DNA of 64,000 nucleotides from Rhodospirillaceae bacterium (GTDB lineage: Bacteria; Pseudomonadota; Alphaproteobacteria; Bin65). Where the stretch lies: NCBI GenBank assembly GCA_028819475.1, contig JAPPLJ010000030.1:248001-312000 (forward strand), read 5' to 3'. Below, in pieces: positions 1 to 64,000 of the stretch. Position 1 is the stretch's first letter. Every line of letters begins with the position of its first letter. The notes below the pieces were generated by a model. It worked only from the letters and a program-made list of their open reading frames with translations, was not told the origin of the DNA and ran no database searches. The translations under genes were made by a program, and so were the position numbers.

Positions 1-2
1 AT

Positions 3-920
3 TTCGCCGGGGAATCCGGGCGCTGGGACGAATTCACCCGGGAATTGCTGGATATCGGCGAGCGGCGCATCGAGGCGATGGAGCGCTGCGGCGTCGAGTT
101 CGCGCTGCTGTCGCTCAACGCGCCGGCGGTCCAGGGCATCCTCGATACCGACGAGGCGATCGCAGTCGCCCGCAAGGCCAACGACAGGATCGCCGAGGCG
201 GCGGCGAAGTATCCGCACCGCTATGCCGGCCTGGCGGCGCTGCCGATGCAGGACCCCGATGCGGCGTCGGCGGAACTCACCCGCTGCGTGCGCGACCTCG
301 GCTTCAAGGGGGCGATGGTCAACGGCTTCACCCAGAAGGACGAGCCGGACAGCGCGATCTATTACGACATCGCCGAATACCGCAGCTTCTGGGCCACCGT
401 GTCGGAACTCGACGTGCCCTTCTATCTCCATCCCCGGATGCAGATTCCCTCCCAGGCGCGCAACTACGAGGGCCATGGCTGGCTGATGGCCGCGCCCTGG
501 GGTTTCGCGGTCGAAACCTCGATCCACGCGCTGCGCCTGTGCGGCTCCGGCCTGTTCGACGACTATCCCAACCTGCGGATCGCGGTCGGCCATCTCGGCG
601 AGAACATCCCCTTCGCCCTGTGGCGGCTCGATGCGCGGATGCGCTTCTCGCCCCGCGGCTATCGCGGCAAGCGGCCGCTCGGCGAGTATTTCGTCGAGCA
701 TTTCCACATCACGACGAGCGGCTTCTTCAACGATCCCGCCTTCAAGTGCACCATCGAGGTGATGGGAACGGACCGCATGTATTTCTCCGCCGACTATCCG
801 TTCGAGCGCATGGAAGACGCGGCGCGATGGTACGACGCGACGCCGACCATAGCTGACAGCGACCGCCTCAAGATCGGGCGGACCAACGCGATCCGCCTGT
901 TCGGCCTGGACCTTGAATAG
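3..920 (+). CDS. Amidohydrolase-2 family protein (ACMSD/resorcylate decarboxylase-like), 5' truncated
   Basis: The reading frame is open from base 3 with no start codon before it, so the gene begins upstream of the window; the TTG at 45 is internal. The visible part has the TIM-barrel signatures of the amidohydrolase-2 superfamily: a metal-binding His in VPFYLHPR, the GHLGENIPFALWRLD segment in which His follows a beta strand, and a late YFSADYPFE motif supplying the catalytic Asp. Family members are metal-dependent decarboxylases of aromatic acids (gamma-resorcylate, 2,3-dihydroxybenzoate, ACMS) or hydrolases. The substrate cannot be read from the sequence. It heads a same-strand catabolic run; the ureohydrolase starts 25 bases after its stop. 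Confidence 0.85.
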   Translation, partial: FAGESGRWDEFTRELLDIGERRIEAMERCGVEFALLSLNAPAVQGILDTDEAIAVARKANDRIAEAAAKYPHRYAGLAALPMQDPDAASAELTRCVRDLGFKGAMVNGFTQKDEPDSAIYYDIAEYRSFWATVSELDVPFYLHPRMQIPSQARNYEGHGWLMAAPWGFAVETSIHALRLCGSGLFDDYPNLRIAVGHLGENIPFALWRLDARMRFSPRGYRGKRPLGEYFVEHFHITTSGFFNDPAFKCTIEVMGTDRMYFSADYPFERMEDAARWYDATPTIADSDRLKIGRTNAIRLFGLDLE

Positions 921-945
921 CCGGACGATCCCGGAAGTATTGCCC

Positions 946-1962
946 ATGACCGAGCCATCCGATCCAGCGAAGCCCGCCCGGCTCGACCTGCCGTTCGTCG
1001 GCATCCCGACCTTCATGAAGAAGCCGCACCGGCCGGACTGGGACGCCATCGAGGCCGATGTCGCCGTCATGGGCGCGCCGTTCGATCTCGGCACCCAGGT
1101 CCGCCCCGGCGCGCGCTTCGGGCCGAAAGGATTCCGGGACGCCTCGCAGCTCTTCGCAATCGGCGACGGCGCCTACGATCCGGAGGACGACATCCTCCAC
1201 CTCGCCGGCGACGACGTCCGCATCGTCGATATCGGCGACGCCGACATGGTCCACATCGATGCCCTCCAATGCCTCGGCAATATCGAATACGGCGTGCGCA
1301 AGATCCTGGCCGCGGGCGCGCTGCCGGTCGTCCTGGGCGGCGACCATGCGGTGCACATCCCCTGCATCCGCGCCTTCGACGGCGAACTGCCGGTTCATAT
1401 CGTGCATATCGACGCCCATCTCGACTATGTCGACGAGCGCTTCGGCGTGCGCCACGGCCAGGGCAATCCGCTGCGCCGGGCCGCCGAATGCGGGCACGTT
1501 ACCGGCATCACCCATCTCGGCATCCGCAACCTCGGCTCGAGCGCGCAATCCGACTTCGCCGATGCACGCGCTGCCAAGTCGGACATTCTTTCGGTGCGGG
1601 ATTTCCGCGAACTCGGCGTCGCCGGGGTGATCGAGCGGATACCGGAGAATGCCCGGCTCTATTTCACCATCGACGTGGACGGCTTCGATCCGTCGTTGGT
1701 GCCGGGCACGGGCACACCCAGCCCCGGCGGCTTTCTCTACTACGAGACCTGCGACTTCCTGAAAGCGGCGGCGATGCGCGGCGACGTCGTCGGCATCGAT
1801 TTCGTCGAGTTGGCGCCGGAATACGATCCGGGCGGTGCGACAAGCCTGTTCTGCACCCAGATCCTGGTGAACTTCCTCGGCTACATCTTCCACGCGAAAA
1901 AGATCAAGGCCGGCGAAATCCCGGACGGCGGCTGGCCGGCACTGCGCGGCGTCGGGCAGTAG
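946..1962 (+). CDS. Agmatinase/arginase-family ureohydrolase
   Basis: A manganese ureohydrolase of 338 residues. All metal-binding signatures are present in order: GGDHA, DAHLD and DVDGFDPSLVPGTGTP, followed by GG. Enzymes with these motifs hydrolyse guanidino compounds (agmatine, guanidinobutyrate, guanidinopropionate, arginine) to an amine and urea; the N-terminal region is agmatinase-like rather than arginase-like, but exact specificity is not readable. I chose ATG 946, preceded by GGAAG, over an in-frame TTG at 913 that overlaps the upstream gene. It lies 25 bases after the amidohydrolase, so co-transcription is likely. Confidence 0.85.
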   Translation: MTEPSDPAKPARLDLPFVGIPTFMKKPHRPDWDAIEADVAVMGAPFDLGTQVRPGARFGPKGFRDASQLFAIGDGAYDPEDDILHLAGDDVRIVDIGDADMVHIDALQCLGNIEYGVRKILAAGALPVVLGGDHAVHIPCIRAFDGELPVHIVHIDAHLDYVDERFGVRHGQGNPLRRAAECGHVTGITHLGIRNLGSSAQSDFADARAAKSDILSVRDFRELGVAGVIERIPENARLYFTIDVDGFDPSLVPGTGTPSPGGFLYYETCDFLKAAAMRGDVVGIDFVELAPEYDPGGATSLFCTQILVNFLGYIFHAKKIKAGEIPDGGWPALRGVGQ

Positions 1963-2088
1963 GAGCGGCCGGAAGAGGCGCGATTTGGCCCGGCCGGAGT
2001 GGGGTGACTCGCTGCAAAGGGCTGTTGTAGGACTTTCGCGGCAACCCGGCCTGCCCGCGACGGCCCGCGACCTCGGAGAAAAACCGCC

Positions 2089-3186
2089 ATGCATGTCGGC
2101 GCATCCATCATTTTCCAGAACCCCGGCAAACAGCAGCCGGATCACGCGGTCTGGGAAGACGAGCTGGCCCTGGTGGACCTGGTGGAGCCGCTGGGCTTCG
2201 ACTCCGTGTGGGCGACCGAACACCATATCACCGACTACATCATGTGCCCGGACCCGGTGCAGTTCCTCGCCTACGCCGCCGGCCGCACCACGACGGCCAG
2301 ACTGGGCACGATGGTCGTCGTCCTGCCCTGGCGCGATCCGTTCCGGGTCGCCGAGCAGATCGCCATGCTCGACGTGATGTCCGGCGGACGGGTGATCTTC
2401 GGCATGGGCCGCGGCGCCGGCCGCTGCGAGTTCGAGGGCTTCAAGGTGCCGATGGAAGAGAGCCGGGCCCGCTTCGTCGAAGCCGCCGAAATGATCATGG
2501 GCGGCCTCGAAACCGGCTTCTGCGAATATGACGGCGAATTCTACACGCAGCCCCGCGCCGCCGTGCGCCCGCGCGCCAACCTGAGCTTCAGGGGCCGGAC
2601 CTACGCCGCCGCGGTCTCGCCCGAATCGGCCGAGATCATGGCGAAACTGGGCGTCGGCCTGCTCATCATCCCGCAGAAGCCCTGGGACCATGTCGCCAAG
2701 GAGCTGGCCGAATACCGGGCGCTGTTCCAGCGGGTCAACGGCTTCGACGCGCCGGCGCCGATAGCCGCCGGCTGGACCTTCGTCGACGAGAGCGAAGAGC
2801 GCGCCTACGAGATGGCGAAGAAGTATATCGGCGGCTACTGGCACAGCGTGCTGGCGCATTACGAATTCGCCGGCGACCACCTGAAGACGACGAAGGGCTA
2901 CGAATATTACGGCAAGTTCGCCGAAAACCTGCAAAAGCAGGGCGACGACGCGGCGACCGAGTTTTTCCTCGGCCTGCAGGTCTGGGGCACGCCGGAGATG
3001 GTCTACGAGAAGATCGTCGACATTTCCGACAAGGCCGGTTCCGACAGTTTCGTCGGGGTTTTCAAATATGCCGGCATGCCGAAGGACATCGCCGAGGCCA
3101 ACATGCGGCTGTTCGCCCGCGAGGTGATGCCGGAGTTGAAGACCATCGGCCCGGCCGCCGGGCGGATGGCCGCCGCAGCGGAATAA
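2089..3186 (+). CDS. LLM-class flavin-dependent oxidoreductase (luciferase-like)
   Basis: A 365-residue bacterial-luciferase-like protein. It shows the TIM-barrel start, FDSVWATEHH near residue 40, the LGTMVVVLPWRDP strand and the SGGRVIFGMGRG loop that helps bind reduced flavin. Family members use FMNH2 and oxygen, or F420, to oxidise small substrates. GGAGAA lies about ten bases before the ATG. It follows the ureohydrolase by 126 bases and precedes a CaiB/BaiF gene by 60. A second LLM-class gene is encoded at 24844-26016, and the two differ clearly in sequence. Confidence 0.88.
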   Translation: MHVGASIIFQNPGKQQPDHAVWEDELALVDLVEPLGFDSVWATEHHITDYIMCPDPVQFLAYAAGRTTTARLGTMVVVLPWRDPFRVAEQIAMLDVMSGGRVIFGMGRGAGRCEFEGFKVPMEESRARFVEAAEMIMGGLETGFCEYDGEFYTQPRAAVRPRANLSFRGRTYAAAVSPESAEIMAKLGVGLLIIPQKPWDHVAKELAEYRALFQRVNGFDAPAPIAAGWTFVDESEERAYEMAKKYIGGYWHSVLAHYEFAGDHLKTTKGYEYYGKFAENLQKQGDDAATEFFLGLQVWGTPEMVYEKIVDISDKAGSDSFVGVFKYAGMPKDIAEANMRLFAREVMPELKTIGPAAGRMAAAAE

Positions 3187-3246
3187 CCCGACCGAAGCGC
3201 CCCGCCGCCGCCGCGGCGCGCAACCCGCCCGAAGGAGCCTGATTTC

Positions 3247-4392
3247 ATGCCCGGACCGCTGGAGGGACTGCGCGTCGTCGAACTGGCCGGGATCGGACCC
3301 GGACCGATGGCCTGCATGATGCTCGCGGACATGGGCGCCGACGTCGTCAAGGTGGACCGGCTGACCGACCCGGGCCTCGGCATCGCCATGCCGGCGAAAT
3401 ACCAGGTGCTGCACCGCGGCCGCCCTTCCGTCGCCGTCGACCTCAAGTCGCCGGACGGGCTGGCGGTCGTCAAACGGCTGATCGACCGCGCCGACGTCCT
3501 GATCGAAGGATTCCGCCCCGGCGTCACCGAACGCATGGGCCTCGGCCCGGAGGATTGTTTCGCGACCAACCCGAAACTGGTCTACGGCCGCATGACCGGC
3601 TGGGGCCAGGACGGTCCGATGGCCCGGGCGGCCGGGCATGACATGAACTACATCGCGCTCACCGGCGCGCTCAACGCCATCGGCCCGGCCGACGGGCCGC
3701 CGGTGCCGCCGCTCAACCTGGTCGGCGATTTCGGCGGCGGGACGCTCTACCTGCTGGTCGGCGTGCTGGCGGCGCTCCTTGAAGCGCGCCAGTCCGGCAA
3801 GGGGCAGGTCGTGGACGCGGCGATGGTGGACGGCGCGGCCTCGCTGATGACGACCTTCTACGGCCTCAAGGCGGCCGGCCTGTGGAGCAATATGCGCGGC
3901 GCGAACCTGCTCGACGGCGGCGCTCATTTCTATTCGGTCTACGAGACGGGCGACGGCAAATTCGTCTCCATCGGCTCGATCGAAGCCAAGTTCTACGCCG
4001 AACTGCTGGAGAAAACCGGGCTCGACCCGGCCGATCTGCCGCCGCAGATGAGCCGGGAGAGCTGGCCCGTCATCCGCGAAAAACTCGCTGCGGTCTTCCG
4101 GACCAAAACCCGGGACGAATGGTGCGCCATCATGGAGGGCACCGATATCTGCTTTGCGCCGGTCCTGGACCTCGACGAGGCGCCGGACCATGCGCACATG
4201 AAGGCACGCGGCACCTTCGCGGAGGTCGACGGCGTCGTGCAGCCGGCACCGGCGCCGCGTTTCAGCCGCACGCCCGGCACGATCCGCCGTCCGCCTTCGC
4301 CGCCCGGCGCCGATACCGAAGAAGCGCTCGCCGCCTGGGGCTTTGCCGCCGGGGAAATCGCCGATCTGCGCGCCGCAAACGCAATCGGCTGA
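3247..4392 (+). CDS. CaiB/BaiF family protein, alpha-methylacyl-CoA racemase type
   Basis: A 381-residue CaiB/BaiF (class III CoA-transferase fold) protein. The motif [10 protein letters not shown] places His131 and Asp161 (in LVGDFGGG) exactly 30 residues apart, as for the catalytic His and Asp of alpha-methylacyl-CoA racemase. This favours racemisation of 2-methylacyl-CoA esters over CoA transfer. GAAGGAG lies about ten bases before the ATG. The next gene is an acyl-CoA thioesterase-type protein, so the pair probably handles a branched or aryl acyl-CoA. The substrate is unknown. Confidence 0.85.
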
Positions 4393-4435
4393 GACGCGCC
4401 ATGTCCGTACCGGCATCCACCATCAGGGAAACGAA

Positions 4436-4843
4436 ATGAAAGACACACTCAAAGCCGGCGCCGTCCATGAGGAGAAGATCGGGATCGACGAGGAGCGCAC
4501 CATCGCCTTCATGGGCGACGAGTTGCGGGTCTACGCCACGCCGCTCATGGTGCGCGATATCGAGCATACCTGCCGGCAGCTGCTGCTGCCGCATCACGAC
4601 GACGGCGAGGATTCCGTCGGCGCGCGGGTCGAGATCGACCATCTGGGCCCGACCCTGATCGGCCAGAGCGTGACGGTCAACGCCGAGGTCGTCGAGGTCG
4701 AGGGCCCGCGGATCGTCTTCGAGGTCAACGTCCATGACGAGCTCGACCATGTCGGCCGGGCCCGGCACATCCGCTTCGTCATCGACAAGGCGAAGCAGGG
4801 CGGCCGCCTGGCGAAGAAAAAGGCGCGCCTGGCCGAAGCTTGA
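4436..4843 (+). CDS. FlK-like hot-dog acyl-CoA thioesterase
   Basis: A 135-residue single hot-dog-fold protein. Thr35, Glu43 and His69 have exactly the spacing of the Thr42/Glu50/His76 catalytic set of fluoroacetyl-CoA thioesterase FlK, in the contexts YATP, DIEHTC and IDHLGPT. Most bacterial relatives are of unknown substrate, so fluoroacetyl-CoA should not be assumed. The C-terminus is Lys-rich. I chose ATG 4436, preceded by AGGGAAACGA, over an upstream in-frame start lying inside the preceding gene. It sits between the CaiB/BaiF gene and a molybdoenzyme operon. Confidence 0.82.
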   Translation: MKDTLKAGAVHEEKIGIDEERTIAFMGDELRVYATPLMVRDIEHTCRQLLLPHHDDGEDSVGARVEIDHLGPTLIGQSVTVNAEVVEVEGPRIVFEVNVHDELDHVGRARHIRFVIDKAKQGGRLAKKKARLAEA

Positions 4844-4904
4844 GGCGCGCGCCGCAAAGCGTGCTATTCTCCCGCCTGCCATTCATTCCGACCGGGTATC
4901 GACC

Positions 4905-7730
4905 ATGGCCAAAGCCGGCGCTTCCGAAGACGACGTCAAGAAGGTTCCCTTCTACTGCTACCAGTGCGTAGCGGGGCCGGACCTTGCGAAAGTCACCGTG
5001 CGCAACGGCGTGGCGGAACGGCTGGAAGCCAATTTCGACATCATGGACGAGCATCCCGGCGGCGGCCGGGTCTGCGTCAAGGCGTTCGGCCTGATTCAGA
5101 AGACCTACAATCCCAACCGGATCAAGCAGCCGATGAAGCGGACCAACCCGAACAAGGGGCGGGACGAGGATCCGGGCTTCGTGCCGATCTCCTGGGAAGA
5201 GGCCTTCGGCATCATCGGCGAGAAATTCCGCGAAGTGCGCGCCAAAGGGCTGGTCAACGAGAACGGCCATCCGCGCCTCGCGACCTCGACCGGCGGGGGC
5301 GGCACGCCGGTGCAGTATATGGGCACTTTCCCGGCCTTCATGGCGGCCTGGGGCCCCATCGACCAGGGCTTCGGCGCCGGCCAGGGCGTGAAGTGCTACC
5401 ATTCCGAGCATCTCTACGGCGAACTGTGGCACCGCGCGTTCATCGTCGCGCCGGACACGCCCTATGTGAACTTCATCCTGAACTGCGGCGCGAACACCGA
5501 GGCGCAGTCCGGCGTCGTCGGCATCTGGCGCGAAGCCAACGCCCGGGCGCGCGGCGCCAAGCGCATCCATGTCGAGCCGCACATGTCGATCACGGCGGCA
5601 GCCTCGGCCGAATGGGTGCCGATCAAACCGAAGACCGACGCCGCCTTCCTGTTCGCCCTGATCCACCGGATCGTGCACGAGCGCGGCTGGGAAGCCGTCT
5701 GCGACGTGCCGTTCCTCAAGAACCGCTCCAATTCGCCCTACCTGGTCGGCCCCAACGGCTTTTTCGTCCGCGATCCGGACGGCAAGCCGCTGATCTGGGA
5801 CGCCGCCGACGGCGCGGCCAAACCCTATGACGCCGACATCGCCGACCCTGCGATGGAGGGCACCTACACGGTCGACGGCTACGAACTGGGGCCGGACAAC
5901 AAGCGCTGGGACCATAAGGGAGTGATGGCCAAACCGTCCTTCCAGCTCATGCTCGACCTGATGGCGCAATACACGCCGGAATGGGCCGAGGCCGAATGCG
6001 AGGTGCCGGCGGAGACCATCCGGCGGGTCGCCGACGAATATATCGCCCATGCCTGCGTCGGCGAGACCATCGAGATCGAAGGCAAGACCCTGCCCTTCCG
6101 CCCGGTCGCCATCCTGCTCGGTAAGAGCGTGAACAACGGCTGGGGCGGCTATCACACCTGCTGGGCGCGCACCATGCTGGCCGTTCTCGTCGGCGCGCTC
6201 GAGGTGCCGGGCGGCACGCTGGGCACGGCGGTGAAGCTGGTGCGGCCGGCGGCGTCGCGGGTCGGCTCCGTGCTGCCGGGCGAAGACGGCTTCATGCGCT
6301 ACCAGTTCAACGCCACGTCGTCGAACGCGTGGAACCGCGACCCGCATATCCGCAATGCCTACAAGACGCTGGTGCCCCTGGTCTCGGACAGCCCGTGGTC
6401 GCCGGCCCTGGGGCCCGCGCACCTGCCCTGGCTGTTCCAGAAGCACCAGCCGAAGAGCTGGCCGCGCCACGATCCGCCGGACATCTGGATGTGCTACCGC
6501 ACCAACCCGTCGATCAGCTCGTGGAACGCGCCGGAAGTGTCGAACCAGCTGGCGGATTTCCCGTTCATCGTCGCCTTCGCCTACACGATGGACGAGACCA
6601 ACCATTTCGCCGACGTGCTGCTGCCGGAATCGACCGACCTGGAATCGACCCAGCTGATCCGCATCGGCGGCACCAAGTTCCAGGAGAATTTCTGGCACCA
6701 CGAAGGCTGGACGATCCGCGCCAAGGCGATCGAGCCGGTCAACGACACGATGGACATGTCGGACATCATGACCCGCTTCGCCCAGGAAGCGGGTATCCTC
6801 GACGCCTATATCGGCGCCATCAACGGCGGCGCGGCGGGCACGAAGCTGGCGCGCCCCGGCAAGTACGATTTCAGCCTGCCGGCCGGCGAGCCGCCGGAGT
6901 CGGAAACCGTCTGGGACAACATGTGCAAGGCCGCATCGTGGGACATGACCGGCGGCGAGCAGGTCCGCGACCTCGACTGGTTCCGCGAACACGGCTACAT
7001 GCTCAAGGACTACAACCAGCTCGACTGGTACATCTACCCGGCGCTCGAAGAGCAGAATTTGCGCTTCGAGCTGCCCTACCAGGAACGGCTGACCCGGCAC
7101 GGCCAGGAACTGGCGCTCCGCCTGGGCGAGATCGGCGTCGACTGGTGGGAAACTCAGCTGCGCGAATACGAGTTCATGCCGACCTACGAATCTTTCCCGG
7201 AAATCTGGGAGGATTACGTCCGCGATTTCGGCCGCGACCCGGAGGAATACCCGTTCTGGGCGCTGACCGCCCGCTCCTTCCAGTATGCCTGGGGCGCCAA
7301 TGTCGGCCTGCCGCTGATCGCCGAGGTCGCCGACAATATCGCCGGCCACCGCGGCGTGATGATCAACCGGCGCAAGGCGCAGGACCTGGGTATCGAAGAC
7401 GGCGAGCAGGTCGTCGTGGAATCGGTCACCGGGCGCACCGAAGGCCCGGCCGTGCTGCGTGAGGGAATCCGGCCGGACACGGTCCTGATGATCGGCCAGT
7501 TCGACCACTGGAAGACGCCCTTCGCCAAGGACCTCAACCGGCCGAGCCTGAACAGCGTGACCGACATCTCGCTCAAGCTCACCGATTCCACCGGCTCCGG
7601 CTCGGATCTCGTGTGCGTCAAGGTCTACAAGGCCTCGGAGAAGCACCTCCAGAAGCCGCTCGCCGTCGAGGAAATGGGCTCCTACGACGGCAACATCGCC
7701 ACCGCCGCCTTCGCCCAGGCCGCGGAGTGA
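4905..7730 (+). CDS. Molybdopterin oxidoreductase catalytic subunit (DMSO reductase family)
   Basis: A 941-residue bis-MGD catalytic subunit with the N-terminal FeS segment, central molybdopterin domains and a C-terminal MopB-binding barrel (GVMINRRKAQDLGIEDGE). The FeS motif is odd: Cys18, Cys21 and Cys57 are present, but the usual third Cys position is Pro25, followed by Asp26. A candidate Mo ligand is the Cys in GQGVKCYHSEH near residue 164. No Tat signal is visible at the start. Its partner is a fused FeS/anchor subunit downstream. The neighbouring CoA genes suggest an acyl-CoA oxidoreductase such as phenylacetyl-CoA:acceptor oxidoreductase; this is inference. I chose ATG 4905 because the preceding codons look non-coding. 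Confidence 0.88.
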   Translation: MAKAGASEDDVKKVPFYCYQCVAGPDLAKVTVRNGVAERLEANFDIMDEHPGGGRVCVKAFGLIQKTYNPNRIKQPMKRTNPNKGRDEDPGFVPISWEEAFGIIGEKFREVRAKGLVNENGHPRLATSTGGGGTPVQYMGTFPAFMAAWGPIDQGFGAGQGVKCYHSEHLYGELWHRAFIVAPDTPYVNFILNCGANTEAQSGVVGIWREANARARGAKRIHVEPHMSITAAASAEWVPIKPKTDAAFLFALIHRIVHERGWEAVCDVPFLKNRSNSPYLVGPNGFFVRDPDGKPLIWDAADGAAKPYDADIADPAMEGTYTVDGYELGPDNKRWDHKGVMAKPSFQLMLDLMAQYTPEWAEAECEVPAETIRRVADEYIAHACVGETIEIEGKTLPFRPVAILLGKSVNNGWGGYHTCWARTMLAVLVGALEVPGGTLGTAVKLVRPAASRVGSVLPGEDGFMRYQFNATSSNAWNRDPHIRNAYKTLVPLVSDSPWSPALGPAHLPWLFQKHQPKSWPRHDPPDIWMCYRTNPSISSWNAPEVSNQLADFPFIVAFAYTMDETNHFADVLLPESTDLESTQLIRIGGTKFQENFWHHEGWTIRAKAIEPVNDTMDMSDIMTRFAQEAGILDAYIGAINGGAAGTKLARPGKYDFSLPAGEPPESETVWDNMCKAASWDMTGGEQVRDLDWFREHGYMLKDYNQLDWYIYPALEEQNLRFELPYQERLTRHGQELALRLGEIGVDWWETQLREYEFMPTYESFPEIWEDYVRDFGRDPEEYPFWALTARSFQYAWGANVGLPLIAEVADNIAGHRGVMINRRKAQDLGIEDGEQVVVESVTGRTEGPAVLREGIRPDTVLMIGQFDHWKTPFAKDLNRPSLNSVTDISLKLTDSTGSGSDLVCVKVYKASEKHLQKPLAVEEMGSYDGNIATAAFAQAAE

Positions 7731-7751
7731 CAATGGCAATCGATCCCTATA

Positions 7752-7775
7752 CCTCCCCCTCTTCAGAGGGGGAGG
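7752..7775. repeat. G/C-run palindrome inside the molybdoenzyme operon
   Basis: A perfect 11-bp stem, CCTCCCCCTCT against AGAGGGGGAGG, with a 2-base loop, lies in the 101-bp gap between the two oxidoreductase genes. The same core recurs at 35741, 36391 and 53755, so it is a dispersed REP-like element. In the mRNA it would form a strong hairpin that could stabilise or attenuate between the two genes. No T-tract follows it. Confidence 0.8.
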
Positions 7776-7831
7776 TCGGCGAGCGAAGGGGCCGGGTGGG
7801 GGTGCCGTGGGGCGCAACGATATGATCCGTC

Positions 7832-9601
7832 ATGGCTGACGCCCTCTGCCACGATCCCGCCCACACCCCGCGCTGGGGCATGGCGATCGACGTCAACCGC
7901 TGCGTCGGCTGCCAGACCTGCACCATCGCCTGCAAGCACTGGAACGACACGCTGCCGGATATCCAATGGCGGCGCGTGATCGATGTCGAGCAGGGCGAGT
8001 ATCCGAACGTCCAGCGCCAGTTCCTCGTCACCGGCTGCCAGCATTGCGCCGAGCCGCCCTGCGTCCCGGTCTGCCCGACCGGCGCGACCCGCCAGCGCGA
8101 AGACGGGCTGGTGACGATGGATTACGACGTCTGCATCGGCTGTGCCTATTGTGCGGTCGCCTGCCCCTATCAGGCCCGCACCATCGCCCATGAGATCCAC
8201 GGTTATTACGATGGCGAGATCACGCGCCAGGAAGAGGCCGTGTTCGACGACGGCCGGATCGGCGTCGCCCAGAAATGCACCTTCTGCATCGACCGGGTCG
8301 ACAGCGGCCTGGAAGCCGGCCTGACCCCCGGCCTCGATCCCGAGGCGACGCCGGCCTGCTCCGCCGCCTGCATCGCCTCGGCCATCACTTTCGGCGATTA
8401 CAACGACCCGGACAGCAACGTCTCGCAGCTCGTGCGCGACAACCCGGCGTTCCAGATGCACGAGGAACTCGGCACCGATCCGCAGATCAAATATCTCTAT
8501 ACCACCCCGGCCGTACCGGGCCGCGAACCGGAAGCAGCCGACCTCGCCGACGAGCGGCTGGCCGATCCGGCAAACCCGCTGGTCGGCACGCTGCAGCCGT
8601 TCTGGGACTGGCGCGCCGCGATGAACTGGATGTTCGGCGGCGTCGGCAGCGGCTTCGTGTTCGCCGCCTGGCTGGCCTCCTTCGCCGTGCCGGCCGAGGC
8701 CGCCGCCGAATACGGCCTGTGGCTTTCTGCGGCGCAATTCGCCGGCGCCGGGCTGATGGCCATCGGCCTGTTCTTCGTCTTTCTGAAGATCGGCAGGAAG
8801 ATGCGTTTCTGGCGCGCGGTGTCGCGCCCACAGACCTCCTGGATGACGCGCGAACTGTATGTCGTCGCCGTCTTCGGCGTCGCCGTGCTGCTCGGTATTG
8901 CGACGCAGCATCCGGCGGCCCAGACCGTTGCCGCGCTGGCGGCGCTCGGTTTCCTCGCTTGTCAGGCGATGATCCTCTACCGGGCGCGCGGCATTCCGGC
9001 CTGGCGGCACCGCCTGATGCCCTGGATGATCGTCTCGACCGGCCTGCTCGAAGGCTTCGCCCTGCTGATGCCGGCCTTTGCGCTCAGCATCGGCCTGCTG
9101 GCGGCGTTCCAGTTGCTCGTGCCGCTGGAAATCTTCGTCTACAGCGCGCTTGCCCTCAAGACGATGCAGACCGCGGGCGTCGCCGTCATCGTCCTGGCGG
9201 CGGCAAGTCTGATCCTGTGGACCGCCTATCTGCACTCGGCGGCAGCCGGCGGAATCGGCCCGCTGGCCCGGGCGGTGCTGGCGAAGGTCCACCGGCGCGT
9301 GTTGATCCTCGGCACGGGGTTGCCGGCGCTCCTGTACCTGGCCGGCCTGATCGCGCTCGGCATGGGGCAGACCGGAACGCGCATCGCCATCGGAGTCTGG
9401 CTCGCCGGCAGCATCCTCGCCATCTTCGGCGGCGTCTACTGGAAGTTCATGATCGTCGCCCGCGCCGGCTACCAGCAGGGCTTCGCCATGCCGAAGCAGC
9501 CGCACCGCGGCTCCGGCGCCCGGGCTGCGCCGCCCCGGCTCGACGGCACCGTCATGCGCCCGGGCGCGCCGCTGGCCGAGTCTCCGGAAGGGGTCGGCTG
9601 A
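7832..9601 (+). CDS. Fused 4Fe-4S dicluster ferredoxin and DmsC/NrfD-like membrane anchor subunit
   Basis: A 589-residue two-part electron-transfer subunit. Residues 1 to about 230 hold four cysteine groups typical of DmsB/PhsB proteins: CVGCQTCTIAC, CQHCAEPPCVPVCP, CIGCAYCAVACP and CTFC with a later CSAAC, enough for four FeS clusters. From about residue 255 there are about eight to ten hydrophobic segments resembling the DmsC anchor. The B and C subunits of such complexes are usually separate genes, so this is a natural fusion. It should pass electrons between the molybdenum subunit and the quinone pool. The gap from the catalytic gene holds a palindromic repeat. Confidence 0.88.
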   Translation: MADALCHDPAHTPRWGMAIDVNRCVGCQTCTIACKHWNDTLPDIQWRRVIDVEQGEYPNVQRQFLVTGCQHCAEPPCVPVCPTGATRQREDGLVTMDYDVCIGCAYCAVACPYQARTIAHEIHGYYDGEITRQEEAVFDDGRIGVAQKCTFCIDRVDSGLEAGLTPGLDPEATPACSAACIASAITFGDYNDPDSNVSQLVRDNPAFQMHEELGTDPQIKYLYTTPAVPGREPEAADLADERLADPANPLVGTLQPFWDWRAAMNWMFGGVGSGFVFAAWLASFAVPAEAAAEYGLWLSAAQFAGAGLMAIGLFFVFLKIGRKMRFWRAVSRPQTSWMTRELYVVAVFGVAVLLGIATQHPAAQTVAALAALGFLACQAMILYRARGIPAWRHRLMPWMIVSTGLLEGFALLMPAFALSIGLLAAFQLLVPLEIFVYSALALKTMQTAGVAVIVLAAASLILWTAYLHSAAAGGIGPLARAVLAKVHRRVLILGTGLPALLYLAGLIALGMGQTGTRIAIGVWLAGSILAIFGGVYWKFMIVARAGYQQGFAMPKQPHRGSGARAAPPRLDGTVMRPGAPLAESPEGVG

Positions 9602-9611
9602 GGCCGGCGTC

Positions 9612-9794
9612 GTGCTCTATCTCTTCGCCGCAGCGGTCTTCGTCGGATCGTGGATCGGCTACCGCCGCGCGCCGGAGCACGAAACCCTCGCCAGATTGCT
9701 GTTCCGGCTCGGCATGGCCGCCGGCATCGCCGTGGCGGTCCTCGGCTATATCGTGTTCAACGTGGTGGAAGTCGGCGGCCGGAACGCCGGATAG
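9612..9794 (+). CDS. Small two-helix membrane protein
   Basis: A 60-residue frame with GTG start, ten bases after the anchor subunit. It has two hydrophobic segments, MLYLFAAAVFVGSWIGY and LGMAAGIAVAVLGYIVFNVV, separated by a charged linker. I do not recognise a family. Its position suggests a small accessory subunit of the molybdoenzyme complex, but it could be a chance frame. The preceding AGGCCGG is a weak ribosome-binding site. Confidence 0.45.
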   Translation: MLYLFAAAVFVGSWIGYRRAPEHETLARLLFRLGMAAGIAVAVLGYIVFNVVEVGGRNAG

Positions 9795-9824
9795 CGTCGC
9801 CTGCCAGCAACCCCGGTCGGGCCG

Positions 9825-10247
9825 TCAGCCGCCCTGCCCCAGCGCCACGCGCAGCCGGCCGATCAGCGCATCGCGCGCCGCATCGTCGTACGGCGCCGGC
9901 GGAACCTTGCCCCAAACCGGGCCGGGCCAGGCCGAATCGGTCGTGAAGCGGGCGATCACATGGATATGCAGTTGCGGCACCTGGTTACCCAGCGCCGCCA
10001 CATTTATTTTGTCGGGCATCTTGTCCGGCCCGAACAGGTCGACGAGTGCCCGGCTGCACCGGCGGATTTCATCGAGGGCGGCAATGCCGTCCTCTTCGTT
10101 GAGATCGTGCAGGTCGCGCAGACCCTCGCGCCGCGGCGACAGCACCAGCCAAGGATAGGTGGCATCCTTCGACAGCAGCACCCGGCACAGATCCAGATCG
10201 CAGACCGGCACGGTCTCGTCGGCGAGTTGCGGATGAAGCGCGTACAT
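9825..10247 (-). CDS. HIT-domain protein
   Basis: A 140-residue histidine-triad superfamily protein with the C-terminal active-site segment QVPQLHIHVIAR. The usual H-x-H-x-H is Q-x-H-x-H here, so the first His of the triad is Gln. HIT proteins hydrolyse nucleoside phosphoramidates or dinucleoside polyphosphates through the middle His, which is retained. The ATG at 10247 is chosen because the N-terminus (MYALHPQLADETVPV) fits the family. It lies 14 bases downstream of the cyclophilin gene on the same strand, so the two are probably co-transcribed. Confidence 0.85.
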   Translation of the reverse strand: MYALHPQLADETVPVCDLDLCRVLLSKDATYPWLVLSPRREGLRDLHDLNEEDGIAALDEIRRCSRALVDLFGPDKMPDKINVAALGNQVPQLHIHVIARFTTDSAWPGPVWGKVPPAPYDDAARDALIGRLRVALGQGG

Positions 10248-10261
10248 CGCCCGGCGCCCGG

Positions 10262-10864
10262 CTACTTGCCGGCCTCGACATCGGCGGCGACGCGCAGGCT
10301 GACGATTTTGTCCGGCTGCGCCGGCGGCTCGCCCGGCGCGATGCCGTCGATGAGGTCCATGCCTTCGACCACCTTGCCCCAGATCGTGTACTGGCCGTTC
10401 AGGTGCGATGCCGGAGCGAAGCAGATGAACCATTGGCTGTCGCCGCTGTTCGGATCGGCGGTGCGCGCCATGCCAATGGTGCCGCGCTCGAACGAGAGGT
10501 CGCGGGAAAATTCCGCCGGCAGTTTCTGCCCGCTGCCGCCCCGGCCGGTGCCGGTCGGATCGCCGGTCTGGGCCATGAAGCCCGGAATGACCCGGTGGAA
10601 GACGATGCCGTCGTAGAATTTTTCGCGGGCGAGTTCCTTGATCCGGGCGACATGTTTGGGCGCCGCGTCGGGATAGAGTTCGATGGCGACGCGGCCGTTC
10701 TTCAATTCGAGATAGAGCATGTTTTCCAGCTTTCGGGATTTCTGCGCGCCGGCGGGAGCGGCAACCGTCACCGCCAGGGCAAAGGTGAAGACCACAGCGA
10801 GAAACCCCCGGACGGCGTTGCGGACGCCGCGGACTGCCGGCTGCGATGGGAAATGAGCAATCAT
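10262..10864 (-). CDS. Periplasmic peptidyl-prolyl cis-trans isomerase, cyclophilin type
   Basis: A 200-residue cyclophilin. Residues 1-40 form a signal peptide with an arginine-containing n-region, a hydrophobic core and cleavage near APAGA-Q. The catalytic core includes FHRVIPGFMAQTGDPTGTG and the GTIGMART and SQWFICFAP strands, covering the catalytic Arg and the proline-binding pocket. It should catalyse proline isomerisation during folding in the periplasm. Start 10864 gives a complete signal peptide; an upstream in-frame ATG at 10894 is less likely. Confidence 0.9.
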   Translation of the reverse strand: MIAHFPSQPAVRGVRNAVRGFLAVVFTFALAVTVAAPAGAQKSRKLENMLYLELKNGRVAIELYPDAAPKHVARIKELAREKFYDGIVFHRVIPGFMAQTGDPTGTGRGGSGQKLPAEFSRDLSFERGTIGMARTADPNSGDSQWFICFAPASHLNGQYTIWGKVVEGMDLIDGIAPGEPPAQPDKIVSLRVAADVEAGK

Positions 10865-11040
10865 GCCGGTGGCATAGCGCGCCGTCCCCGGCATGGCCAG
10901 CGGGCCGCGGCAATCCGGCAGGCCGCTCTGCCGGCAACCGTATTGCCGTGGTCTGCGGAGATTTCATTATTGAGCGGGTTTGAGCCGGCGCGTTTGGCTC
11001 CGGCCGCATGAAGAACGCAGTTCCGCAACGGGAGACAGGG

Positions 11041-11940
11041 ATGACAAAGACCGGCTTTATCGGGCTGGGCGCGATGGGGCAGCCGATGGCGGCCAATCTC
11101 GTGCGCAAGGGCCACGATCTGATCGTCTACGATATTGCCCAGGACCGCACGCCGCCGCTCCGCGATCTCGGCGCCGCCGTCGCCGGCTCCGTCGCCGAAG
11201 TGGCCGAACGGGCCGGCGTCGTGGTGACGATGGTCCCGGATTCGCCCGAGGTCGAAGCGGTCGTCCTCGGCCCCGGGGGCGTTCTCGAATCCGGCGCCGC
11301 AGGCCAGCTCGTCATGGACATGAGCACGATCGCGCCGGAAACGACCGACCGCATCGCGGCGGCGCTGGCCGAAGCGGGCCGGGCCTTCGTCGATGCGCCG
11401 GTCGGCCGGCTGGTGACCAACGCCGAAGCCGGCACATCCCTGTTCATGGTCGGGGCAACGGAGGCAGACCTGGAACGGGTGCGGCCGCTCCTCGAAGCCA
11501 TGGGCGATACGATCCTGCATTGCGGCGGGCCGGGCGCGGGCATCCGCTCCAAGCTGGTCAACAATTTCCTGATCATGGGCATCAACCAGATGAACGCCGA
11601 AGCGCTGGCGCTCGTCCAGGGCTTCGGGCTGGATCTGGAAACCACCCTGAAGGTACTCGGCGGCACGACCGCCGCCAACGGGCAGCTCTCGATCAACTGG
11701 CCGAACAAGGTGCTGAACGGCGACCTCGCGCCCGGTTTCCGCATCGCGCTCGCCCACAAGGACGTTTCGCTTGCCGTCGAAGCGGCGCGCAGCTTCGGGC
11801 TGCCGCTCTATGCCGGCGCGGTCGTCCGGGAGAGTCTCGCCATGGCAAAGGCAACCGGCGACTATGCCGACAAGGATTTTTCCGGAATTGCCGATGCGGT
11901 GTGCCGGCTGGGCAACCTGCCACCGCCGCGACTGACCTGA
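11041..11940 (+). CDS. NAD(P)-dependent beta-hydroxyacid dehydrogenase (HIBADH family)
   Basis: A 299-residue protein with the Rossmann motif GFIGLGAMGQPMAANL at the N-terminus, the substrate-binding segment FVDAPVGRL near residue 118, and the catalytic Lys171 in RSKLVNNFLI. This places it in the 3-hydroxyisobutyrate/tartronate semialdehyde reductase group; the particular hydroxyacid is not determinable. GGGAGACAGGG lies just before ATG 11041, which is why I prefer it to an upstream ATG at 11008. It is divergent from the cyclophilin gene. Confidence 0.87.
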   Translation: MTKTGFIGLGAMGQPMAANLVRKGHDLIVYDIAQDRTPPLRDLGAAVAGSVAEVAERAGVVVTMVPDSPEVEAVVLGPGGVLESGAAGQLVMDMSTIAPETTDRIAAALAEAGRAFVDAPVGRLVTNAEAGTSLFMVGATEADLERVRPLLEAMGDTILHCGGPGAGIRSKLVNNFLIMGINQMNAEALALVQGFGLDLETTLKVLGGTTAANGQLSINWPNKVLNGDLAPGFRIALAHKDVSLAVEAARSFGLPLYAGAVVRESLAMAKATGDYADKDFSGIADAVCRLGNLPPPRLT

Positions 11941-12033
11941 TTGCCGGCGGCGCGCGGGCGGGCCGCCTGTCACAAATCCGCGCGCAGCCTGCGAACGTCT
12001 CCCTGCCGCGGAATTTGGGGCTAGCATTTCTCC

Positions 12034-12999
12034 ATGGCTCCTCGCCCGGAACGCGCCGGCCTGATCGCCGGCACCGACATGCCGGCGCAAAGCTGGATCG
12101 ACCGGCTCCTGCCCCGGCCGGCGCGGCCCTATGCGCGGTTGATGCGCCTCGACCGGCCGATCGGGACGTGGCTGCTGCTGTTTCCAGGCTGGTGGTCGAT
12201 CGCCCTGGCGTTCGACACGCTGGCGTGGACCTGGGACGGCGCCGGCAGGTTTCTCTGGTTCATGGCCCTGTTCGGCGCCGGCGCCCTGCTGATGCGCGGG
12301 GCGGGCTGCACCTGGAACGACATCACCGACCGGGACTTCGACGCCATGGTGGAGCGCACGCGCACCCGGCCGATTCCCAGCGGTCAGGTTTCCGTCAGGC
12401 AGGCGCTGGCCTTCATGATGCTGCAGATGGCCGTCGCCTTCGGCATCCTGCTCCAGTTCAACGGCTTTGCCGTCCTGGTCGGCGCGGCATCGCTCGCCAT
12501 CGTGTTCGTCTATCCGCTGATGAAGCGGGTGACCTACTGGCCGCAGATCGTGCTCGGGCTGGCGTTCAACTGGGGCGCCCTGCTCGGCTGGGCGGCCGTG
12601 CGCGGCGACCTCGGCTGGCCGCCGGTCCTGCTCTATATCGCCGGCATCTTCTGGACCCTCGGCTACGACACGATCTACGCCCACCAGGACAAGGAAGACG
12701 ACATCCTGATCGGCGTGAAATCGAGCGCGCTGAAGCTGGGCGCCAACACCCGGCCGTGGCTGTGGTTCTTCTACGGGATGGCGTCGCTCCTGATCGCCGC
12801 CGCCGGATGGCTCGACGGGCTCGGCCCGGTATTCTGGATCGGCTTCGCGCTTGGCGTCGTGCAACTCGGCTGGCAGGCCGCCAAAGTCGACATCGACGAT
12901 CCGGCGGATTGCCTGCGCATCTTCAAGTCGAACCGGGTTTTCGGCTGGTGCCTGCTGCTCGGCCTGACAGCCGACCTGGTATATCAGGCAGGTGCCTGA
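12034..12999 (+). CDS. ubiA: 4-hydroxybenzoate polyprenyltransferase
   Basis: A 321-residue UbiA-superfamily integral membrane protein that attaches the polyprenyl tail to 4-hydroxybenzoate in ubiquinone synthesis. The first Asp-rich motif is NDITDRDFD and the second is DTIYAHQDKEDD, both needed for Mg-prenyl diphosphate binding. About eight or nine hydrophobic helices are visible. The order MRLDRPIGTWLLLFPGWW followed by the first motif is typical of UbiA from ubiquinone-producing proteobacteria. An internal ATG at 12079 is an alternative start. It is convergent with the oligopeptidase gene, with 32 bases between stops. Confidence 0.93.
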   Translation: MAPRPERAGLIAGTDMPAQSWIDRLLPRPARPYARLMRLDRPIGTWLLLFPGWWSIALAFDTLAWTWDGAGRFLWFMALFGAGALLMRGAGCTWNDITDRDFDAMVERTRTRPIPSGQVSVRQALAFMMLQMAVAFGILLQFNGFAVLVGAASLAIVFVYPLMKRVTYWPQIVLGLAFNWGALLGWAAVRGDLGWPPVLLYIAGIFWTLGYDTIYAHQDKEDDILIGVKSSALKLGANTRPWLWFFYGMASLLIAAAGWLDGLGPVFWIGFALGVVQLGWQAAKVDIDDPADCLRIFKSNRVFGWCLLLGLTADLVYQAGA

Positions 13000-13031
13000 C
13001 GGCGAGGCGCGGGCCCGCGTGAGGCTCCGGC

Positions 13032-15179
13032 CTATTGGCCGGCCACGGTGCCGGGAATCAGCCCGAACACCTTCAGCATGAAGGCGTATTCCTCCGCCGT
13101 TTCGCGCAACGCTTCGTAGCGGCCGGATTTGCCGCCGTGACCGGCGCCCATGTTCATGCGCAGAAGCAGCAGATTGTCGTCGGTCTTGTTTGCCCGCAGT
13201 TTGGCGACCCATTTGGCCGGCTCCCAATAGGTGACGCGCGGGTCGCTCAATCCGCCGGTGACGAAGAGGTGCGGATAGTCCCCCGGGCCGACATTGTCGT
13301 AAGGGCTATAGGCCTTGATCCGGTGGTATGCCTCGCCGCTCTCCGACGGATTGCCCCATTCCGGATATTCGCCCGGCGTCAGCCAGAGCGTCTCGTCGAG
13401 CATCGTGTTCAGAACGTCGACGAAGGGCACATGCGCCGCCGCCGCCCGGAACAGGTCCGGCGCCAGATTGATCGTCGCGCCGACCATCAGGCCCCCGGCG
13501 CTGCCGCCGGCGAGCGCCATGTTGCCCGCGCGCGCATAGCCCGCCGCCGCCAGATGCCGGGCGACGGCGATCACGTCGCGGAAGGTGTTCTCCTTGCGCT
13601 CCAGTTTGCCGGACTCGTACCAGTATTTGCCGAGTTCCGAACCGCCGCGCGGATTGGCGAGTGCGAAGACGAACCCCCGGTCCAGCAGCGACAGCCGCGC
13701 CGTGCCGAACCCGGGGTCCATGTTCATGCCGTAGGAACCGTAAGCGTAGAGATAGAGCGGCGCGCTGCCGTCCTTCGGCGTATCCCTGCGCCGGACGATC
13801 GTGACCGGCACGAGGGCGCCGTCGTGCGACCGGGCCATCTCCCGCTCCGAAACGTAAAGCGACGGATCGTAACCCGAGGGAATCTCCTGAACCTTGCGCA
13901 CGGTGCGTTCGCGCGTGACGACATCGTAGTCCCAGACCGTCAGCGGCGTGACGAGCGACTGATAGGCGATGCGCAGGTGCGCCTGATTGAACTCTGCGTT
14001 GCCCGCCGGATGGACGGCATAGGCAGGCTCCGGAAAGTCGATCCGGTGCCCGGCGCCGTCGCCGAAATGCCGGATGCGCAGATGCTTGACGCCGGCTTCC
14101 CGCTCCTCGATCAGCATCCAGTCCCGGAACACCTCCAGCCCGGTCAGATACACGCCGTCCGAGGCGGCGATTTCTTCGCGCCAGTTCTCCGCGTCGGGGC
14201 TTTCGACCGGGACGGTGACGAGCCGTCGGTTCGGGTGGGTATCGTCGGTCAGGATCCAGAAGACGCCGTCGCGATGATCGGCGCTGTAGATCCGGCCGGT
14301 CCGGCGGGCGCTGATGAGTTGAGGTTCGCTTTCCGGCGCGTCCGCTGCAATGAACCGGATCTCAGACGTCTCGTGATCGCCCGCGCTGATGAACAGATGG
14401 CGTTCGTCCCGGCCCAATCCGACCGAAACCCCGAAGCCCGGATCGGGTTCCCGGTAGACTTCGACATCCGCTTCGACCGGCGTGCCCAGCCGGTGCCGCC
14501 ACACCGACGACGGCCGAAGCTGCGCATCGAGTCGGACGTAAAACAGCGTCCGGTTGTCGGTCGCCCAGGCGGGTGCGCCGCTGGTGTCCGGTATCACGTC
14601 CGGCAGGTCTTCGCCGGTCGCCAGGTCGCGCACCCGGATCGCAAACCGCTCCGAGCCGTCGGTGTCGGCAGAATAGGCCAGCAGGGAATGGTCCGGCGAC
14701 GGCTCGACGGCGCGCACGCGCAGATAGTCGAAACCCTCGGCCAACTCCGGTTCGTCCAGAATCGTCCGGGGCGCGCCGTCCGGTCCTTCTTCGCAGGGGA
14801 TACGGAAGTGGATCCGGTATTGCGCCCCCGGCTCGAAGCGCCAGGCGTAGAACCAGGGCCCGCGCTTCATCGGCACGCTGCAGTCGTCGTCTTTCAGCCG
14901 GCCCTTGAGTTCCTGGAACAGCTGCTCCTGAAGCCCGGCCAGCGGCGCCATGACCGCTTCCCGGTAGGCATTCTCGGCCTTGAGATAGTCGAGAATTGCC
15001 GGGTCGCGGACATCGGGATAGCCGGGATCGCGCAGCCAGGCGTAGTCGTCGGTCCGGCTGTCGCCATGATGGTGCGAGACGACCGGCCGGCGCGCGGCAA
15101 CCGGCGGAAACGGCGCAACGTTGTTCGGCGCGTTCATTGTGCCGATGTGGCCCGCCACCACCGGCTTGACAACCGCCAT
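13032..15179 (-). CDS. ptrB: Oligopeptidase B-like S9 serine peptidase
   Basis: A 715-residue prolyl-oligopeptidase family enzyme with an N-terminal beta-propeller and a C-terminal alpha/beta-hydrolase domain. The nucleophile Ser is in GGSAGGLMVGA, the Asp in GGLSDPRVTYWEP and the His in MGAGHGGKSGR. Oligopeptidase B cleaves short peptides after basic residues in the cytoplasm; no signal peptide is present. Length is slightly above the usual 680-700, and an internal Met at 15137 (MNAPNNVAPF) may be the true start. Confidence 0.9.
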   Translation of the reverse strand: MAVVKPVVAGHIGTMNAPNNVAPFPPVAARRPVVSHHHGDSRTDDYAWLRDPGYPDVRDPAILDYLKAENAYREAVMAPLAGLQEQLFQELKGRLKDDDCSVPMKRGPWFYAWRFEPGAQYRIHFRIPCEEGPDGAPRTILDEPELAEGFDYLRVRAVEPSPDHSLLAYSADTDGSERFAIRVRDLATGEDLPDVIPDTSGAPAWATDNRTLFYVRLDAQLRPSSVWRHRLGTPVEADVEVYREPDPGFGVSVGLGRDERHLFISAGDHETSEIRFIAADAPESEPQLISARRTGRIYSADHRDGVFWILTDDTHPNRRLVTVPVESPDAENWREEIAASDGVYLTGLEVFRDWMLIEEREAGVKHLRIRHFGDGAGHRIDFPEPAYAVHPAGNAEFNQAHLRIAYQSLVTPLTVWDYDVVTRERTVRKVQEIPSGYDPSLYVSEREMARSHDGALVPVTIVRRRDTPKDGSAPLYLYAYGSYGMNMDPGFGTARLSLLDRGFVFALANPRGGSELGKYWYESGKLERKENTFRDVIAVARHLAAAGYARAGNMALAGGSAGGLMVGATINLAPDLFRAAAAHVPFVDVLNTMLDETLWLTPGEYPEWGNPSESGEAYHRIKAYSPYDNVGPGDYPHLFVTGGLSDPRVTYWEPAKWVAKLRANKTDDNLLLLRMNMGAGHGGKSGRYEALRETAEEYAFMLKVFGLIPGTVAGQ

Positions 15180-15266
15180 GCCATACCGGGAGTTATGCAG
15201 GCAGGCTCACTGACAAGTGATTCCAAGTGATTCGTGTCGCCGATTCGGCCACCATAGGACTAGGTC

Positions 15267-16019
15267 ATGACCGGATTCGCCAAGACTGTTACCCGCGCGC
15301 TTGCCGCGATCGCCGTGGCCGCGGCGCTGGCCCCGGCCGGCGCCCTTGCCGATGCCGCCAAACGCCCGGTGGTCGCCGAACTGTTCACCTCGCAGGGCTG
15401 TTATTCCTGTCCGCCGGCGGACAAGTTCCTGGGCGTGCTGGCGCAGCGCCCCGGCGTGATCGCCCTCTCCTTCCACGTCGACTACTGGAACTATCTGGGC
15501 TGGCGCGATCCCTATTCGAGCGCCGAGGCGACGCAGCGCCAGCAGACCTACGCCTCGGCGATGCGCCGCCGCACCGTCTACACGCCGCAAATTGTCGTCG
15601 ACGGCAAACTGCAGGCTATCGGCAGCTACACCGGTGTGATCGACGGGCAGATCCGGCTCCGGCAGAAATCGGCCGACGACCGCGTCGCCGTGTCGATCAC
15701 CGCAGGCGCGAATGCGGAATCGCTCACCGCCTCCCTCGAAGGCGATGGCGGGCGCACCGGCGATTGCACTGTCTGGCTGGTGTATTTCGACAAGCAGCAC
15801 ACCACGGCGATCCCGCGCGGCGAGAATGCCGGCAAGACGCTGACCTATTATAACGTGGTGCGGGAAATCCGCCGGGTCGCCGAATACCGGGGCGCGGACC
15901 TCGATGTCGATTTGCCCCGCACCGGCGCAAAGGGCGGCCGCTTCGACCGGGTTGCCGTTCTGGTCCAGGAACCGGACGGCGGCCGGATCGTCGGCGCAGC
16001 CTGGGCCGAGCTGAAGTAA
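15267..16019 (+). CDS. DUF1223 thioredoxin-fold secreted protein
   Basis: A 250-residue protein with a signal peptide ending near GALA-DA. The mature part begins with VVAELFTSQGCYSCPPADKF, a thioredoxin-like strand with a Cys-x-x-Cys pair, as in the DUF1223 family of alphaproteobacteria. Further family features include FHVDYWNYLGWRDPYSS and TPQIVVDG. The CxxC suggests a redox or copper-related role in the periplasm; no substrate is known to me. It is divergent from the oligopeptidase gene. Confidence 0.85.
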   Translation: MTGFAKTVTRALAAIAVAAALAPAGALADAAKRPVVAELFTSQGCYSCPPADKFLGVLAQRPGVIALSFHVDYWNYLGWRDPYSSAEATQRQQTYASAMRRRTVYTPQIVVDGKLQAIGSYTGVIDGQIRLRQKSADDRVAVSITAGANAESLTASLEGDGGRTGDCTVWLVYFDKQHTTAIPRGENAGKTLTYYNVVREIRRVAEYRGADLDVDLPRTGAKGGRFDRVAVLVQEPDGGRIVGAAWAELK

Positions 16020-16116
16020 CCCCGACGCTGCGCCGCGGCGCACTTTTTCGGAGCCCGGTCCGTCCGGCGTTGCGCCAGCGCCTTTCTCCTTGTCTTCCGC
16101 CACAACCCGGACGACC

Positions 16117-18621
16117 ATGCGGTCCATGAGGTCGAATTCCGACGTCCCCGGCCATTCCGGCCGGCGCATTACCGGCATTCTCGGGCCGACCAACACCGGC
16201 AAGACGCATTTTGCGATGGATCGCATGCTGGCGCACGGCTCCGGCATGATCGGCTTCCCGCTGCGCCTTCTGGCCCGGGAGAATTACGACCGCGCCGTGC
16301 GCGCCGCGGGCGGCCATGCGGTGGCGCTGGTCACGGGCGAAGAGAAGATCGTCCCGCCAACGGCGCGGTATTTTCTCTGCACCGTGGAGGCGATGCCGGT
16401 GGATCGCGAGGTGGAGTTCCTGGCGATCGACGAGATCCAGCTCGCCGCCGATCCGGAACGCGGCCATGTGTTTACCGACCGGATGCTCCAGGCGCGCGGC
16501 ACGGTCGAGACCGTGCTGATCGGCGCCGAGACCGTACGGCCGATCCTGAACCGTCTGGTGCCCGAAGCCCGGCTCATCGGCCGGCCGCGATTTTCCCGCC
16601 TCGCCTATGCCGGACCGAAGAAGATTACGCGCCTGCCGCCCCGCACCGCCGCCGTCGCCTTCTCGGCCCAGGAGGTCTATGCGCTGGCCGAAGTGATCCG
16701 GCGGCGGCGCGGCGGCGCGGCCGTCGTGCTGGGCGCGCTCAGTCCGCGCACGCGCAACGCCCAGGTCGAGATGTTCCAGGCCGGCGAGGTCGATTACCTG
16801 GTGGCCACCGATGCCATCGGGATGGGCCTCAACATGGATGTGGCCCACATCGCCTTTTCCGATCTGGTCAAGTTCGACGGGCGCATGCGGCGGCGGTTGA
16901 CGCCGGCGGAGATCGGGCAGATCGCCGGTCGGGCCGGCCGGCACATGCAGGACGGCACCTTCGGCACGACCGCGAATGCCGGCGAATTCGATGCCGACCT
17001 GATCGAGGCGATCGAATCCCACAGTTTCGATCCGCTGCCTTTCGTGTTCTGGCGCAATCCGGAGCTGTCGTTCGATACGGTTGACGCCCTGATCCAGAGA
17101 TTGGCGCTGCCGCCTTCGTCGCCGGACCTCGCGCCGGCGCGCGAAGCGGAAGACTTCCGCACCCTCGCGGCGCTGTCCCGCCAGCCCGGCCTGCGCGCCC
17201 GGCTCGACGACCCGGCGGCCGTCGCCCTGTTGTGGGAGTGCTGCCAGATTCCCGACTTCCGCAAGATCCTGGGCGAGGCGCACAACAGCCTGGTCAGCCG
17301 GATATTCATGGACCTGACGGGAAGCAAGGGGCGGATTTCGCCGGCCTGGATCGAACGGCAGGTCTCGCGGATCGACCGGACGACCGGCGATATCGGCGCG
17401 CTGGCCGGCCGGATCGCCGATATCCGCACCTGGACCTATGTGTCCTATCACAGCGAATGGCTGGACGAGCCCTTGCGCTGGCAGGAGCAGACGCGGCGGA
17501 TCGAGGACCGGCTCTCGGACGCGCTGCACGAGCGGCTGACCGAACGCTTCGTCGACAAGCGCACCGCCATTCTGGTCAAACGCCTGCGCAGCAAGCAGGA
17601 TCTCGACGCCGTCGTAACGGCGTCCGGCGAAGTCGTCGTCGAGGGGATCACCATCGGCCGGATGGACGGGTTCCGCTTCGCCGCTGCGCCGGCGGCGACC
17701 GGCGACGATGCCCGCGCCATGCGCAATGCCGGCTGGCGGGCGCTTCGGCCGGCGATCGAGGAACGGCTCGGCCTGCTCGAGGCGGCGAAGCCGAAATCCG
17801 TCAAGCTGGCGCCGACCGGCGACCTGCGCTGGCGCGGCGCGGTCATCGGGCGTCTGGTCAGGGGCGAACACCTTCTCCGCCCGGCGATCCGGCCGGTCGT
17901 CGGCGACGGTTTCGACCCGTCTGTCCGCAACCGGGTTGCAGCGAAGCTCGAAAGCTGGCTTGCGGCCTATCTGCCCTTCCGCCTGGGGGCGATCGCCGGC
18001 CCGGCGCCGGACGGCATCGGCGGCCAGGCCCGGGCCCTGCTGTACCAATTGGGCGAGGCGGGCGGCCACCTGCCGCGGCGCAGCCTTCGGTCGGCGATCG
18101 ACGGGTTGACGAAAACGGACCGCAAGGCGCTGGCCGCGCTCGGGATCAGGCTGGGCGCCCAGCGCATCTACTATCGCGACCTGCTGCGGCCCCGGGCGCA
18201 GGCGCTGCTCGCCCTGTTGTGGGCGATCCGCCACGATGCCGGGGATTTTGAGCTTCCGGCGTTTGCGGCCTGCCTCGAAACGGTCGACGGCCTGCCGCGC
18301 GGCCTGCTGCCGGCCTGCGGCTATGTCGTTGCGCAGGGCAAGGCGGTGCGCGCCGACCGGATCGAAGCGTTATGGCGTGCGATCGCCCGCCTGCCGGACG
18401 GCAAGGCAGTGACGGCGGACCCTGCGCTCGCGGAAGCCGCCGGCATTCCGGATGCCTTTCTCGCCGCGGCGCTGCACGGCCTTGGCTACCGCCCCGGTCC
18501 GGAGGCCAACGGCGCCTGGTGCAAGGCGGCTGCCCGGCCGCGCAGGCGCAAGCAAGCGCGCCCGCCGCCCAACCCTTGCTCGCCGTTCGCCATCCTGCGC
18601 GAACTCACGGCGGGCCGCTGA
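16117..18621 (+). CDS. SUV3-like superfamily 2 helicase
   Basis: About 834 residues. Walker A is GPTNTGKTH, the Walker B/DEAD-type box is DEIQLA, and motif VI is QIAGRAGRH. This is the alphaproteobacterial relative of mitochondrial SUV3 RNA helicase, expected to unwind RNA in the cytoplasm during decay. The C-terminal 400 residues are basic and lack motifs I recognise, apart from Ala/Arg-rich stretches. A TTG at 16090 is an alternative start nine codons earlier. The S4-domain gene follows six bases after its stop, a common pairing, so the two probably form an RNA-related operon. Confidence 0.88.
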   Translation: MRSMRSNSDVPGHSGRRITGILGPTNTGKTHFAMDRMLAHGSGMIGFPLRLLARENYDRAVRAAGGHAVALVTGEEKIVPPTARYFLCTVEAMPVDREVEFLAIDEIQLAADPERGHVFTDRMLQARGTVETVLIGAETVRPILNRLVPEARLIGRPRFSRLAYAGPKKITRLPPRTAAVAFSAQEVYALAEVIRRRRGGAAVVLGALSPRTRNAQVEMFQAGEVDYLVATDAIGMGLNMDVAHIAFSDLVKFDGRMRRRLTPAEIGQIAGRAGRHMQDGTFGTTANAGEFDADLIEAIESHSFDPLPFVFWRNPELSFDTVDALIQRLALPPSSPDLAPAREAEDFRTLAALSRQPGLRARLDDPAAVALLWECCQIPDFRKILGEAHNSLVSRIFMDLTGSKGRISPAWIERQVSRIDRTTGDIGALAGRIADIRTWTYVSYHSEWLDEPLRWQEQTRRIEDRLSDALHERLTERFVDKRTAILVKRLRSKQDLDAVVTASGEVVVEGITIGRMDGFRFAAAPAATGDDARAMRNAGWRALRPAIEERLGLLEAAKPKSVKLAPTGDLRWRGAVIGRLVRGEHLLRPAIRPVVGDGFDPSVRNRVAAKLESWLAAYLPFRLGAIAGPAPDGIGGQARALLYQLGEAGGHLPRRSLRSAIDGLTKTDRKALAALGIRLGAQRIYYRDLLRPRAQALLALLWAIRHDAGDFELPAFAACLETVDGLPRGLLPACGYVVAQGKAVRADRIEALWRAIARLPDGKAVTADPALAEAAGIPDAFLAAALHGLGYRPGPEANGAWCKAAARPRRRKQARPPPNPCSPFAILRELTAGR

Positions 18622-18627
18622 GGGCCG

Positions 18628-19056
18628 ATGCCGGAGTCCCCGACTGCTGCTAATGCCGGGCCGGACAATATCGGGCCGCGCATCGACAAGTGGCTGTGGC
18701 ACGCGCGCTTCTTCAAGACCCGGACCCTCGCTAACAAGCTGTGCAACGGCGGCAAGCTGCGGGTAAACAGCGCGCCGATCGCCAAGGCGCACTACCGGGT
18801 CCGGCGCGGCGATGTGCTGACCTTTCCGCAGGGCGGCCGGATCAGGGTCGTCGAAGTTCGTGCGTTCGGCATGCGGCGCGGGCCCGCCGCTGAAGCGCAG
18901 GCGTTGTACGAGGACCTGGCGCCGGCACTGCCCCGGCGCACGATCGACGAAGCCGGGCAGGACAGCACGTCTGCCGCGCCGCACCGGGAAGCCGGCTCGG
19001 GCCGGCCGACCAAGGCCGACCGCCGGGCCATCGACCGTTTGCGCGACCGGCCCTGA
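18628..19056 (+). CDS. S4-domain RNA-binding protein (Hsp15/HslR-like)
   Basis: A 142-residue protein whose residues 17 to about 75 form an S4 RNA-binding domain: RIDKWLWHARFFKTRTLANKL, NGGKLRVNS and VRRGDVLTF. Hsp15-type proteins bind the 50S subunit carrying a stalled nascent chain. The C-terminal 45 residues are basic and look disordered (GRPTKADRRAIDRLRDRP). It starts six bases after the helicase stop, so the two are translated from one message. Confidence 0.88.
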   Translation: MPESPTAANAGPDNIGPRIDKWLWHARFFKTRTLANKLCNGGKLRVNSAPIAKAHYRVRRGDVLTFPQGGRIRVVEVRAFGMRRGPAAEAQALYEDLAPALPRRTIDEAGQDSTSAAPHREAGSGRPTKADRRAIDRLRDRP

Positions 19057-19088
19057 ACCGGCCCCAATCTGGCACGGCGACCGGAAGC

Positions 19089-19811
19089 ATGATCGACCTT
19101 CTTTCCGATCCCAATGTCTGGATCAGCCTGGCGACGCTGACCGCGCTCGAAATCGTCCTCGGCATCGACAACCTGATCTTCATCGCCATCCTGGCCGATC
19201 GCCTGCCCGAGCGGCAGCGCCCGGCGGCACGCCGGCTCGGCCTCGGCGCGGCGCTGGTCACCCGCCTGGCGCTGCTGTTCGTCATCACCTGGCTGGCGGG
19301 CCTCAACCAGGCGCTGTTCGCCGTCTTCGGCGAGGAGATTTCCTGGCGCGACATCGTGCTGATCGCCGGCGGCCTGTTCCTGATCGGCAAGGCGACGATG
19401 GAGATCGATCACGATCTGGAAGGCGGGCACAAGAACCGGCCGGCGAAAATCTGGGGCGGTTTCGGCGTCGTCATCGCCCAGATCGCGGTGATCGATATCG
19501 TGTTCTCGCTCGATTCGGTGATCACGGCGGTCGGCATGGCGCGCCATATCGAGGTGATGGTCGCCGCCATCGTCATCGCCATTCTCGTGATGCTGCTGGC
19601 GTCCGAACCGGTCGGCCGCTTCGTCGCCGCCCACCCGACGATCAAGATGCTGGCGCTGTCCTTCCTGATCCTGGTCGGCGTCATGCTGGTCGCCGACGGC
19701 GCCGGCCTGCACATCCCCAAGGGCTACCTGTATTTCGCCATGGCCTTCGCACTCGGGGTCGAGACCCTCAACCTGCTGGCGCGCAAGGCGCGGGCGCGAA
19801 AGCGCGGTTGA
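19089..19811 (+). CDS. TerC family integral membrane protein
   Basis: A 240-residue membrane protein with about seven hydrophobic helices. The two family signatures with buried acidic residues are visible: EIVLGIDNLIFIAI in helix 1 and DIVFSLDSVITAVGM in the middle. TerC proteins are implicated in metal (manganese) export and tellurite resistance. GGAAG precedes the start. It follows the S4-domain gene by 32 bases on the same strand. Confidence 0.88.
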   Translation: MIDLLSDPNVWISLATLTALEIVLGIDNLIFIAILADRLPERQRPAARRLGLGAALVTRLALLFVITWLAGLNQALFAVFGEEISWRDIVLIAGGLFLIGKATMEIDHDLEGGHKNRPAKIWGGFGVVIAQIAVIDIVFSLDSVITAVGMARHIEVMVAAIVIAILVMLLASEPVGRFVAAHPTIKMLALSFLILVGVMLVADGAGLHIPKGYLYFAMAFALGVETLNLLARKARARKRG

Positions 19812-19834
19812 AACCCGCGGACCGGGCCGGACCG

Positions 19835-20302
19835 CTACCGGTAGTGGCGCGGCGGATAGGACAACGGCAGGACGACCGTGAAGCCGCCATGGCAGCGGAT
19901 ATGACGGTGGCGCGGAACCCGGTGGCGGTGGCCCCGGTCATGGCGATGGCGATGGTTTCGCCAGTGCCCCCGCGGCCAGGGCTTCGCGGCGAAGCAGGCG
20001 AACGGATAAGTGAGGCTCCAGTAGGGCGCGGCCCGGTGGGGATAAGGCCGGTGCCGGTGCCGCCAGCGGGGCGGGTAGCCGTGCCGGCCGCGCCACCGGT
20101 CGTGGCGGGGACGCCAGCGGTCGTGGCGGGGACGCCACCTGTCGTGGACGAGGACCGCTTCCGGGCCGGCATGGCTCCAGTCTGCGCCCGCGGCCACCGC
20201 TCGCGCCGGCGCGGCCGGCCCCGCCTGCAGCAGTGCGGCCGGCATCATCAGGAGCATGACGAGCGCCGCCGTCGCGAAAACGGATTGCAGCATCGGTTTC
20301 AT
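19835..20302 (-). CDS. Secreted His/Arg/Trp/Pro-rich repeat protein
   Basis: A 155-residue protein with a signal peptide (MKPMLQSVFATAALVMLLMM, cleaved near QAG). The mature part contains tandem HDRWRPR units (encoded by a 21-bp repeat near 20093-20150) and a HxHRHDRGHRHRVPRHRH stretch. The strong site AGGAGAG lies about six bases before the ATG, so I consider it a real gene. I do not recognise a characterised family; His-rich secreted proteins of this kind may bind metals. It is convergent with terC and downstream of the methyltransferase gene on the same strand. Confidence 0.65.
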   Translation of the reverse strand: MKPMLQSVFATAALVMLLMMPAALLQAGPAAPARAVAAGADWSHAGPEAVLVHDRWRPRHDRWRPRHDRWRGRHGYPPRWRHRHRPYPHRAAPYWSLTYPFACFAAKPWPRGHWRNHRHRHDRGHRHRVPRHRHIRCHGGFTVVLPLSYPPRHYR

Positions 20303-20364
20303 GAAGCTCTCCTTTCCGTGCGGGTGTCTTCCGCGGAAACCGCGGGACGGCGGCTGCCCCGGCT

Positions 20365-21294
20365 TCAGCCAGTCCATAGCGGCGTCCGCTCCTTGCTCAG
20401 CACCAGATCCAGCGCGACGGTGCGGTTCGACTCTTCAGCGGCGAGCAGATCGGCGGTCAGATCGTCGAGCCGTACAAGCCGAACGGATTCGGGCGCCTGG
20501 TCGTCGGCCAGCAGGGCGGCGTAGGGAAAGTGCCCGGCCACGGCGGCGAACAGCGCAGCCGGTTCGGTGCCGAGACGGCGCAGGCCGTAGGGCCAGTATT
20601 CCATGAGGGCGAGGTCCGCCCGGCCGAACAGGGCCGCGCCGCCGGCCAGCGCCTGCGCCTCGGCGCCCTGGACATCGACCTTGACCAGCACCGGGCCGGC
20701 GAGGCTGCCGGCATCGATCAGCGCGTCGACCGGGCGGGCGGAAACCGTCACGGTCGGGCGCGCGGCCTCGCCGTAGGCGCTGCCGCTGCCGGGCGCGGCC
20801 GTGCGCACCCGGTGATCGCCCAGGTTGGCGGGCGCAATCTCGAACGCCAGTTCGGCCGCCTCGTGCCAGGCCGCCGCCTCATGCACCGTCACGCGGCCGG
20901 CAACGCCGTTACGCTCGACGTTCCGGCGCAGCAAGCGCAGGTTCGCCGGCTCCGGCTCGACGGCGTGGCATTTCGCGCCCGCGAGCGCCGCCGGAATCGT
21001 CATGGCGCCGATGTTGGCGCCGAGATCGATCCAGCTGCCCGGCCCCTGCGCGGCATAGACCGCCTGCATCAGCCGCATGGCTTCGACCGACCAGGACTTG
21101 TTCTTCAGGTATTTCAGGATGACCGTCCGGTCGGCGATCGCGCCTTCGATCTCGCCGTTTGCGCCGGGAATCACGATTCCGGTCGCGCCGGCTTCGGTCA
21201 GCAGGTCGAAGAGCAGCCGGTTCCGGCTCTTGACCGGTAGCCTGCGCACCGCGGCCGCCGCCGCTTCGATCGCCGCTTTCTCCCTGTCAGCCAT
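20365..21294 (-). CDS. FkbM family SAM-dependent methyltransferase
   Basis: A 309-residue protein with the FkbM methyltransferase core: SWIDLGANIGAMTIPAAL for SAM motif I, CHAVEPEPANLRLLRRNVERNG for motif II, and VLVKVDVQGAEAQALAGG for the conserved Asp-x-x-Gly-x-Glu segment. Substrates of the family are usually sugar or polyketide hydroxyls and are not predictable here. The start at 21294 overlaps the end of the upstream DUF1772 gene by eight bases, indicating translational coupling. Confidence 0.87.
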   Translation of the reverse strand: MADREKAAIEAAAAAVRRLPVKSRNRLLFDLLTEAGATGIVIPGANGEIEGAIADRTVILKYLKNKSWSVEAMRLMQAVYAAQGPGSWIDLGANIGAMTIPAALAGAKCHAVEPEPANLRLLRRNVERNGVAGRVTVHEAAAWHEAAELAFEIAPANLGDHRVRTAAPGSGSAYGEAARPTVTVSARPVDALIDAGSLAGPVLVKVDVQGAEAQALAGGAALFGRADLALMEYWPYGLRRLGTEPAALFAAVAGHFPYAALLADDQAPESVRLVRLDDLTADLLAAEESNRTVALDLVLSKERTPLWTG

Positions 21295-21814
21295 GCGCCG
21301 CGCGCTCCGGGCCGCTGTCGCGCAACCTGAGAAAGGCCGCACCGACCAGCAGCAGGACGACGGCGCACACCGCGGTCCTGGCGATGTTCCACAGTTGCCA
21401 TTCCGCGGAGTAGTTCGACCAGATCGCGTCGGCCGCCGCGGCATCCGCCGGAATTTTCACCGATGCGAGCGCCTCGTTCATCGGCACGTTGGCCAGCATC
21501 GTCAGCGCCAGTCCGCCCGCCAGATAGAGGGCGCAGGCAAGGCCGATATACAGCGCCGAGCGCCGAGCCTGAACTATCCAGGCCACCGAAGCGGCGGCGG
21601 CGAGTAAGACCGGCGTCCCGAAAAAGGCCGGGGCGAACACCCAGTTGCGCACCGAAGCATTCATCGCCTGCATCGCCGCGATCGCGACCCGCGGATCGGC
21701 GCTGTCCAGGCCCCACATCGTCGAGCAGACCCAAGCGAAGAAGAAGCCGAAGATGGCGCCCGTGGCCAGCAGAGCAAGGAACGCCAGAGGCAGCAGGATT
21801 TGCTTCGCCGTCAT
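21287..21814 (-). CDS. DUF1772-type four-helix membrane protein
   Basis: A 175-residue membrane protein with about four hydrophobic segments, in the arrangement of the DUF1772/anthrone oxygenase-like family (an N-terminal helix, FAPAFFGTPVLLAAAASVAW, LGLACALYLAGGLALTM-like third segment, and a C-terminal helix after a NYSAEWQLWN motif). Bacterial members are uncharacterised. It overlaps the methyltransferase gene downstream and probably shares its transcript. Confidence 0.7.
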   Translation of the reverse strand: MTAKQILLPLAFLALLATGAIFGFFFAWVCSTMWGLDSADPRVAIAAMQAMNASVRNWVFAPAFFGTPVLLAAAASVAWIVQARRSALYIGLACALYLAGGLALTMLANVPMNEALASVKIPADAAAADAIWSNYSAEWQLWNIARTAVCAVVLLLVGAAFLRLRDSGPERAAHG

Positions 21815-21905
21815 GCCCGGCTCCGCGCTCTTCGGTTGCCTTCCCCCGAAATTCGAACGGCCCGGCCGCCGGTTTCCGTCGCCGCCCGGTGCCCCCGGAG
21901 CCGCC

Positions 21906-23174
<1,269 letters not shown>

Positions 23175-23283
23175 CTAGGCCGGCCACCCGCCGGCTGCAA
23201 GCAAAAGCCTGTCGCGCGGCCCCCGCATTGCCGAAATGCGAAGGCGGTGGGCCGGCCTGCAAATTGGCCGTATATTGCGCACC

Positions 23284-24744
23284 GTGGACCGTCGAGAATT
23301 CCTGTACGCTACCAGTAGCGCCGCCGCCGTGGGACTGAGCGGCGGGCCGGGACTGGCGCAAACGCTTCCCGAGGCCAGCGCCCTGCATCGCCTCCTGGAA
23401 GACACGCCCCACGAACGCGTCGCCGCCGAACTAGCGGGGCTGATCAGGGGCGGCCTGGATCACCGCAGGGCCCTGACTGCCCTGGCCGTCGCGGCGTCGC
23501 GCCGTGTCCGGCCCTTCCCCCATGTCGGCTTCAAGTACCACGCGGTGCTTGCGCTGCAATCCGTCCACCTGACGGCGCGCAACCTGGCGGGCAGGGAGCG
23601 CTGGCTGCCGGTGTTCTGGGCGCTCGACTATTTCAAACGCGCCCAGGACGCGGAGCGCCGCCAGAGCGGCTGGACGATGGGTCCGCAGCCCGATCCCGTG
23701 GCCGGGACGGTGGAGGCGGCCCGCAAACGCCTGATCGATGCGCTGGATCGCTGGGATCTCGAGGCCGTCGATCCCGCTGTCCTCGATTTCGCCCGCCTCG
23801 CGACGCCGGAGCAGCTCTCCGAGGTCCTTTTCAGATACGGCATCCGGGATCTGCGCGCGATCGGCCACAAGGTCATCGCGGTGCAGAACGTGCATCGGCT
23901 CCTGCCCATCGTGGGACCCGAATACGCGCCGCCCGTGCTGCGCTCCCTCGCCGCGGCGCTCCAGAATCACGACTACGACCCGAACCCCGCCACCGGCGAC
24001 CTGCCGTCCGATCGGACCTGGCGGGAATTCCAGGCGATGCTCGGCGGGATCCCGAAGACCTGGAAACAGGGCCGCCGGGACGACGCGGCGCGAAACGAGC
24101 TCGTCCGCACCCTGCGCGAGGTCTCGGAGATCGACGCGGGCCGGGCCGTGATCGACCTGCTGCAGCGCAGCGTGTCCGCCGACTCGATCTGGGAGGCTCT
24201 CTTCGCCACCGCCGCCGAGCTGGTGTTGACACGGCCGACGGTGGTCCCGGTGCACGCCCAGACTTCCGCCAACGCGTTTCACTATGTGTTCCGGCATGCG
24301 CGAACCGAATCCACGCAGCTTCTGGCGCTCCTGCAATCGGCGGCCTTCATGCCGGCCTTCCGGCGCGGGGTCGGCGACACCAAACCCGATCTGCGCCTCG
24401 ACGAACTGGAACCTCTGGCGGTCTCCGGCACCGGCACGGACGCGTTGGGCGAAGCGTTCTCCGAGTTGCCGTACAATCCCGCCTTCGGCGCCCGCAAGGC
24501 GTTGCATTACCTGCAACGGGGCGGCTCCGCAGACCGGTTGATCGCCGGCGCGCGCCGGCACCTTGCCCGCAACGGCCAAGGGTCCCACGACTACAAGTTT
24601 ACCGAGGCCGCCCTGGAGAACCACAGGGAAATGGCGCCCACCGCGTGGCGGGACCGGATACTGGCCGCCTCGATGGCATATTTCACAGGGCCCGCACCGG
24701 CGCCGAGCCCCGTTGCGCAGGAGGCGCTGCAGTTGCTCGATTAG
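23284..24744 (+). CDS. Tat-exported helical protein of unknown function
   Basis: A 486-residue protein starting at GTG 23284. The N-terminus DRREFLYATSSAAAVGLSGG, with cleavage near LAQ, is a good Tat signal (RRxFL), so it is exported folded, perhaps with a cofactor. The rest looks all alpha-helical, with no family I know. By eye it aligns with residues 130-480 of the Rieske-fusion protein at 42215: His80, His195 and His333 match His165, His268 and His396 there, and a GQ...DY/DR segment is shared near the C-terminus. This suggests a conserved, possibly metal-binding, domain. Confidence 0.75.
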   Translation: MDRREFLYATSSAAAVGLSGGPGLAQTLPEASALHRLLEDTPHERVAAELAGLIRGGLDHRRALTALAVAASRRVRPFPHVGFKYHAVLALQSVHLTARNLAGRERWLPVFWALDYFKRAQDAERRQSGWTMGPQPDPVAGTVEAARKRLIDALDRWDLEAVDPAVLDFARLATPEQLSEVLFRYGIRDLRAIGHKVIAVQNVHRLLPIVGPEYAPPVLRSLAAALQNHDYDPNPATGDLPSDRTWREFQAMLGGIPKTWKQGRRDDAARNELVRTLREVSEIDAGRAVIDLLQRSVSADSIWEALFATAAELVLTRPTVVPVHAQTSANAFHYVFRHARTESTQLLALLQSAAFMPAFRRGVGDTKPDLRLDELEPLAVSGTGTDALGEAFSELPYNPAFGARKALHYLQRGGSADRLIAGARRHLARNGQGSHDYKFTEAALENHREMAPTAWRDRILAASMAYFTGPAPAPSPVAQEALQLLD

Positions 24745-24843
24745 CCCGGATTTTCCGCTACGGTCACAGCCGGAAATGCGCGGGCGCCCGCTCCACCGCA
24801 GGAGACGGCCGGCGGGCCTGGCCGCGGCGTCGGCGAACTGCGG

Positions 24844-26016
24844 CTACGCGACCCGGCGCTGCTCGACCGGGCGTTCGCCGAGCGCCTGCAGGGCGGGCAT
24901 CACGCCCGAGGCGAAGCGGTCCATATTGGCGTCGGTCAGCTCGGCCGGCAGGGTGCCGAACTGGAGCAGCGCGATCAGGTTGCCGAAGCCCATGTCGCCG
25001 AAATAGTCGATCAGCCGGTCGCGCACGGTCGCCGCGCTGCCGCAGACCATCATGCCCATCTCCATCGCAGGCACGATGGCGAGGTCCCCGAACATGGCCT
25101 TCTTGGCAACGGCGATCCGCTTCATCGACGCGCGCGAGGTATAGCCCGGCGGCAGCAGGAACTCGATCGGCATGCGGGCGAAGCAGTTACGGAAATTCTC
25201 GAAATGCGGCTTCGCCTCGGCGACTGCGCTTTCGTCGGTCTCGCCGACATAGATCGGCACCGCCCAGCCGAGCTGGCTGTCGTTGGCGACATAGCCGTAT
25301 TCCTGCGCCCGGACGCGGTAGAGATCGAGATATTTCTTCACCGCCGCGGCCGGGCTGAAGGTTTGCAGATAGGTGTAGCGCCGGTCCGGATGGGCGGCGA
25401 AGTCGATGGTCTCCTGGCTGCCCTGGGACGGAATCCAGACCGGCGGGTGCGGCTGCTGGTAGGGCCGGGGCCAGGTGTTCACATAGCGGTGCTTGTAGTG
25501 CTTGCCGGAGAATTCGAACGGCCCGGTCTCGGTCCAGGCCCGGATAATCAGGTCGTGGGCCTCGTGGAAGCGCTCGTGGCTCGATGTCGGGTCGACGCCG
25601 AAGACGTGGTACTCCGCGCCGATGCCGCGCACGAAGCCGGTGATGAGCCGGCCGCGGGTCAGCGTGTCGATCATCGCGTGCTCCTCGGCCAGCGTCAGCG
25701 GATGCTGGCGCAGCGGCAGCGCGCTGCCGAGGATGCAGATCTTGACCCGGTGGGTGCGCCGGGCGAGCGACGACGCCATGACGATGGGCGACGGCATCAT
25801 GCCGTAGGCGGTCTGGTGGTGCTCGTTCACGCCGATGCCGTCGAAACCCAGTTCCTCGGCCCGTTCGAGCTGGTTCAGATAGCGCTCGTAGAGCATCGCG
25901 CCCTTCTCCGGGTCGTAATGCCGGTTCGACAGCTTGACCCAGGAGGTGCCGACCTTCCGGACCTCGTCGAGATCGACTTCGGCATAGGGCATCAGGTGGA
26001 AGAAGAAGACCTTCAT
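24844..26016 (-). CDS. LLM-class flavin-dependent oxidoreductase
   Basis: A 390-residue luciferase-like monooxygenase with ELGFDGIGVNEHHQTAYGM near residue 60, the LGSALPLRQHPLTLAEE strand and LTRGRLITGFVRGIGAEY. Such proteins use reduced flavin to oxygenate small substrates. AAGGAGAG lies six bases before the ATG. It follows an alpha/beta hydrolase gene with essentially no gap, so the two form an operon; a monooxygenase followed by a hydrolase is a common catabolic pairing. The substrate is unknown. Confidence 0.88.
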   Translation of the reverse strand: MKVFFFHLMPYAEVDLDEVRKVGTSWVKLSNRHYDPEKGAMLYERYLNQLERAEELGFDGIGVNEHHQTAYGMMPSPIVMASSLARRTHRVKICILGSALPLRQHPLTLAEEHAMIDTLTRGRLITGFVRGIGAEYHVFGVDPTSSHERFHEAHDLIIRAWTETGPFEFSGKHYKHRYVNTWPRPYQQPHPPVWIPSQGSQETIDFAAHPDRRYTYLQTFSPAAAVKKYLDLYRVRAQEYGYVANDSQLGWAVPIYVGETDESAVAEAKPHFENFRNCFARMPIEFLLPPGYTSRASMKRIAVAKKAMFGDLAIVPAMEMGMMVCGSAATVRDRLIDYFGDMGFGNLIALLQFGTLPAELTDANMDRFASGVMPALQALGERPVEQRRVA

Positions 26017-26801
26017 GGCTCACTCTCCTTGCGCATGGGCCTCGATGGCGGCAACCAGCGCATCGGCCTTCTCGATATGCAGGAAATGGCCGCCTCGGGC
26101 ACGACGGTGACGCCGGCGCCGGGAATCATACCGGCGATGGCTTCGGCGTGATCGGCGGACAGGATGTTGTCGTGGGCACCCCAGACGATATGCGTCGGCA
26201 CGTCGATCCGGTGCAGCCATTTCGGCAGATGGGGATCGTGCAGCCGCGGTTCCCAGGCGAGGCGGGCGAAGGACGACCGGTTCTTGAGCCAGATATCGTC
26301 GGCCTCGACCGCTTCGGGCAGCCGGGCGATCGCGGCCTCGGCAAACGCCCGGTCGTGGAAGCCCTGCCGGAAGGTCTCCTCCGGCGACCAGGCGAAGGGA
26401 TCGCCGGTCGCCAGCCCCGGCACATGGACGCCGGCCGGGCAGACCAGGGTCAGGCTGGCCAGCCGGGCGGTGCTGCGGACGGCCACTTCCATCGCGATCC
26501 AGCCGCCGAGCGACATGCCGGCCAGATGCACCCCGGCGAGATCGAGATGCTCAAGGAAATCGAGGTAGAAGTAGGCGACGTCGTGGATGTTGTCGAACCA
26601 GTCCGGCTCGTCCGATCCGCCGAAGCCGGGATGCTCCGGCGCGATCAGGTCGTAGCGCTCGGCAAGCCGCGTCATGAACGGCAGTTCGATGCCGCCGCCC
26701 CCGGCGCCGTGCAGGAACAGGAGCGGCGGGCCGCTGCCGCCGCGCAGCAGGCTGACGGTGCAATCGCGGACGGTCTCGGTCGAATTCGTTAGCTTGGACA
26801 C
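26013..26801 (-). CDS. Alpha/beta hydrolase with a frameshift before the catalytic His
   Basis: From a GTG start at 26801 the frame encodes a clear alpha/beta hydrolase: oxyanion segment LHGAGGGG, nucleophile Ser97 in GMSLGG and acid Asp in WGAHDN. At about 26090 the frame breaks: as read it ends PEAAISCISRR and stops at 26013, whereas the -1 frame continues GHFLHIEKADALVAAIEAHAQGE and stops at 26020, just before the next gene. One missing G in a GGG run would restore the catalytic His. Either the gene is newly inactivated or the base is an assembly error. The intact form would be about 260 residues. Confidence 0.8.
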   Translation of the reverse strand: MSKLTNSTETVRDCTVSLLRGGSGPPLLFLHGAGGGGIELPFMTRLAERYDLIAPEHPGFGGSDEPDWFDNIHDVAYFYLDFLEHLDLAGVHLAGMSLGGWIAMEVAVRSTARLASLTLVCPAGVHVPGLATGDPFAWSPEETFRQGFHDRAFAEAAIARLPEAVEADDIWLKNRSSFARLAWEPRLHDPHLPKWLHRIDVPTHIVWGAHDNILSADHAEAIAGMIPGAGVTVVPEAAISCISRRPMRWLPPSRPMRKESEP

Positions 26802-26854
26802 TGGGACGATCTCACTCCGGTTTGCGGTTCGGACAATACGCTGCCGGCAAGGGA

Positions 26855-26929
26855 TCAGCCCGCTGTGCAGCCGCCGTCGATGGGAATGGCGGTACCGGTG
26901 ATGATGCTGCCGCCGTATCGCGACCGGCG
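26855..26929 (-). pseudogene. Remnant of a short-chain dehydrogenase C-terminus
   Basis: On the minus strand, 24 codons before a TGA at 26855 read ...YGGSIITGTAIPIDGGCTAG, the standard ending of SDR enzymes (TGxxxPxDGGxTA). No SDR body lies upstream; the frame runs directly into a different gene fragment on the opposite strand. This is a broken gene end. Confidence 0.6.
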
Positions 26930-27065
26930 GGCCGAAGGCGCGATGCGCTATCTGAAGCGGTTCTACTACGACACCGCACTGTCGGCGTCGCGCTATCCGC
27001 TGAACTGCCTCCGGGAACTCTTCGGTTCGGATTATGCGTTCGTTCCGAAAGCGGTCGTCGAAGCA
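26910..27065 (+). pseudogene. Remnant of an amidohydrolase-2 family gene
   Basis: The plus strand here encodes GAMRYLKRFYYDTALSAS, then RYPLNCLRELFGSDYAFVPKAVVEA. These resemble two separated parts of amidohydrolase-2 proteins (the FYYDTALSA strand and the FGSDY-F motif) joined by an internal deletion of about 10-15 residues. The upstream three quarters of such a gene are absent. I read this as decayed sequence in the 278-bp gap between two minus-strand genes. Confidence 0.6.
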
Positions 27066-27079
27066 ATCGTCCTGCGCCC

Positions 27080-28108
27080 TCACGCGGCGGCGTAGTCCAC
27101 CGGGGTGCCGTGCCAGCCTTCCCAGCGCTTCTGCCAGTAGCGGTCGTGCAGCGCGCGGGTCAGCGGTCCGGGGCCCGGACCGCCGGCGAGCGCGACACCG
27201 TCGACGCTGTTGAGCGGTACGATCCCGCCGGCGCTCGAGGTCAGGAAAGCCTCGTCCGCCTGCATCAACTCGGCCACGGCAACCTTGCGCACCTCGACCT
27301 CGCGGCTGAGATCCCGGACGAGCTCCAGCGCCGTCATGCGGGTGATGCCTTCCAGGCACCAGTCCTCGGGGGTCGCCACGGTGCCGTTGCTGACCACGAA
27401 GATGTTGGAACCGGGCGCCTCGGTGAGGTTGCCCGCGCCGTCGGTGAGCAGCGACCACTCGGCGCCGCGGTCGCCGGCCTCGAACAGGGACATCGCGAAA
27501 TCGAGGCCGTTCAGGTTCTTGGCGCGGGGATCGACCGAACTCGGGGGAATCCGGAAATACTCCCGACTGACGACCGCGTCGGCGCCCCGCGAACGGCGTT
27601 CGTCGTCGGCGATGAAGACATAGGGGATAGCGTAGGCGAAGAAGCGGTTGGCGAAGTTCGCCGGGTCCGTGCGGTCCGCGGCGCGCTGCGGCGTCGCCCC
27701 GCGGGTCACGCCCCACCAGACATAGGCGTCCCGGTATCCGGCCAGCGCCACCAGGCGGTTGAGGACGGCCCGTTCCTCTTCGGCCGCGAGCGGGTTGGTC
27801 AGCCGCACGCGCTTGCAGGAGGCGGCGAAGCGCCGCTGGTGATCGGCGAGGCGGAAGAAGGACCCGCGGCTCACCGAGACGACGTCGTAGACCGCATCGC
27901 CGCGGTTGAATCCGAGGTCGGCGATCGGCACGCCCGCCCGGTCGAGCGGCGTGAACCGGTCGATGACGTAAGCCGCGCCGCCTGCGTATGCCGCGTCGTG
28001 CGGCATGCGCCGGTGCTCCGGGCGAGTCGCCATGATCTCCTGCACGGGCAGCAGCGATGGCGCGGCAGCGGCGTGCGCCCGGTGGTCGGCGGCAAGCGTT
28101 TGCGCCAT
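27080..28108 (-). CDS. Class IV PLP-dependent aminotransferase
   Basis: A 342-residue fold-type IV aminotransferase (branched-chain/D-amino acid aminotransferase group). The PLP lysine is in DPRAKNLNGLDFAMSLF and the conserved Glu follows in LTEAPGSNIFVV; GITRMTALEL is the usual phosphate-binding segment. The N-terminal 45 residues exceed the usual family start. Specificity (branched-chain, D-amino or (R)-amine) is not resolved. GGGAGA precedes the ATG at 28108. It is divergent from the deacylase gene. Confidence 0.88.
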   Translation of the reverse strand: MAQTLAADHRAHAAAAPSLLPVQEIMATRPEHRRMPHDAAYAGGAAYVIDRFTPLDRAGVPIADLGFNRGDAVYDVVSVSRGSFFRLADHQRRFAASCKRVRLTNPLAAEEERAVLNRLVALAGYRDAYVWWGVTRGATPQRAADRTDPANFANRFFAYAIPYVFIADDERRSRGADAVVSREYFRIPPSSVDPRAKNLNGLDFAMSLFEAGDRGAEWSLLTDGAGNLTEAPGSNIFVVSNGTVATPEDWCLEGITRMTALELVRDLSREVEVRKVAVAELMQADEAFLTSSAGGIVPLNSVDGVALAGGPGPGPLTRALHDRYWQKRWEGWHGTPVDYAAA

Positions 28109-28311
28109 GATCGGTCTCCCTGTTTCGTGCGCCGGGTGTCGTGTGCCGTCCGGCCGATAGCCGGTTGTCTCCTGAAATGGGGTGTACTGCAAATCGGATG
28201 CGTTCAACCATGACGAAAGGCGTCGGCCGAGCCGGCCCCGGCGTGGCGCCGAACCCGGCAATGCACTAGCATTCGATCCGGAACAGGGCCGAAGGCCGGG
28301 AGATGCATGGA

Positions 28312-28833
28312 ATGACCGACCCGCGCGAGCGCCTCTTCCGCCGCTTCGACGAACTCGGCATCGACGCCGTCGCGGTGCCCTATCCGGCGCACCGGACCGT
28401 CGAAGAGGGCAAGGCGCTGCGCGGCGACATGGCCGGGACGTTCACCAAGAACCTTCTGCTGAAGGACAAGAAGGGCCGCCTGTTCCTGATCGTCGCCCAT
28501 GAGGACCAGGACCTCGATCTCAAGACGCTGCACAAGCGCCTTGGTGCGAACGGCCGCATGGGGTTCGCGCCCGCCGATCTGGTGGAACGCGTGCTCGGCG
28601 TCATGCCCGGCGCGCTGACGCCGCTCGCGGTGCTGAACGACGACCGGGGCCAAGTGACCGTCGCGATCGAAGCCGGTCTGATGGATGCCGGCCAACTGAA
28701 TTTTCACCCGCTGGTCAACACCGAGAGCATCGGCCTCGAACCGGCGGAACTGGTGGCCTTCATCGCCTCGTGCGGACGCGCGGCCATCGCTGCGGACCTC
28801 GGCGGCATGGCGGACGTCGGTCCGCTGAACTAG
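28312..28833 (+). CDS. YbaK/ProX-type aminoacyl-tRNA editing deacylase
   Basis: A 173-residue single-domain protein of the YbaK/EbsC/PrdX superfamily, which hydrolyses mischarged aminoacyl-tRNA such as Ala-tRNAPro. The conserved Lys lies in GTFTKNLLLKDKKG, and LGVMPGALTPLAVLND and NFHPLVNTESIGL are typical of PrdX-like members. I chose ATG 28312 because GGGAG lies at proper distance; the ATG at 28303 is too close to it. Confidence 0.87.
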   Translation: MTDPRERLFRRFDELGIDAVAVPYPAHRTVEEGKALRGDMAGTFTKNLLLKDKKGRLFLIVAHEDQDLDLKTLHKRLGANGRMGFAPADLVERVLGVMPGALTPLAVLNDDRGQVTVAIEAGLMDAGQLNFHPLVNTESIGLEPAELVAFIASCGRAAIAADLGGMADVGPLN

Positions 28834-28891
28834 ACCGGCATTCTCTGCGCGGTTAAGGCCCGCATAACGGGCCTCCGGTGCGGCATCGCTG

Positions 28892-29485
28892 TCAGGCCGC
28901 GCGGCCGGACTGTTCGCCCATAATCAGGTCGACCATCAGGTCGAGGCAGCGTTCGAGCCGGCGCGACGGCCCGACCAGAACATAGTTCACGGCGAAGCCG
29001 TCGAACGCCATGAACAGGATATGGGCAAGCGCCGTATCCTGCAGTTGCCGGGCGCGGTCTTCCGGCAGGCAGGACAGGATCAGGTCCGCAATGCGGTGCT
29101 CGGCCCAGAGCAGCAGGTCGCGCGAATAGCGGCCCTCGCGGCCCGAGACCGCCAGTCCCTCGACGAAGGTGTTGCCGAAGGCGCCGTCGGCGGCCGGAAA
29201 CGTCTTCCAGAGCGTGGCAACGATGATCCGCAACCGTTGCCGAGGATCGGCGATTTCCGCCGCCTCGGCTTCGAGCGCCCTGATCTGGTCGCGCAGCCAG
29301 GGGCCGTAGATGGCGAACAGGATATCCAGCTTGGAATCGAAATAGACATAGACGTTCGACGGCGAGATGCCGGCCCTCTTGGCGATGCCGCGGATCGTCG
29401 TCGCGGCATAGCCCCGCTCCTCGAATTCCCGGCGGGCGCTGTCGACAATGCCGGTGCGGACATCTTCCTTCTTCGTTTGCGCCAT
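28892..29485 (-). CDS. TetR-family transcriptional regulator
   Basis: A 197-residue TetR-type repressor. The N-terminal helix-turn-helix is visible in AREFEERGYAATTIRGIAKRAGISPSN-like sequence with VYVYFDSKLDILFAIY at the end of the DNA-binding domain; the remainder is the helical ligand-binding domain. It is divergent from the NicX-like operon with 139 bases between starts, and a 23-bp near-perfect palindrome lies in that gap. It very probably controls that operon, itself and the ABC transporter at 37628, where the same core site occurs. The inducer is unknown. Confidence 0.88.
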   Translation of the reverse strand: MAQTKKEDVRTGIVDSARREFEERGYAATTIRGIAKRAGISPSNVYVYFDSKLDILFAIYGPWLRDQIRALEAEAAEIADPRQRLRIIVATLWKTFPAADGAFGNTFVEGLAVSGREGRYSRDLLLWAEHRIADLILSCLPEDRARQLQDTALAHILFMAFDGFAVNYVLVGPSRRLERCLDLMVDLIMGEQSGRAA

Positions 29486-29534
29486 GGCCGAATCGATCTT
29501 GACTTGCCTGCCGGAAAAACCGCACCTTGGGGCT

Positions 29535-29557
29535 ATAAACGAACAGCGTTCTTTTAT
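29535..29557. promoter_or_regulatory. Candidate TetR operator between divergent genes
   Basis: The arms ATAAACGAAC and GTTCTTTTAT flank AGC and match as an inverted repeat at 9 of 10 positions. On the minus strand the site fills a 17-bp spacer between TTGCAT and TTATAG, so binding would block the tetR promoter. The 18-bp stretch ATAAAAGAACGCTGTTCG on this strand recurs exactly at 37512. Confidence 0.75.
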
Positions 29558-29624
29558 GCAACGCCCCCCGGTCTGCGGGCAAGGGGCCGGGCGGGCGAAG
29601 ACCGGCGACGGAGGGAGACGGAAC

Positions 29625-30704
29625 ATGGTGCATTTCAATCAGCGCGCGCAGGAGGTCAATCCGGCCAAGCTGGCCATGCTGTACAAGCGCCAGTTCGAGC
29701 TGTGCCGGATCAAGGAAGGCGAGACGATCGCCTGCGTCTCGGACCTGTCGACCCGGCGCGAATATATCGAGGCCGCCTTCGCCGCGGCCGACGAGCTGGG
29801 CGCCGACATCTACGAGATGTGCGTCAACAGCATCCCGTCCTGGACCCGGGTCGGCGTCGGGACCATCGGCCGATGCAAGGGCACGCTGGAGGCGGCCAAG
29901 GCGGCCGACATGATCGTCATCTTCCACGTCCCGCTGTTCACCCGCTGGCTCAAGGACGTGACCGAAGCCGGCACGAGGGTGCAGATGATCATCGATGCGC
30001 CCGACGATCTCGAACAGCTCATGGCGCCGGAGGGCCTGAAGGAGGCCTGTCTCTACGGCGACGCGCTCTACAGCAAGACGAAGACGGCCCGCGTGATCAG
30101 CGACGCCGGCACGGACCTCACCTGGGAATGCGGCGAATATCCGGTGATGACGCAATACGGCTTTGCCGACGAGCCGGGCCGCTTCGACCACTGGGGCGGC
30201 GGCCATATCCACACCTTCCCCAACGAAGGCTCGGCCAACGGCACGGTCGTGCTCGCGCCGGGCGACATCGTGATCCTGCCCTACTGCCGCTATATCCAGG
30301 ACGAGGTCCGCCTCACCGTCGAGGACGGCTATATCCGCAAGGTCGAGGGTGGGCTGGACGCCAGGCTGATGCAGGACTGGCTGGACGACAACCGGGAAGA
30401 CGAGAACGACATGGACCCCTATGCCATCTCGCATCTCGGCTGGGGCCTGAACCCGCAGGCGCTGTGGTACGGCATCGCGCTGAACGGCGACGAGCCGGAG
30501 CGCAGCCGGGCGGCGGCGCGGACCTTCCCGGGCAATTTCCTGTTCTCGACCGGGCCGAACACCCAGGGCGGCGGCAAGCGCAACACCCGCGGCCACTACG
30601 ACGTGCCGATGCGCGACTGCACGATGATGCTCGACAACAAGGTGATCATCGAGAAGGGGCGGATCGTCGATCCCGCGATGATCGTGCCGCGGGAAATGCG
30701 CTAG
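29625..30704 (+). CDS. NicX-like (2,5-dihydroxypyridine 5,6-dioxygenase) M29-fold enzyme
   Basis: A 359-residue protein of the fold shared by M29 aminopeptidases and the ring-cleaving dioxygenase NicX. His270 (ISHLGWG), His324 and Asp326 (GHYD) match the spacing of the three iron ligands reported for NicX (His265, His318, Asp320). GGGHIHTFPNEGSANG is another family motif. NicX-type enzymes open 2,5-dihydroxypyridine to N-formylmaleamate. The molybdenum hydroxylase and formamidase-like genes downstream fit such a pathway, but the substrate is inferred. GGAGGGAGA precedes the ATG. Confidence 0.75.
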   Translation: MVHFNQRAQEVNPAKLAMLYKRQFELCRIKEGETIACVSDLSTRREYIEAAFAAADELGADIYEMCVNSIPSWTRVGVGTIGRCKGTLEAAKAADMIVIFHVPLFTRWLKDVTEAGTRVQMIIDAPDDLEQLMAPEGLKEACLYGDALYSKTKTARVISDAGTDLTWECGEYPVMTQYGFADEPGRFDHWGGGHIHTFPNEGSANGTVVLAPGDIVILPYCRYIQDEVRLTVEDGYIRKVEGGLDARLMQDWLDDNREDENDMDPYAISHLGWGLNPQALWYGIALNGDEPERSRAAARTFPGNFLFSTGPNTQGGGKRNTRGHYDVPMRDCTMMLDNKVIIEKGRIVDPAMIVPREMR

Positions 30705-30731
30705 CCGGCGCGGCGCTTCCGCTTCGCGGCC

Positions 30732-31193
30732 ATGAAAATCGCCGACAGTTTCGTCGTCGCGGCGCCCGTGGAACGGACCTGGCGGGCGATCCGCGATCCG
30801 CAGGTCGTCGGCGCCTGCCTGCCCGGCTGCGAAGAGATCGAGGCCGTGTCGCCGACGCTCTACCGCGCCCGGATCGGCGTCAAGCTCGGGCCGATCGCGG
30901 CCAAATTCGCCGCCGAGGTCGAAGTGCTCGAGGAGGAGCCGCCCGTCAGGGTCGTGACGGTGACGCGGGGCGAGGAAGGCGGCCGTGCGAGCAACCTGCG
31001 CTCGGACAACATCCTGACCCTGGCGCCAGCGGAGGACGGCGGAACGCGGGTATCTTATGAAGCGGACATGACGGTTACCGGCCGGCTTGCCAAATTCGGT
31101 TTCGGGGTGATGAAGAAGAAGGCGCAGGCGCTGGCCTCGGAATTCGCCGGCAATCTCGAAGCCCGCGTCAACGAAGCGGCATCCGGCGGATAA
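30732..31193 (+). CDS. SRPBCC/CoxG-family protein
   Basis: A 153-residue START/SRPBCC-fold protein of the CoxG type: MKIADSFVVAAPVERTWRAI at the start, then PQVVGACLPGCEEIE. CoxG-like genes accompany molybdenum hydroxylases and are thought to help anchor or mature them. The fold has a hydrophobic cavity but no catalytic residues I can name. It lies between the ring-cleavage gene and the three hydroxylase subunit genes. Confidence 0.85.
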   Translation: MKIADSFVVAAPVERTWRAIRDPQVVGACLPGCEEIEAVSPTLYRARIGVKLGPIAAKFAAEVEVLEEEPPVRVVTVTRGEEGGRASNLRSDNILTLAPAEDGGTRVSYEADMTVTGRLAKFGFGVMKKKAQALASEFAGNLEARVNEAASGG

Positions 31194-31199
31194 GCGGCG

Positions 31200-32054
31200 A
31201 TGGAATTCGTCAGGCCTGACAGTATCGACGCCGCGGTCGCCGCCCTGCAGGCGGACGGCGCGGCCTGCCTTGCCGGCGGCGCGACCCTGGTGGCGATGAT
31301 GAACGCGGACCTGGTCGCGCCGGTCCGGCTGGTCTCCCTGCGCGACGTGGCCGGGCTGCGCGATGCGGCCCGCCAGCCGGACGGAACGGTCGTCATCGGC
31401 GCCATGCGCCGCCATCGCGAGACCGCGGAGGAAACCGACCTGCGCGACGGCCAGCGGGCGCTGAGCGAGGCCGCGGCGCAAATCGCCAACCCGCCGGTCC
31501 GCAACATGGGCACCATCGGCGGTTCCTGCGCCTTCGCCGATCCGGCGGCCGATTATCCACCCGCGCTGCTCGCTGCCGATGCGCGGTTCTCGCTGATCGG
31601 CGCCGAGGGCCGCCGCACCGTCCCGGCCGGCGATTTCTTTCTCGACTGGTACGAAACCGCGCTCGAACCGGGCGAACTGATCGAATCCGTCATTTTGCCT
31701 CCGGCGCCGGCGGGAACGGTCGGCAGCTATACGAAACTGGCGCGGGTCGCCGGCGATTTCGCCATCGCTTCGGTCGCGCTGGTGCTCGGCATGGACGGCG
31801 GGGCCTGCACCCATCTGGCGGTTGCCGTCGGCGCCTGCGGACCGGCGCCGGTGCGGCGGCGCGATGTCGAGGCGGACCTGATCGGCGGCGGCCTGGACGA
31901 TACAGAAATCCGGCGGCTGACCGATGCGCTGGCCGAAGCGTTCGACCCGGTCGACGATGTGCGCGCCAGCGCCGATTACCGCCGCCGGGTCGCGCCGCGG
32001 ATGGTCCGGCAGGCCATTGTCGAGGCGCAGCAAAGACTGTCGGAGACGCCATGA
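31200..32054 (+). CDS. Molybdenum hydroxylase FAD-binding medium subunit
   Basis: A 284-residue CoxM/xanthine dehydrogenase medium-subunit type protein. FAD-binding motifs include CLAGGATLVAMMN near residue 25 and NMGTIGGSCAFADPAADYP near residue 103. It passes electrons from the FeS subunit to the acceptor through FAD. Its end overlaps the small subunit gene by four bases (ATGA), so the subunits are translationally coupled in the order M, S, L. Confidence 0.92.
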   Translation: MEFVRPDSIDAAVAALQADGAACLAGGATLVAMMNADLVAPVRLVSLRDVAGLRDAARQPDGTVVIGAMRRHRETAEETDLRDGQRALSEAAAQIANPPVRNMGTIGGSCAFADPAADYPPALLAADARFSLIGAEGRRTVPAGDFFLDWYETALEPGELIESVILPPAPAGTVGSYTKLARVAGDFAIASVALVLGMDGGACTHLAVAVGACGPAPVRRRDVEADLIGGGLDDTEIRRLTDALAEAFDPVDDVRASADYRRRVAPRMVRQAIVEAQQRLSETP

Positions 32055-32548
32055 CCGGCGAACCCGTCACGCTCCCCGTCACACTTCGGGTCAACGGCGC
32101 CGACCGGCCGGTCGCGGCGGTGGCGCCGTGGACGACGCTGCTCACCGTCTTGCGCGACGACCTCGGCCTTACCGGCGCGAAGCGCGGCTGCAACCAGGGG
32201 GTGTGCGGCGCCTGCACCGTGACGATCGACGGCGAGCCGGTGCGCAGCTGCCTGTCGCTGGCGCTCAACTGCGCGGACCGGGACATCGTGACCGTCGAAG
32301 GCCTGGTCCCGGCGGGGGCGCCGGCGGGCGCGCTGGCGCCGGTCCAGCAGGCCCTGGCGGAAGGCAACGCCGTGCAATGCGGCTTCTGCACGCCCGGCAT
32401 CCTGATCTCGGCCCATGCCCTGTTGCGCCGCAACGCGCCGCTGACGGTCGACGAGGTGCGGGCGGGCCTGTCCGGCAACCTGTGCCGCTGTTCCGGCTAC
32501 AAGAAGATCGTCGAAGCCGTCGTGAGCGCTTCGGAGGCGCGGCCGTGA
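32051..32548 (+). CDS. Molybdenum hydroxylase 2Fe-2S small subunit
   Basis: A 165-residue two-cluster ferredoxin subunit. The plant-type cluster ligands are in CNQGVCGACTV and a later Cys (VRSC); the second all-helical cluster is in CGFCTPG and CRCSGYKK. It carries electrons from the molybdenum site to the FAD subunit. It overlaps neighbours on both sides by four bases. Confidence 0.94.
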   Translation: MTGEPVTLPVTLRVNGADRPVAAVAPWTTLLTVLRDDLGLTGAKRGCNQGVCGACTVTIDGEPVRSCLSLALNCADRDIVTVEGLVPAGAPAGALAPVQQALAEGNAVQCGFCTPGILISAHALLRRNAPLTVDEVRAGLSGNLCRCSGYKKIVEAVVSASEARP

Positions 32549-34872
32549 CCCCGCTCGATACAGCTGCGACCGGCGTCGGCAGCAGCCTGCCCCGGCTCGA
32601 TGCCCGGGAAAAGGTCACTGGCCGGGCAACGTATATCGCAGACATGGTCTGGCCCGGCATGCTGCACGCTGCGATCCACGCCAGCCCGCATGCCCATGCC
32701 CGCATCCTCGGATACGACACGAGCGCCGCCCTCGCCGTGCCGGGCGTTGCCTGCGTGCTGACCGGCGACGATTTCCCGGACGGCCGCATGGGCGCCTTCA
32801 TCAAGGACGAGCCCGCCATCGCCAAGGGCAAGGTGCGCTATCCGGGCGAGCCGGTCGCCGTCGTCGCCGCTGAGGACGAGGAGACGGCGCGCCGGGCGGC
32901 GGCGCTGATCCGGGTCGACTACGAGGACCTGCCCGTCGCCGCCACGCCGGAGGAAGCCGTGGCGCCGGATGCGCCGCTCATCCACGAGGGGCTGGCGGAC
33001 TATTTCAAGGTCTTTCCGGCCATCTGCGGCGGCAATGTCGCCTCGGAGACCGAACTGTCGGAAGGCGATGTCGACGCCGCCTGGGCGGATTGCGACGTGA
33101 TCGTCGAGGGCGACTTCGAGACGCCGGCCCAGGCGCATCTCTCCATCGAGCCGGTCGGCGCGCTGGCGGAGGTCGATGCCGAGGGCCGGGTCACCCTGTG
33201 GTCGGCCAACCAGTCGGTGTTCCGGGTCCAGGCCAATGTCTGCGAGGCCCTGCAACTGCCGATGTCGAAACTGCGCTGCCTCACGCCCAAGGTCGGCGCC
33301 GGCTTCGGCAACAAGATGGAGCCGCACGTCCAGCCGCTCGTCGTCCAGCTGGCGCTCAGGACCGGCCGTCCGGTGAAGCTGATTCTCAACCGGACCGAGG
33401 ATTTCGAGACGGTGCGCGCGCGCCACCCGTTCAAGATCCGCTGCAAGACCGGCGCGAAGAAGGACGGCACGCTGGTGGCGCGCGAACTGACCGCCGTGCT
33501 GGACTGCGGCGCCTATGGCGACGACAGTCCCGGCGTGCTCGGCTACAGCCTGCTGATGAGCCGCGGGCCCTACCGCATCCCGCACTGCCGCGCCTCCGGC
33601 AAGCTGGTCTACACCAACCGCATGCGCTTCGGCGCGTTCCGCGGCTTCGGCAATCCCCAGGTCACCTTCGCGACCGAAAGCCAGATCGACGAGATCGCCG
33701 GCCGGCTCGGCATGGACCCGCTCGACCTGCGCATGAAGAACAGGATGCAGCCCGGCGACCGCTGGTTCGGCGGCGGCGAGGTCGCCTCCAACGGACTGGC
33801 GGAATGTATCGAGAAGGCGAAGGCGGCGGCGGGCTGGGCGCGGGGCCGGGAGCCGCCGGCGCCGCCGGGCAAGCGGCGCGCGCTGGGCGTTGCGGCCTGC
33901 GCCCATATCAGCGGCCTGCTGGCGACCGGCGCCATCGTCCGTCTGCTCGAGGACGGCTCGGTCGTGCTCAACACCGGCGCGGTGGATATCGGCCAGGGCT
34001 CCGACACAGTGCTGACCCAGATGTGCGCCTCGGCGCTGAAGGTTCCGGTCGACCGGGTGGCGATCGCCAGCCCGGATACCGACGGTTCGCCCTACAACTG
34101 GGGCACGACGGCGAGCCGCATCACCTACACGACCGGGCGCTCGGTCGTCGCGGCGGCGGACAAGGTGGCGGAGCAGATCAAGCGCCACGCCTCGGAGATT
34201 TTCGAATGCGCCGTCGAGGACCTGGAACTGCGCGACGGCGGCCGGGTCGGCATCAAGGGCGTGCCGGACAAGGAGCTGAGCTTCTTCGAAGTCTCCGGCC
34301 GGGCGCACTGGGCCGCCGGCGGCCCCATCGTCGGCACCGATACCTGGGTCTACAACCAGCCGAGCGTCGATCCGAAACGGGCCGTCGCCAGGGGCCTGCC
34401 GTTTCCCCAGATCGGGGTCTACAGCTTCGGCTGCATGATCGCGGCGATCGAAATCGACGAGACGACCGGCAAGGCCGAAGTCGCCGAGGTCTGGTCGGCG
34501 ATGGATGTCGGCAAGGCGATCAATCCCGGCTCGGTCGAGGGGCAGATCGAGGGCGGCTTCGTCCAGGGCATGGGCTTCGCGCTGACCGAGGAGATGGTGT
34601 TCGACGGGCCGCGCCTCGCGAACCCGTCGATGATGGACTACAAGGCGCCGACATCGCTCGATGCGCCGTTCGATATCCATTCCATCATCGTCGAGGCCGC
34701 GGAACCCGGCGGGCCGTTCGGCGCCAAGGGGATCGGCGAGATCGGGCTGGTGCCGGTGCCGGCGGCGATCGCCAATGCGGTGGCGGCGGCGATCGGCACG
34801 CGGCTGCGCCGGCTGCCGCTGACGCCGGAGCGGGTGCTGGACGGGATGCTGGAGGGCGGCGATGAGGATTGA
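32545..34872 (+). CDS. Molybdenum hydroxylase large (molybdopterin) subunit
   Basis: A 775-residue xanthine oxidase-family catalytic subunit. The active-site loop is FGAFRGFGNPQ, unlike the VAYRCSFR loop of CO dehydrogenase, so it is not a CO oxidiser. The catalytic Glu is in GAKGIGEIGLVP near the C-terminus, and GQGSDTVLTQM binds the pyranopterin. Such enzymes hydroxylate carbons next to ring nitrogen or similar positions. GTG 32545 overlaps the small subunit stop and follows GGAGG, which fixes the start. Its neighbours suggest an N-heterocycle substrate. Confidence 0.92.
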   Translation: MTPLDTAATGVGSSLPRLDAREKVTGRATYIADMVWPGMLHAAIHASPHAHARILGYDTSAALAVPGVACVLTGDDFPDGRMGAFIKDEPAIAKGKVRYPGEPVAVVAAEDEETARRAAALIRVDYEDLPVAATPEEAVAPDAPLIHEGLADYFKVFPAICGGNVASETELSEGDVDAAWADCDVIVEGDFETPAQAHLSIEPVGALAEVDAEGRVTLWSANQSVFRVQANVCEALQLPMSKLRCLTPKVGAGFGNKMEPHVQPLVVQLALRTGRPVKLILNRTEDFETVRARHPFKIRCKTGAKKDGTLVARELTAVLDCGAYGDDSPGVLGYSLLMSRGPYRIPHCRASGKLVYTNRMRFGAFRGFGNPQVTFATESQIDEIAGRLGMDPLDLRMKNRMQPGDRWFGGGEVASNGLAECIEKAKAAAGWARGREPPAPPGKRRALGVAACAHISGLLATGAIVRLLEDGSVVLNTGAVDIGQGSDTVLTQMCASALKVPVDRVAIASPDTDGSPYNWGTTASRITYTTGRSVVAAADKVAEQIKRHASEIFECAVEDLELRDGGRVGIKGVPDKELSFFEVSGRAHWAAGGPIVGTDTWVYNQPSVDPKRAVARGLPFPQIGVYSFGCMIAAIEIDETTGKAEVAEVWSAMDVGKAINPGSVEGQIEGGFVQGMGFALTEEMVFDGPRLANPSMMDYKAPTSLDAPFDIHSIIVEAAEPGGPFGAKGIGEIGLVPVPAAIANAVAAAIGTRLRRLPLTPERVLDGMLEGGDED

Positions 34873-35689
34873 CGACTATCCCGCGCAGGAGCCGCTCTCG
34901 GATTTCGCCCGGCCCTATCACGAAGAGGTGCTGCGCCGCGCCGGGGGCGTTGCCTACGAAGAATTCCGCTATGGCGGCAACGCCTATCAGAGCGTGCTGG
35001 TGGCTCGGGCCGCGGCGCCGACCGGCGACGTGCTCGCCTTCATCCACGGCGGCGGCTGGACCAACGGCTACAAGGAATGGATGGCCTTCATGGCGCCGGC
35101 GCTGACCGCACGCGGCGTGACCTTCGCCTCGATCGGCTACCGGCTGGCGCCGGGCACCCTGTTCCCAGACGGCTTCCACGATGTGCTCGACGGCTTTGCC
35201 GCGCTGCGCGGCCGGATCGGCGGTGTCGGCGGCGATCCCGGCCGGATGTTCGTCGGCGGCCACTCGGCGGGCGGCCACTACAGTGCGCTGATGGCGGTGA
35301 CGGACGGATGGCAGGCGGCGCGCGGGTTGCCGCCGGATGCCGTGCGCGGCTGCCTGCCGGTCTCCGGCGTGTTCGACTTCCGGCCCGGCAACGGCATGTC
35401 GGCGCGCCCGCGTTTCCTCGGCCCGGAGGAGTCCGGCGCCGAGACGCCGGCCAGCCCGGTCGCCAATATCGAACGCACCCCGCCTTTCCTGCTGGCCTGG
35501 GGCAGCGCGGATTTCCCGCATTTGCGCACCCAGGGGCAGGCGATGGCCGACGCCCTCGAAGCGGCCGGCGGCAGCGTCGAAACCATGATCCTCGACGGCT
35601 GCGACCACCTGGAGGCCAGCCTCGAAACCGGCAACCCGGCCGGCCTGTGGCCCGAACGCGCCGCGGCCTGGATGGCGGAGCAGGGGTAG
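34862..35689 (+). CDS. Kynurenine formamidase-like alpha/beta hydrolase
   Basis: A 275-residue alpha/beta hydrolase with oxyanion motif HGGGW at 62-66, nucleophile Ser135 in GGHSAGGHYSALM, probable acid Asp217 in WGSADF and His249 in CDHLE. HGGxW together with GHSAGGH is typical of bacterial and yeast kynurenine formamidases. In this operon it could hydrolyse the N-formyl amide expected from NicX-type ring opening; this is inference. It overlaps the large-subunit gene by 11 bases. Confidence 0.82.
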   Translation: MRIDDYPAQEPLSDFARPYHEEVLRRAGGVAYEEFRYGGNAYQSVLVARAAAPTGDVLAFIHGGGWTNGYKEWMAFMAPALTARGVTFASIGYRLAPGTLFPDGFHDVLDGFAALRGRIGGVGGDPGRMFVGGHSAGGHYSALMAVTDGWQAARGLPPDAVRGCLPVSGVFDFRPGNGMSARPRFLGPEESGAETPASPVANIERTPPFLLAWGSADFPHLRTQGQAMADALEAAGGSVETMILDGCDHLEASLETGNPAGLWPERAAAWMAEQG

Positions 35690-35740
35690 AGCCGGGACTA
35701 TCGAGACCGGCTTTAGAGGGTGGCGCGAAATCCCCCAATT

Positions 35741-35773
35741 CCTCCCCCTCTGATAGAGTATTCCCCTGCGAAA
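35741..35773 (-). repeat. Dispersed repeat, left inverted copy
   Basis: Read on the minus strand this begins TTTCGCAGGGGAATACTCT and ends AGAGGGGGAGG. It matches the plus-strand sequence at 36373-36405 with few mismatches, so the two copies point in opposite directions around about 600 bp. Parts of it recur at 53755-53820. Confidence 0.75.
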
Positions 35774-35827
35774 AGCCGTGAGCCGGGTCGGTTTCCAAAA
35801 ATATTTCCTTTTTTTCGATAATTTTCC

Positions 35828-35856
35828 TTGACACGGGTCATCCCGCGCCCTATATC
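35828..35856 (+). promoter_or_regulatory. Near-consensus sigma-70 promoter in the gene-free segment
   Basis: TTGACA at 35828-35833 and TATATC at 35851-35856 are separated by 17 bases. The 30 bases before it are very AT-rich (AAAAATATTTCC followed by a T-run), resembling an UP element, in contrast to the surrounding GC-rich sequence. No convincing reading frame follows. Confidence 0.6.
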
Positions 35857-36255
35857 GGCCCCGTCAACGCCCGAAGTGCGCCTGCCGCGGCCGGCCGACG
35901 CCCCTCCCGAAAAGAAGCAAACGAAGAAACCGGCGGAGGACCGTGCGGGACCGTTCCGCTCTTCCCGCTTTCCGGCCCGCCGCCGCCAGCCGGCCATCCT
36001 GTGCGCCGCCCCAAGCGCCATTGGGCTTGACGGCCGGACCCCGTCCGGTTCGACCCTCCGATTCCGCCGGGCCATGCTGGCCCCGATCCTGGCCCCTGAT
36101 CCTGCCTGGCGGTGCCGCTCTGGTGTCGACCGGCGCTGCCGCTCGGCCGGGAGGCTGGAAAATTTCCTATCCGGATTGATTTTGCGCATTCCCGAAGGGC
36201 GTGTTTCCAACGATTCCAAAGGGTTAGGGCTGCCGGGTGCAAAAAAACATATTAT

Positions 36256-36273
36256 TTAGAACGGTCTGTCTAA
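36256..36273. promoter_or_regulatory. TTAGA...TCTAA palindrome, possible regulator site
   Basis: TTAGA and TCTAA flank eight bases. On the minus strand it reads TTAGACAGACCGTTCTAA, similar in form to TetR-family sites, and overlaps TATTAG, which has TTTGAA 16 bases before it. It is a possible promoter/operator pointing left into the gene-free segment; there is no regulator gene beside it. Confidence 0.35.
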
Positions 36274-36309
36274 TACCAAAAACAGAGCAATTTCAAAGAC
36301 TTAGGGAAA

Positions 36310-36337
36310 CTGATTTTGAACATTTATTCAAAATCAG
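36310..36337. terminator. Perfect AT-rich hairpin downstream of the Gfo/Idh gene
   Basis: CTGATTTTGAA and TTCAAAATCAG form an 11-bp perfect stem with loop CATTTA, 93 bases after the stop of the minus-strand dehydrogenase gene. It may terminate that gene, though the T-run that follows on that strand is weak and the stem is AT-rich. Confidence 0.4.
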
Positions 36338-36372
36338 GCCGTTTTCCGGCCTCCAGCCCGTCCGGCGCACCC

Positions 36373-36405
36373 TTTCGCAGAGGAATCCTCTGAAGAGGGG
36401 GAAGG
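36373..36405 (+). repeat. Dispersed repeat, right inverted copy
   Basis: This begins TTTCGCAGAGGAATCCTCT and ends AGAGGGGGAAGG. It is the inverted partner of 35741-35773. The 17-base core TTTCGCAGAGGAATCCT occurs exactly again at 53804. Confidence 0.75.
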
Positions 36406-36429
36406 AAATTATCTGATTCTTGTCGATAT

Positions 36430-37416
36430 TCACGAATGCCGCGCTTCGCGCCATGCGCCGTTCGCGGCGGCCGAGGCGGCCAGCGCTTCCATGACGGCGA
36501 CGTTGGAAATTGCCTCCTCCGGCGTCACGGCGACCTTGCCTTCGCCGCGAATCGCCGCCGCAAAACGGGCGAGTTGTTCTGCCACCGTATCGACCGGTTC
36601 GACGGGCAGCGCTTCGATCGTCCCGTCGATGCGAAGGCGGGTCAGGCGTGCGAAGTCGTCGCTTGCGGTGAAGATCCCGTTCGTGGTGCAGACCCGCAGC
36701 CAGGCGTCGAGCGACGTCGCGAACAGGCTGGTGAGAGTCGCGGTCAGGCCCGAGTCGAATTCGAGCAGCGCGGTCGTGGCATCGTCGATATCCACCGGCG
36801 CGGCGGCCCGGCGTGCCAGGCAGCTGACCCGGGCGACCGGGCCGAACAGCCACTGCATCGTATCGACGATGTGCAGCCCCATGGAGGCCATCCCGCCGCC
36901 CGGCGCTTCCGCGCGCTGCGCCCGCCACATGTCCGGGCGGTAGGCGAGAGCGCTCGGGCTGGAGAAATGGCCTTCGAGATGGAGCACCGTTCCGAAAGCC
37001 CCCTCCTCCAGCAGGCCGCGCAACCGTGTTGCCGCGCCGCTCAGCCGCCGGTTGTGCCCGACGGCGAGCACGGCGCCGGCTTCGCGGCAGGCCGCGGCCG
37101 CCGCCCGGCCGCTCGCCGCGGTAAGCGTGAACGGTTTCTCGACGAAGACATGCCTGCCGGCACGGCCCGCGGCCGCGACCTGTTCGGCGTGCAGCGAATG
37201 CGGCGTGGCGATCAGCACGGCGTCGACCGCAGGATCGGCCAGCGCGTCGGCGAAAACCGGCCCGGCAGGGCAGCCAAAGTCCTGCGCGAAGGACCTCCGC
37301 TCTTCGGCATCGGGCGAGACGCCGGCGACGAGATCGAGGCCGGGGACATGGCCGGCCGCGCGCGCCAGTTCGCGGCCCCACCAGCCCAGCCCGATAACGG
37401 CAACCCCGATTCCCAC
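36430..37416 (-). CDS. Gfo/Idh/MocA family oxidoreductase
   Basis: A NAD(P)-binding sugar-dehydrogenase-type protein of about 328 residues. The Rossmann start VAVIGLGWWGRELARAAG is followed by the family motif VFVEKPFTL and a C-terminal substrate domain with MGLHIVDTMQWLFG. I chose GTG 37416, preceded by GGGGGAGAA, because a TTG at 37512 would add 32 repeat-rich residues (ETGQETGRETGR). It is divergent from the ABC transporter operon. The substrate is unknown, and its link to the regulon is uncertain. Confidence 0.82.
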   Translation of the reverse strand: MGIGVAVIGLGWWGRELARAAGHVPGLDLVAGVSPDAEERRSFAQDFGCPAGPVFADALADPAVDAVLIATPHSLHAEQVAAAGRAGRHVFVEKPFTLTAASGRAAAAACREAGAVLAVGHNRRLSGAATRLRGLLEEGAFGTVLHLEGHFSSPSALAYRPDMWRAQRAEAPGGGMASMGLHIVDTMQWLFGPVARVSCLARRAAAPVDIDDATTALLEFDSGLTATLTSLFATSLDAWLRVCTTNGIFTASDDFARLTRLRIDGTIEALPVEPVDTVAEQLARFAAAIRGEGKVAVTPEEAISNVAVMEALAASAAANGAWREARHS

Positions 37417-37428
37417 GGCTTTCTCCCC

Positions 37429-37464
37429 CCGGCCCGTTTCCCGGCCCGTTTCCTGGCCCGTTTC
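37429..37464. repeat. Three tandem copies of a 12-bp unit
   Basis: The unit CCGGCCCGTTTC occurs twice exactly and a third time with one change (CTGGCCCGTTTC), just upstream of the GTG start of the dehydrogenase gene. Copy number could vary between strains and alter its 5' leader. Confidence 0.75.
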
Positions 37465-37511
37465 CGGGCGCCAGGCCGGTGTATCATGGCTGCCGGCGCC
37501 GGGTGAATTCA

Positions 37512-37529
37512 ATAAAAGAACGCTGTTCG
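37512..37529 (+). promoter_or_regulatory. Candidate TetR operator before the ABC transporter operon
   Basis: ATAAAAGAACGCTGTTCG is identical to 18 bases in the tetR/NicX-like intergenic region at 29535. It contains the dyad GAAC-GCT-GTTC. It sits within a 17-base spacer between TTCAAT and TATTGA, the same position as at the tetR promoter. The transporter gene starts 99 bases downstream. Confidence 0.75.
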
Positions 37530-37627
37530 GTATTGACCGCGGGCGCAGAACCCGGTGAAGTGCGAACGGAGCGCTCTTCGGCCGCCGATCCCCCGGCGGC
37601 CGGACCAGAAACGGGAGGATTGCGCAT

Positions 37628-38806
37628 ATGAGGAAATTCGTTGGAGCTTTGGCGGTTTCGGCCCTTGCGGCTGCGGCCTGGGCGGCGCCGGCGGCGGCAG
37701 CCGAGGTCAGGATCGGCTATTCGATCGCCAAGACCGGCCTGTTCGCGCCGGCCGCGCCGTCGCAGATCAACGCCTACAACCTTTGGGCGGAGCAGGTGAA
37801 CGCCCGCGGCGGCCTGGACATCGGCGGCAAGGAAAGGCGCAAGGTCACGCTGATCCAGTACGACGACCAGTCGAACCCCGGCAACGCGGTGAAGATCTAC
37901 GAGAAGCTGATCACCCAGGACAAGGTGGACCTGCTGCTCTCGCCCTGGGGCACGCCGCACCACTTCGCCATCGCGTCGGTGCTCGAACGGCACAAGTTCC
38001 CGATGATCGGCAGCACGGCCTCCTCGGTCCAGCTGCGCAACATGAAGCCGGGCAACATCTGGTTCACGACCGCGGCGGTGGCCGACAAGCTGGCGACCGC
38101 GATGGTCGGGCTGCTCAATTCGGCCGGCGTCAAGTCCGTGGCGGTCCTGACCAACCAGCTTCCCTTCGGCCAGGAAAACAAGAAATTCCTCATGCCGGCC
38201 CTGAAGGCCGCCGGGATAAAGGTCCTCGTCGATGCCGATTATCCGCCGAACATCAAGGACATGACGGCCATCCTCGTGAAGGTGAAAGCGGCGAACCCGG
38301 ACGGCGTGATCGGGCTGGCCTATCCGGGCGACTCCATCCTCTACATCAACAAGGCGCGCGAAGTCGGCATCGCCGCGAAGTTCCAGTATCTGCTGGTCGG
38401 GCCGGCCATCGGCTTCTTCCGCGGCATGTTCAAGGGCGCGGCCGACGGCATCGTCACCCTCGGCCACTGGTCGCCGCACGGCGACAACGCCCGGTCGAAG
38501 GCGTTCTACGCCGCCTACAAGAAGAAATTCAAACAGGAGCCGGACTATCTCGATTCGGTCGAGGCCTGGGTCTCGGTCGAAATTCTCGAGCAGGCGGTTG
38601 CGAAGGCCGGCCTCGACAAGAACAAGCTGCGCCAGGCGATCTCGACCGGCACCTTCGACACCATCATCGGCAAGGTCCGGTTCGACGGCGTGCAGAACGC
38701 CGTGACGCCGACCGGCTTCCTGCAGATCCAGAAGGGCGAGCTGCACATCGTCTGGCCGAAAGACCGCCAGACCGCGCCGCTCGCGCCGAAGACCGGTTGG
38801 AAATAA
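37628..38806 (+). CDS. ABC transporter substrate-binding protein, branched-chain type
   Basis: A 392-residue type I periplasmic binding protein with a signal peptide (MRKFVGALAVSALAAAAWAAP, cleaved near AAA-EV). The mature start VRIGYSIAKTGLFAPAAPSQ and the segment LLLSPWGTPHHFAIASVLE are typical of LivK/amide/urea-type receptors. It supplies ligand to the LivHMGF-like components downstream. Ligand is not predictable, but the shared operator with the NicX-like operon suggests an aromatic or N-heterocyclic acid. GGGAGGAT precedes the ATG. Confidence 0.88.
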   Translation: MRKFVGALAVSALAAAAWAAPAAAAEVRIGYSIAKTGLFAPAAPSQINAYNLWAEQVNARGGLDIGGKERRKVTLIQYDDQSNPGNAVKIYEKLITQDKVDLLLSPWGTPHHFAIASVLERHKFPMIGSTASSVQLRNMKPGNIWFTTAAVADKLATAMVGLLNSAGVKSVAVLTNQLPFGQENKKFLMPALKAAGIKVLVDADYPPNIKDMTAILVKVKAANPDGVIGLAYPGDSILYINKAREVGIAAKFQYLLVGPAIGFFRGMFKGAADGIVTLGHWSPHGDNARSKAFYAAYKKKFKQEPDYLDSVEAWVSVEILEQAVAKAGLDKNKLRQAISTGTFDTIIGKVRFDGVQNAVTPTGFLQIQKGELHIVWPKDRQTAPLAPKTGWK

Positions 38807-38889
38807 GGCGGTTTCGCTTCAGACTGCGTTGTGACGGAGCGGCCTTCGTGCCGCTCCCTCTTTCTGCGAACCGGACCGGATAGCGGAAC

Positions 38890-39777
38890 GTGGAGATTCT
38901 CCTGTCGGGGCAGCTCCTGGTGGCGGCCCTGATAATCGGCTCGATCTACGGGCTGGTGGCGCTTGGCCTGAACCTGATCTACGGCACCATGCGGCTGCTG
39001 AACATTGCCCATGGCGACCTGGTCATGATCGGCGCCTACACCGGCTACTGGCTGTTTACGCTGGCGGCGGTCTCGCCGGTGCTGGCGATGCTCGCCGCCG
39101 GGGCGCTTGCCGGCCTCACCGGCGCGGCGCTCTATTTCGGCCTGTTCCGGCGCCAGCTCGCCGGCAGCCAGCCGATCGAGCGGATCGAGGCCAATTCGCT
39201 GCTGATCTTCTTCGGCATCTCGATCGTCATCCAGAACCTCACGGCGCTCGCCTTTACCGCCAGCCCGCGGACCTATCAGGCCCTCGATACCCTGGTCCGC
39301 ATCGGCGAGGTCAGCATCACCCAAAGCCGCCTCGTCGCCCTGGCGGTCTGCCTCGGCCTGTCCGCCGCCATCGTCCTGTTCCTGCGCTTCAGCGCCCTCG
39401 GCCTGTCGATCCGCGCCCTGATCCAGCACCGCACCGCAAGCCGGATCGTCGGTATCGATGTCGACCGGGTGCAGGCGTTCGCCTTCGTGCTCGGCTTCGC
39501 GCTCGCCGGACTGGCTGGGACGCTGATCGGCGTGACCGAGCAGATTTCGCCGTTCATGGGCTTCCCCTTCACCATCGTCGCCTTCGTCGTGATCGTCCTG
39601 GGCGGGCTGGGCAACCTGGCCGGCGGCATCGCGGCCGGCATGGTGCTCGGCCTGATCGAGACCTACGGCGTCGCGCTGACCTCGGCAAACCTGCGTTCGG
39701 TGCTGATCTACGGCGTCTTCATCCTGGTCCTGGTGCTGCGGCCGGAAGGCCTGCTGCAGCGGCGGCGCCTGACATGA
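38890..39777 (+). CDS. Branched-chain-type ABC permease (LivH-like)
   Basis: A 295-residue inner membrane permease starting at GTG, with about eight hydrophobic helices. GSIYGLVALGLNLIYGTMRLLNIAHGD is the LivH signature (written here in two parts: GSIYGLVALGLNLIYG and LLNIAHGD), and GGLGNLAGGIAAGMVLGL lies near the C-terminus. It overlaps the LivM-like gene by four bases (ATGA). Confidence 0.92.
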   Translation: MEILLSGQLLVAALIIGSIYGLVALGLNLIYGTMRLLNIAHGDLVMIGAYTGYWLFTLAAVSPVLAMLAAGALAGLTGAALYFGLFRRQLAGSQPIERIEANSLLIFFGISIVIQNLTALAFTASPRTYQALDTLVRIGEVSITQSRLVALAVCLGLSAAIVLFLRFSALGLSIRALIQHRTASRIVGIDVDRVQAFAFVLGFALAGLAGTLIGVTEQISPFMGFPFTIVAFVVIVLGGLGNLAGGIAAGMVLGLIETYGVALTSANLRSVLIYGVFILVLVLRPEGLLQRRRLT

Positions 39778-40703
39778 GGCTGCTTGCGCCGAGCGAGGCC
39801 GTGCCGCTGCTGCTGGTCGCGGCGATCGCCCTGGTCCTGCCGCTGCTCGGCAGCGACTACTATCTCGGCGTCGGCTTCGCCCTGTTCGGCTGGATCGCCC
39901 TGGCGCAGAGCTGGACAATCGTCTCCGGCCTGGCCGGCTATATCTCGCTCGGCCATGTCGTGTTCGCCGGCATCGGCGGCTATGTCTTCGTCCTGACCTG
40001 GGGCGCGGTGCCGGTCTGGGCCGGCGCCTTGCTCGGCGCCCTGGCGGCCGGCCTGTTCGCCCTGCTGGTCGGCCTGCCGGTGCTCCGGGTGCGCGGGCCC
40101 TATTTCGTGATCCTGACCTTCGGCCTCGCCGAGTTCGCCAAATATGTCGTCATCAATATCGAGAACGCGCTCGGCAGGTTCGGCCGTCTGATCCTCGGCG
40201 GGCCGCCGCTGGAAACCCTCTACTGGGCGATGGCGGCGCTTGCGCTGGCCGGAACCCTGGCGGTGGTCGCGATCCGCCGCCGGCGCCTCGGCGCCGGCCT
40301 GGTGGCGATCCGCGAGGACGAACTGGCCGCGGGCACGATCGGCGTTCCGACCGTGCGCTTCAAGCTGTTCGCCTTCGCGCTGTCGGCCCTGCTGCCGGGC
40401 TTCGTCGGCGCCCTGTTCGTCCTGCGCACCGGCTATTTCGAGCCGGCACAGGCGTTCGATCCGGTGGTCTCCTTCACCATCGTCACCATGGCGATCGTCG
40501 GCGGCAGCGCGGATGCCCGCGGGCCGGTCTTCGGCGCCCTGTTCCTCGTCGCGCTGTCCGAACTGTTGTGGTCGAACTTCCCGCAGGTCTACATGATCGT
40601 CCTCGGCACCTTGCTGGTCGGTTTCGTCCTGTTCGCGCCCAACGGCGTCTCCGGCCTGTTCGAACGCCGCCGGGCGCCGGACGCTGCAACGGCGAGCGGC
40701 TAG
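39774..40703 (+). CDS. Branched-chain-type ABC permease (LivM-like)
   Basis: A 309-residue permease with about nine helices. It has the LivM features GYISLGHVVFAGIGGYVF and VRGPYFVILTFGLAEF, and a cytoplasmic loop with AIREDELAAGTIGV. It forms a heterodimer with the LivH-like protein encoded just before it. Confidence 0.92.
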   Translation: MRLLAPSEAVPLLLVAAIALVLPLLGSDYYLGVGFALFGWIALAQSWTIVSGLAGYISLGHVVFAGIGGYVFVLTWGAVPVWAGALLGALAAGLFALLVGLPVLRVRGPYFVILTFGLAEFAKYVVINIENALGRFGRLILGGPPLETLYWAMAALALAGTLAVVAIRRRRLGAGLVAIREDELAAGTIGVPTVRFKLFAFALSALLPGFVGALFVLRTGYFEPAQAFDPVVSFTIVTMAIVGGSADARGPVFGALFLVALSELLWSNFPQVYMIVLGTLLVGFVLFAPNGVSGLFERRRAPDAATASG

Positions 40704-40707
40704 CGCC

Positions 40708-41424
40708 ATGCTGAGCGTCGAGCGGATCGGCAAGTCCTTCGGCGGCGTCCGGGCGTTGCAGGACGTTTCCTTCGCGGTGCCGGAGCGCAGCATCTTCGGC
40801 ATCATGGGCGCCAACGGCGCGGGCAAGACCACCCTGTTCGCGATCATCGCGGGCAACCTGACGCCGAGCGCCGGCGCGGTCCGGCTCCGCGACCTGCGGC
40901 TCACCGGCCTGCCGCCGCACCGGGTCGCCGCGGCCGGCGTGGCGCGCACCTTCCAGATCGTGCGGCCGTTCCGCAGCCTGTCGGTACAGGAGAATGTCGA
41001 AACCGCCCTGCGCTTCGGGGCGCGGGACCGTCCCGCCGCCGCGCCGGCGGACGCCGCCGCCATCCTCGGCCTGACCGGACTCGAGGGCGCGGCCGGCCGT
41101 CCCGCGGGCGCCCTGACCCTGGCGCAGCAGAAGCGGCTGGAGGTGGCGCGGGCGCTGGCGACCGGCCCGCAACTTCTGATGCTGGACGAAGTGATGGCCG
41201 GCCTCACGCCCGCCGAAGTGCAGGACACGATCGCCATGGTCCGCCGCATCCGGGACGATATGGGCGTTACCGTGATGATCATCGAGCATGTCATGGGCGC
41301 GCTGATGGCGCTGTCGGACCACGTCGTCGTGCTGGACCACGGCGAACTGATCGCCTCAGGGCTGCCGGCGCAGGTCGCCGACGATCCGGCGGTCCGGTCC
41401 GCCTATCTGGGGCGGCGGCATTGA
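40708..41424 (+). CDS. ABC transporter ATP-binding protein (LivG-like)
   Basis: A 238-residue ATPase. Walker A is GANGAGKTT, the segment VARTFQIVRPF is the Q-loop region typical of LivG, Walker B is LLMLDEVMAGL and the H-switch is in MIIEHVMG. The signature normally LSGGQ reads LTLAQQK here, a known divergence within the LivG group. Downstream ATPase overlaps by four bases. Confidence 0.91.
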   Translation: MLSVERIGKSFGGVRALQDVSFAVPERSIFGIMGANGAGKTTLFAIIAGNLTPSAGAVRLRDLRLTGLPPHRVAAAGVARTFQIVRPFRSLSVQENVETALRFGARDRPAAAPADAAAILGLTGLEGAAGRPAGALTLAQQKRLEVARALATGPQLLMLDEVMAGLTPAEVQDTIAMVRRIRDDMGVTVMIIEHVMGALMALSDHVVVLDHGELIASGLPAQVADDPAVRSAYLGRRH

Positions 41425-42140
41425 CGGGCGGCGCGCTGCTCGAAGTCGAAGGCCTGACGGGCGGCTACGGCCCGCTCCGGGTGCTGCACGGCATCGATTT
41501 CGCGGTGCCGGCGGGGCGGATCACGGCGCTGGTCGGCGGCAACGGCGCCGGCAAGACGACGACCATGGCCATGCTGGCGGGCCTGCTCGCGCCGTCGGCA
41601 GGCACGATCCGCTACAAGGGCGACGCGGTCGAAGGCTGGAGCGCGGCGCAGCGGGTCGCCGCCGGCCTCGTCCTGGTGCCCGAAGGCCGGCTGGTCTTTC
41701 CCGACATGACGGTGGAGGAAAACCTCCGGCTCGGCGCGATCAACCGGCAGGCGCGGCCCCATGCGGGGGAAGAACTGGAAGGGGTCTATGCCCAATTCCC
41801 CCGGCTGGCGGAGCGCCGCCGTCAGGCCGCGGGCACGCTCTCCGGCGGCGAACAGCAGATGCTGGCGCTGGGCCGCGGCCTGATGTCCCGCCCGCGGTTG
41901 CTGCTGCTCGACGAACCGAGCCTGGGGCTGGCGCCGGTGATGGTCGACCTGATCTTCGACGCCATCGGCGACCTCGCCGGAGCCGGCATGACGATCCTGC
42001 TCTCGGAGCAGAATGTCGGCCTCTCGCTCGAACTCGCCGAGCGGGCCTATGTGCTCGAAAACGGCTCAATCGCACTTGCCGGTTCGGGCCGCGACCTGCT
42101 CGGCAACGCCGGGGTCCAGCGGGCCTATCTGGGGTTGTGA
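41421..42140 (+). CDS. ABC transporter ATP-binding protein (LivF-like)
   Basis: A 239-residue ATPase starting at TTG overlapping the previous stop (TTGA). Walker A is GGNGAGKTT, the signature is LSGGEQQMLALGR, Walker B is LLLLDEPSLGL and the H-loop position carries Gln in LLSEQNVG, as is usual for LivF. It completes the five-gene transporter. Confidence 0.92.
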   Translation: MTGGALLEVEGLTGGYGPLRVLHGIDFAVPAGRITALVGGNGAGKTTTMAMLAGLLAPSAGTIRYKGDAVEGWSAAQRVAAGLVLVPEGRLVFPDMTVEENLRLGAINRQARPHAGEELEGVYAQFPRLAERRRQAAGTLSGGEQQMLALGRGLMSRPRLLLLDEPSLGLAPVMVDLIFDAIGDLAGAGMTILLSEQNVGLSLELAERAYVLENGSIALAGSGRDLLGNAGVQRAYLGL

Positions 42141-42214
42141 ACCGGCCTGTCCGAATTTGCGGAATGGCCTAGATTGAGTCCGGCCGCCCGGCGGGCGACA
42201 GGCGAGGCGCAACG

Positions 42215-43798
42215 ATGAAACAGGGCTGGATCAAGGCTGTCAGCGTCGACGAACTGCGCCGGAAGGGCCGCACGGTCTTCCGCCTCGACGGCCGCCAGAT
42301 CGCGCTCTTCGATACCGCGAAGGGCATCCGCGCCTGCAACAACCGCTGCCCGCACGAGGGCTATCCGCTGCGCGAGGGTACGCTCGACGGCAACTGCCTG
42401 CTGACCTGCAACTGGCATAACTGGAAGTTCGACCTGGAAACCGGCGAGAACCAGCGCGAGGGCGACCGGCTGCGCATCTATCCGGTCGAAATCCGGGGCG
42501 CGGACGTCTGGATCGAGATCGTCGACCCGCCGGTCGACGAGCAGCTGTCGAAGTCTCTCAAGGATCTGAAACAGGGTTTCGACCGCCACGGCTACGACCG
42601 GCTCGCCCGCGAGATCGCCCGGATCGCGCGGCTCGGCGTCGATCCCGCGATCGCCGTCAGGGAAGCAATCCGCTGGTCCCACGACCGGCTGGAATTCGGC
42701 TGGACCCATGCCTATGCCGGCGCGGCGGACTGGCTTGCGCTCTACGACGAATACGAGGGCGAACCGGAAAGCCGGCTCATCTGCCTGCTGGAGGCGGTCG
42801 GCCACATGGCCGAGGACACGCTGCGCGAACCGCGCTACCCCTATGTCGACGGCGCCGAGGACTGGGACGAGGACGCTTTCGTCCGGGCCGTCGAGGAGGA
42901 AGACGAGCCCCGCGCCATCCGCCTGACCCGCGGGGCGCTCGCCGCCGGCGACGCCTGGGGCCTCATGGAACGCGGCCTGGCCCGCGCCGCGCTCGCCCAC
43001 TACGCCGATTTCGGCCATGCCGCGATCTATGTGACCAAGGCCGGCGCGCTGATCCGCCGGCTGGGCGCGGAGGTTGCGGAGCCGGTCCTGCTGTCGCTGG
43101 TGCGCGGGCTGGTGACGGCCTTCCGCGAGGACCTGATTCCCGAGTTCCGAGCCTATGCCGACGCCCTGGAGAATTTCGGATCGGCGCCCAACGGTTCGGC
43201 GCCCGCTGCGGCGGACTATGCCGGGCTGCCCGCCAACAAGGCGCTCGCCTTCACCGCCGGGCACGGCGCCGCGCCGCCGCTCGAGCTGTTCCGCAGCCTG
43301 CTCGGGGCCAACGCCCTCAACATGGTGCGGTTCGACCTCCGCCACCTCGGCGATCTCGACAAACCCTATGGCGGCGATTTCGGCTGGCTCGACCTGACCC
43401 ACGCGCTCACCTTCGCCGACGCCGTGCTTGGCCTGTGTTCGAAATTTCCGGAACTGTGGCCGGCCGGGCTGTTGCAGATGGCCTGCTTTTCCGGCCGCAA
43501 CATCGGGCACCAGGACGACACCGTAGACCCGGACGAGTGGACGGTCGCCGACCCGGACGCCTTCTTCGCCGGAGTCGAGCGAACGCTGTTCGACCACGGC
43601 CAGGACCGCTACATCGTCTCCGTCCACCTGCTGAAGACGGCGTTGTCGGTGCGCAGCCTGCTGGTCTCGGGGGAATGCGGCCGGTCCGGCGAACTGGCGC
43701 TCGCCGCGCTCAACCGCCTGCTGCAATCGCCGCTGCGCCGCAAGATGGTGCGCCGCACGGCCCGCCAGGCCATGCGCTTCGTCGAGATCGATATCTAA
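42215..43798 (+). CDS. Rieske ferredoxin domain fused to a helical domain of unknown function
   Basis: A 527-residue protein. Residues 1-105 form a Rieske 2Fe-2S domain with Cys45-x-His47 and Cys65-x2-His68 (RCPHEG and CNWHNW). Residues about 115-527 are helical and match no family I know, but by eye align with the Tat-exported protein at 23284 around His165, His268 and His396. A Rieske domain joined to a possible metal-binding domain suggests an oxygenase or reductase. No signal peptide is present, so it is cytoplasmic. It follows the transporter operon by 74 bases. Confidence 0.8.
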   Translation: MKQGWIKAVSVDELRRKGRTVFRLDGRQIALFDTAKGIRACNNRCPHEGYPLREGTLDGNCLLTCNWHNWKFDLETGENQREGDRLRIYPVEIRGADVWIEIVDPPVDEQLSKSLKDLKQGFDRHGYDRLAREIARIARLGVDPAIAVREAIRWSHDRLEFGWTHAYAGAADWLALYDEYEGEPESRLICLLEAVGHMAEDTLREPRYPYVDGAEDWDEDAFVRAVEEEDEPRAIRLTRGALAAGDAWGLMERGLARAALAHYADFGHAAIYVTKAGALIRRLGAEVAEPVLLSLVRGLVTAFREDLIPEFRAYADALENFGSAPNGSAPAAADYAGLPANKALAFTAGHGAAPPLELFRSLLGANALNMVRFDLRHLGDLDKPYGGDFGWLDLTHALTFADAVLGLCSKFPELWPAGLLQMACFSGRNIGHQDDTVDPDEWTVADPDAFFAGVERTLFDHGQDRYIVSVHLLKTALSVRSLLVSGECGRSGELALAALNRLLQSPLRRKMVRRTARQAMRFVEIDI

Positions 43799-43821
43799 CC
43801 GCTGCGCGTTCGGCGCCGCGT

Positions 43822-45369
43822 TCAGCGGGCCTCCGCTTCCAGGATTGCACGCAGTTCGGTCTTCAGCACCTTGCCGTAATTGTTCTTCGGCAGGCCGTCG
43901 ACGAAGCGATAGTCCTTCGGGCGCTTGAAGCGGGCGATATTGTCGAGGCACAGCCGGTCGAGCGCCTCGACCGTCGGATCGCCGCTTTCGCCCGCGCCAT
44001 CGCCCGGAACGATAAAGGCGACGACCTCCTCGCCCCAGTCCTCGTGCGGCCGGCCGACCACCGAGGCCTCGCGCACGCCCGGATGCTTCAGCAGCACCTC
44101 CTCGATCTCGCGCGGATAGATGTTGGTGCCGCCGGAGATGATCATGTCCTTCGAGCGGTCCTTGAGAGTGAGAAACCCGTCCTCGTCGAACGCGCCCATG
44201 TCGCCGGTGTGCAGCCAGCCGCCCTTCAGCGTCGCGGCCGTCGCCTCCGGATTGTTCCAGTAGCCGCGCATGATGACGTCGCCGCGGCACACGACCTCGC
44301 CGATCTCGCCCGCCGGCAGGGGGTTGTCGTCGGCATCGACGACCCGGACCTCGACATCGGTGCGCGCCACGCCGGTCGAACCGAGCCGTTCCCGGTAGCG
44401 CGGATGACCGCTGTCTTCGTGCATCGCCCGGGTCAGGCCGGTGATCGTCATCGGCGCCTCGCCCTGGCCGTAGATCTGGACGAATTTCGGGCCGAGGATT
44501 TCGATGCCGCGCAGCAGGTCCTCGACATACATCGGCCCGCCGCCATAGACGATGAGCTTGAGGTTGGACGTGTCCGCCTCCGCCAGGCCCGGATGGTTGA
44601 GCAGGCGGACCACCATGGTCGGCGCGAAGAAGAAGGTCGCGCCCGGCCAGCTGTGCAGCAGATCGAGCATCTCCGCCGGGTCGAATCCGCCGGACTCCGG
44701 AAACACCTGGGCCGCGCCGCGCGCGACATGGGGGATGCCGTAGCAGCCCGAGCCGTGGGACGCCGGCGCGCAATGGACGATGCAGTCGCCGGGCGCGATA
44801 TCGCCGACGTCGGCGAAATAGTTCATGGTCTGGCTGACCAGGTTGCGGTGGCTGAGGATCGCGCCCTTGGGCCGCCCGGTGGTGCCCGAGGTGTAGAACA
44901 GCCAGGCCGGATCGTCCGGATCGACCTCTGCCATCGGGGCGGGCTCCCCGTCCGTCAGGGCGGCCCATTCCGCGCCGCCGGTCGGGACGATCCGTTCAAG
45001 CGTCCCGATCTCGTCGTCGAGCCCGGCGACCGCCGCGGCCTTCTCCGGGTCGGTGAAGCAGACCCGGGCGCCGCAATTCTCCAGGATGAAGGCGAATTCC
45101 TTGCGATGCAGCTTGGCGTTGACCGGCACGGCGCAGATCCCGGCATGCCAGCAGGCGTATTTGACGACCATGTAATCGGGCACGTTCGCCATGACGAGCG
45201 CCGCCCGGTCGCCGGGCATGAGCCCGAGCCGCCCGGTCAACCGACCGGCCAGCACCGCGGCCTGCCGGGCGAAGTCGCGGTAGGTCGCGACCTGCGCATG
45301 GCCCAGGCCCAGCGCGGTCGCATCCGGGTTCAGCAGGGCGGGGCGGTGAAGAAAGGCGGCGAGGTTCAT
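43822..45369 (-). CDS. AMP-forming acyl-CoA synthetase
   Basis: A 515-residue ANL-superfamily ligase. The ATP-binding motif is FYTSGTTGRPKGAILSH, followed by YGQGEAPMT, the adenylate motif WLHTGDMG and the C-terminal catalytic lysine in NNYGKVLKTEL. It activates a carboxylic acid to acyl-CoA with release of AMP and pyrophosphate. Chain length or aromatic preference is not readable. The start at 45369 gives a standard N-terminus (MNLAAFLHRPALLNPD). It is convergent with the Rieske-fusion gene, with only 23 bases between stops. Confidence 0.9.
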   Translation of the reverse strand: MNLAAFLHRPALLNPDATALGLGHAQVATYRDFARQAAVLAGRLTGRLGLMPGDRAALVMANVPDYMVVKYACWHAGICAVPVNAKLHRKEFAFILENCGARVCFTDPEKAAAVAGLDDEIGTLERIVPTGGAEWAALTDGEPAPMAEVDPDDPAWLFYTSGTTGRPKGAILSHRNLVSQTMNYFADVGDIAPGDCIVHCAPASHGSGCYGIPHVARGAAQVFPESGGFDPAEMLDLLHSWPGATFFFAPTMVVRLLNHPGLAEADTSNLKLIVYGGGPMYVEDLLRGIEILGPKFVQIYGQGEAPMTITGLTRAMHEDSGHPRYRERLGSTGVARTDVEVRVVDADDNPLPAGEIGEVVCRGDVIMRGYWNNPEATAATLKGGWLHTGDMGAFDEDGFLTLKDRSKDMIISGGTNIYPREIEEVLLKHPGVREASVVGRPHEDWGEEVVAFIVPGDGAGESGDPTVEALDRLCLDNIARFKRPKDYRFVDGLPKNNYGKVLKTELRAILEAEAR

Positions 45370-45493
45370 GGCGCCCGTTACTATCCGCCCCGCGCGGCGG
45401 ATGGCAAGACGGGCGCAAGATGCCGGTTGCGGGCGGGCGGGCGCGGGCGCTATTGCAACGGCGGAGCGCAACGGCATTGCGGGGAATTCGGCC

Positions 45494-46729
45494 ATGCGGA
45501 ACCTGACGATCGACGGCGACCGGCTGTGGGACTCGCTGATGGAGCTGGCGCAGATCGGCGCGACCGAGAAGGGCGGCGTGTGCCGGCTCGCGCTCACCGA
45601 CCTCGACCGGGAGGGCCGCGACCTGTTCATCCGCTGGTGCGAGGCCGCCGGCTGCACGGTGCGCGTCGACCGGGTCGGCAACATCTTCGCCCGCCGGCCG
45701 GGCAAGGACGAAAGCCGCCCGCCGGTGATGACCGGCAGCCACCTCGATTCCCAGCCGACCGGCGGCAAGTTCGACGGCGCCTACGGCGTGCTCGCCGGGC
45801 TGGAGGTCGTCCGCACCCTCAACGACCTGGAGATCGAGACCGACGCGCCGGTCGAGGTCGTCGCCTGGACCAACGAGGAGGGCAGCCGCTTCTCGCCGCC
45901 GATGATGGGCTCCGGCGCCTTCGCCGGCGTGTTCCCGGAGGAGGAGGTGCTGGCCCGGCCGGACAATGTGACCGGCGACCTGCTCGGCGACGAGCTGAAG
46001 CGCATCGGCTACGACGGCCCGGAGGCGGTCGGCGGGCGCGCGGTCGGCGCCTACTTCGAGGCCCATATCGAGCAGGGCCCGATCCTGGAGAACGAGGCGA
46101 AGACCATCGGCGTCGTGACCGGCGCCCAGGGCCAGCACTGGTACGAGATCACCGTGACCGGGCAGGAGGCCCATGCCGGCCCGACGCCGATGCCCCTGCG
46201 CAAGGACGCGCTGGTCGCCGCCGCCCGCATGATCGACGCGATCAACCGGCTCGGCCACGCCTTCCCGCCCTACGCCTGCGCCACCGTCGGCTTCGTCGAC
46301 GCCAGCCCGAACTCGCGCAACACGATCCCCGGCAAGGTCTTCTTCACCGTCGACCTGCGCCACCCGGACGACGCCACCCTCGCCGCGATGAACGACCGGC
46401 TGCGCGCCGAGTTCGCCGAGATCGCCGGGGCCGCGGGCTGCACCGTCGAGATCGTCGATTTTTGGGAATTCCCGGCCCAGCCCTTCGACGAAGCCTGCGT
46501 TTCCGCCGTGCGCAGCGCCGCCGAGCAGGGCGGCCACGCCTGGCGCGACATCGTCTCCGGCGCCGGCCACGATGCGGTCTATATCGCCCGCATCGCCCCG
46601 ACCGGCATGATCTTCATCCCGTGCGAAGACGGCATCAGCCACAACGAGATCGAGAACGCCACGCGGGAGGACTGCGCCGCCGGCGCCGAGGTGCTGCTCA
46701 AGGCCGTGCTGGACCGGGCGGTGGGGTGA
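45494..46729 (+). CDS. M20-family N-carbamoyl amino acid hydrolase / allantoate amidohydrolase-like enzyme
   Basis: A 411-residue di-zinc amidohydrolase. Metal ligands are in TGSHLDSQPTGGKFDGAYG, the Glu pair in TNEEGSRF, HIEQGP and the C-terminal ISHNEIE. These motifs identify the beta-ureidopropionase/N-carbamoyl-L-amino acid hydrolase group, which releases ammonia and CO2 from ureido compounds. The exact substrate is not resolved. GGGGAA lies before ATG 45494. It is divergent from the acyl-CoA synthetase gene, with 124 bases between. Confidence 0.9.
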   Translation: MRNLTIDGDRLWDSLMELAQIGATEKGGVCRLALTDLDREGRDLFIRWCEAAGCTVRVDRVGNIFARRPGKDESRPPVMTGSHLDSQPTGGKFDGAYGVLAGLEVVRTLNDLEIETDAPVEVVAWTNEEGSRFSPPMMGSGAFAGVFPEEEVLARPDNVTGDLLGDELKRIGYDGPEAVGGRAVGAYFEAHIEQGPILENEAKTIGVVTGAQGQHWYEITVTGQEAHAGPTPMPLRKDALVAAARMIDAINRLGHAFPPYACATVGFVDASPNSRNTIPGKVFFTVDLRHPDDATLAAMNDRLRAEFAEIAGAAGCTVEIVDFWEFPAQPFDEACVSAVRSAAEQGGHAWRDIVSGAGHDAVYIARIAPTGMIFIPCEDGISHNEIENATREDCAAGAEVLLKAVLDRAVG

Positions 46730-46746
46730 AGGGGGCGGCGCGCCCC

Positions 46747-46866
46747 TCGATACGGCGCTCCGCGCCTACTCGGGATGAGGGAAAACTTTTGCCTTTCACC
46801 GTTGTCCCTCATCCTGAGTAGCGGCCGAAAAGCCTGTCCTGAGCTTGCCGAAGGGCCGCGTATCGA
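46747..46866. repeat. Long imperfect inverted repeat
   Basis: TCGATACGGCGCTCCGCGCC and TACTCGGGATGAGGGA on the left pair with TCCCTCATCCTGAGTA and CCGCGTATCGA on the right. The right arm contains CCTGAGCTTGCCGAAGGGC, a widespread intergenic repeat type in proteobacteria. It lies between two convergent genes and could end transcription in both directions. Confidence 0.75.
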
Positions 46867-46897
46867 AGGGCCAACGGCACAGCCCCGCCCCCGTCCC

Positions 46898-48244
46898 CTA
46901 CCCCGTAAACTGCCGCTTCAGCCCTTGCCAGTCGGCCGGGTAGTCGGTCTGGAGGGCGCCGCCGTTCATGGCGTGGTCGGTGACGCGGTAGGGATGGCGG
47001 CTCTCGAACATGAAGCTGATGCCGCTGTCGATATGCTGGGGCGACAGGTCGTGGGCGCTCGCCGCCTCGAAGCTCTCCGGCGACGGACCGTGCGGGATCA
47101 TGCAGTTGTGCAGGCTGGCGCCGCCGGGCAGGAAGCCCTTCGGCCTGGCGTCATAGACGCCGTAGAGCAGCCCCATGAACTCGCTCATCGTGTTGAGGTG
47201 ATACCAGGGCGGCCGGAAGGTGTCCTGGCCGACCAGCCAGCGCGGCGCGAAAACGACGAGATCGGCGTTGGCGACGCCCGGCGTGTCGGAGCGCGAGGTC
47301 AGCACGGTGAAGATCGACGGGTCCGGATGGTCGAAGCTGATCGAGCCGAGCACGTTGAAATCGCGCAGGTCGTATTTGCAGGGCGCGTGGCTGCCGTGCC
47401 AGGCGACGACGTCGAGCGGCGAACGGGCGAGCGCGCAGGCGTGGAAGGCGCCGCCGGCCTTCTGCACCAGCTCGAACGCGCCCGCCATGTCCTCGTAGGC
47501 CGCCTGCGGATAGTGGAAATCGCGCGGGTTGGCGAGGCCGTTGGACCCGATCGGGCCGAGGTCCGGCAGCTCGAAGGGCGCGCCGTAATTCTCGCACAGA
47601 TAGCCGCGCGACGGGCCGTCCGGCAGATCGACGGCGATCTTGATGCCGCGCGGGATCACCGCGAAGTCGCCGGGCGTGAGATCGAGCGCGCCGCATTCGG
47701 TGCGCAGGCGCACGTTCCCGGTCTCCGGCAGCAGCACCATCTCGGCGTCGGCGTTTTTGAAATAGCGCCGCTCCATCGAGGCGTTGGCTCGATACAGGTG
47801 GACCGCCAGGCCGGCCCCGGCGCCCATGTCGCCGTTCCAGACATAGCTCGCCATGCCGTCGAGGAAGTCGGCCGGCGCTTCGGGCGCCGGCTGCGGCGAC
47901 CAGCGGCACTGGGCATGCGGGTAGGTTCCGTCCGCCGACGGCGCGGTCAGCCAGAGCGGCAGGTCGATGCGGCGCCACTCGCCCTGGGCGAGGACCGAGG
48001 GCGCGATGCGGTAGAACCAGGTCCGCCGGTTCTGCGCCCGCGGCGCGGTGAAGGCGGTGCCGCTGATCTGCTCGGCATAGAGGCCGTAGGCCGGCCGCTG
48101 GGGCGAGTTGCGGCCCTCGGGCAGAGCGCCGGGCAGGGCTTCCGTCGCGTGTTCGTTGCCGAAGCCGGTCATCGTGCCGGCCGCCGTGGGGGCAGGGCTG
48201 CCGGCCGCGGTTGCCGGCCGGTGGGCGGGGGCGAGCTCGTTCAT
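46898..48244 (-). CDS. hmgA: Homogentisate 1,2-dioxygenase
   Basis: A 448-residue ring-cleavage dioxygenase of tyrosine/phenylalanine breakdown, converting homogentisate to maleylacetoacetate. Motifs include MTGFGNEHATEALPGALPEG, FHYPQAAYED and, for iron binding, RPPWYHLNTMSEFMGL with the catalytic segment CMIPHGPSPESFE. The start at 48244 is upstream of the family-conserved part by about 30 residues. No maleylacetoacetate isomerase or fumarylacetoacetase gene is nearby, so the rest of the pathway lies elsewhere. Confidence 0.93.
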   Translation of the reverse strand: MNELAPAHRPATAAGSPAPTAAGTMTGFGNEHATEALPGALPEGRNSPQRPAYGLYAEQISGTAFTAPRAQNRRTWFYRIAPSVLAQGEWRRIDLPLWLTAPSADGTYPHAQCRWSPQPAPEAPADFLDGMASYVWNGDMGAGAGLAVHLYRANASMERRYFKNADAEMVLLPETGNVRLRTECGALDLTPGDFAVIPRGIKIAVDLPDGPSRGYLCENYGAPFELPDLGPIGSNGLANPRDFHYPQAAYEDMAGAFELVQKAGGAFHACALARSPLDVVAWHGSHAPCKYDLRDFNVLGSISFDHPDPSIFTVLTSRSDTPGVANADLVVFAPRWLVGQDTFRPPWYHLNTMSEFMGLLYGVYDARPKGFLPGGASLHNCMIPHGPSPESFEAASAHDLSPQHIDSGISFMFESRHPYRVTDHAMNGGALQTDYPADWQGLKRQFTG

Positions 48245-48429
48245 GGCCCTATCTCGTATCCGGGTCTCGTATCGGGGTCCGAAGCTGGAATTTATCGCGA
48301 GCCTAGCCGATTCCGGCACGGCGCGGGAGTCGCGCGTTGCCCCCGAGCGGATCGGCGAACCCGGTTCCGCGCTCCCGGATCGGCGGCTATGCTGCGCCGG
48401 AGCGGTCACCGAGGGAGGGGCGGCGCGCG

Positions 48430-48945
48430 ATGGATCTGAAGGACCATATCCGCGGCATCCCGGATTTTCCGAAACCGGGCATCCTGTTCTACGACATCTC
48501 CACCCTGCTGGCCCATCCGGCGGCGTGGCAGGAGGCGGTCGGGCGGCTGGCCGATGCGGTCGCGCCCTACCGGCCGGAGGTGCTGGCCGGCATCGAAGCC
48601 CGCGGTTTCCTGGTCGCCGCGCCGCTCGCGCTGCGGCTGGGCTGCGGCTTCGTCATGGTGCGCAAGCAGGGCAAGCTGCCCGGCGAAACCGCCGGCCACA
48701 GCTACGATCTCGAATACGGCTCGGACCGGGTGGAAATCCAGGCCGATGCCGTGATGCCGGGCCAGCGGGTCGTGCTGCTCGACGACCTGATCGCCACCGG
48801 CGGCACGCTCCGGGCCTCGATCGAGCTGATCCGCAAGGTCGGCGGCACCGTCGCCGCCGCGGCCTGCCTGATCGAGCTGACCTTCCTGAACGGCCGCGCC
48901 GGCCTCGACATCCCCCTCGAAACCCTGATCCGCTACGAGGAATAG
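48430..48945 (+). CDS. apt: Adenine phosphoribosyltransferase
   Basis: A 171-residue type I phosphoribosyltransferase. The N-terminus [19 protein letters not shown] and the PRPP motif [12 protein letters not shown] are diagnostic, with [10 protein letters not shown] forming the flexible loop. It salvages adenine to AMP. GGGAGGGG precedes the ATG at 48430. It is divergent from hmgA. Confidence 0.94.
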
Positions 48946-49005
48946 GGCCCTTCTGGTTCCACCGGGAAACGGGCGCGATTGGGAACCGAAAGGCAAGCAG
49001 GGCGT

Positions 49006-49130
49006 CCCCCCTCCCCTTGGGGGAGGGGGTTAGGGGGAGGGGTATGCGGCGGCCGAAGACTCGCCGGAACCGGGCGTCCGTGCGGCAGCAGCCGACCCCT
49101 CCCCTGGCCCCTCCCCCAAGGGGAGGGGGA
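49006..49130. repeat. Pair of inverted G/C-run repeats
   Basis: CCCCTCCCCTTGGGGGAGGG near 49007 and its inverse near 49110 bracket about 60 bases. Each copy is itself palindromic. The pair fills most of the 257-bp gap after apt and before the convergent DUF gene, where no gene is visible, and could act as a bidirectional terminator. Confidence 0.7.
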
Positions 49131-49202
49131 TTCTGTCGAAACCCTTGTCGCAGGAGAAGCTAGCCGTGGCCGATGTCTTCCGAGACGCCCGCCTCCGGGG
49201 AC

Positions 49203-50015
49203 TCACACCGCGCCGAGGGCTTCGGCGATGGCGTCGATCTGGGCGTCGACGTCGACCGGGCAGAGGGCGGTGACCTCGAGATCGCGGTCTTCGTAGACAT
49301 CGCGGCCGAGGCGGCGGGCGCGCTCGTCGACGACCCGGTCGCGCGCCTCGATCAGCGCCTCGATCTGCGGCCGGAACAGGTCGACCATCGCCGTGATCCA
49401 GCGGTTGACCGGCCAAGACGGCCGGGCGAGATCGACCACGAAGCGGTCGAGCATGGCGATCACGTCGGGCGCGGCGAACCAGGTCTCGTCGGTCACCCAG
49501 CGGTTGACTGTGAACAGGCTGACCGGCCGGCCGAACTCGTCCATGCCGATCGCGACCAGATGGGCGACGGCGTCCTCGCGGTCGGCCGGCGGCGCGCCGT
49601 CGGGCCCGGCGAGCGGCCGGCAGGATTCCGGCATGCCGGGACCGCGCAGGAAGGTGTGGAAATGGCCGTGCTCGCCGCCGGCGGTCGGGCCGGGATGGGC
49701 GTGGTAGAAATACTGGGCGAGGGTCTCGGGATCGCACACGTCGCCCCGCGGGTGATGGTCCCACTCGTAGAAACTGCGCGCGCCCAGCAGTTCGCTGATC
49801 GGGTTCTCGCCGCTGCGCGCCAGGACACGCCGGCAGCGCACGACCTCCTCGCCGGCGTCGAGCAGGGCCTCCAGCCGGTCCGCGCCGAGGGCGGCGAAAT
49901 CGGGCGGGCCGATCTGCACGATGCCGGATTTTCGCCCGGATGTTTGCCGGGGTTTTTGCGCAGGTTTCCGCGGGGCTCTTCCGCGCGATCTCTGCGGCGG
50001 TTTCGGTGCGGCCAT
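49203..50015 (-). CDS. Conserved hypothetical protein with His-rich motif
   Basis: About 270 residues from ATG 50015. After a basic, Pro-rich N-terminus (about 30 residues), it has SFYEWDHHPRGDV, QYFYHAHPGP and EHGHFHTFLRG between residues 80 and 124, a dense set of conserved-looking His residues that may bind metal. I think of the DUF6969 family but am not certain. It is downstream of an NTF2-like gene on the same strand, 43 bases away. Function unknown. Confidence 0.65.
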   Translation of the reverse strand: MAAPKPPQRSRGRAPRKPAQKPRQTSGRKSGIVQIGPPDFAALGADRLEALLDAGEEVVRCRRVLARSGENPISELLGARSFYEWDHHPRGDVCDPETLAQYFYHAHPGPTAGGEHGHFHTFLRGPGMPESCRPLAGPDGAPPADREDAVAHLVAIGMDEFGRPVSLFTVNRWVTDETWFAAPDVIAMLDRFVVDLARPSWPVNRWITAMVDLFRPQIEALIEARDRVVDERARRLGRDVYEDRDLEVTALCPVDVDAQIDAIAEALGAV

Positions 50016-50058
50016 GGCGGCGGCGTCCGTTGCGGTTACGCTTGTGGGCGCGCGGCCG

Positions 50059-50556
50059 TCAGGCACGGCGCTTCATGTGCCGGTCGGCCCCGGCGCGGGC
50101 GAGGAAGGCCGAATGCCACTTGCCGGCCAGGCGGTCGATGACCTCGAACGGCACGCCCATGTCGTGCAGCGGCGCCACGGCGTTGCACCGGTCCTCGTAG
50201 CGCGCGATCAGCCCGTCGCGCAGGTGGAACACGCCGACGCCCTCGAAGCCGCAGCGCCTGCCCCTGTTATGCTTCGTCGTGCTGGTGTAGCTGAACAGCC
50301 ACGAGGCGTAGCCGACCTCCGCCGTCGACACCGGGTGGCGGAACTCCCAGTCGAAGTCCCTGCCGTCGCGCCAGAAGATTTTTTCCAGCATGTCGCGGAT
50401 GGCGTCGCGGCCGTGGAACTCGCCGTAGAAAATGTCGTCATAGACGCCGTCCTCGGTGAACAGCGCGGCCAACGCCGTCCCGTCGCCCGCTGCGACGGCG
50501 GCGGCGAAATTCGTGAGAAGGGTGCTGAAACTGCCGGTGTTGTCGGAAGCGCTCAT
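50059..50556 (-). CDS. SnoaL/NTF2-like protein
   Basis: A 165-residue alpha+beta cone protein: NFAAAVAAGDGTALAALFTEDGVYDD at the start, then FHGRDAIRDMLEKIF and the strand GVFHLRDGLIARYEDRCNAV. Such proteins are isomerases, cyclases or ligand-binding domains; catalytic residues are not assignable here. No good ribosome-binding site precedes ATG 50556, so the start is tentative. Confidence 0.75.
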   Translation of the reverse strand: MSASDNTGSFSTLLTNFAAAVAAGDGTALAALFTEDGVYDDIFYGEFHGRDAIRDMLEKIFWRDGRDFDWEFRHPVSTAEVGYASWLFSYTSTTKHNRGRRCGFEGVGVFHLRDGLIARYEDRCNAVAPLHDMGVPFEVIDRLAGKWHSAFLARAGADRHMKRRA

Positions 50557-50790
50557 CGGGGGCGGCCTTGATGCGGTGAACGGGCGCGGGGAACGGGAGA
50601 AACCCGGCCGCCCGGCGCGCGTGCAATCCCTGCCGCGCCGCGCCGACCGGCGGGCGGATACTGCCCCATCGCCCGACCCGCAGCCAATGCGGCAGAGCGT
50701 TGCTTCCGCCCGCCGTGGGTGGCCGGGGATGGCCGGGGCGCAGCATTTTCCGGTTGACCGCGCCCGCCGCCCCGGTTTCCGATCGGCGGC

Positions 50791-51621
50791 ATGAAGACGG
50801 TGCTCATCACCGGCTGTTCTTCCGGCATCGGGCTGGACGCCGCGCGGACGCTGCAGCGCCGCGGCTGGCGGGTCTTGGCGACCTGCCGGCAGGAGGCAGA
50901 TTGCGCCGCGCTGCGCGACGAGGGACTGGAGAGCTTCCGCCTCGACTATAGCGATCCGGCCTCGATCGACGCGGCGATGGCGGAGGCGCTGGACCGCTGC
51001 GACGGCGCGCTCGACGCGCTTTTCAACAACGGCGCCTACGCCATGCCCGGCGCGGCGGAGGATTTCAGCTACGAGGCGCTGGAGGCGATCTTCCGGGCCA
51101 ACCTGTTCGGGCCGCACGAGCTGGCGCGCCAGGCGATCCGCGCCATGCGGCAGCGCGGCCGGGGCCGGATCGTCAACTGCTCCTCGGTCCTGGGCTTCGC
51201 CTACATTCGCTTTCGCGGCGCCTACACGGCGACCAAGCACGCCATGGAAGGGCTGACCGATACGCTCCGGCTGGAGCTGCGCGGCACGCCGATAAAGGTT
51301 TCGCTCATCCTGCCCGGCCCGATCACCACCTCAATCCGCGTGAAATCGCGCCCGCACTACGAAAAATGGATCGACAGGGAGAACAGCGCGTGGCGGGACT
51401 TCTACGACACGGTGCTCGAACCGCGCCTCTACGATCCGGAGACGCGCCGGGATCCGGGCGAACTCGGCCCGGAGGCGGTGACCGCGAAGCTGATCCACGC
51501 CCTCGAAAGCCCGAGGCCGAAGGCGCGCTACTATGTGACCCGCGCGACCTGGGTGGCGCGCCTGTTCCGCATCCTCGTGCCGGCCGGCATCCGCGACCGG
51601 GTGCTGGAACGGTACTCCTGA
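50791..51621 (+). CDS. Short-chain dehydrogenase/reductase
   Basis: A 276-residue classical SDR. The cofactor motif TGCSSGIG is at residues 7-14, the structural NNGAY (usual NNAG) follows near residue 78, and the catalytic Ser and YTATK are in NCSSVLGF and GAYTATKHAME. The substrate is unknown. It is divergent from the SnoaL-like gene and convergent with the secreted protein gene. Confidence 0.88.
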   Translation: MKTVLITGCSSGIGLDAARTLQRRGWRVLATCRQEADCAALRDEGLESFRLDYSDPASIDAAMAEALDRCDGALDALFNNGAYAMPGAAEDFSYEALEAIFRANLFGPHELARQAIRAMRQRGRGRIVNCSSVLGFAYIRFRGAYTATKHAMEGLTDTLRLELRGTPIKVSLILPGPITTSIRVKSRPHYEKWIDRENSAWRDFYDTVLEPRLYDPETRRDPGELGPEAVTAKLIHALESPRPKARYYVTRATWVARLFRILVPAGIRDRVLERYS

Positions 51622-51642
51622 GCGGCCATCGGTACGCGGCAG

Positions 51643-52728
51643 CTACCGGCGCAGCGAGCGGATCGTCAGGGTGTGGCCGCTGCCGTTCGCCCGGATGACC
51701 GACTCGAACGGATAGTTCGCCGCCCAGCGCGGCGAGTCAAAGCGCCAGGTCAGGCGGCGGCCGCCCGCCATCGGCGCGGAGACCACTTCGCCGCGCGCCA
51801 CCGGGTTTTTCGGATTCATGTGGATGACGAACCCGCGCGCAGTCCGGGGCGCACCCGGCGTGAGCGGCAGCGCGCCGTCCAGATTGAGTGTAAGCCGGTG
51901 CGTCGCCGCGGCGTGCCGGTATCCGGCGAGCGCGCCGGCGCCGCCCAGAGCGACGGTAATCCGGTTGCGGTAGCCCGGCATGGGTGCGGTCAGGCGCGTG
52001 CCGCTTTCGGACGACCCGACCGCGAAGGGAAAGCCGGCCGGCCCGGAGTTCAGTTGCGTACTGCGCCGCACGAACGACCAGCGGCCGAACGGGATGACGG
52101 CGATCTGGATGCCGGCGCTGTAGGCCGCCACAAAACCATGCTTGCCCGCCGGGTCGTCGCCCGGGCCGAATGAGTAGTCGCGACCGCCGATCCGCACCTC
52201 GTTGCGCCGCGTCAGGGCATTGCGATCGCGGTGGAACAGAAGAAAATGCCGGTCGGCGGAATGTCCCGACTGGTCGGTCAGGCCGGTCCGGACAGGGGCG
52301 AGCGGCCGGTCGGCGAGGTTGATGGCAATCTCGGTTGGCGCGCCGTCCGGGCCGTTCAATGCCGCCCGGACGCTTTGCGCCCGTCCTGCAGCGCCGGACC
52401 GCCGGTAGACGATCGGCCGGTAGTGGCTGCCCGGAAAATTCTCGACGATCCGCCTGTCGTCGAAAAAGTGAAGCTGGCGCTTGGCGCCCTTTCGCTCGGT
52501 GAAGAACACCCAGACCGCGCGATAGGGGCTGCCGGCCCGGTCGATCGACATGATCTCCGCGCTCTCGTACACCGGGTGGCGCGGCAGCCAGACGAACCAG
52601 TGGTGGTCCCAATACTGGTGGTAGCTCACCAGGGGCACGACCGGCGATTCCGCTCCGGCCGGTGCGGCAGGGCCGGCCAGGCACAACAGGGCGAGGGCGC
52701 CGGCGAACAGACTGCGGCTGGCGGTCAT
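51643..52728 (-). CDS. Secreted protein of unknown function
   Basis: A 361-residue protein with a signal peptide (MTASRSLFAGALALLCLAGP, cleaved near AGA-ES). The mature part is rich in predicted beta strands and aromatic residues (SYHQYWDHHWFVWLPRHPVYES, in two runs). I recognise no domain. GGAGGAACC precedes the ATG. It lies just downstream of the regulator/membrane-protein pair on the same strand, 26 bases after it. Confidence 0.7.
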   Translation of the reverse strand: MTASRSLFAGALALLCLAGPAAPAGAESPVVPLVSYHQYWDHHWFVWLPRHPVYESAEIMSIDRAGSPYRAVWVFFTERKGAKRQLHFFDDRRIVENFPGSHYRPIVYRRSGAAGRAQSVRAALNGPDGAPTEIAINLADRPLAPVRTGLTDQSGHSADRHFLLFHRDRNALTRRNEVRIGGRDYSFGPGDDPAGKHGFVAAYSAGIQIAVIPFGRWSFVRRSTQLNSGPAGFPFAVGSSESGTRLTAPMPGYRNRITVALGGAGALAGYRHAAATHRLTLNLDGALPLTPGAPRTARGFVIHMNPKNPVARGEVVSAPMAGGRRLTWRFDSPRWAANYPFESVIRANGSGHTLTIRSLRR

Positions 52729-52754
52729 GGTTCCTCCTCCCTGCGAGGGATGGT

Positions 52755-53057
52755 TCAGGCGCCGCCTTCGCCGTCCAGAATGTCGCGCAGATAGGCGACA
52801 TGGTCCCGGAAGGCTCGCCGTCCCGCGCTTGTGAGGCCGGCGCGGGTCCGCGGCTTGCGGCCGGCGAAATCCTTGACGATCTCGATATAGCCGGCCTTCT
52901 CCAGGGTCGTCAGATGGGCGCCGAGATTGCCGTCGGTCGCGCCGGTGATCGCCTTGAGCCGGACGAATTCGAGCCTTTCCCGGCGCGGCAGGGCGTTCAG
53001 CGCCGACAGGACCCTGAGGCGCGTCGTCTGGTGGACGATCTCGTCGGGCCCGCTCAT
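52755..53057 (-). CDS. Small winged-helix transcriptional regulator
   Basis: A 100-residue winged helix-turn-helix protein of the short MarR/ArsR-like group: LRVLSALNALPRRERLEFVRLK, then GATDGNLGAHLTTLEKAGYI as recognition helix, and KPRTRAGLTSAGRRAF as wing. Such proteins commonly pair with a membrane protein. Its ATG overlaps the stop of the upstream membrane-protein gene by four bases, so the two are coupled. A palindrome at 53672 is a likely target. Confidence 0.85.
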   Translation of the reverse strand: MSGPDEIVHQTTRLRVLSALNALPRRERLEFVRLKAITGATDGNLGAHLTTLEKAGYIEIVKDFAGRKPRTRAGLTSAGRRAFRDHVAYLRDILDGEGGA

Positions 53058-53620
53058 CGCGCGCGCCGCAGCCAGAGGCCGCCGAGAATCAGCGCGCCGC
53101 CGCCAAGCAGCGGCACGATGTAAGCCGCGTGGGCCGGCGCATGGTAGAAAGCGCCGACCGCGAAGCCGGCGAGTGTCGCCCCGACGGCCGCGAACCGCAG
53201 GCCGAGCCAGCACCCGACGAGCGCGTAGGCCGCCGCGACCAGCAGGACGATGAAGGTCTGGACCTGGACGCCGGAAACCGGCGCGAAGACTGCGAGAGTC
53301 ATCGAGATGAACGCCGCCAGGACGACGATGGCGCCGAAAAAGCGATACGTTGCAATCCGATCGCCGCTCTTTCCGAAACGGCGGCTCTGGGCGATCACGA
53401 GGCCGGCCGTGCCGGCGAGGCCGATCGCGTCGACGGCGGCCCAGCCGATGCCGGCATTCTCCGGCGAGAGCGCCCCGACTGCGCCGGCGACGATCCACAG
53501 CGGGCCCCAGAGCAGCAGGTAGGGGCTGCCCGCCGAATACCCGAACAGCGTGAGGCTGTGCCGTTCCGCCCTGTCGATTGCGTGCAGCGCCGAGGCGGCG
53601 GCGTCCCTGGTCACGGTCAT
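53054..53620 (-). CDS. Multi-helix membrane protein coupled to the regulator
   Basis: A 188-residue membrane protein with about five hydrophobic helices (for example YLLLWGPLWIVAGAVGAL and GAIVVLAAFISMTLAVFAPV). I recognise no family beyond membrane proteins found beside small winged-helix regulators. It is the first gene of a two-gene unit with the downstream regulator. Confidence 0.7.
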   Translation of the reverse strand: MTVTRDAAASALHAIDRAERHSLTLFGYSAGSPYLLLWGPLWIVAGAVGALSPENAGIGWAAVDAIGLAGTAGLVIAQSRRFGKSGDRIATYRFFGAIVVLAAFISMTLAVFAPVSGVQVQTFIVLLVAAAYALVGCWLGLRFAAVGATLAGFAVGAFYHAPAHAAYIVPLLGGGALILGGLWLRRAR

Positions 53621-53671
53621 GGCGTCCCCCGCTGGTCCGGATGTGCGATGCGTTTCGATATAGCCGATTTT

Positions 53672-53695
53672 TACTCTGTATTTTAGAGTACTCTA
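53672..53695. promoter_or_regulatory. Palindromic operator upstream of the membrane-protein/regulator operon
   Basis: TACTCT and AGAGTA are inverted around a 7-base centre, and the second half overlaps the perfect 12-bp palindrome TAGAGTACTCTA at 53684-53695. The site lies about 50 bases upstream of the membrane-protein start; TATATC downstream of it on the minus strand could be the -10 element. It is a likely autoregulatory site. Confidence 0.55.
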
Positions 53696-53754
53696 TTTCA
53701 AAATTCAGTGAACGGCAGAAAAGCCGGGCCGGGCGCTGACACACCCCCATCTGG

Positions 53755-53820
53755 CCTCCCCCTCTGAAGAGGGGAAGGTATAACTCTGCGGACGCTCACA
53801 GCATTTCGCAGAGGAATCCT
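53755..53820. repeat. Dispersed repeat, compact copy
   Basis: CCTCCCCCTCTGAAGAGGGG (53755-53774) is followed 29 bases later by TTTCGCAGAGGAATCCT (53804-53820). Both blocks occur at 35741-35773 and 36373-36405 in other arrangements. It abuts the stop of the DUF2461 gene. Confidence 0.7.
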
Positions 53821-53822
53821 AT

Positions 53823-54509
53823 CTAAAACGCCACCCCGACGGCGGCGGCGAGGAAGGCCGTGAAGCCGGCGCCGGTCCGGGCGATGGCGGCGAAGCGTTC
53901 GGGGAAATCGGGCGCGCAGGCCTCGGCTTCCGAGAAGCGGGTGACGGCGACGAAATCCTTGCGCTTGAGGTCGTCGATCAGTGGATGGTCGGGATCGTAG
54001 CCGCGCGGCGGACGCTTGAGCGACTGGCCCCACATTTCGAACGTGCCGAGGAAGTCCGCGGCGGCCGTGAGTCGCCGCCATTCGTCCGGCCGTGCGACGA
54101 TGGCGTCGCGGATACCGGCCAGCGCCGGGCCGTCGGGATGCCAGACGCCGCAGCCGGCGAAGCAGCCATCCGGCTCCAGGTGGAGGTAGAAGCCCGGCGC
54201 ATGGGCGTCCCGGCCGGCCTCGTGGCGGAAATGGGCGCCGACATTGGTCTTGTAGGGCGTTTTGTCCTTGGCGAAGCGGGTGTCGCGGTAGATGCGGAAC
54301 AGCGAGCCGCCGTTGGGCCGCGGATCGGCGCGGAAATGCGGGCTGATCTCGGCCAGCGGACGGGCGAAGGCGGCGATGAAATCGAGCATCGGATCGCGTA
54401 CCTCTTCGCGGTAGCGCGCCTTGTTGGCCTCGAACCAGGGCCGCTCGTTGTTGGCCCTGAGCGCGCGCAGGAAATCGAAGAGGGCGGGCGAAATCGGCTG
54501 GGTCGTCAT
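53823..54509 (-). CDS. DUF2461 family protein
   Basis: A 228-residue protein of the DUF2461 (TIGR02453) family: LFDFLRALRANNERPWFEANKARY at the start (given in shortened form LRALRANNERPWFEANK), RIYRDTRFAKDKTPYKTNVG and PGFYLHLEPDGCFAG. The biochemical role of the family is not established. A GTG at 54521 is an alternative start; I chose ATG 54509. It is divergent from the SulP transporter, with 186 AT-richer bases between. Confidence 0.85.
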   Translation of the reverse strand: MTTQPISPALFDFLRALRANNERPWFEANKARYREEVRDPMLDFIAAFARPLAEISPHFRADPRPNGGSLFRIYRDTRFAKDKTPYKTNVGAHFRHEAGRDAHAPGFYLHLEPDGCFAGCGVWHPDGPALAGIRDAIVARPDEWRRLTAAADFLGTFEMWGQSLKRPPRGYDPDHPLIDDLKRKDFVAVTRFSEAEACAPDFPERFAAIARTGAGFTAFLAAAVGVAF

Positions 54510-54695
54510 CCGTTGTTCCACGTCAGGCGCGGGTCAGGCGCGGGAAGGATTGCGTTCGGCTCTGTTCGCGCCGATCGCGGGACAGTCCTGTAACCGGCGG
54601 ATCGATGTTATTGCAAGGGACCCGAGCGCAGATCGTATCTTCTCAACGTCCAGGGAAATCGATACATCAAATTAAAAAATATCCGGCATCCCGAT

Positions 54696-56345
54696 ATGAA
54701 ATACGATCTTGCCACGCTCCGCGGCGACATATTCGGCGGCGTCACCTCCATGGTGGTCGCGTTGCCGGTCGCGCTCGGCTTCGGCATCGCCTCGGGCATG
54801 GGTGCAGCCGCGGGCCTGTACGGGGCGATCGCCGTCGGTTTCTTCGCCTCCGTGTTCGGCGGCACGCGGTCGCAGATTTCCGGCCCGACCGCCCCCATGA
54901 CCGTCGCCATGGCGGTCGTCCTCACCAGCTATGCGGGCAGCCTTGCCGAAGCCCTCACGGTCGTCGTTCTGGCCGGCCTGCTACAGGTGCTTCTGGGCCT
55001 GTCGAAAGTCGGCCGCTTCGTGGCCTACACGCCCAACATGGTCGTGTCCGGCTTCATGTCCGGCATCGGCATCATCATCATGCTGATGCAGGCGCTGCCG
55101 CTGCTCGGCGCGTCCGGCGCGACGGGCGGGCCCATGGGCGCCGCCCGGGCGCTGCCGGAAGCGGTGGAAAGCATCGACACCGGCGCCTTCGCCATCGGTG
55201 CGGTTTCGCTCGCCGTCGGATTCCTCTGGCCCCGGCGGTTTTCGCGCTTTGCGCCCGGCCCGCTGGTGGCGCTGGTCGCAGGAACGGCGCTGGGCATTTT
55301 CTGGTTGACCGACGCGCCGGTGATCGGCGCCATCCCGACCGGCCTGCCGGCGTTGCAGATCGGGCTGCCGTCGGCCGGCTTCCTCCTGCAGGCGCTGGAG
55401 CCGGCGATCATCCTTGCCCTGCTCGGCTCGGTGGACAGCCTGCTGACGTCGCTCGTGGCCGATTCGCTGACCGGGAACCGCCACAACCCGGACAGGGAGC
55501 TGGTCGGCCAGGGCATCGGCAACATGGTCGCCGGGCTGTTCGGGGCGCTGCCGGGCGCCGGGGCGACCATGGGCACGGTCACGAATATCCGCTCCGGCGG
55601 TTCGACGCCGGTTTCGGGCGTGTTGCGCGCCCTGCTGCTGTTCGCGCTGGTGCTCGGTCTGGGCGGTTTCGTCGAGCCGATTCCCCTCGCCGCGCTGGCC
55701 GGCGTGCTGATGAAGGTCGGCTGGGACATTATCGACTGGCGCCTGCTGCGGCGGGTTCATCGCCTGCGGCGCGAGCACCTCTTCATCATGCTGACGACGC
55801 TTTGCCTGACGGTATTCATCGACCTGATCACGGCGGTGGCGATCGGCCTGATCGCCGGCGGAATGGTCCATGCCCGGCGGCTGGAGCGGCTGGAGCTGGA
55901 CAGCGTGGTATCGGTGCCGATTCTCGACACGACCTTCTTTCCCGAAGATACGGCGGTGGCGAACGCCGATCCGCTTGCCGCCCAGGTCGGCATGGTCGCG
56001 CTGAGGGGCAGTCTGACCGTCGCCTCGTCCCACAAGCTCGTCAGCGTGATCGGCCCGGACATAAGAGAGCACGAGGTCGTCATCTTCGACTTCTCGGGCA
56101 CCGCCTATATCGACGACAGCGCCGCCATGGTGATCGAGCAGCTGTTGGATGTCGCGGCCGGATCGGGAACGGCCTGCATCGCGATGGGTCTGGCGGGCGA
56201 TGCCGCGGCCACGCTGGAGACCTTCGATACCCTGCGGGACGTGCCGCAGGACCGGATCGTCGGCACGCTGGATGAAGCGCGCCGCGTCGCGCGGGACATT
56301 CTTGTACCGGCCGGCGCGCCGCCCGCGGACAACAGGCCGTCGTGA
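54696..56345 (+). CDS. SulP-family anion transporter with STAS domain
   Basis: A 549-residue SulP/SLC26 transporter. Helices occupy residues 1 to about 400, with QISGPTAPMTVAM (the SulP signature) and ALLGSVDSLLTSLVADSLTG. The C-terminal STAS domain begins near residue 425 (VALRGSLTVASS) and contains FDFSGTAYIDDSAAMVIEQL. Bacterial members carry sulfate, bicarbonate or dicarboxylates. The anion is not predictable. The gene stands alone. Confidence 0.92.
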   Translation: MKYDLATLRGDIFGGVTSMVVALPVALGFGIASGMGAAAGLYGAIAVGFFASVFGGTRSQISGPTAPMTVAMAVVLTSYAGSLAEALTVVVLAGLLQVLLGLSKVGRFVAYTPNMVVSGFMSGIGIIIMLMQALPLLGASGATGGPMGAARALPEAVESIDTGAFAIGAVSLAVGFLWPRRFSRFAPGPLVALVAGTALGIFWLTDAPVIGAIPTGLPALQIGLPSAGFLLQALEPAIILALLGSVDSLLTSLVADSLTGNRHNPDRELVGQGIGNMVAGLFGALPGAGATMGTVTNIRSGGSTPVSGVLRALLLFALVLGLGGFVEPIPLAALAGVLMKVGWDIIDWRLLRRVHRLRREHLFIMLTTLCLTVFIDLITAVAIGLIAGGMVHARRLERLELDSVVSVPILDTTFFPEDTAVANADPLAAQVGMVALRGSLTVASSHKLVSVIGPDIREHEVVIFDFSGTAYIDDSAAMVIEQLLDVAAGSGTACIAMGLAGDAAATLETFDTLRDVPQDRIVGTLDEARRVARDILVPAGAPPADNRPS

Positions 56346-56602
56346 CCGGGCGCATCCGGCCGATCGAGACCGGTGCACCGCGCGTGCCCGGAAATCTACG
56401 CGCCGGTGAGAATGCCGGCGGTAAGAATCCCGGCGGGGCGAATGCGCAAGCGACCGCTCAACATCGGCGCGAGAATCTGTTATGTACGGCACGCGCAGAC
56501 GTTTCGATGGTTTGAAATTGGAATTATCCGGCCCCGGTCAGTTCGGCGGGAGCCGGGGCCGGATCGGCAACCGATGACCGCGGCGATATGCAAGGCTGCC
56601 CC

Positions 56603-57862
56603 ATGAAACGGATGACGAGGAGAACGGTGCTCGGCGCCGGCGCCTCCCTCTTCCTGCCGTGGTCCGTGAGCCGCGCCGCATCCGGCAATGCCGCGGGCTT
56701 TACCGATACGGAAATCATCCTCGGCATGTCGGCGGCGTTCTCCGGCCCGTCGCGCGGCCTCGGCATCGAGCTCTATCGCGGCGCCTACGCCTATTTCAAC
56801 CATGTCAACCGGGCCGGCGGCATCAGCGGCCGCAAGATCGTCCTCAGGACCTACGACGACGGTTATCAGCCGAATCCTTCGGTGGAGAATACCGTCAAGC
56901 TGATCCTGAAGGACCGGGTGTTCGCCCTGTTCGGCTATGTCGGCACGCCGACCGTGACCCGGGTCCTGCCGCTGCTGAAGAAGTTCCAGAACGAGAAGAC
57001 GTTCCTCTTCTTTCCCTTCACCGGCGCCCAGCCGCAACGCCAGCCGCCCTACGGGGAATTCGCATTCAACCTGCGCGCCTCCTACCGCCAGGAGACCGAG
57101 GGTCTGGTCGATAATTTCGTCTCGGTCGGGCGGAAGCGCATCGGCATGTTCTACCAGGCCGACGCCTACGGCCGCAGCGGCTGGGCCGGCGTCCGGCGCG
57201 CGCTCAGGAAATACGACCTGAAAATCGTCGGCGAGGCGACCTACCGGCGCGGCCAGAAATTCACCAGCGTGATGCGCCGGCAGGCCCAGATCCTCAAGAA
57301 CGCGAGGGCCGATGCCGTGATCTGCATCGGCGCCTACGCGGCCTGCGCCGCCTTCCTGCGCGACGCCGTGGACAACGGCCTGCGCGTGCCGATCGCCAAT
57401 CTTTCCTTCGTCGGCAGCGAGAACCTGCTCAAGCTGATCGCCGAATCGCAGGACGAGCCCCGGCGCTACACCGAGCTGCTGGTCAACTCCCAGGTCGTGC
57501 CGAGCTACGAGGACGCTTCGATTCCGGCGGTCCGCGAGTATCGCGAACTGATGCAGCGCTACAATCCGCAGCCGCCCAAGGAACTGCTCAAGGAAGCCTA
57601 CACGCCGTTCGCCCACAGCTTCGTCAGCCTCGAGGGCTTTCTCGACGCGAAGCTGATGGTCGAGATTCTGCGGCGCATGGGCGACAGCCCGGAACGCGGC
57701 AAGCTCGAGAATGCCGTGTTCTCGGTCAAGGACTTCGATCTCGGCGTCGGCGTGCCGGTCACCTTCTCCACCGATCGCCGGCAGGGCCTGGACCGGGTCT
57801 ACTATACCGTGGTCGACGGCGGCCGCTTCGTGCCCCTGGACGACTGGAAAGGCAGGTTCTAG
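56603..57862 (+). CDS. Orphan branched-chain-type periplasmic binding protein
   Basis: About 419 residues. The start MKRMTRRTVLGAGASLFLPW is a Tat-like signal (RRTVLG). The mature part is a type I periplasmic binding protein: EIILGMSAAFSGPSRGLGIE and FGYVGTPTVTRVLPLLKKF. It lacks permease or ATPase genes beside it; instead the next gene encodes a HAMP-type membrane protein four bases away. It may therefore act as a ligand sensor rather than a transport receptor. ATG 56588 is an alternative start. Confidence 0.85.
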   Translation: MKRMTRRTVLGAGASLFLPWSVSRAASGNAAGFTDTEIILGMSAAFSGPSRGLGIELYRGAYAYFNHVNRAGGISGRKIVLRTYDDGYQPNPSVENTVKLILKDRVFALFGYVGTPTVTRVLPLLKKFQNEKTFLFFPFTGAQPQRQPPYGEFAFNLRASYRQETEGLVDNFVSVGRKRIGMFYQADAYGRSGWAGVRRALRKYDLKIVGEATYRRGQKFTSVMRRQAQILKNARADAVICIGAYAACAAFLRDAVDNGLRVPIANLSFVGSENLLKLIAESQDEPRRYTELLVNSQVVPSYEDASIPAVREYRELMQRYNPQPPKELLKEAYTPFAHSFVSLEGFLDAKLMVEILRRMGDSPERGKLENAVFSVKDFDLGVGVPVTFSTDRRQGLDRVYYTVVDGGRFVPLDDWKGRF

Positions 57863-57866
57863 CGAT

Positions 57867-58604
57867 ATGAAGGTTCAAAAGCTTTTCCAGAAGACGCTGT
57901 TCGGCATCTTCATGCTGTTCGGCCTGATCGGCATCTCGACCTCGATGCTGGCCATCTACACTGTCGATTCCCAGTTGACGGAGGAATACGAGTCCAACGC
58001 CAAGGGGGTCGCCAAGACCATCGCCGATTCCAGCGTCGACATCATCCTGAACCGCGACCTGTCTGCGCTTCAGTCCCTGATCGACCAGTTCGTCGAGATC
58101 CAGGGCATCAGCTACATCTACATCATCAACGATAGCGGCGAGTATCTCGCCCACACTTTCGTGCCCGGCATTCCCGAGGAAATCCTGCGCGGCGAGGGGC
58201 ACGGCGCCGAATCGGTCCGGCGCAGCCTGCCGGGCATGGGCGATTTCGTCGAGGTCAGCAGCCCGATTCTCGCCGGGGTGGCCGGCAGGGTTTACATCGG
58301 CATGGATACCGGACTGGTCGCCCTGAAGATTCAGCGCGCGATCGGCCAGCAGGTCTACCTGTTCTCGAGCATCTTCGTGATCGGCATCATCGCGGCGATC
58401 TGGCTGGTGAACCTCGCGGCAAGGCCGGTCGCGAACCTGCTCGCCTACGCCGTGGAACTGGCGCGCGAACCATCGGAAGAGGCGGACAACGGCGTTCTTG
58501 TCCGGGACGACGAGGTCGGACAGCTCGCCCGCCTGTTCCAGTATTTTTCCGGAACCGGGGATTTGCCGGCGCCGGCGCGGCCGTCTCCGGCGCCGCCGGC
58601 CTGA
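57867..58604 (+). CDS. HAMP-type membrane sensor without kinase domain
   Basis: A 245-residue protein with an N-terminal helix (LFGIFMLFGLIGISTSMLAI), a periplasmic domain of about 135 residues, a second helix (LFSSIFVIGIIAAIWLVNLA) and a HAMP-like segment (ARPVANLLAYAVELAREP). No histidine kinase, GGDEF or methyl-accepting domain follows. It starts four bases after the binding-protein gene, so the binding protein probably docks on its periplasmic domain. Confidence 0.8.
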   Translation: MKVQKLFQKTLFGIFMLFGLIGISTSMLAIYTVDSQLTEEYESNAKGVAKTIADSSVDIILNRDLSALQSLIDQFVEIQGISYIYIINDSGEYLAHTFVPGIPEEILRGEGHGAESVRRSLPGMGDFVEVSSPILAGVAGRVYIGMDTGLVALKIQRAIGQQVYLFSSIFVIGIIAAIWLVNLAARPVANLLAYAVELAREPSEEADNGVLVRDDEVGQLARLFQYFSGTGDLPAPARPSPAPPA

Positions 58605-58646
58605 TCCGGCGCGATCCGACGCCCGGCAGCCGACGCACAGCCTTTC

Positions 58647-59954
58647 ATGTCGATTCCCCGCGGCCTGACGGTCCTGCTCTGCACCGTGCTGCAGATCTGC
58701 CTAGGCACGGTCTATGCCTGGAGCTTCTTCCAGACGCTGCTCGTGCGGCAGCACGACTGGTCCTACACCGAAACCGCGATCGCCTTCAGCGTCACCATTT
58801 TCTCGCTCGGCTGTTCGGCGGCGTGGGCCGGCGCGATGCTGCCCAGGCTGGGCCCGCGGCGGCTGGCGATCATCGGCAGCCTGCTGTTCTGCAGCGGCTA
58901 TGTCCTCGGCGGCATCGCCCTGCAGTTCGACTATCTGCCGCTGTTCTATATCGGCTACGGCGTGATCGGCGGCGCGGGCATCGGCCTCGGCTATGTGACC
59001 CCGGTCGCGACGGCCGCGAAGTGGTATCCCGACCGCAAGGGGCTGGCGACCGGCATTGTCGTGATGGGTTTCGGCGTCGGTGCGTTCCTGTTGAGCAAGG
59101 TGCTGGCGCCCATCCTCATTTTGGCCACGGAAGGCGACCTGCCGACCGTCTTCATCGGGCTTGGAATCCTTTTCGCCGTCATTCTGCTGCCGTCCAGCTT
59201 CCTGCTGCGCGACCCGCCGCCCGGCTACCGGGTGACGGCCGCCGGCGTGCAGTCGACGGTGCTGGAGGAAGAGGAATCGGGCTCGGTCCGGCAATGCCTC
59301 CTCTCGCGCGAATTCGCCATCATGTGGCTGGTCTTCTTCTTCAACATCGCGGCGGGAATCTCCGTTATCAGCTTCCAGTCGTCCCTGCTTCAGGACGTCT
59401 GGGGCCTGGCCGACCCGACCGTCGAGCCGGAAGTCCTGGCGCAGTACGGCGCGACCCTGATCGCGGTCAGTTCGCTGTGCAACGGCGCGGGGCGGCTGCT
59501 CTGGGGCCTGCTGTCCGACCGGATCGGCCGGGTCCGCGTGTTCCGGATTCTGCTCGGCAGCCAGATGATCGTCTTCGGCATCCTGATGACCGAGAGCAAT
59601 CCGTGGATCTTCTCCGCCCTGGTCTGCTACGTGCTGCTGTGTTTCGGCGGCGGCTTCGCGACCATGCCGTCCTTCGTCCTCGACGTGTTCGGCACGAAGC
59701 GCATGTCGGTGATCTACGGCGCGATGCTCACGGCCTGGGCGGCGGCCGGCATCTTCGGCCCGGTCTATGTCGGCTATATCAAGGACCAGTATCCCGACCG
59801 CGCCGTGATCTACTGCTTCCTGGTCGGAGTCCTGATCCTCGGGCTCGGCTTCTCCTTCTCCTACCTGCTGAACGACGACCGCATCCGCCTCGGCAAGCCG
59901 ACGCTGGAAGGCACCCTGCGCCGGTTCGGGATCGCCGTGCCGGGGGCGAAATAG
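58647..59954 (+). CDS. OFA-type MFS transporter (oxalate/formate antiporter-like)
   Basis: A 435-residue, 12-helix MFS protein. It has LGTVYAWSFFQTLL, typical of the oxalate:formate antiporter family, GVIGGAGIGLGYVTPVATAAKWYPDRKG (shortened: GGAGIGLGYVTPVATAAKW) and NGAGRLLWGLLSDRIGR between halves. Family members exchange small carboxylates. It follows the HAMP gene by 42 bases. Confidence 0.88.
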   Translation: MSIPRGLTVLLCTVLQICLGTVYAWSFFQTLLVRQHDWSYTETAIAFSVTIFSLGCSAAWAGAMLPRLGPRRLAIIGSLLFCSGYVLGGIALQFDYLPLFYIGYGVIGGAGIGLGYVTPVATAAKWYPDRKGLATGIVVMGFGVGAFLLSKVLAPILILATEGDLPTVFIGLGILFAVILLPSSFLLRDPPPGYRVTAAGVQSTVLEEEESGSVRQCLLSREFAIMWLVFFFNIAAGISVISFQSSLLQDVWGLADPTVEPEVLAQYGATLIAVSSLCNGAGRLLWGLLSDRIGRVRVFRILLGSQMIVFGILMTESNPWIFSALVCYVLLCFGGGFATMPSFVLDVFGTKRMSVIYGAMLTAWAAAGIFGPVYVGYIKDQYPDRAVIYCFLVGVLILGLGFSFSYLLNDDRIRLGKPTLEGTLRRFGIAVPGAK

Positions 59955-60042
59955 CCGGCGGTTCGGCGGCCGGCGCCCGCCCGCACCCCGACGGCCGGGG
60001 CGGTCGGCGGGGCGGCAACCCTCGAAACCCCGGATCGAGCAA

Positions 60043-61221
60043 ATGTCCGCAGACGACGAGCTGAAAGACTGGCTGATCGGCCCCGGCCGCCTCTCCGGCG
60101 ACGGAGTCGCGATCGCGGAAGGCTATGCACAGCGCCTAACCGCAGCCGGGGTGCCGCTGTCCCGCGCGCGCTTCGCCCAGCGCCTGGCCAATCCGCTGCT
60201 CTCCGCCTGGGGCATCATCTGGACACCGGAGGAAACCACCGAATACACCGTCGCGCGGGAAATCCTGGAAACGGGAGCCTGGCTCGGCAGCCCGTTCCAG
60301 CAGGTCGTGACTGACCGCTCGATGCTGCACAAGAGCCTGATCGGGCTGGACCCGGACAGGGACCACATCACCTACCACGAGCTTGCCGCGGCCGGCGGGA
60401 CGGACTTTTTCGCCATGGCGCTGGAATATGGCGACGGCTCGGCGCAGGGCTGCAGTTTCGTGACCGCCGACTCCGGCGGGTTTGCGCCGGCGCATATCGA
60501 CCTGATCGCCGATACCCGCCACGCCCTGGCCGCGGCTTTCGAGCCGGTGGCCATGCGGCGTTCGTCCGAAAGCCTGCTGCGGACCTATCTCGGCGAGGGT
60601 CCGGCAAAGGCGGTGATCGAGGGGACGATCCGGCGCGGCGAGCACTTGGCACTCGATGCCGTCGTCATGTTTTCCGATCTACGCGACTTTACCGCCAAGT
60701 CGGAGACTTGGAGCGACACGGCGCTGCTGCGCGCCCTAGACGGCTATTTCGAAGCCGTCGTGCAGTCCGTCCATGCCCATGGCGGGGACGTCCTGAAGTT
60801 CATCGGCGACGGCGTTCTTGCCCTGTTTCCCGTCGATGGCGGCGACCCTCATTCGAACCGGTGCCGGGATGCGCTCAAAGCGGCGGCCGACGCGACGGAT
60901 GCGCTCCGCGCCCTCAACGTCCGGCGCCGGGGCGACGGGCTGGAGCCGTTGGCGGCCGGCATCGGCATTCACCTCGGCGCCGTCATTTTCGGCAACATCG
61001 GCAGCCCGGACCGGCTCGATTTCACCGCGATCTCGCCCACCGTCAATGTCGCAAGCCGCGTGCAGGACCTTTGCAAGCCGCTCGGCGAGCCGGTGCTGGT
61101 CACATCGGCGGTGGCCGAACAATCCGGTGAAACGTTCCGGTCCCTGGGCGTCCATCCGGTCAAGGGGCTTGCCGCGCCGATCGAGGTGTTCGGACTGCGG
61201 CCGGCTGTGGAATTGCCCTAG
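60043..61221 (+). CDS. Class III adenylate/guanylate cyclase
   Basis: A 392-residue protein. Residues 1-190 are an unassigned N-terminal region; the cyclase domain starts near residue 205 with VVMFSDLRDFTAKSE (first metal Asp) and has GGDVLKFIGDGVLALFP (second metal Asp), GIGIHLGAVIFGNIG and FTAISPTVNVASRV. It should make cAMP or cGMP. There are no membrane helices. It follows the MFS gene by 88 bases and may respond to the upstream sensor pair. Confidence 0.88.
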   Translation: MSADDELKDWLIGPGRLSGDGVAIAEGYAQRLTAAGVPLSRARFAQRLANPLLSAWGIIWTPEETTEYTVAREILETGAWLGSPFQQVVTDRSMLHKSLIGLDPDRDHITYHELAAAGGTDFFAMALEYGDGSAQGCSFVTADSGGFAPAHIDLIADTRHALAAAFEPVAMRRSSESLLRTYLGEGPAKAVIEGTIRRGEHLALDAVVMFSDLRDFTAKSETWSDTALLRALDGYFEAVVQSVHAHGGDVLKFIGDGVLALFPVDGGDPHSNRCRDALKAAADATDALRALNVRRRGDGLEPLAAGIGIHLGAVIFGNIGSPDRLDFTAISPTVNVASRVQDLCKPLGEPVLVTSAVAEQSGETFRSLGVHPVKGLAAPIEVFGLRPAVELP

Positions 61222-61372
61222 GAGGGACTTCGGAAAACGCGGCCGCCGCGGCGGGTCATCTTTGGGGGCATCGCCGCCGCCGCGGCCTCGGGGTGACCGT
61301 CTTGCCCGGCGCGGTTATCTGCCGTGAACCGCGCCCGATACCTGTGACGGCCCCGAATCCTGTCGTCGGCCG

Positions 61373-62392
61373 CTAGCGCCAGCCGGCGCGGTCTGCGATG
61401 CGGACCGCTTCCTTCTGGTATTTCGCCAGTTCGGAAAGCGCCAAAGAATCGGCCTTGAACTCGCCGAAATCGGCGACGATCCGGCCCGGCTGGACGTCCT
61501 TGCGCACCGGGTATTCGTTGACGGTCCGGGCGTAGATTTCCTGGGCTTCGCGGCTCGCCAGGAACTCGATCAGCCTGACCGCGTTGGCCCGGTTCTTCGA
61601 ATGCTTCGCCACGCCGGTGCCGGAGATGTTGACGTGGGCGCCGCGACCCTGCTGATTCGGCCAGAACAGGCGGACGGCGGCGGCGGCCTTGCGGTCACGC
61701 TCCTTCTTCGATTTGGCGAGGCCGGCGAAGTAGTAGGTGTTGGCGATCGCGATGTCGCATTCGCCGGCCGCGACGGCGCGGATTTGGTCGCGGTCGCCGC
61801 CGGCCGGCTTGCGGGCGAAGTTTTTCACGAAGCCGTCGGCCCAGGCCTGCGCCTTCTCAGCGCCGATCGCGGCAATCATCGAAGCGATCAGCGACTGGTT
61901 ATAGACGTTCGAGGAGGAGCGGACGCAGATGCGGCCCTTCCACCTGCCGTCGGCCAGCGCCTCGTAGGTCGAGAGGTCGGAAGGCTTGACCTTTGCCGGG
62001 TTGTAGAAGATCGGCCGGCCGCGCACCGTGAGGCCGAACCAGTGGCCCTTCGGATGGCGCAGGTTCGCCGGGACAGCTGCGTTGAGCGTGGCCGAATTCA
62101 GCGGCTGGAACGCGCCCAACCGGTCGAGCTGGATCAGCCGGGCGGCGTCCGTCGTCAGGATCACGTCCGCCGGGCTGGCCGCGCCTTCGGCCTTGAGCCG
62201 GGCCATCATCCCCTTCTTGAGGTAGATGACATGCGCCTTGACGCCCGTCTTCTGCTCGAACCCGTCGAGCAAAGGCTTCATCAGCACCGCCTGGCGGTAC
62301 GAATAGATGTTGACGTCATTCGCGGCCGCGGCCGCCGCGCCAGTCGCGGCGAGCGCAAGAGCGCCGGCGAGAATCGGGAGCATTCTGGGCAT
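61373..62392 (-). CDS. Ferric iron ABC transporter substrate-binding protein (FutA/FbpA-like)
   Basis: A 339-residue periplasmic iron-binding protein. The signal peptide is MPRMLPILAGALALAATGAA, cleaved before NDVNIYS. NIYSYRQ, LKAEGAASPADVILTTDAARL, GRICVRSSSNVYNQSL and the iron-binding Tyr pair in ANTYYFAG are typical. It would deliver Fe3+ to a transporter encoded elsewhere. I chose ATG 62392, preceded by GGGAA; 62416 and 62431 are alternatives. A Fur-like box lies just upstream. Confidence 0.9.
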   Translation of the reverse strand: MPRMLPILAGALALAATGAAAAAANDVNIYSYRQAVLMKPLLDGFEQKTGVKAHVIYLKKGMMARLKAEGAASPADVILTTDAARLIQLDRLGAFQPLNSATLNAAVPANLRHPKGHWFGLTVRGRPIFYNPAKVKPSDLSTYEALADGRWKGRICVRSSSNVYNQSLIASMIAAIGAEKAQAWADGFVKNFARKPAGGDRDQIRAVAAGECDIAIANTYYFAGLAKSKKERDRKAAAAVRLFWPNQQGRGAHVNISGTGVAKHSKNRANAVRLIEFLASREAQEIYARTVNEYPVRKDVQPGRIVADFGEFKADSLALSELAKYQKEAVRIADRAGWR

Positions 62393-62416
62393 CGGCTTGG
62401 GTTCCCGGGCAATCAT

Positions 62417-62435
62417 GCGATTGATAATCATTCGC
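62417..62435. promoter_or_regulatory. Fur-type iron box
   Basis: GCGATTGATAATCATTCGC is a 19-bp palindrome with one mismatched pair and contains TGATAATCAT, the Fur-box core. It lies 25 bases upstream of the chosen start of the iron-binding protein gene, in the expected place for iron repression. Confidence 0.75.
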
Positions 62436-62617
62436 AAACTATCGAGGGGCAGTCGGCGGCGCAAGGCTGAAATTGCGAGCGATTCGCAACAAGGTGTCGC
62501 AGGCCCGCACCCGTCGCGCGCCCCACGAGCGATGGCCTCCCTGGACTTCGGTGCAGGCGGAGGCCGACAACAGAACGGGCGCCGCTCTTCCATTGATGCC
62601 TAAAAAACAATGATGCC

Positions 62618-62707
62618 GCCCCGGATTTAATCCGGGGCCCAGAGTCGTAAGCCGAGTCGGTGCCAGGCGACTCTGGCCCCGGATCCTCGCTGCGCTCCGT
62701 CCGGGGA
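62618..62707. repeat. Composite palindromic intergenic repeat
   Basis: A perfect 21-bp palindrome (CCCCGGATTT then ATCCGGGG) at 62618-62638 is followed by CCAGAGTCG and its inverse CGACTCTGG at 62639 and 62668, then a further CCCCGGATCC...GTCCGGGG stem. Such units are typical dispersed intergenic repeats. Confidence 0.7.
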
Positions 62708-62901
62708 GACATTGAGGGGTGGTTGGCGGTATCGGCTATCCGAACAGCAGGGAACCGCAAACGCATAGTGACGGAAAAAACTTCTTTGAACCCTCTACAA
62801 TGGGCCGGGACCCTCGCCCGCCGGGGCTTGGCCGGCGTCGCACGCTTGACCGGCCCTGCGGCCCGTGGGAAGCCAGCGCGTCCCGATCGTGGAGCCTTGC
62901 C

Positions 62902-64000
62902 ATGCTCGATCCCAAGTTCCTCAAATTCGATACGCTCAGCCTGCACGCCGGCCAGCATCCGGACCCGGCGACCGGCGCCCGGGCGGTGCCGATCTACCAG
63001 ACGACCTCCTACATGTTCCCGGACGTCGAACACGCCGCCTCGCTGTTCAATCTCGAGCGGGCCGGCCACATCTATTCGCGCATTTCCAACCCGACCGTCG
63101 CCGTGCTGGAGGAGCGGCTGGCGGCGCTGGAAGGCGGCGTCGGTTCGATCTGCACCGCCAGCGGCATGGCGGCGATCCACCTTGCCGTGGCGACCTTGAT
63201 GGGTCAGGGCGGGCATATCGTATCGTCCGGCTCGATCTACGGCGGCACCCACAACCTGTTCACCCACACGCTGCCGCGCTTCGGCATCGAGACGACCTTC
63301 GTCGATCCGCGCGATCCGGCGGCCTTCGAGGCGGCGATCCGGCCGGAGACCCGGCTGGTCTTCGGCGAGACCCTGGGCAATCCGGGGCTGGAGGTCATGG
63401 ACCTGCCCGTCATTTCCGAGATAGCACACCGCCACGGCATCCCGGTGATGATCGACAGCACATTCGCGACGCCCTGGCTGTTCCGGCCGTTCGAGCACGG
63501 TGTGGACATCGTCATGCATTCGGTGACCAAGTTCCTCGGCGGGCACGGCGTGGCGATCGGCGGCGCCATTGTCGACGGCGGCACCTTCGACTGGGAGGCC
63601 TCCGGCCGCTTCCCGACCATGACCGAGCCCTATGCCGGCTATCACGGCCTCGATTTCGCCGATGAGTTCGGCCCCACCGCCTTCATCATGCGCGCCCGGG
63701 CCGAGGGCCTGCGCGACTTCGGCGCCGCCATGGCGCCGGCCAACGCCTTTTACCTGCTTCAGGGCGTCGAATCGCTGCCGGTGCGCATGGCACGCCATGT
63801 CGAAAACACGCGCAGGATCGTCGCCTTCCTCGATGAGAGCCCGGACGTCGATTGGGTCAGCTATCCCGAACTGCCGTCCCATCCCGACCACGAACTGGCC
63901 AAGCGCCTGCTGCCGAAGGGCTGCGGCGCGATCTTCAGCTTCGGCATCAAGGGCGGGCGCGAGGCCGGCCGCCGCTTCATCGAGCGCCTCGGCCTGTTCT
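62902..64000 (+). CDS. O-acetylhomoserine sulfhydrylase-type PLP enzyme, 3' truncated
   Basis: The frame is open to the last base; 366 codons are visible of an expected 425-440. The start LKFDTLSLHAGQHPDPATGARAVPIYQTTSY (in two parts: LKFDTLSLHAGQ and AVPIYQTTSY) and the PLP lysine in HSVTKFLGGHG identify a Cys/Met-metabolism fold-type I enzyme of the O-acetylhomoserine aminocarboxypropyltransferase group. It makes homocysteine from O-acetylhomoserine and sulfide. GGAG lies about eight bases before ATG 62902. Confidence 0.9.
   Translation, partial: MLDPKFLKFDTLSLHAGQHPDPATGARAVPIYQTTSYMFPDVEHAASLFNLERAGHIYSRISNPTVAVLEERLAALEGGVGSICTASGMAAIHLAVATLMGQGGHIVSSGSIYGGTHNLFTHTLPRFGIETTFVDPRDPAAFEAAIRPETRLVFGETLGNPGLEVMDLPVISEIAHRHGIPVMIDSTFATPWLFRPFEHGVDIVMHSVTKFLGGHGVAIGGAIVDGGTFDWEASGRFPTMTEPYAGYHGLDFADEFGPTAFIMRARAEGLRDFGAAMAPANAFYLLQGVESLPVRMARHVENTRRIVAFLDESPDVDWVSYPELPSHPDHELAKRLLPKGCGAIFSFGIKGGREAGRRFIERLGLF

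What the first reader, a model, noticed from the sequence alone, without database searches (positions are those of the whole stretch)
28892..42140. Identical 18-bp operator links a TetR gene, a ring-cleavage/molybdenum hydroxylase operon and an ABC transporter operon
ATAAAAGAACGCTGTTCG occurs on the minus strand at 29540-29557 and on the plus strand at 37512-37529. Both contain the dyad GAAC-N3-GTTC and both fill a 17-base spacer between promoter-like hexamers (TTGCAT/TTATAG and TTCAAT/TATTGA). At 29535 the dyad extends to 10-bp arms with one mismatch. One site lies between the TetR gene and the NicX-like operon, the other before a five-gene uptake system, so uptake and degradation of one compound look jointly repressed. 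An 18-base chance match at two such positions is very unlikely.
Basis: partly seen in the sequence, partly recalled or inferred. Interest (0 to 1): 0.85.

Follow-up and report, generated by a model that had tools for sequence, protein, structure and literature searches.

The report
Shared TetR operator joins uptake, degradation
Two copies of one short DNA palindrome lie in front of a set of genes for a predicted ring-degrading pathway and in front of a predicted uptake pump; the neighbouring TetR-type protein likely binds both and would keep them off together until their still unknown compound arrives, and similar palindromes accompany relatives of this regulator in distantly related bacteria.

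Summary
Confirmed: the 18-mer is where stated, with no other copy within 3 mismatches in the window or the 4.48-Mb genome. It is the core of a 23-bp palindrome found, in 7 of 7 genomes of the genus, both between tetR and nicX and before the transporter operon. A matrix from this genus alone puts the locus-best site in the tetR-nicX gap in 18 of 21 distant loci; 500 permuted matrices averaged 2.7, at most 14. Of 30 nicX loci from the class, 9 of 9 with an adjacent TetR homologue have the site, 0 of 21 without (4 of the 9 outside the training genus). One TetR repressor most likely controls uptake and degradation together. Corrections: the transporter promoter is more likely TTGACC-N17-TGAAGT; the NicX-like enzyme is a separate subfamily (Gln at NicX Glu177), so 2,5-dihydroxypyridine is not established as the compound; exact 18-mer repetition alone is weak evidence. 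A new member of a known kind; binding and inducer are untested.

The parts
28892..29485 (-). TetR-family regulator (197 aa), proposed repressor of both operons
   Evidence: Pfam TetR_N 59.9 bits, cut-off 24; predicted all-helical fold, mean pLDDT 89; Foldseek best matches FadR and KstR entries
29535..29557 (.). operator 1, 23-bp palindrome ATAAACGAAC-AGC-GTTCTTTTAT between tetR and nicX
   Evidence: palindrome kept in 7 of 7 genus genomes
29533..29561 (-). predicted tetR promoter TTGCAT-17-TTATAG overlapping operator 1 (TTGCAT in 6 of 7 genus genomes, not in G005; second hexamer TTATAG or TTATGG)
   Evidence: sequence; comparison; no transcription data
29625..30704 (+). NicX-like non-heme Fe ring-cleaving dioxygenase (359 aa)
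   Evidence: PDB 7cn3 (NicX) E 5.7e-68; four Fe ligands conserved
30732..31193 (+). CoxG-like SRPBCC protein
   Evidence: Pfam COXG 81 bits
31200..32054 (+). FAD subunit of a molybdenum hydroxylase
   Evidence: Pfam FAD_binding_5, CO_deh_flav_C
32051..32548 (+). 2Fe-2S subunit of the molybdenum hydroxylase
   Evidence: Pfam Fer2_2, Fer2
32545..34872 (+). molybdopterin-binding large subunit (GTG start inferred)
   Evidence: Pfam MoCoBD_1, MoCoBD_2, Ald_Xan_dh_C
34862..35689 (+). alpha/beta hydrolase, candidate deformylase/amidase
   Evidence: Pfam Abhydrolase_3 73.9 bits; role inferred
36430..37416 (-). Gfo/Idh/MocA-type oxidoreductase between the two operons (GTG start inferred); no such gene between hydrolase and binding protein in G005
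   Evidence: Pfam GFO_IDH_MocA (scanned as the longer ORF 36430-37512); G005 layout
37512..37534 (.). operator 2, ATAAAAGAACGCTGTTCGGTATT, upstream of the transporter operon
   Evidence: site kept in 7 of 7 genus genomes
37533..37561 (+). predicted transporter promoter TTGACC-17-TGAAGT; its -35 hexamer overlaps the operator edge
   Evidence: TTGACC-N17-T[GC]AA[GTC]T in 7 of 7 genus genomes; the consensus scan did not list it
37628..38806 (+). periplasmic solute-binding protein of a LIV-type ABC transporter
   Evidence: Pfam Peripla_BP_6 216.5 bits
38890..39777 (+). ABC permease (LivH-like)
   Evidence: Pfam BPD_transp_2
39774..40703 (+). ABC permease (LivM-like)
   Evidence: Pfam BPD_transp_2
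40708..41424 (+). ABC ATPase (LivG-like)
   Evidence: Pfam ABC_tran, BCA_ABC_TP_C
41421..42140 (+). ABC ATPase (LivF-like)
   Evidence: Pfam ABC_tran

Best explanation
Two copies of one palindrome, one between the tetR gene and the nicX-like operon and one in front of a LIV-type ABC transporter operon, are likely the binding sites of the neighbouring TetR protein, which would repress a predicted N-heteroaromatic degradation pathway, its predicted uptake system and its own gene until a compound of that pathway releases it. Shown: the sites, their conservation at both promoters across the genus, the co-occurrence of similar sites with this TetR subfamily in Alpha- and (with weak scores) Betaproteobacteria, and the gene content. 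Inferred: dimer binding to CGAAY/RTTCG half-sites, blocking of RNA polymerase (the operator overlaps the -35 hexamer TTGACC at the transporter promoter and spans the predicted tetR promoter), release by an inducer, and the pathway order (transport, molybdenum hydroxylation, NicX-like ring opening, hydrolysis of the product). The identity of the compound is open.
For: Only two such sites in window and genome. Site 1 in 7/7 and site 2 in 7/7 genus genomes; G005 has a perfect palindrome with 16-bp arms at site 1. A matrix trained only on genus sites finds the locus-best site in the tetR-nicX gap in 18 of 21 distant loci (permuted matrices mean 2.7, max 14, 0 of 500 reach 18); with near-identical loci thinned out, 13 of 16 (mean 2.1, max 12). 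The three misses of the 21 have a lower-ranked site in the gap. Class sample: 9 of 9 nicX loci with TetR adjacent have it, 0 of 21 without. In L058 the four best scores lie in three promoter gaps. In G007, where tetR lies on another contig, the one place matching the palindrome pattern is just upstream of a nicX-like start.
Against: No binding, expression or inducer data. Five of the 9 positive class loci come from the training genus. The promoter gaps are A+T-rich, so part of the positional signal is composition: permuted matrices also hit them (mean 2.7 of 21; in L058, 72 of 1000 permuted matrices place all four best hits in the gaps). Scores are weak in the five near-identical betaproteobacterial loci (9.1 each) and in L069 (7.3). 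In G007 the backwards control pattern also matched once, and its tetR has no site of its own. Several TetR relatives show no site at their own promoter (for example L068, L074, L075, L081-L083, L090, L091). Site 1 in this genus lacks the TTGAC -35 edge seen in 13 of 21 distant tetR-nicX loci, so the nicX promoter here is not identified.
Confidence: 0.9

Rival explanations
1. The TetR protein only autoregulates and controls the nicX operon; site 2 is a relic or chance copy and the transporter is constitutive or under another regulator.
For: In nine distant loci where the binding-protein gene follows the hydrolase on the same strand there is no second site in the 420 bp before it (scores at most -0.1), so the transporter needs no site of its own in these relatives.
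Against: Site 2 with its -35/-10 pattern is kept in 7 of 7 genus genomes, also in G005 where no gene of the other strand separates the two operons; in L058 the separate transporter genes have their own sites.
Confidence: 0.06
2. The palindrome is bound by a different regulator and its company with tetR is incidental.
For: No binding data exist; operators of several TetR subfamilies look alike (recalled).
Against: Only two such sites were found in the genome, which speaks against a global regulator; in the class sample presence follows adjacency of this TetR subfamily 9/9 against 0/21, and the 21 include six close-subfamily nicX loci without the TetR and without the site.
Confidence: 0.03
3. 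The 18-mer pair is a chance repeat or recent duplication with no regulatory role.
For: 13 repeated 18-mers exist in the window and random sequence of like composition gives 0-13.
Against: Both positions keep a palindrome in 7 genomes, with changes that leave it intact.
Confidence: 0.01

Closest known systems
TetR-family local repressors of catabolic operons (FadR of Bacillus and Thermus and mycobacterial KstR are among the nearest solved folds)
   Same: HTH and all-helical fold; gene beside its likely target, palindrome in the shared promoter region
   Different: About 20% identity to the solved ones; the likely target is a NicX-like/molybdenum hydroxylase/LIV transporter module rather than lipid or sterol genes
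nic (nicotinate) regulon of Pseudomonas putida with NicX and the regulators NicR and NicS (recalled; NicS as a TetR protein is recalled and was not compared)
   Same: NicX-type ring-cleaving dioxygenase and a molybdenum-type hydroxylase under local repressors (recalled for nic)
   Different: The NicX-like enzyme here is a separate subfamily; none of the six genes of the run shows the domains of a flavin monooxygenase, maleamate amidase or maleate isomerase; a LIV-type ABC transporter is joined in; NicS sequence and operator were not at hand
FabR, FadP, LiuQ, PsrA, RutR: the TetR regulons in the table passages of a 33-regulator survey of Proteobacteria (PMC5343134, passages seen)
   Same: TetR regulators reconstructed from palindromes near metabolic genes
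   Different: The passages list other pathways for them; this module is not among those seen

Membership tests
TetR-family regulator | TetR_N helix-turn-helix domain | tested here: met
   Pfam PF00440, 59.9 bits, cut-off 24
TetR-family regulator | all-helical fold with ligand-binding core | tested here: met
   AlphaFold2 model, mean pLDDT 89, ten helices; Foldseek matches to FadR and KstR
TetR-family regulator | binds a palindrome at its own or target promoter | not testable with these tools
   palindromes present and conserved; binding itself needs a bench test
A named TetR equivalog (BetI, FadR, RutR, AcrR and others) | NCBIfam equivalog cut-off | tested here: not met
   19 models match, all below their cut-offs, e.g. 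BetI 43 of 201.3 bits
NicX, 2,5-dihydroxypyridine 5,6-dioxygenase | Fe ligands His265, Ser302, His318, Asp320 | tested here: met
   all four conserved in the window protein (residues from PMC7910607, abstract and passages)
NicX, 2,5-dihydroxypyridine 5,6-dioxygenase | substrate-binding Glu177 (with His189 and His105) | tested here: not met
   Gln at 177 and Phe at 105 in the window protein and in the 30 other aligned rows of at least 65% identity (some rows are the same species found twice); His189 kept in the window protein, Gln in 5 of the 31 rows. Gln177 also occurs in L089 (47%), L116 and L118, Phe105 in several remote relatives. The paper reports that an H105F variant stays active
NicX, 2,5-dihydroxypyridine 5,6-dioxygenase | activity on 2,5-dihydroxypyridine | not testable with these tools
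   needs an enzyme assay
Xanthine dehydrogenase-type molybdenum hydroxylase | FAD, 2Fe-2S and Moco domains in three subunits | tested here: met
   Pfam; FAD and 2Fe-2S subunits lie below the cut-offs of all NCBIfam models that matched (the large subunit was not run there), so the substrate class is unassigned
LIV-type (HAAT) ABC transporter | Peripla_BP_6 binding protein, two BPD_transp_2 permeases, two ATPases | tested here: met

The most novel reading that the evidence does not exclude
This is an undescribed regulon, spread over Alpha- and Betaproteobacteria, for taking up and opening a heteroaromatic ring that is not 2,5-dihydroxypyridine: a distinct NicX subfamily (Gln177/Phe105), a molybdenum hydroxylase, a hydrolase and an exchangeable transporter (LIV ABC or TRAP) are tied together by one TetR whose operator, typically abutting a TTGAC -35 box, is gained where the operon is broken, so that each transcription unit keeps one.
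Probability: 0.4. Interest if true: 0.62.

Novelty: new member of a known kind. Interest (0 to 1): 0.45.

Why it matters
It gives a clean, testable regulator-operator pair for a widespread catabolic module whose substrate is unknown: binding and inducer assays on the TetR would reveal the compound. It also suggests that operators are kept or gained when an operon is split, under one local repressor. It does not need a new mechanism.

Tried and rejected
Rejected: the transporter promoter TTCAAT-17-TATTGA (TTCAAT at that place in 2 of 7 genus genomes; TTGACC-N17-T[GC]AA[GTC]T in 7 of 7). Rejected: my own early idea that site 2 arose because a Gfo/Idh gene split the operon; G005 has no such gene between hydrolase and binding protein yet has site 2, about 275 bp before the binding-protein gene (my first look was limited to 260 bp and missed it). 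Rejected as operators: the third GAACGCTGTTC at window 43581; a 3-mismatch hit at G000:C35:18382, with a twin in G003, which by its reading frame spans the start of another gene. Not examined: two 2-mismatch hits, G000:C21:134045 and G000:C30:384640, set aside by their sequence only, and a 3-mismatch hit G006:C155:56939. Led nowhere: finding the regulator or compound in print (listings and abstract starts, capped at 15 of 93, at 12 of 1,700, at 10 of 14; passages only of PMC7910607, PMC6525221 and PMC5343134); NicX relatives on plasmids (202 records, all below 60%). The consensus promoter/terminator scan found no promoter-like pair at site 2.

Dropped rows: only loci with a nicX hit above 40% and a tetR-nicX gap under 700 bp entered (21 of the 37 loci L056-L092). 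Of the other 16, 15 have no nicX hit in the stretch held; L074 has nicX but tetR at the end of the run, and its best site is at L074:959, 124 bp before an ORF at 1083 that by eye looks like a TRAP-type binding protein. In one search, 30 of the 60 matches had loci and were scanned. In one search the 21 loci were thinned to 16 by hand (one pair of 72% TetR identity remains).
Full report
1. The observation. The 18-mer is at both stated places and nowhere else within 3 mismatches in the window (0.01 expected) or in the 4.48-Mb genome G000 as held. A broader 23-bp palindrome pattern with up to 2 mismatches finds the two sites plus two other A+T-rich places in the genome (the backwards control found none; these two were not examined further). 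Exact repetition alone is not decisive: the window has 13 repeated 18-mers and 20 Markov sequences have 0-13, but this is the only A+T-rich one.

2. The surroundings. tetR (28892-29485, -) diverges from a run of nicX-like, CoxG-like SRPBCC, FAD, 2Fe-2S and Moco subunits and an alpha/beta hydrolase (29625-35689, +). A Gfo/Idh-type gene (-) follows, then a LIV-type binding protein, two permeases and two ATPases (37628-42140, +). The starts at 32545 and 37416 are inferred.

3. The genus. The order holds 11 genomes. The palindrome between tetR and nicX is present in 7 of 7 genus genomes, in G005 as a perfect palindrome with 16-bp arms. Upstream of the binding-protein gene a site is present in the same 7. 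In the alignment the operator core and TATTGACC are kept, followed after 17 bases by T[GC]AA[GTC]T, while most neighbouring columns vary. The -35 hexamer TTGACC overlaps the edge of the operator, so a bound repressor would cover it (inference).

4. Other genera of the family. G009 and G010 (TetR 43% and 40%) have TCAATACCGAAC-N3-[TG]GTCGGTATTG between tetR and nicX, the same half-site as the right half of the window's site 2. In G007 (TetR 73%) tetR has no such palindrome upstream, but the one place matching in that genome (3 mismatches; the backwards control also matched once) lies just upstream of a nicX-like start on another, short contig (matrix score 22.9). G008 has neither a match of the pattern nor of the binding protein.

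5. Distant relatives. A scan of one genome per species with the TetR alignment gave 52 loci; 44 (L049-L092) match over at least 166 of the 197 TetR residues. The order tetR / nicX-srpbcc-FAD-FeS-Moco-hydrolase-LIV transporter recurs in records titled Rhodospirillales or Rhodospirillaceae, Pararhodobacter and Comamonas, among others. A matrix made only from genus sites puts the locus-best site in the tetR-nicX gap in 18 of 21 distant loci; column-permuted palindromic matrices reach 2.7 on average and 14 at most in 500 trials. With near-identical loci thinned out it is 13 of 16 (mean 2.1, max 12). The three misses have a lower-ranked site in the gap (L058 20.4, L064 10.5, L089 11.5). Scores are weak in some: 9.1 in the five near-identical betaproteobacterial loci, 7.3 in L069. 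In 13 of the 21 the operator runs into TATTGAC on its nicX side, as at the window's site 2; site 1 of the window's genus does not.

6. Presence follows the regulator. In 385 class genomes 47 have a NicX relative at E <= 1e-40; the 60 listed matches fall into two groups, 65-100% identity (15) and at most 39% (45) (one locus of 47%, L089, exists in the other collection). Of the 30 loci fetched, all 9 with a TetR homologue within the stretch (about 1.5 kb each side) have a site upstream of nicX (scores 13.4-34.1) and none of the 21 without has (best 6.4), although 6 of these 21 are in the close group. Four of the 9 lie outside the training genus; the other five match partly by construction.

7. 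Operators and transcription units. Where the transporter genes follow the hydrolase on the same strand (nine loci: L056, L057, L064, L065, L079, L080, L086, L088, L092; L088 has other genes between), or follow tetR (L072), there is no second site in the 420 bp before the binding-protein gene (scores at most -0.1). In L058 the genes are split; its four best scores (21.6, 20.4, 15.3, 14.1; fifth 3.8) lie between a LIV-type and a TRAP-type binding-protein gene (two sites), between a hydrolase and the FAD subunit, and between tetR and nicX. Positions alone are only suggestive there (72 of 1000 permuted matrices put all four in the gaps), but none of 1000 permuted matrices had a fourth score of 14.1 and one had a best score of 21.6 or more. 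Some TetR relatives without nicX in the stretch also have such sites, for example before a hydantoinase A gene (L061; L078 by eye) and a LIV-type binding protein (L075); others show none at their own promoter.

8. The enzyme. The window protein matches NicX (PDB 7cn3, 232.6 bits). The four Fe ligands named in PMC7910607 are conserved. Position 177 is Gln instead of Glu and 105 is Phe instead of His in the window protein and in the 30 other aligned rows of at least 65% identity (some rows repeat a species). The paper reports Glu177 and His189 as substrate contacts and an H105F variant as active (passages). So it is NicX-like in mechanism by inference, but the substrate should not be called 2,5-dihydroxypyridine without an assay; automatic names in one source do so (best 120 of 2093 listed).

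9. Literature. Searches of the held library showed me no paper on a TetR regulator of this module; several lists were capped and subscription journals are mostly missing, so this is weak evidence of novelty. Passages of a survey of 33 Proteobacterial regulators name other TetR regulons.

10. Verdict. The finding is real and the interpretation largely right: most likely a local TetR repressor regulon joining uptake and degradation. This is a new member of a well-known kind; the open and more interesting points are the compound and the way operators track operon breakage.

Noticed in passing
window 24844-28261, minus strand: Luciferase-like monooxygenase, alpha/beta hydrolase and class IV aminotransferase in a row beside a tRNA-editing-domain gene; none of the window's four best operator scores lies there.
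   Followed up: partly
window 42215-43798: A 527-aa ORF with an N-terminal Rieske domain and a long C-terminal part without a Pfam match starts about 75 bp after the last ATPase gene; not found in the roughly 870 bp that the G005 contig holds beyond its livF. It also contains the third GAACGCTGTTC.
   Followed up: partly
L046 (G010), about 6100-8800: Between hydrolase and transporter G010 has extra genes that by eye look like an amidohydrolase and an amidinohydrolase-type enzyme (from L041); they might hint at the compound.
   Followed up: no
L061:10992-11009, L078:5435, L075:16814, L081:16806, L082:9754: Operator-like sites in loci with a TetR relative but no nicX in the stretch; genes beside them include hydantoinase A (L061, Pfam) and a LIV-type binding protein (L075, Pfam). 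The TetR subfamily may control several catabolic modules.
   Followed up: partly
G000:C43:31342-32364: A second, 36%-identical NicX relative in the own genome, away from the two operators.
   Followed up: no
window 2273 and 6238; 7756 and 53755; 20097 and 20118; 49007 and 49108: Other repeated G+C-rich 18-mers in the window.
   Followed up: no
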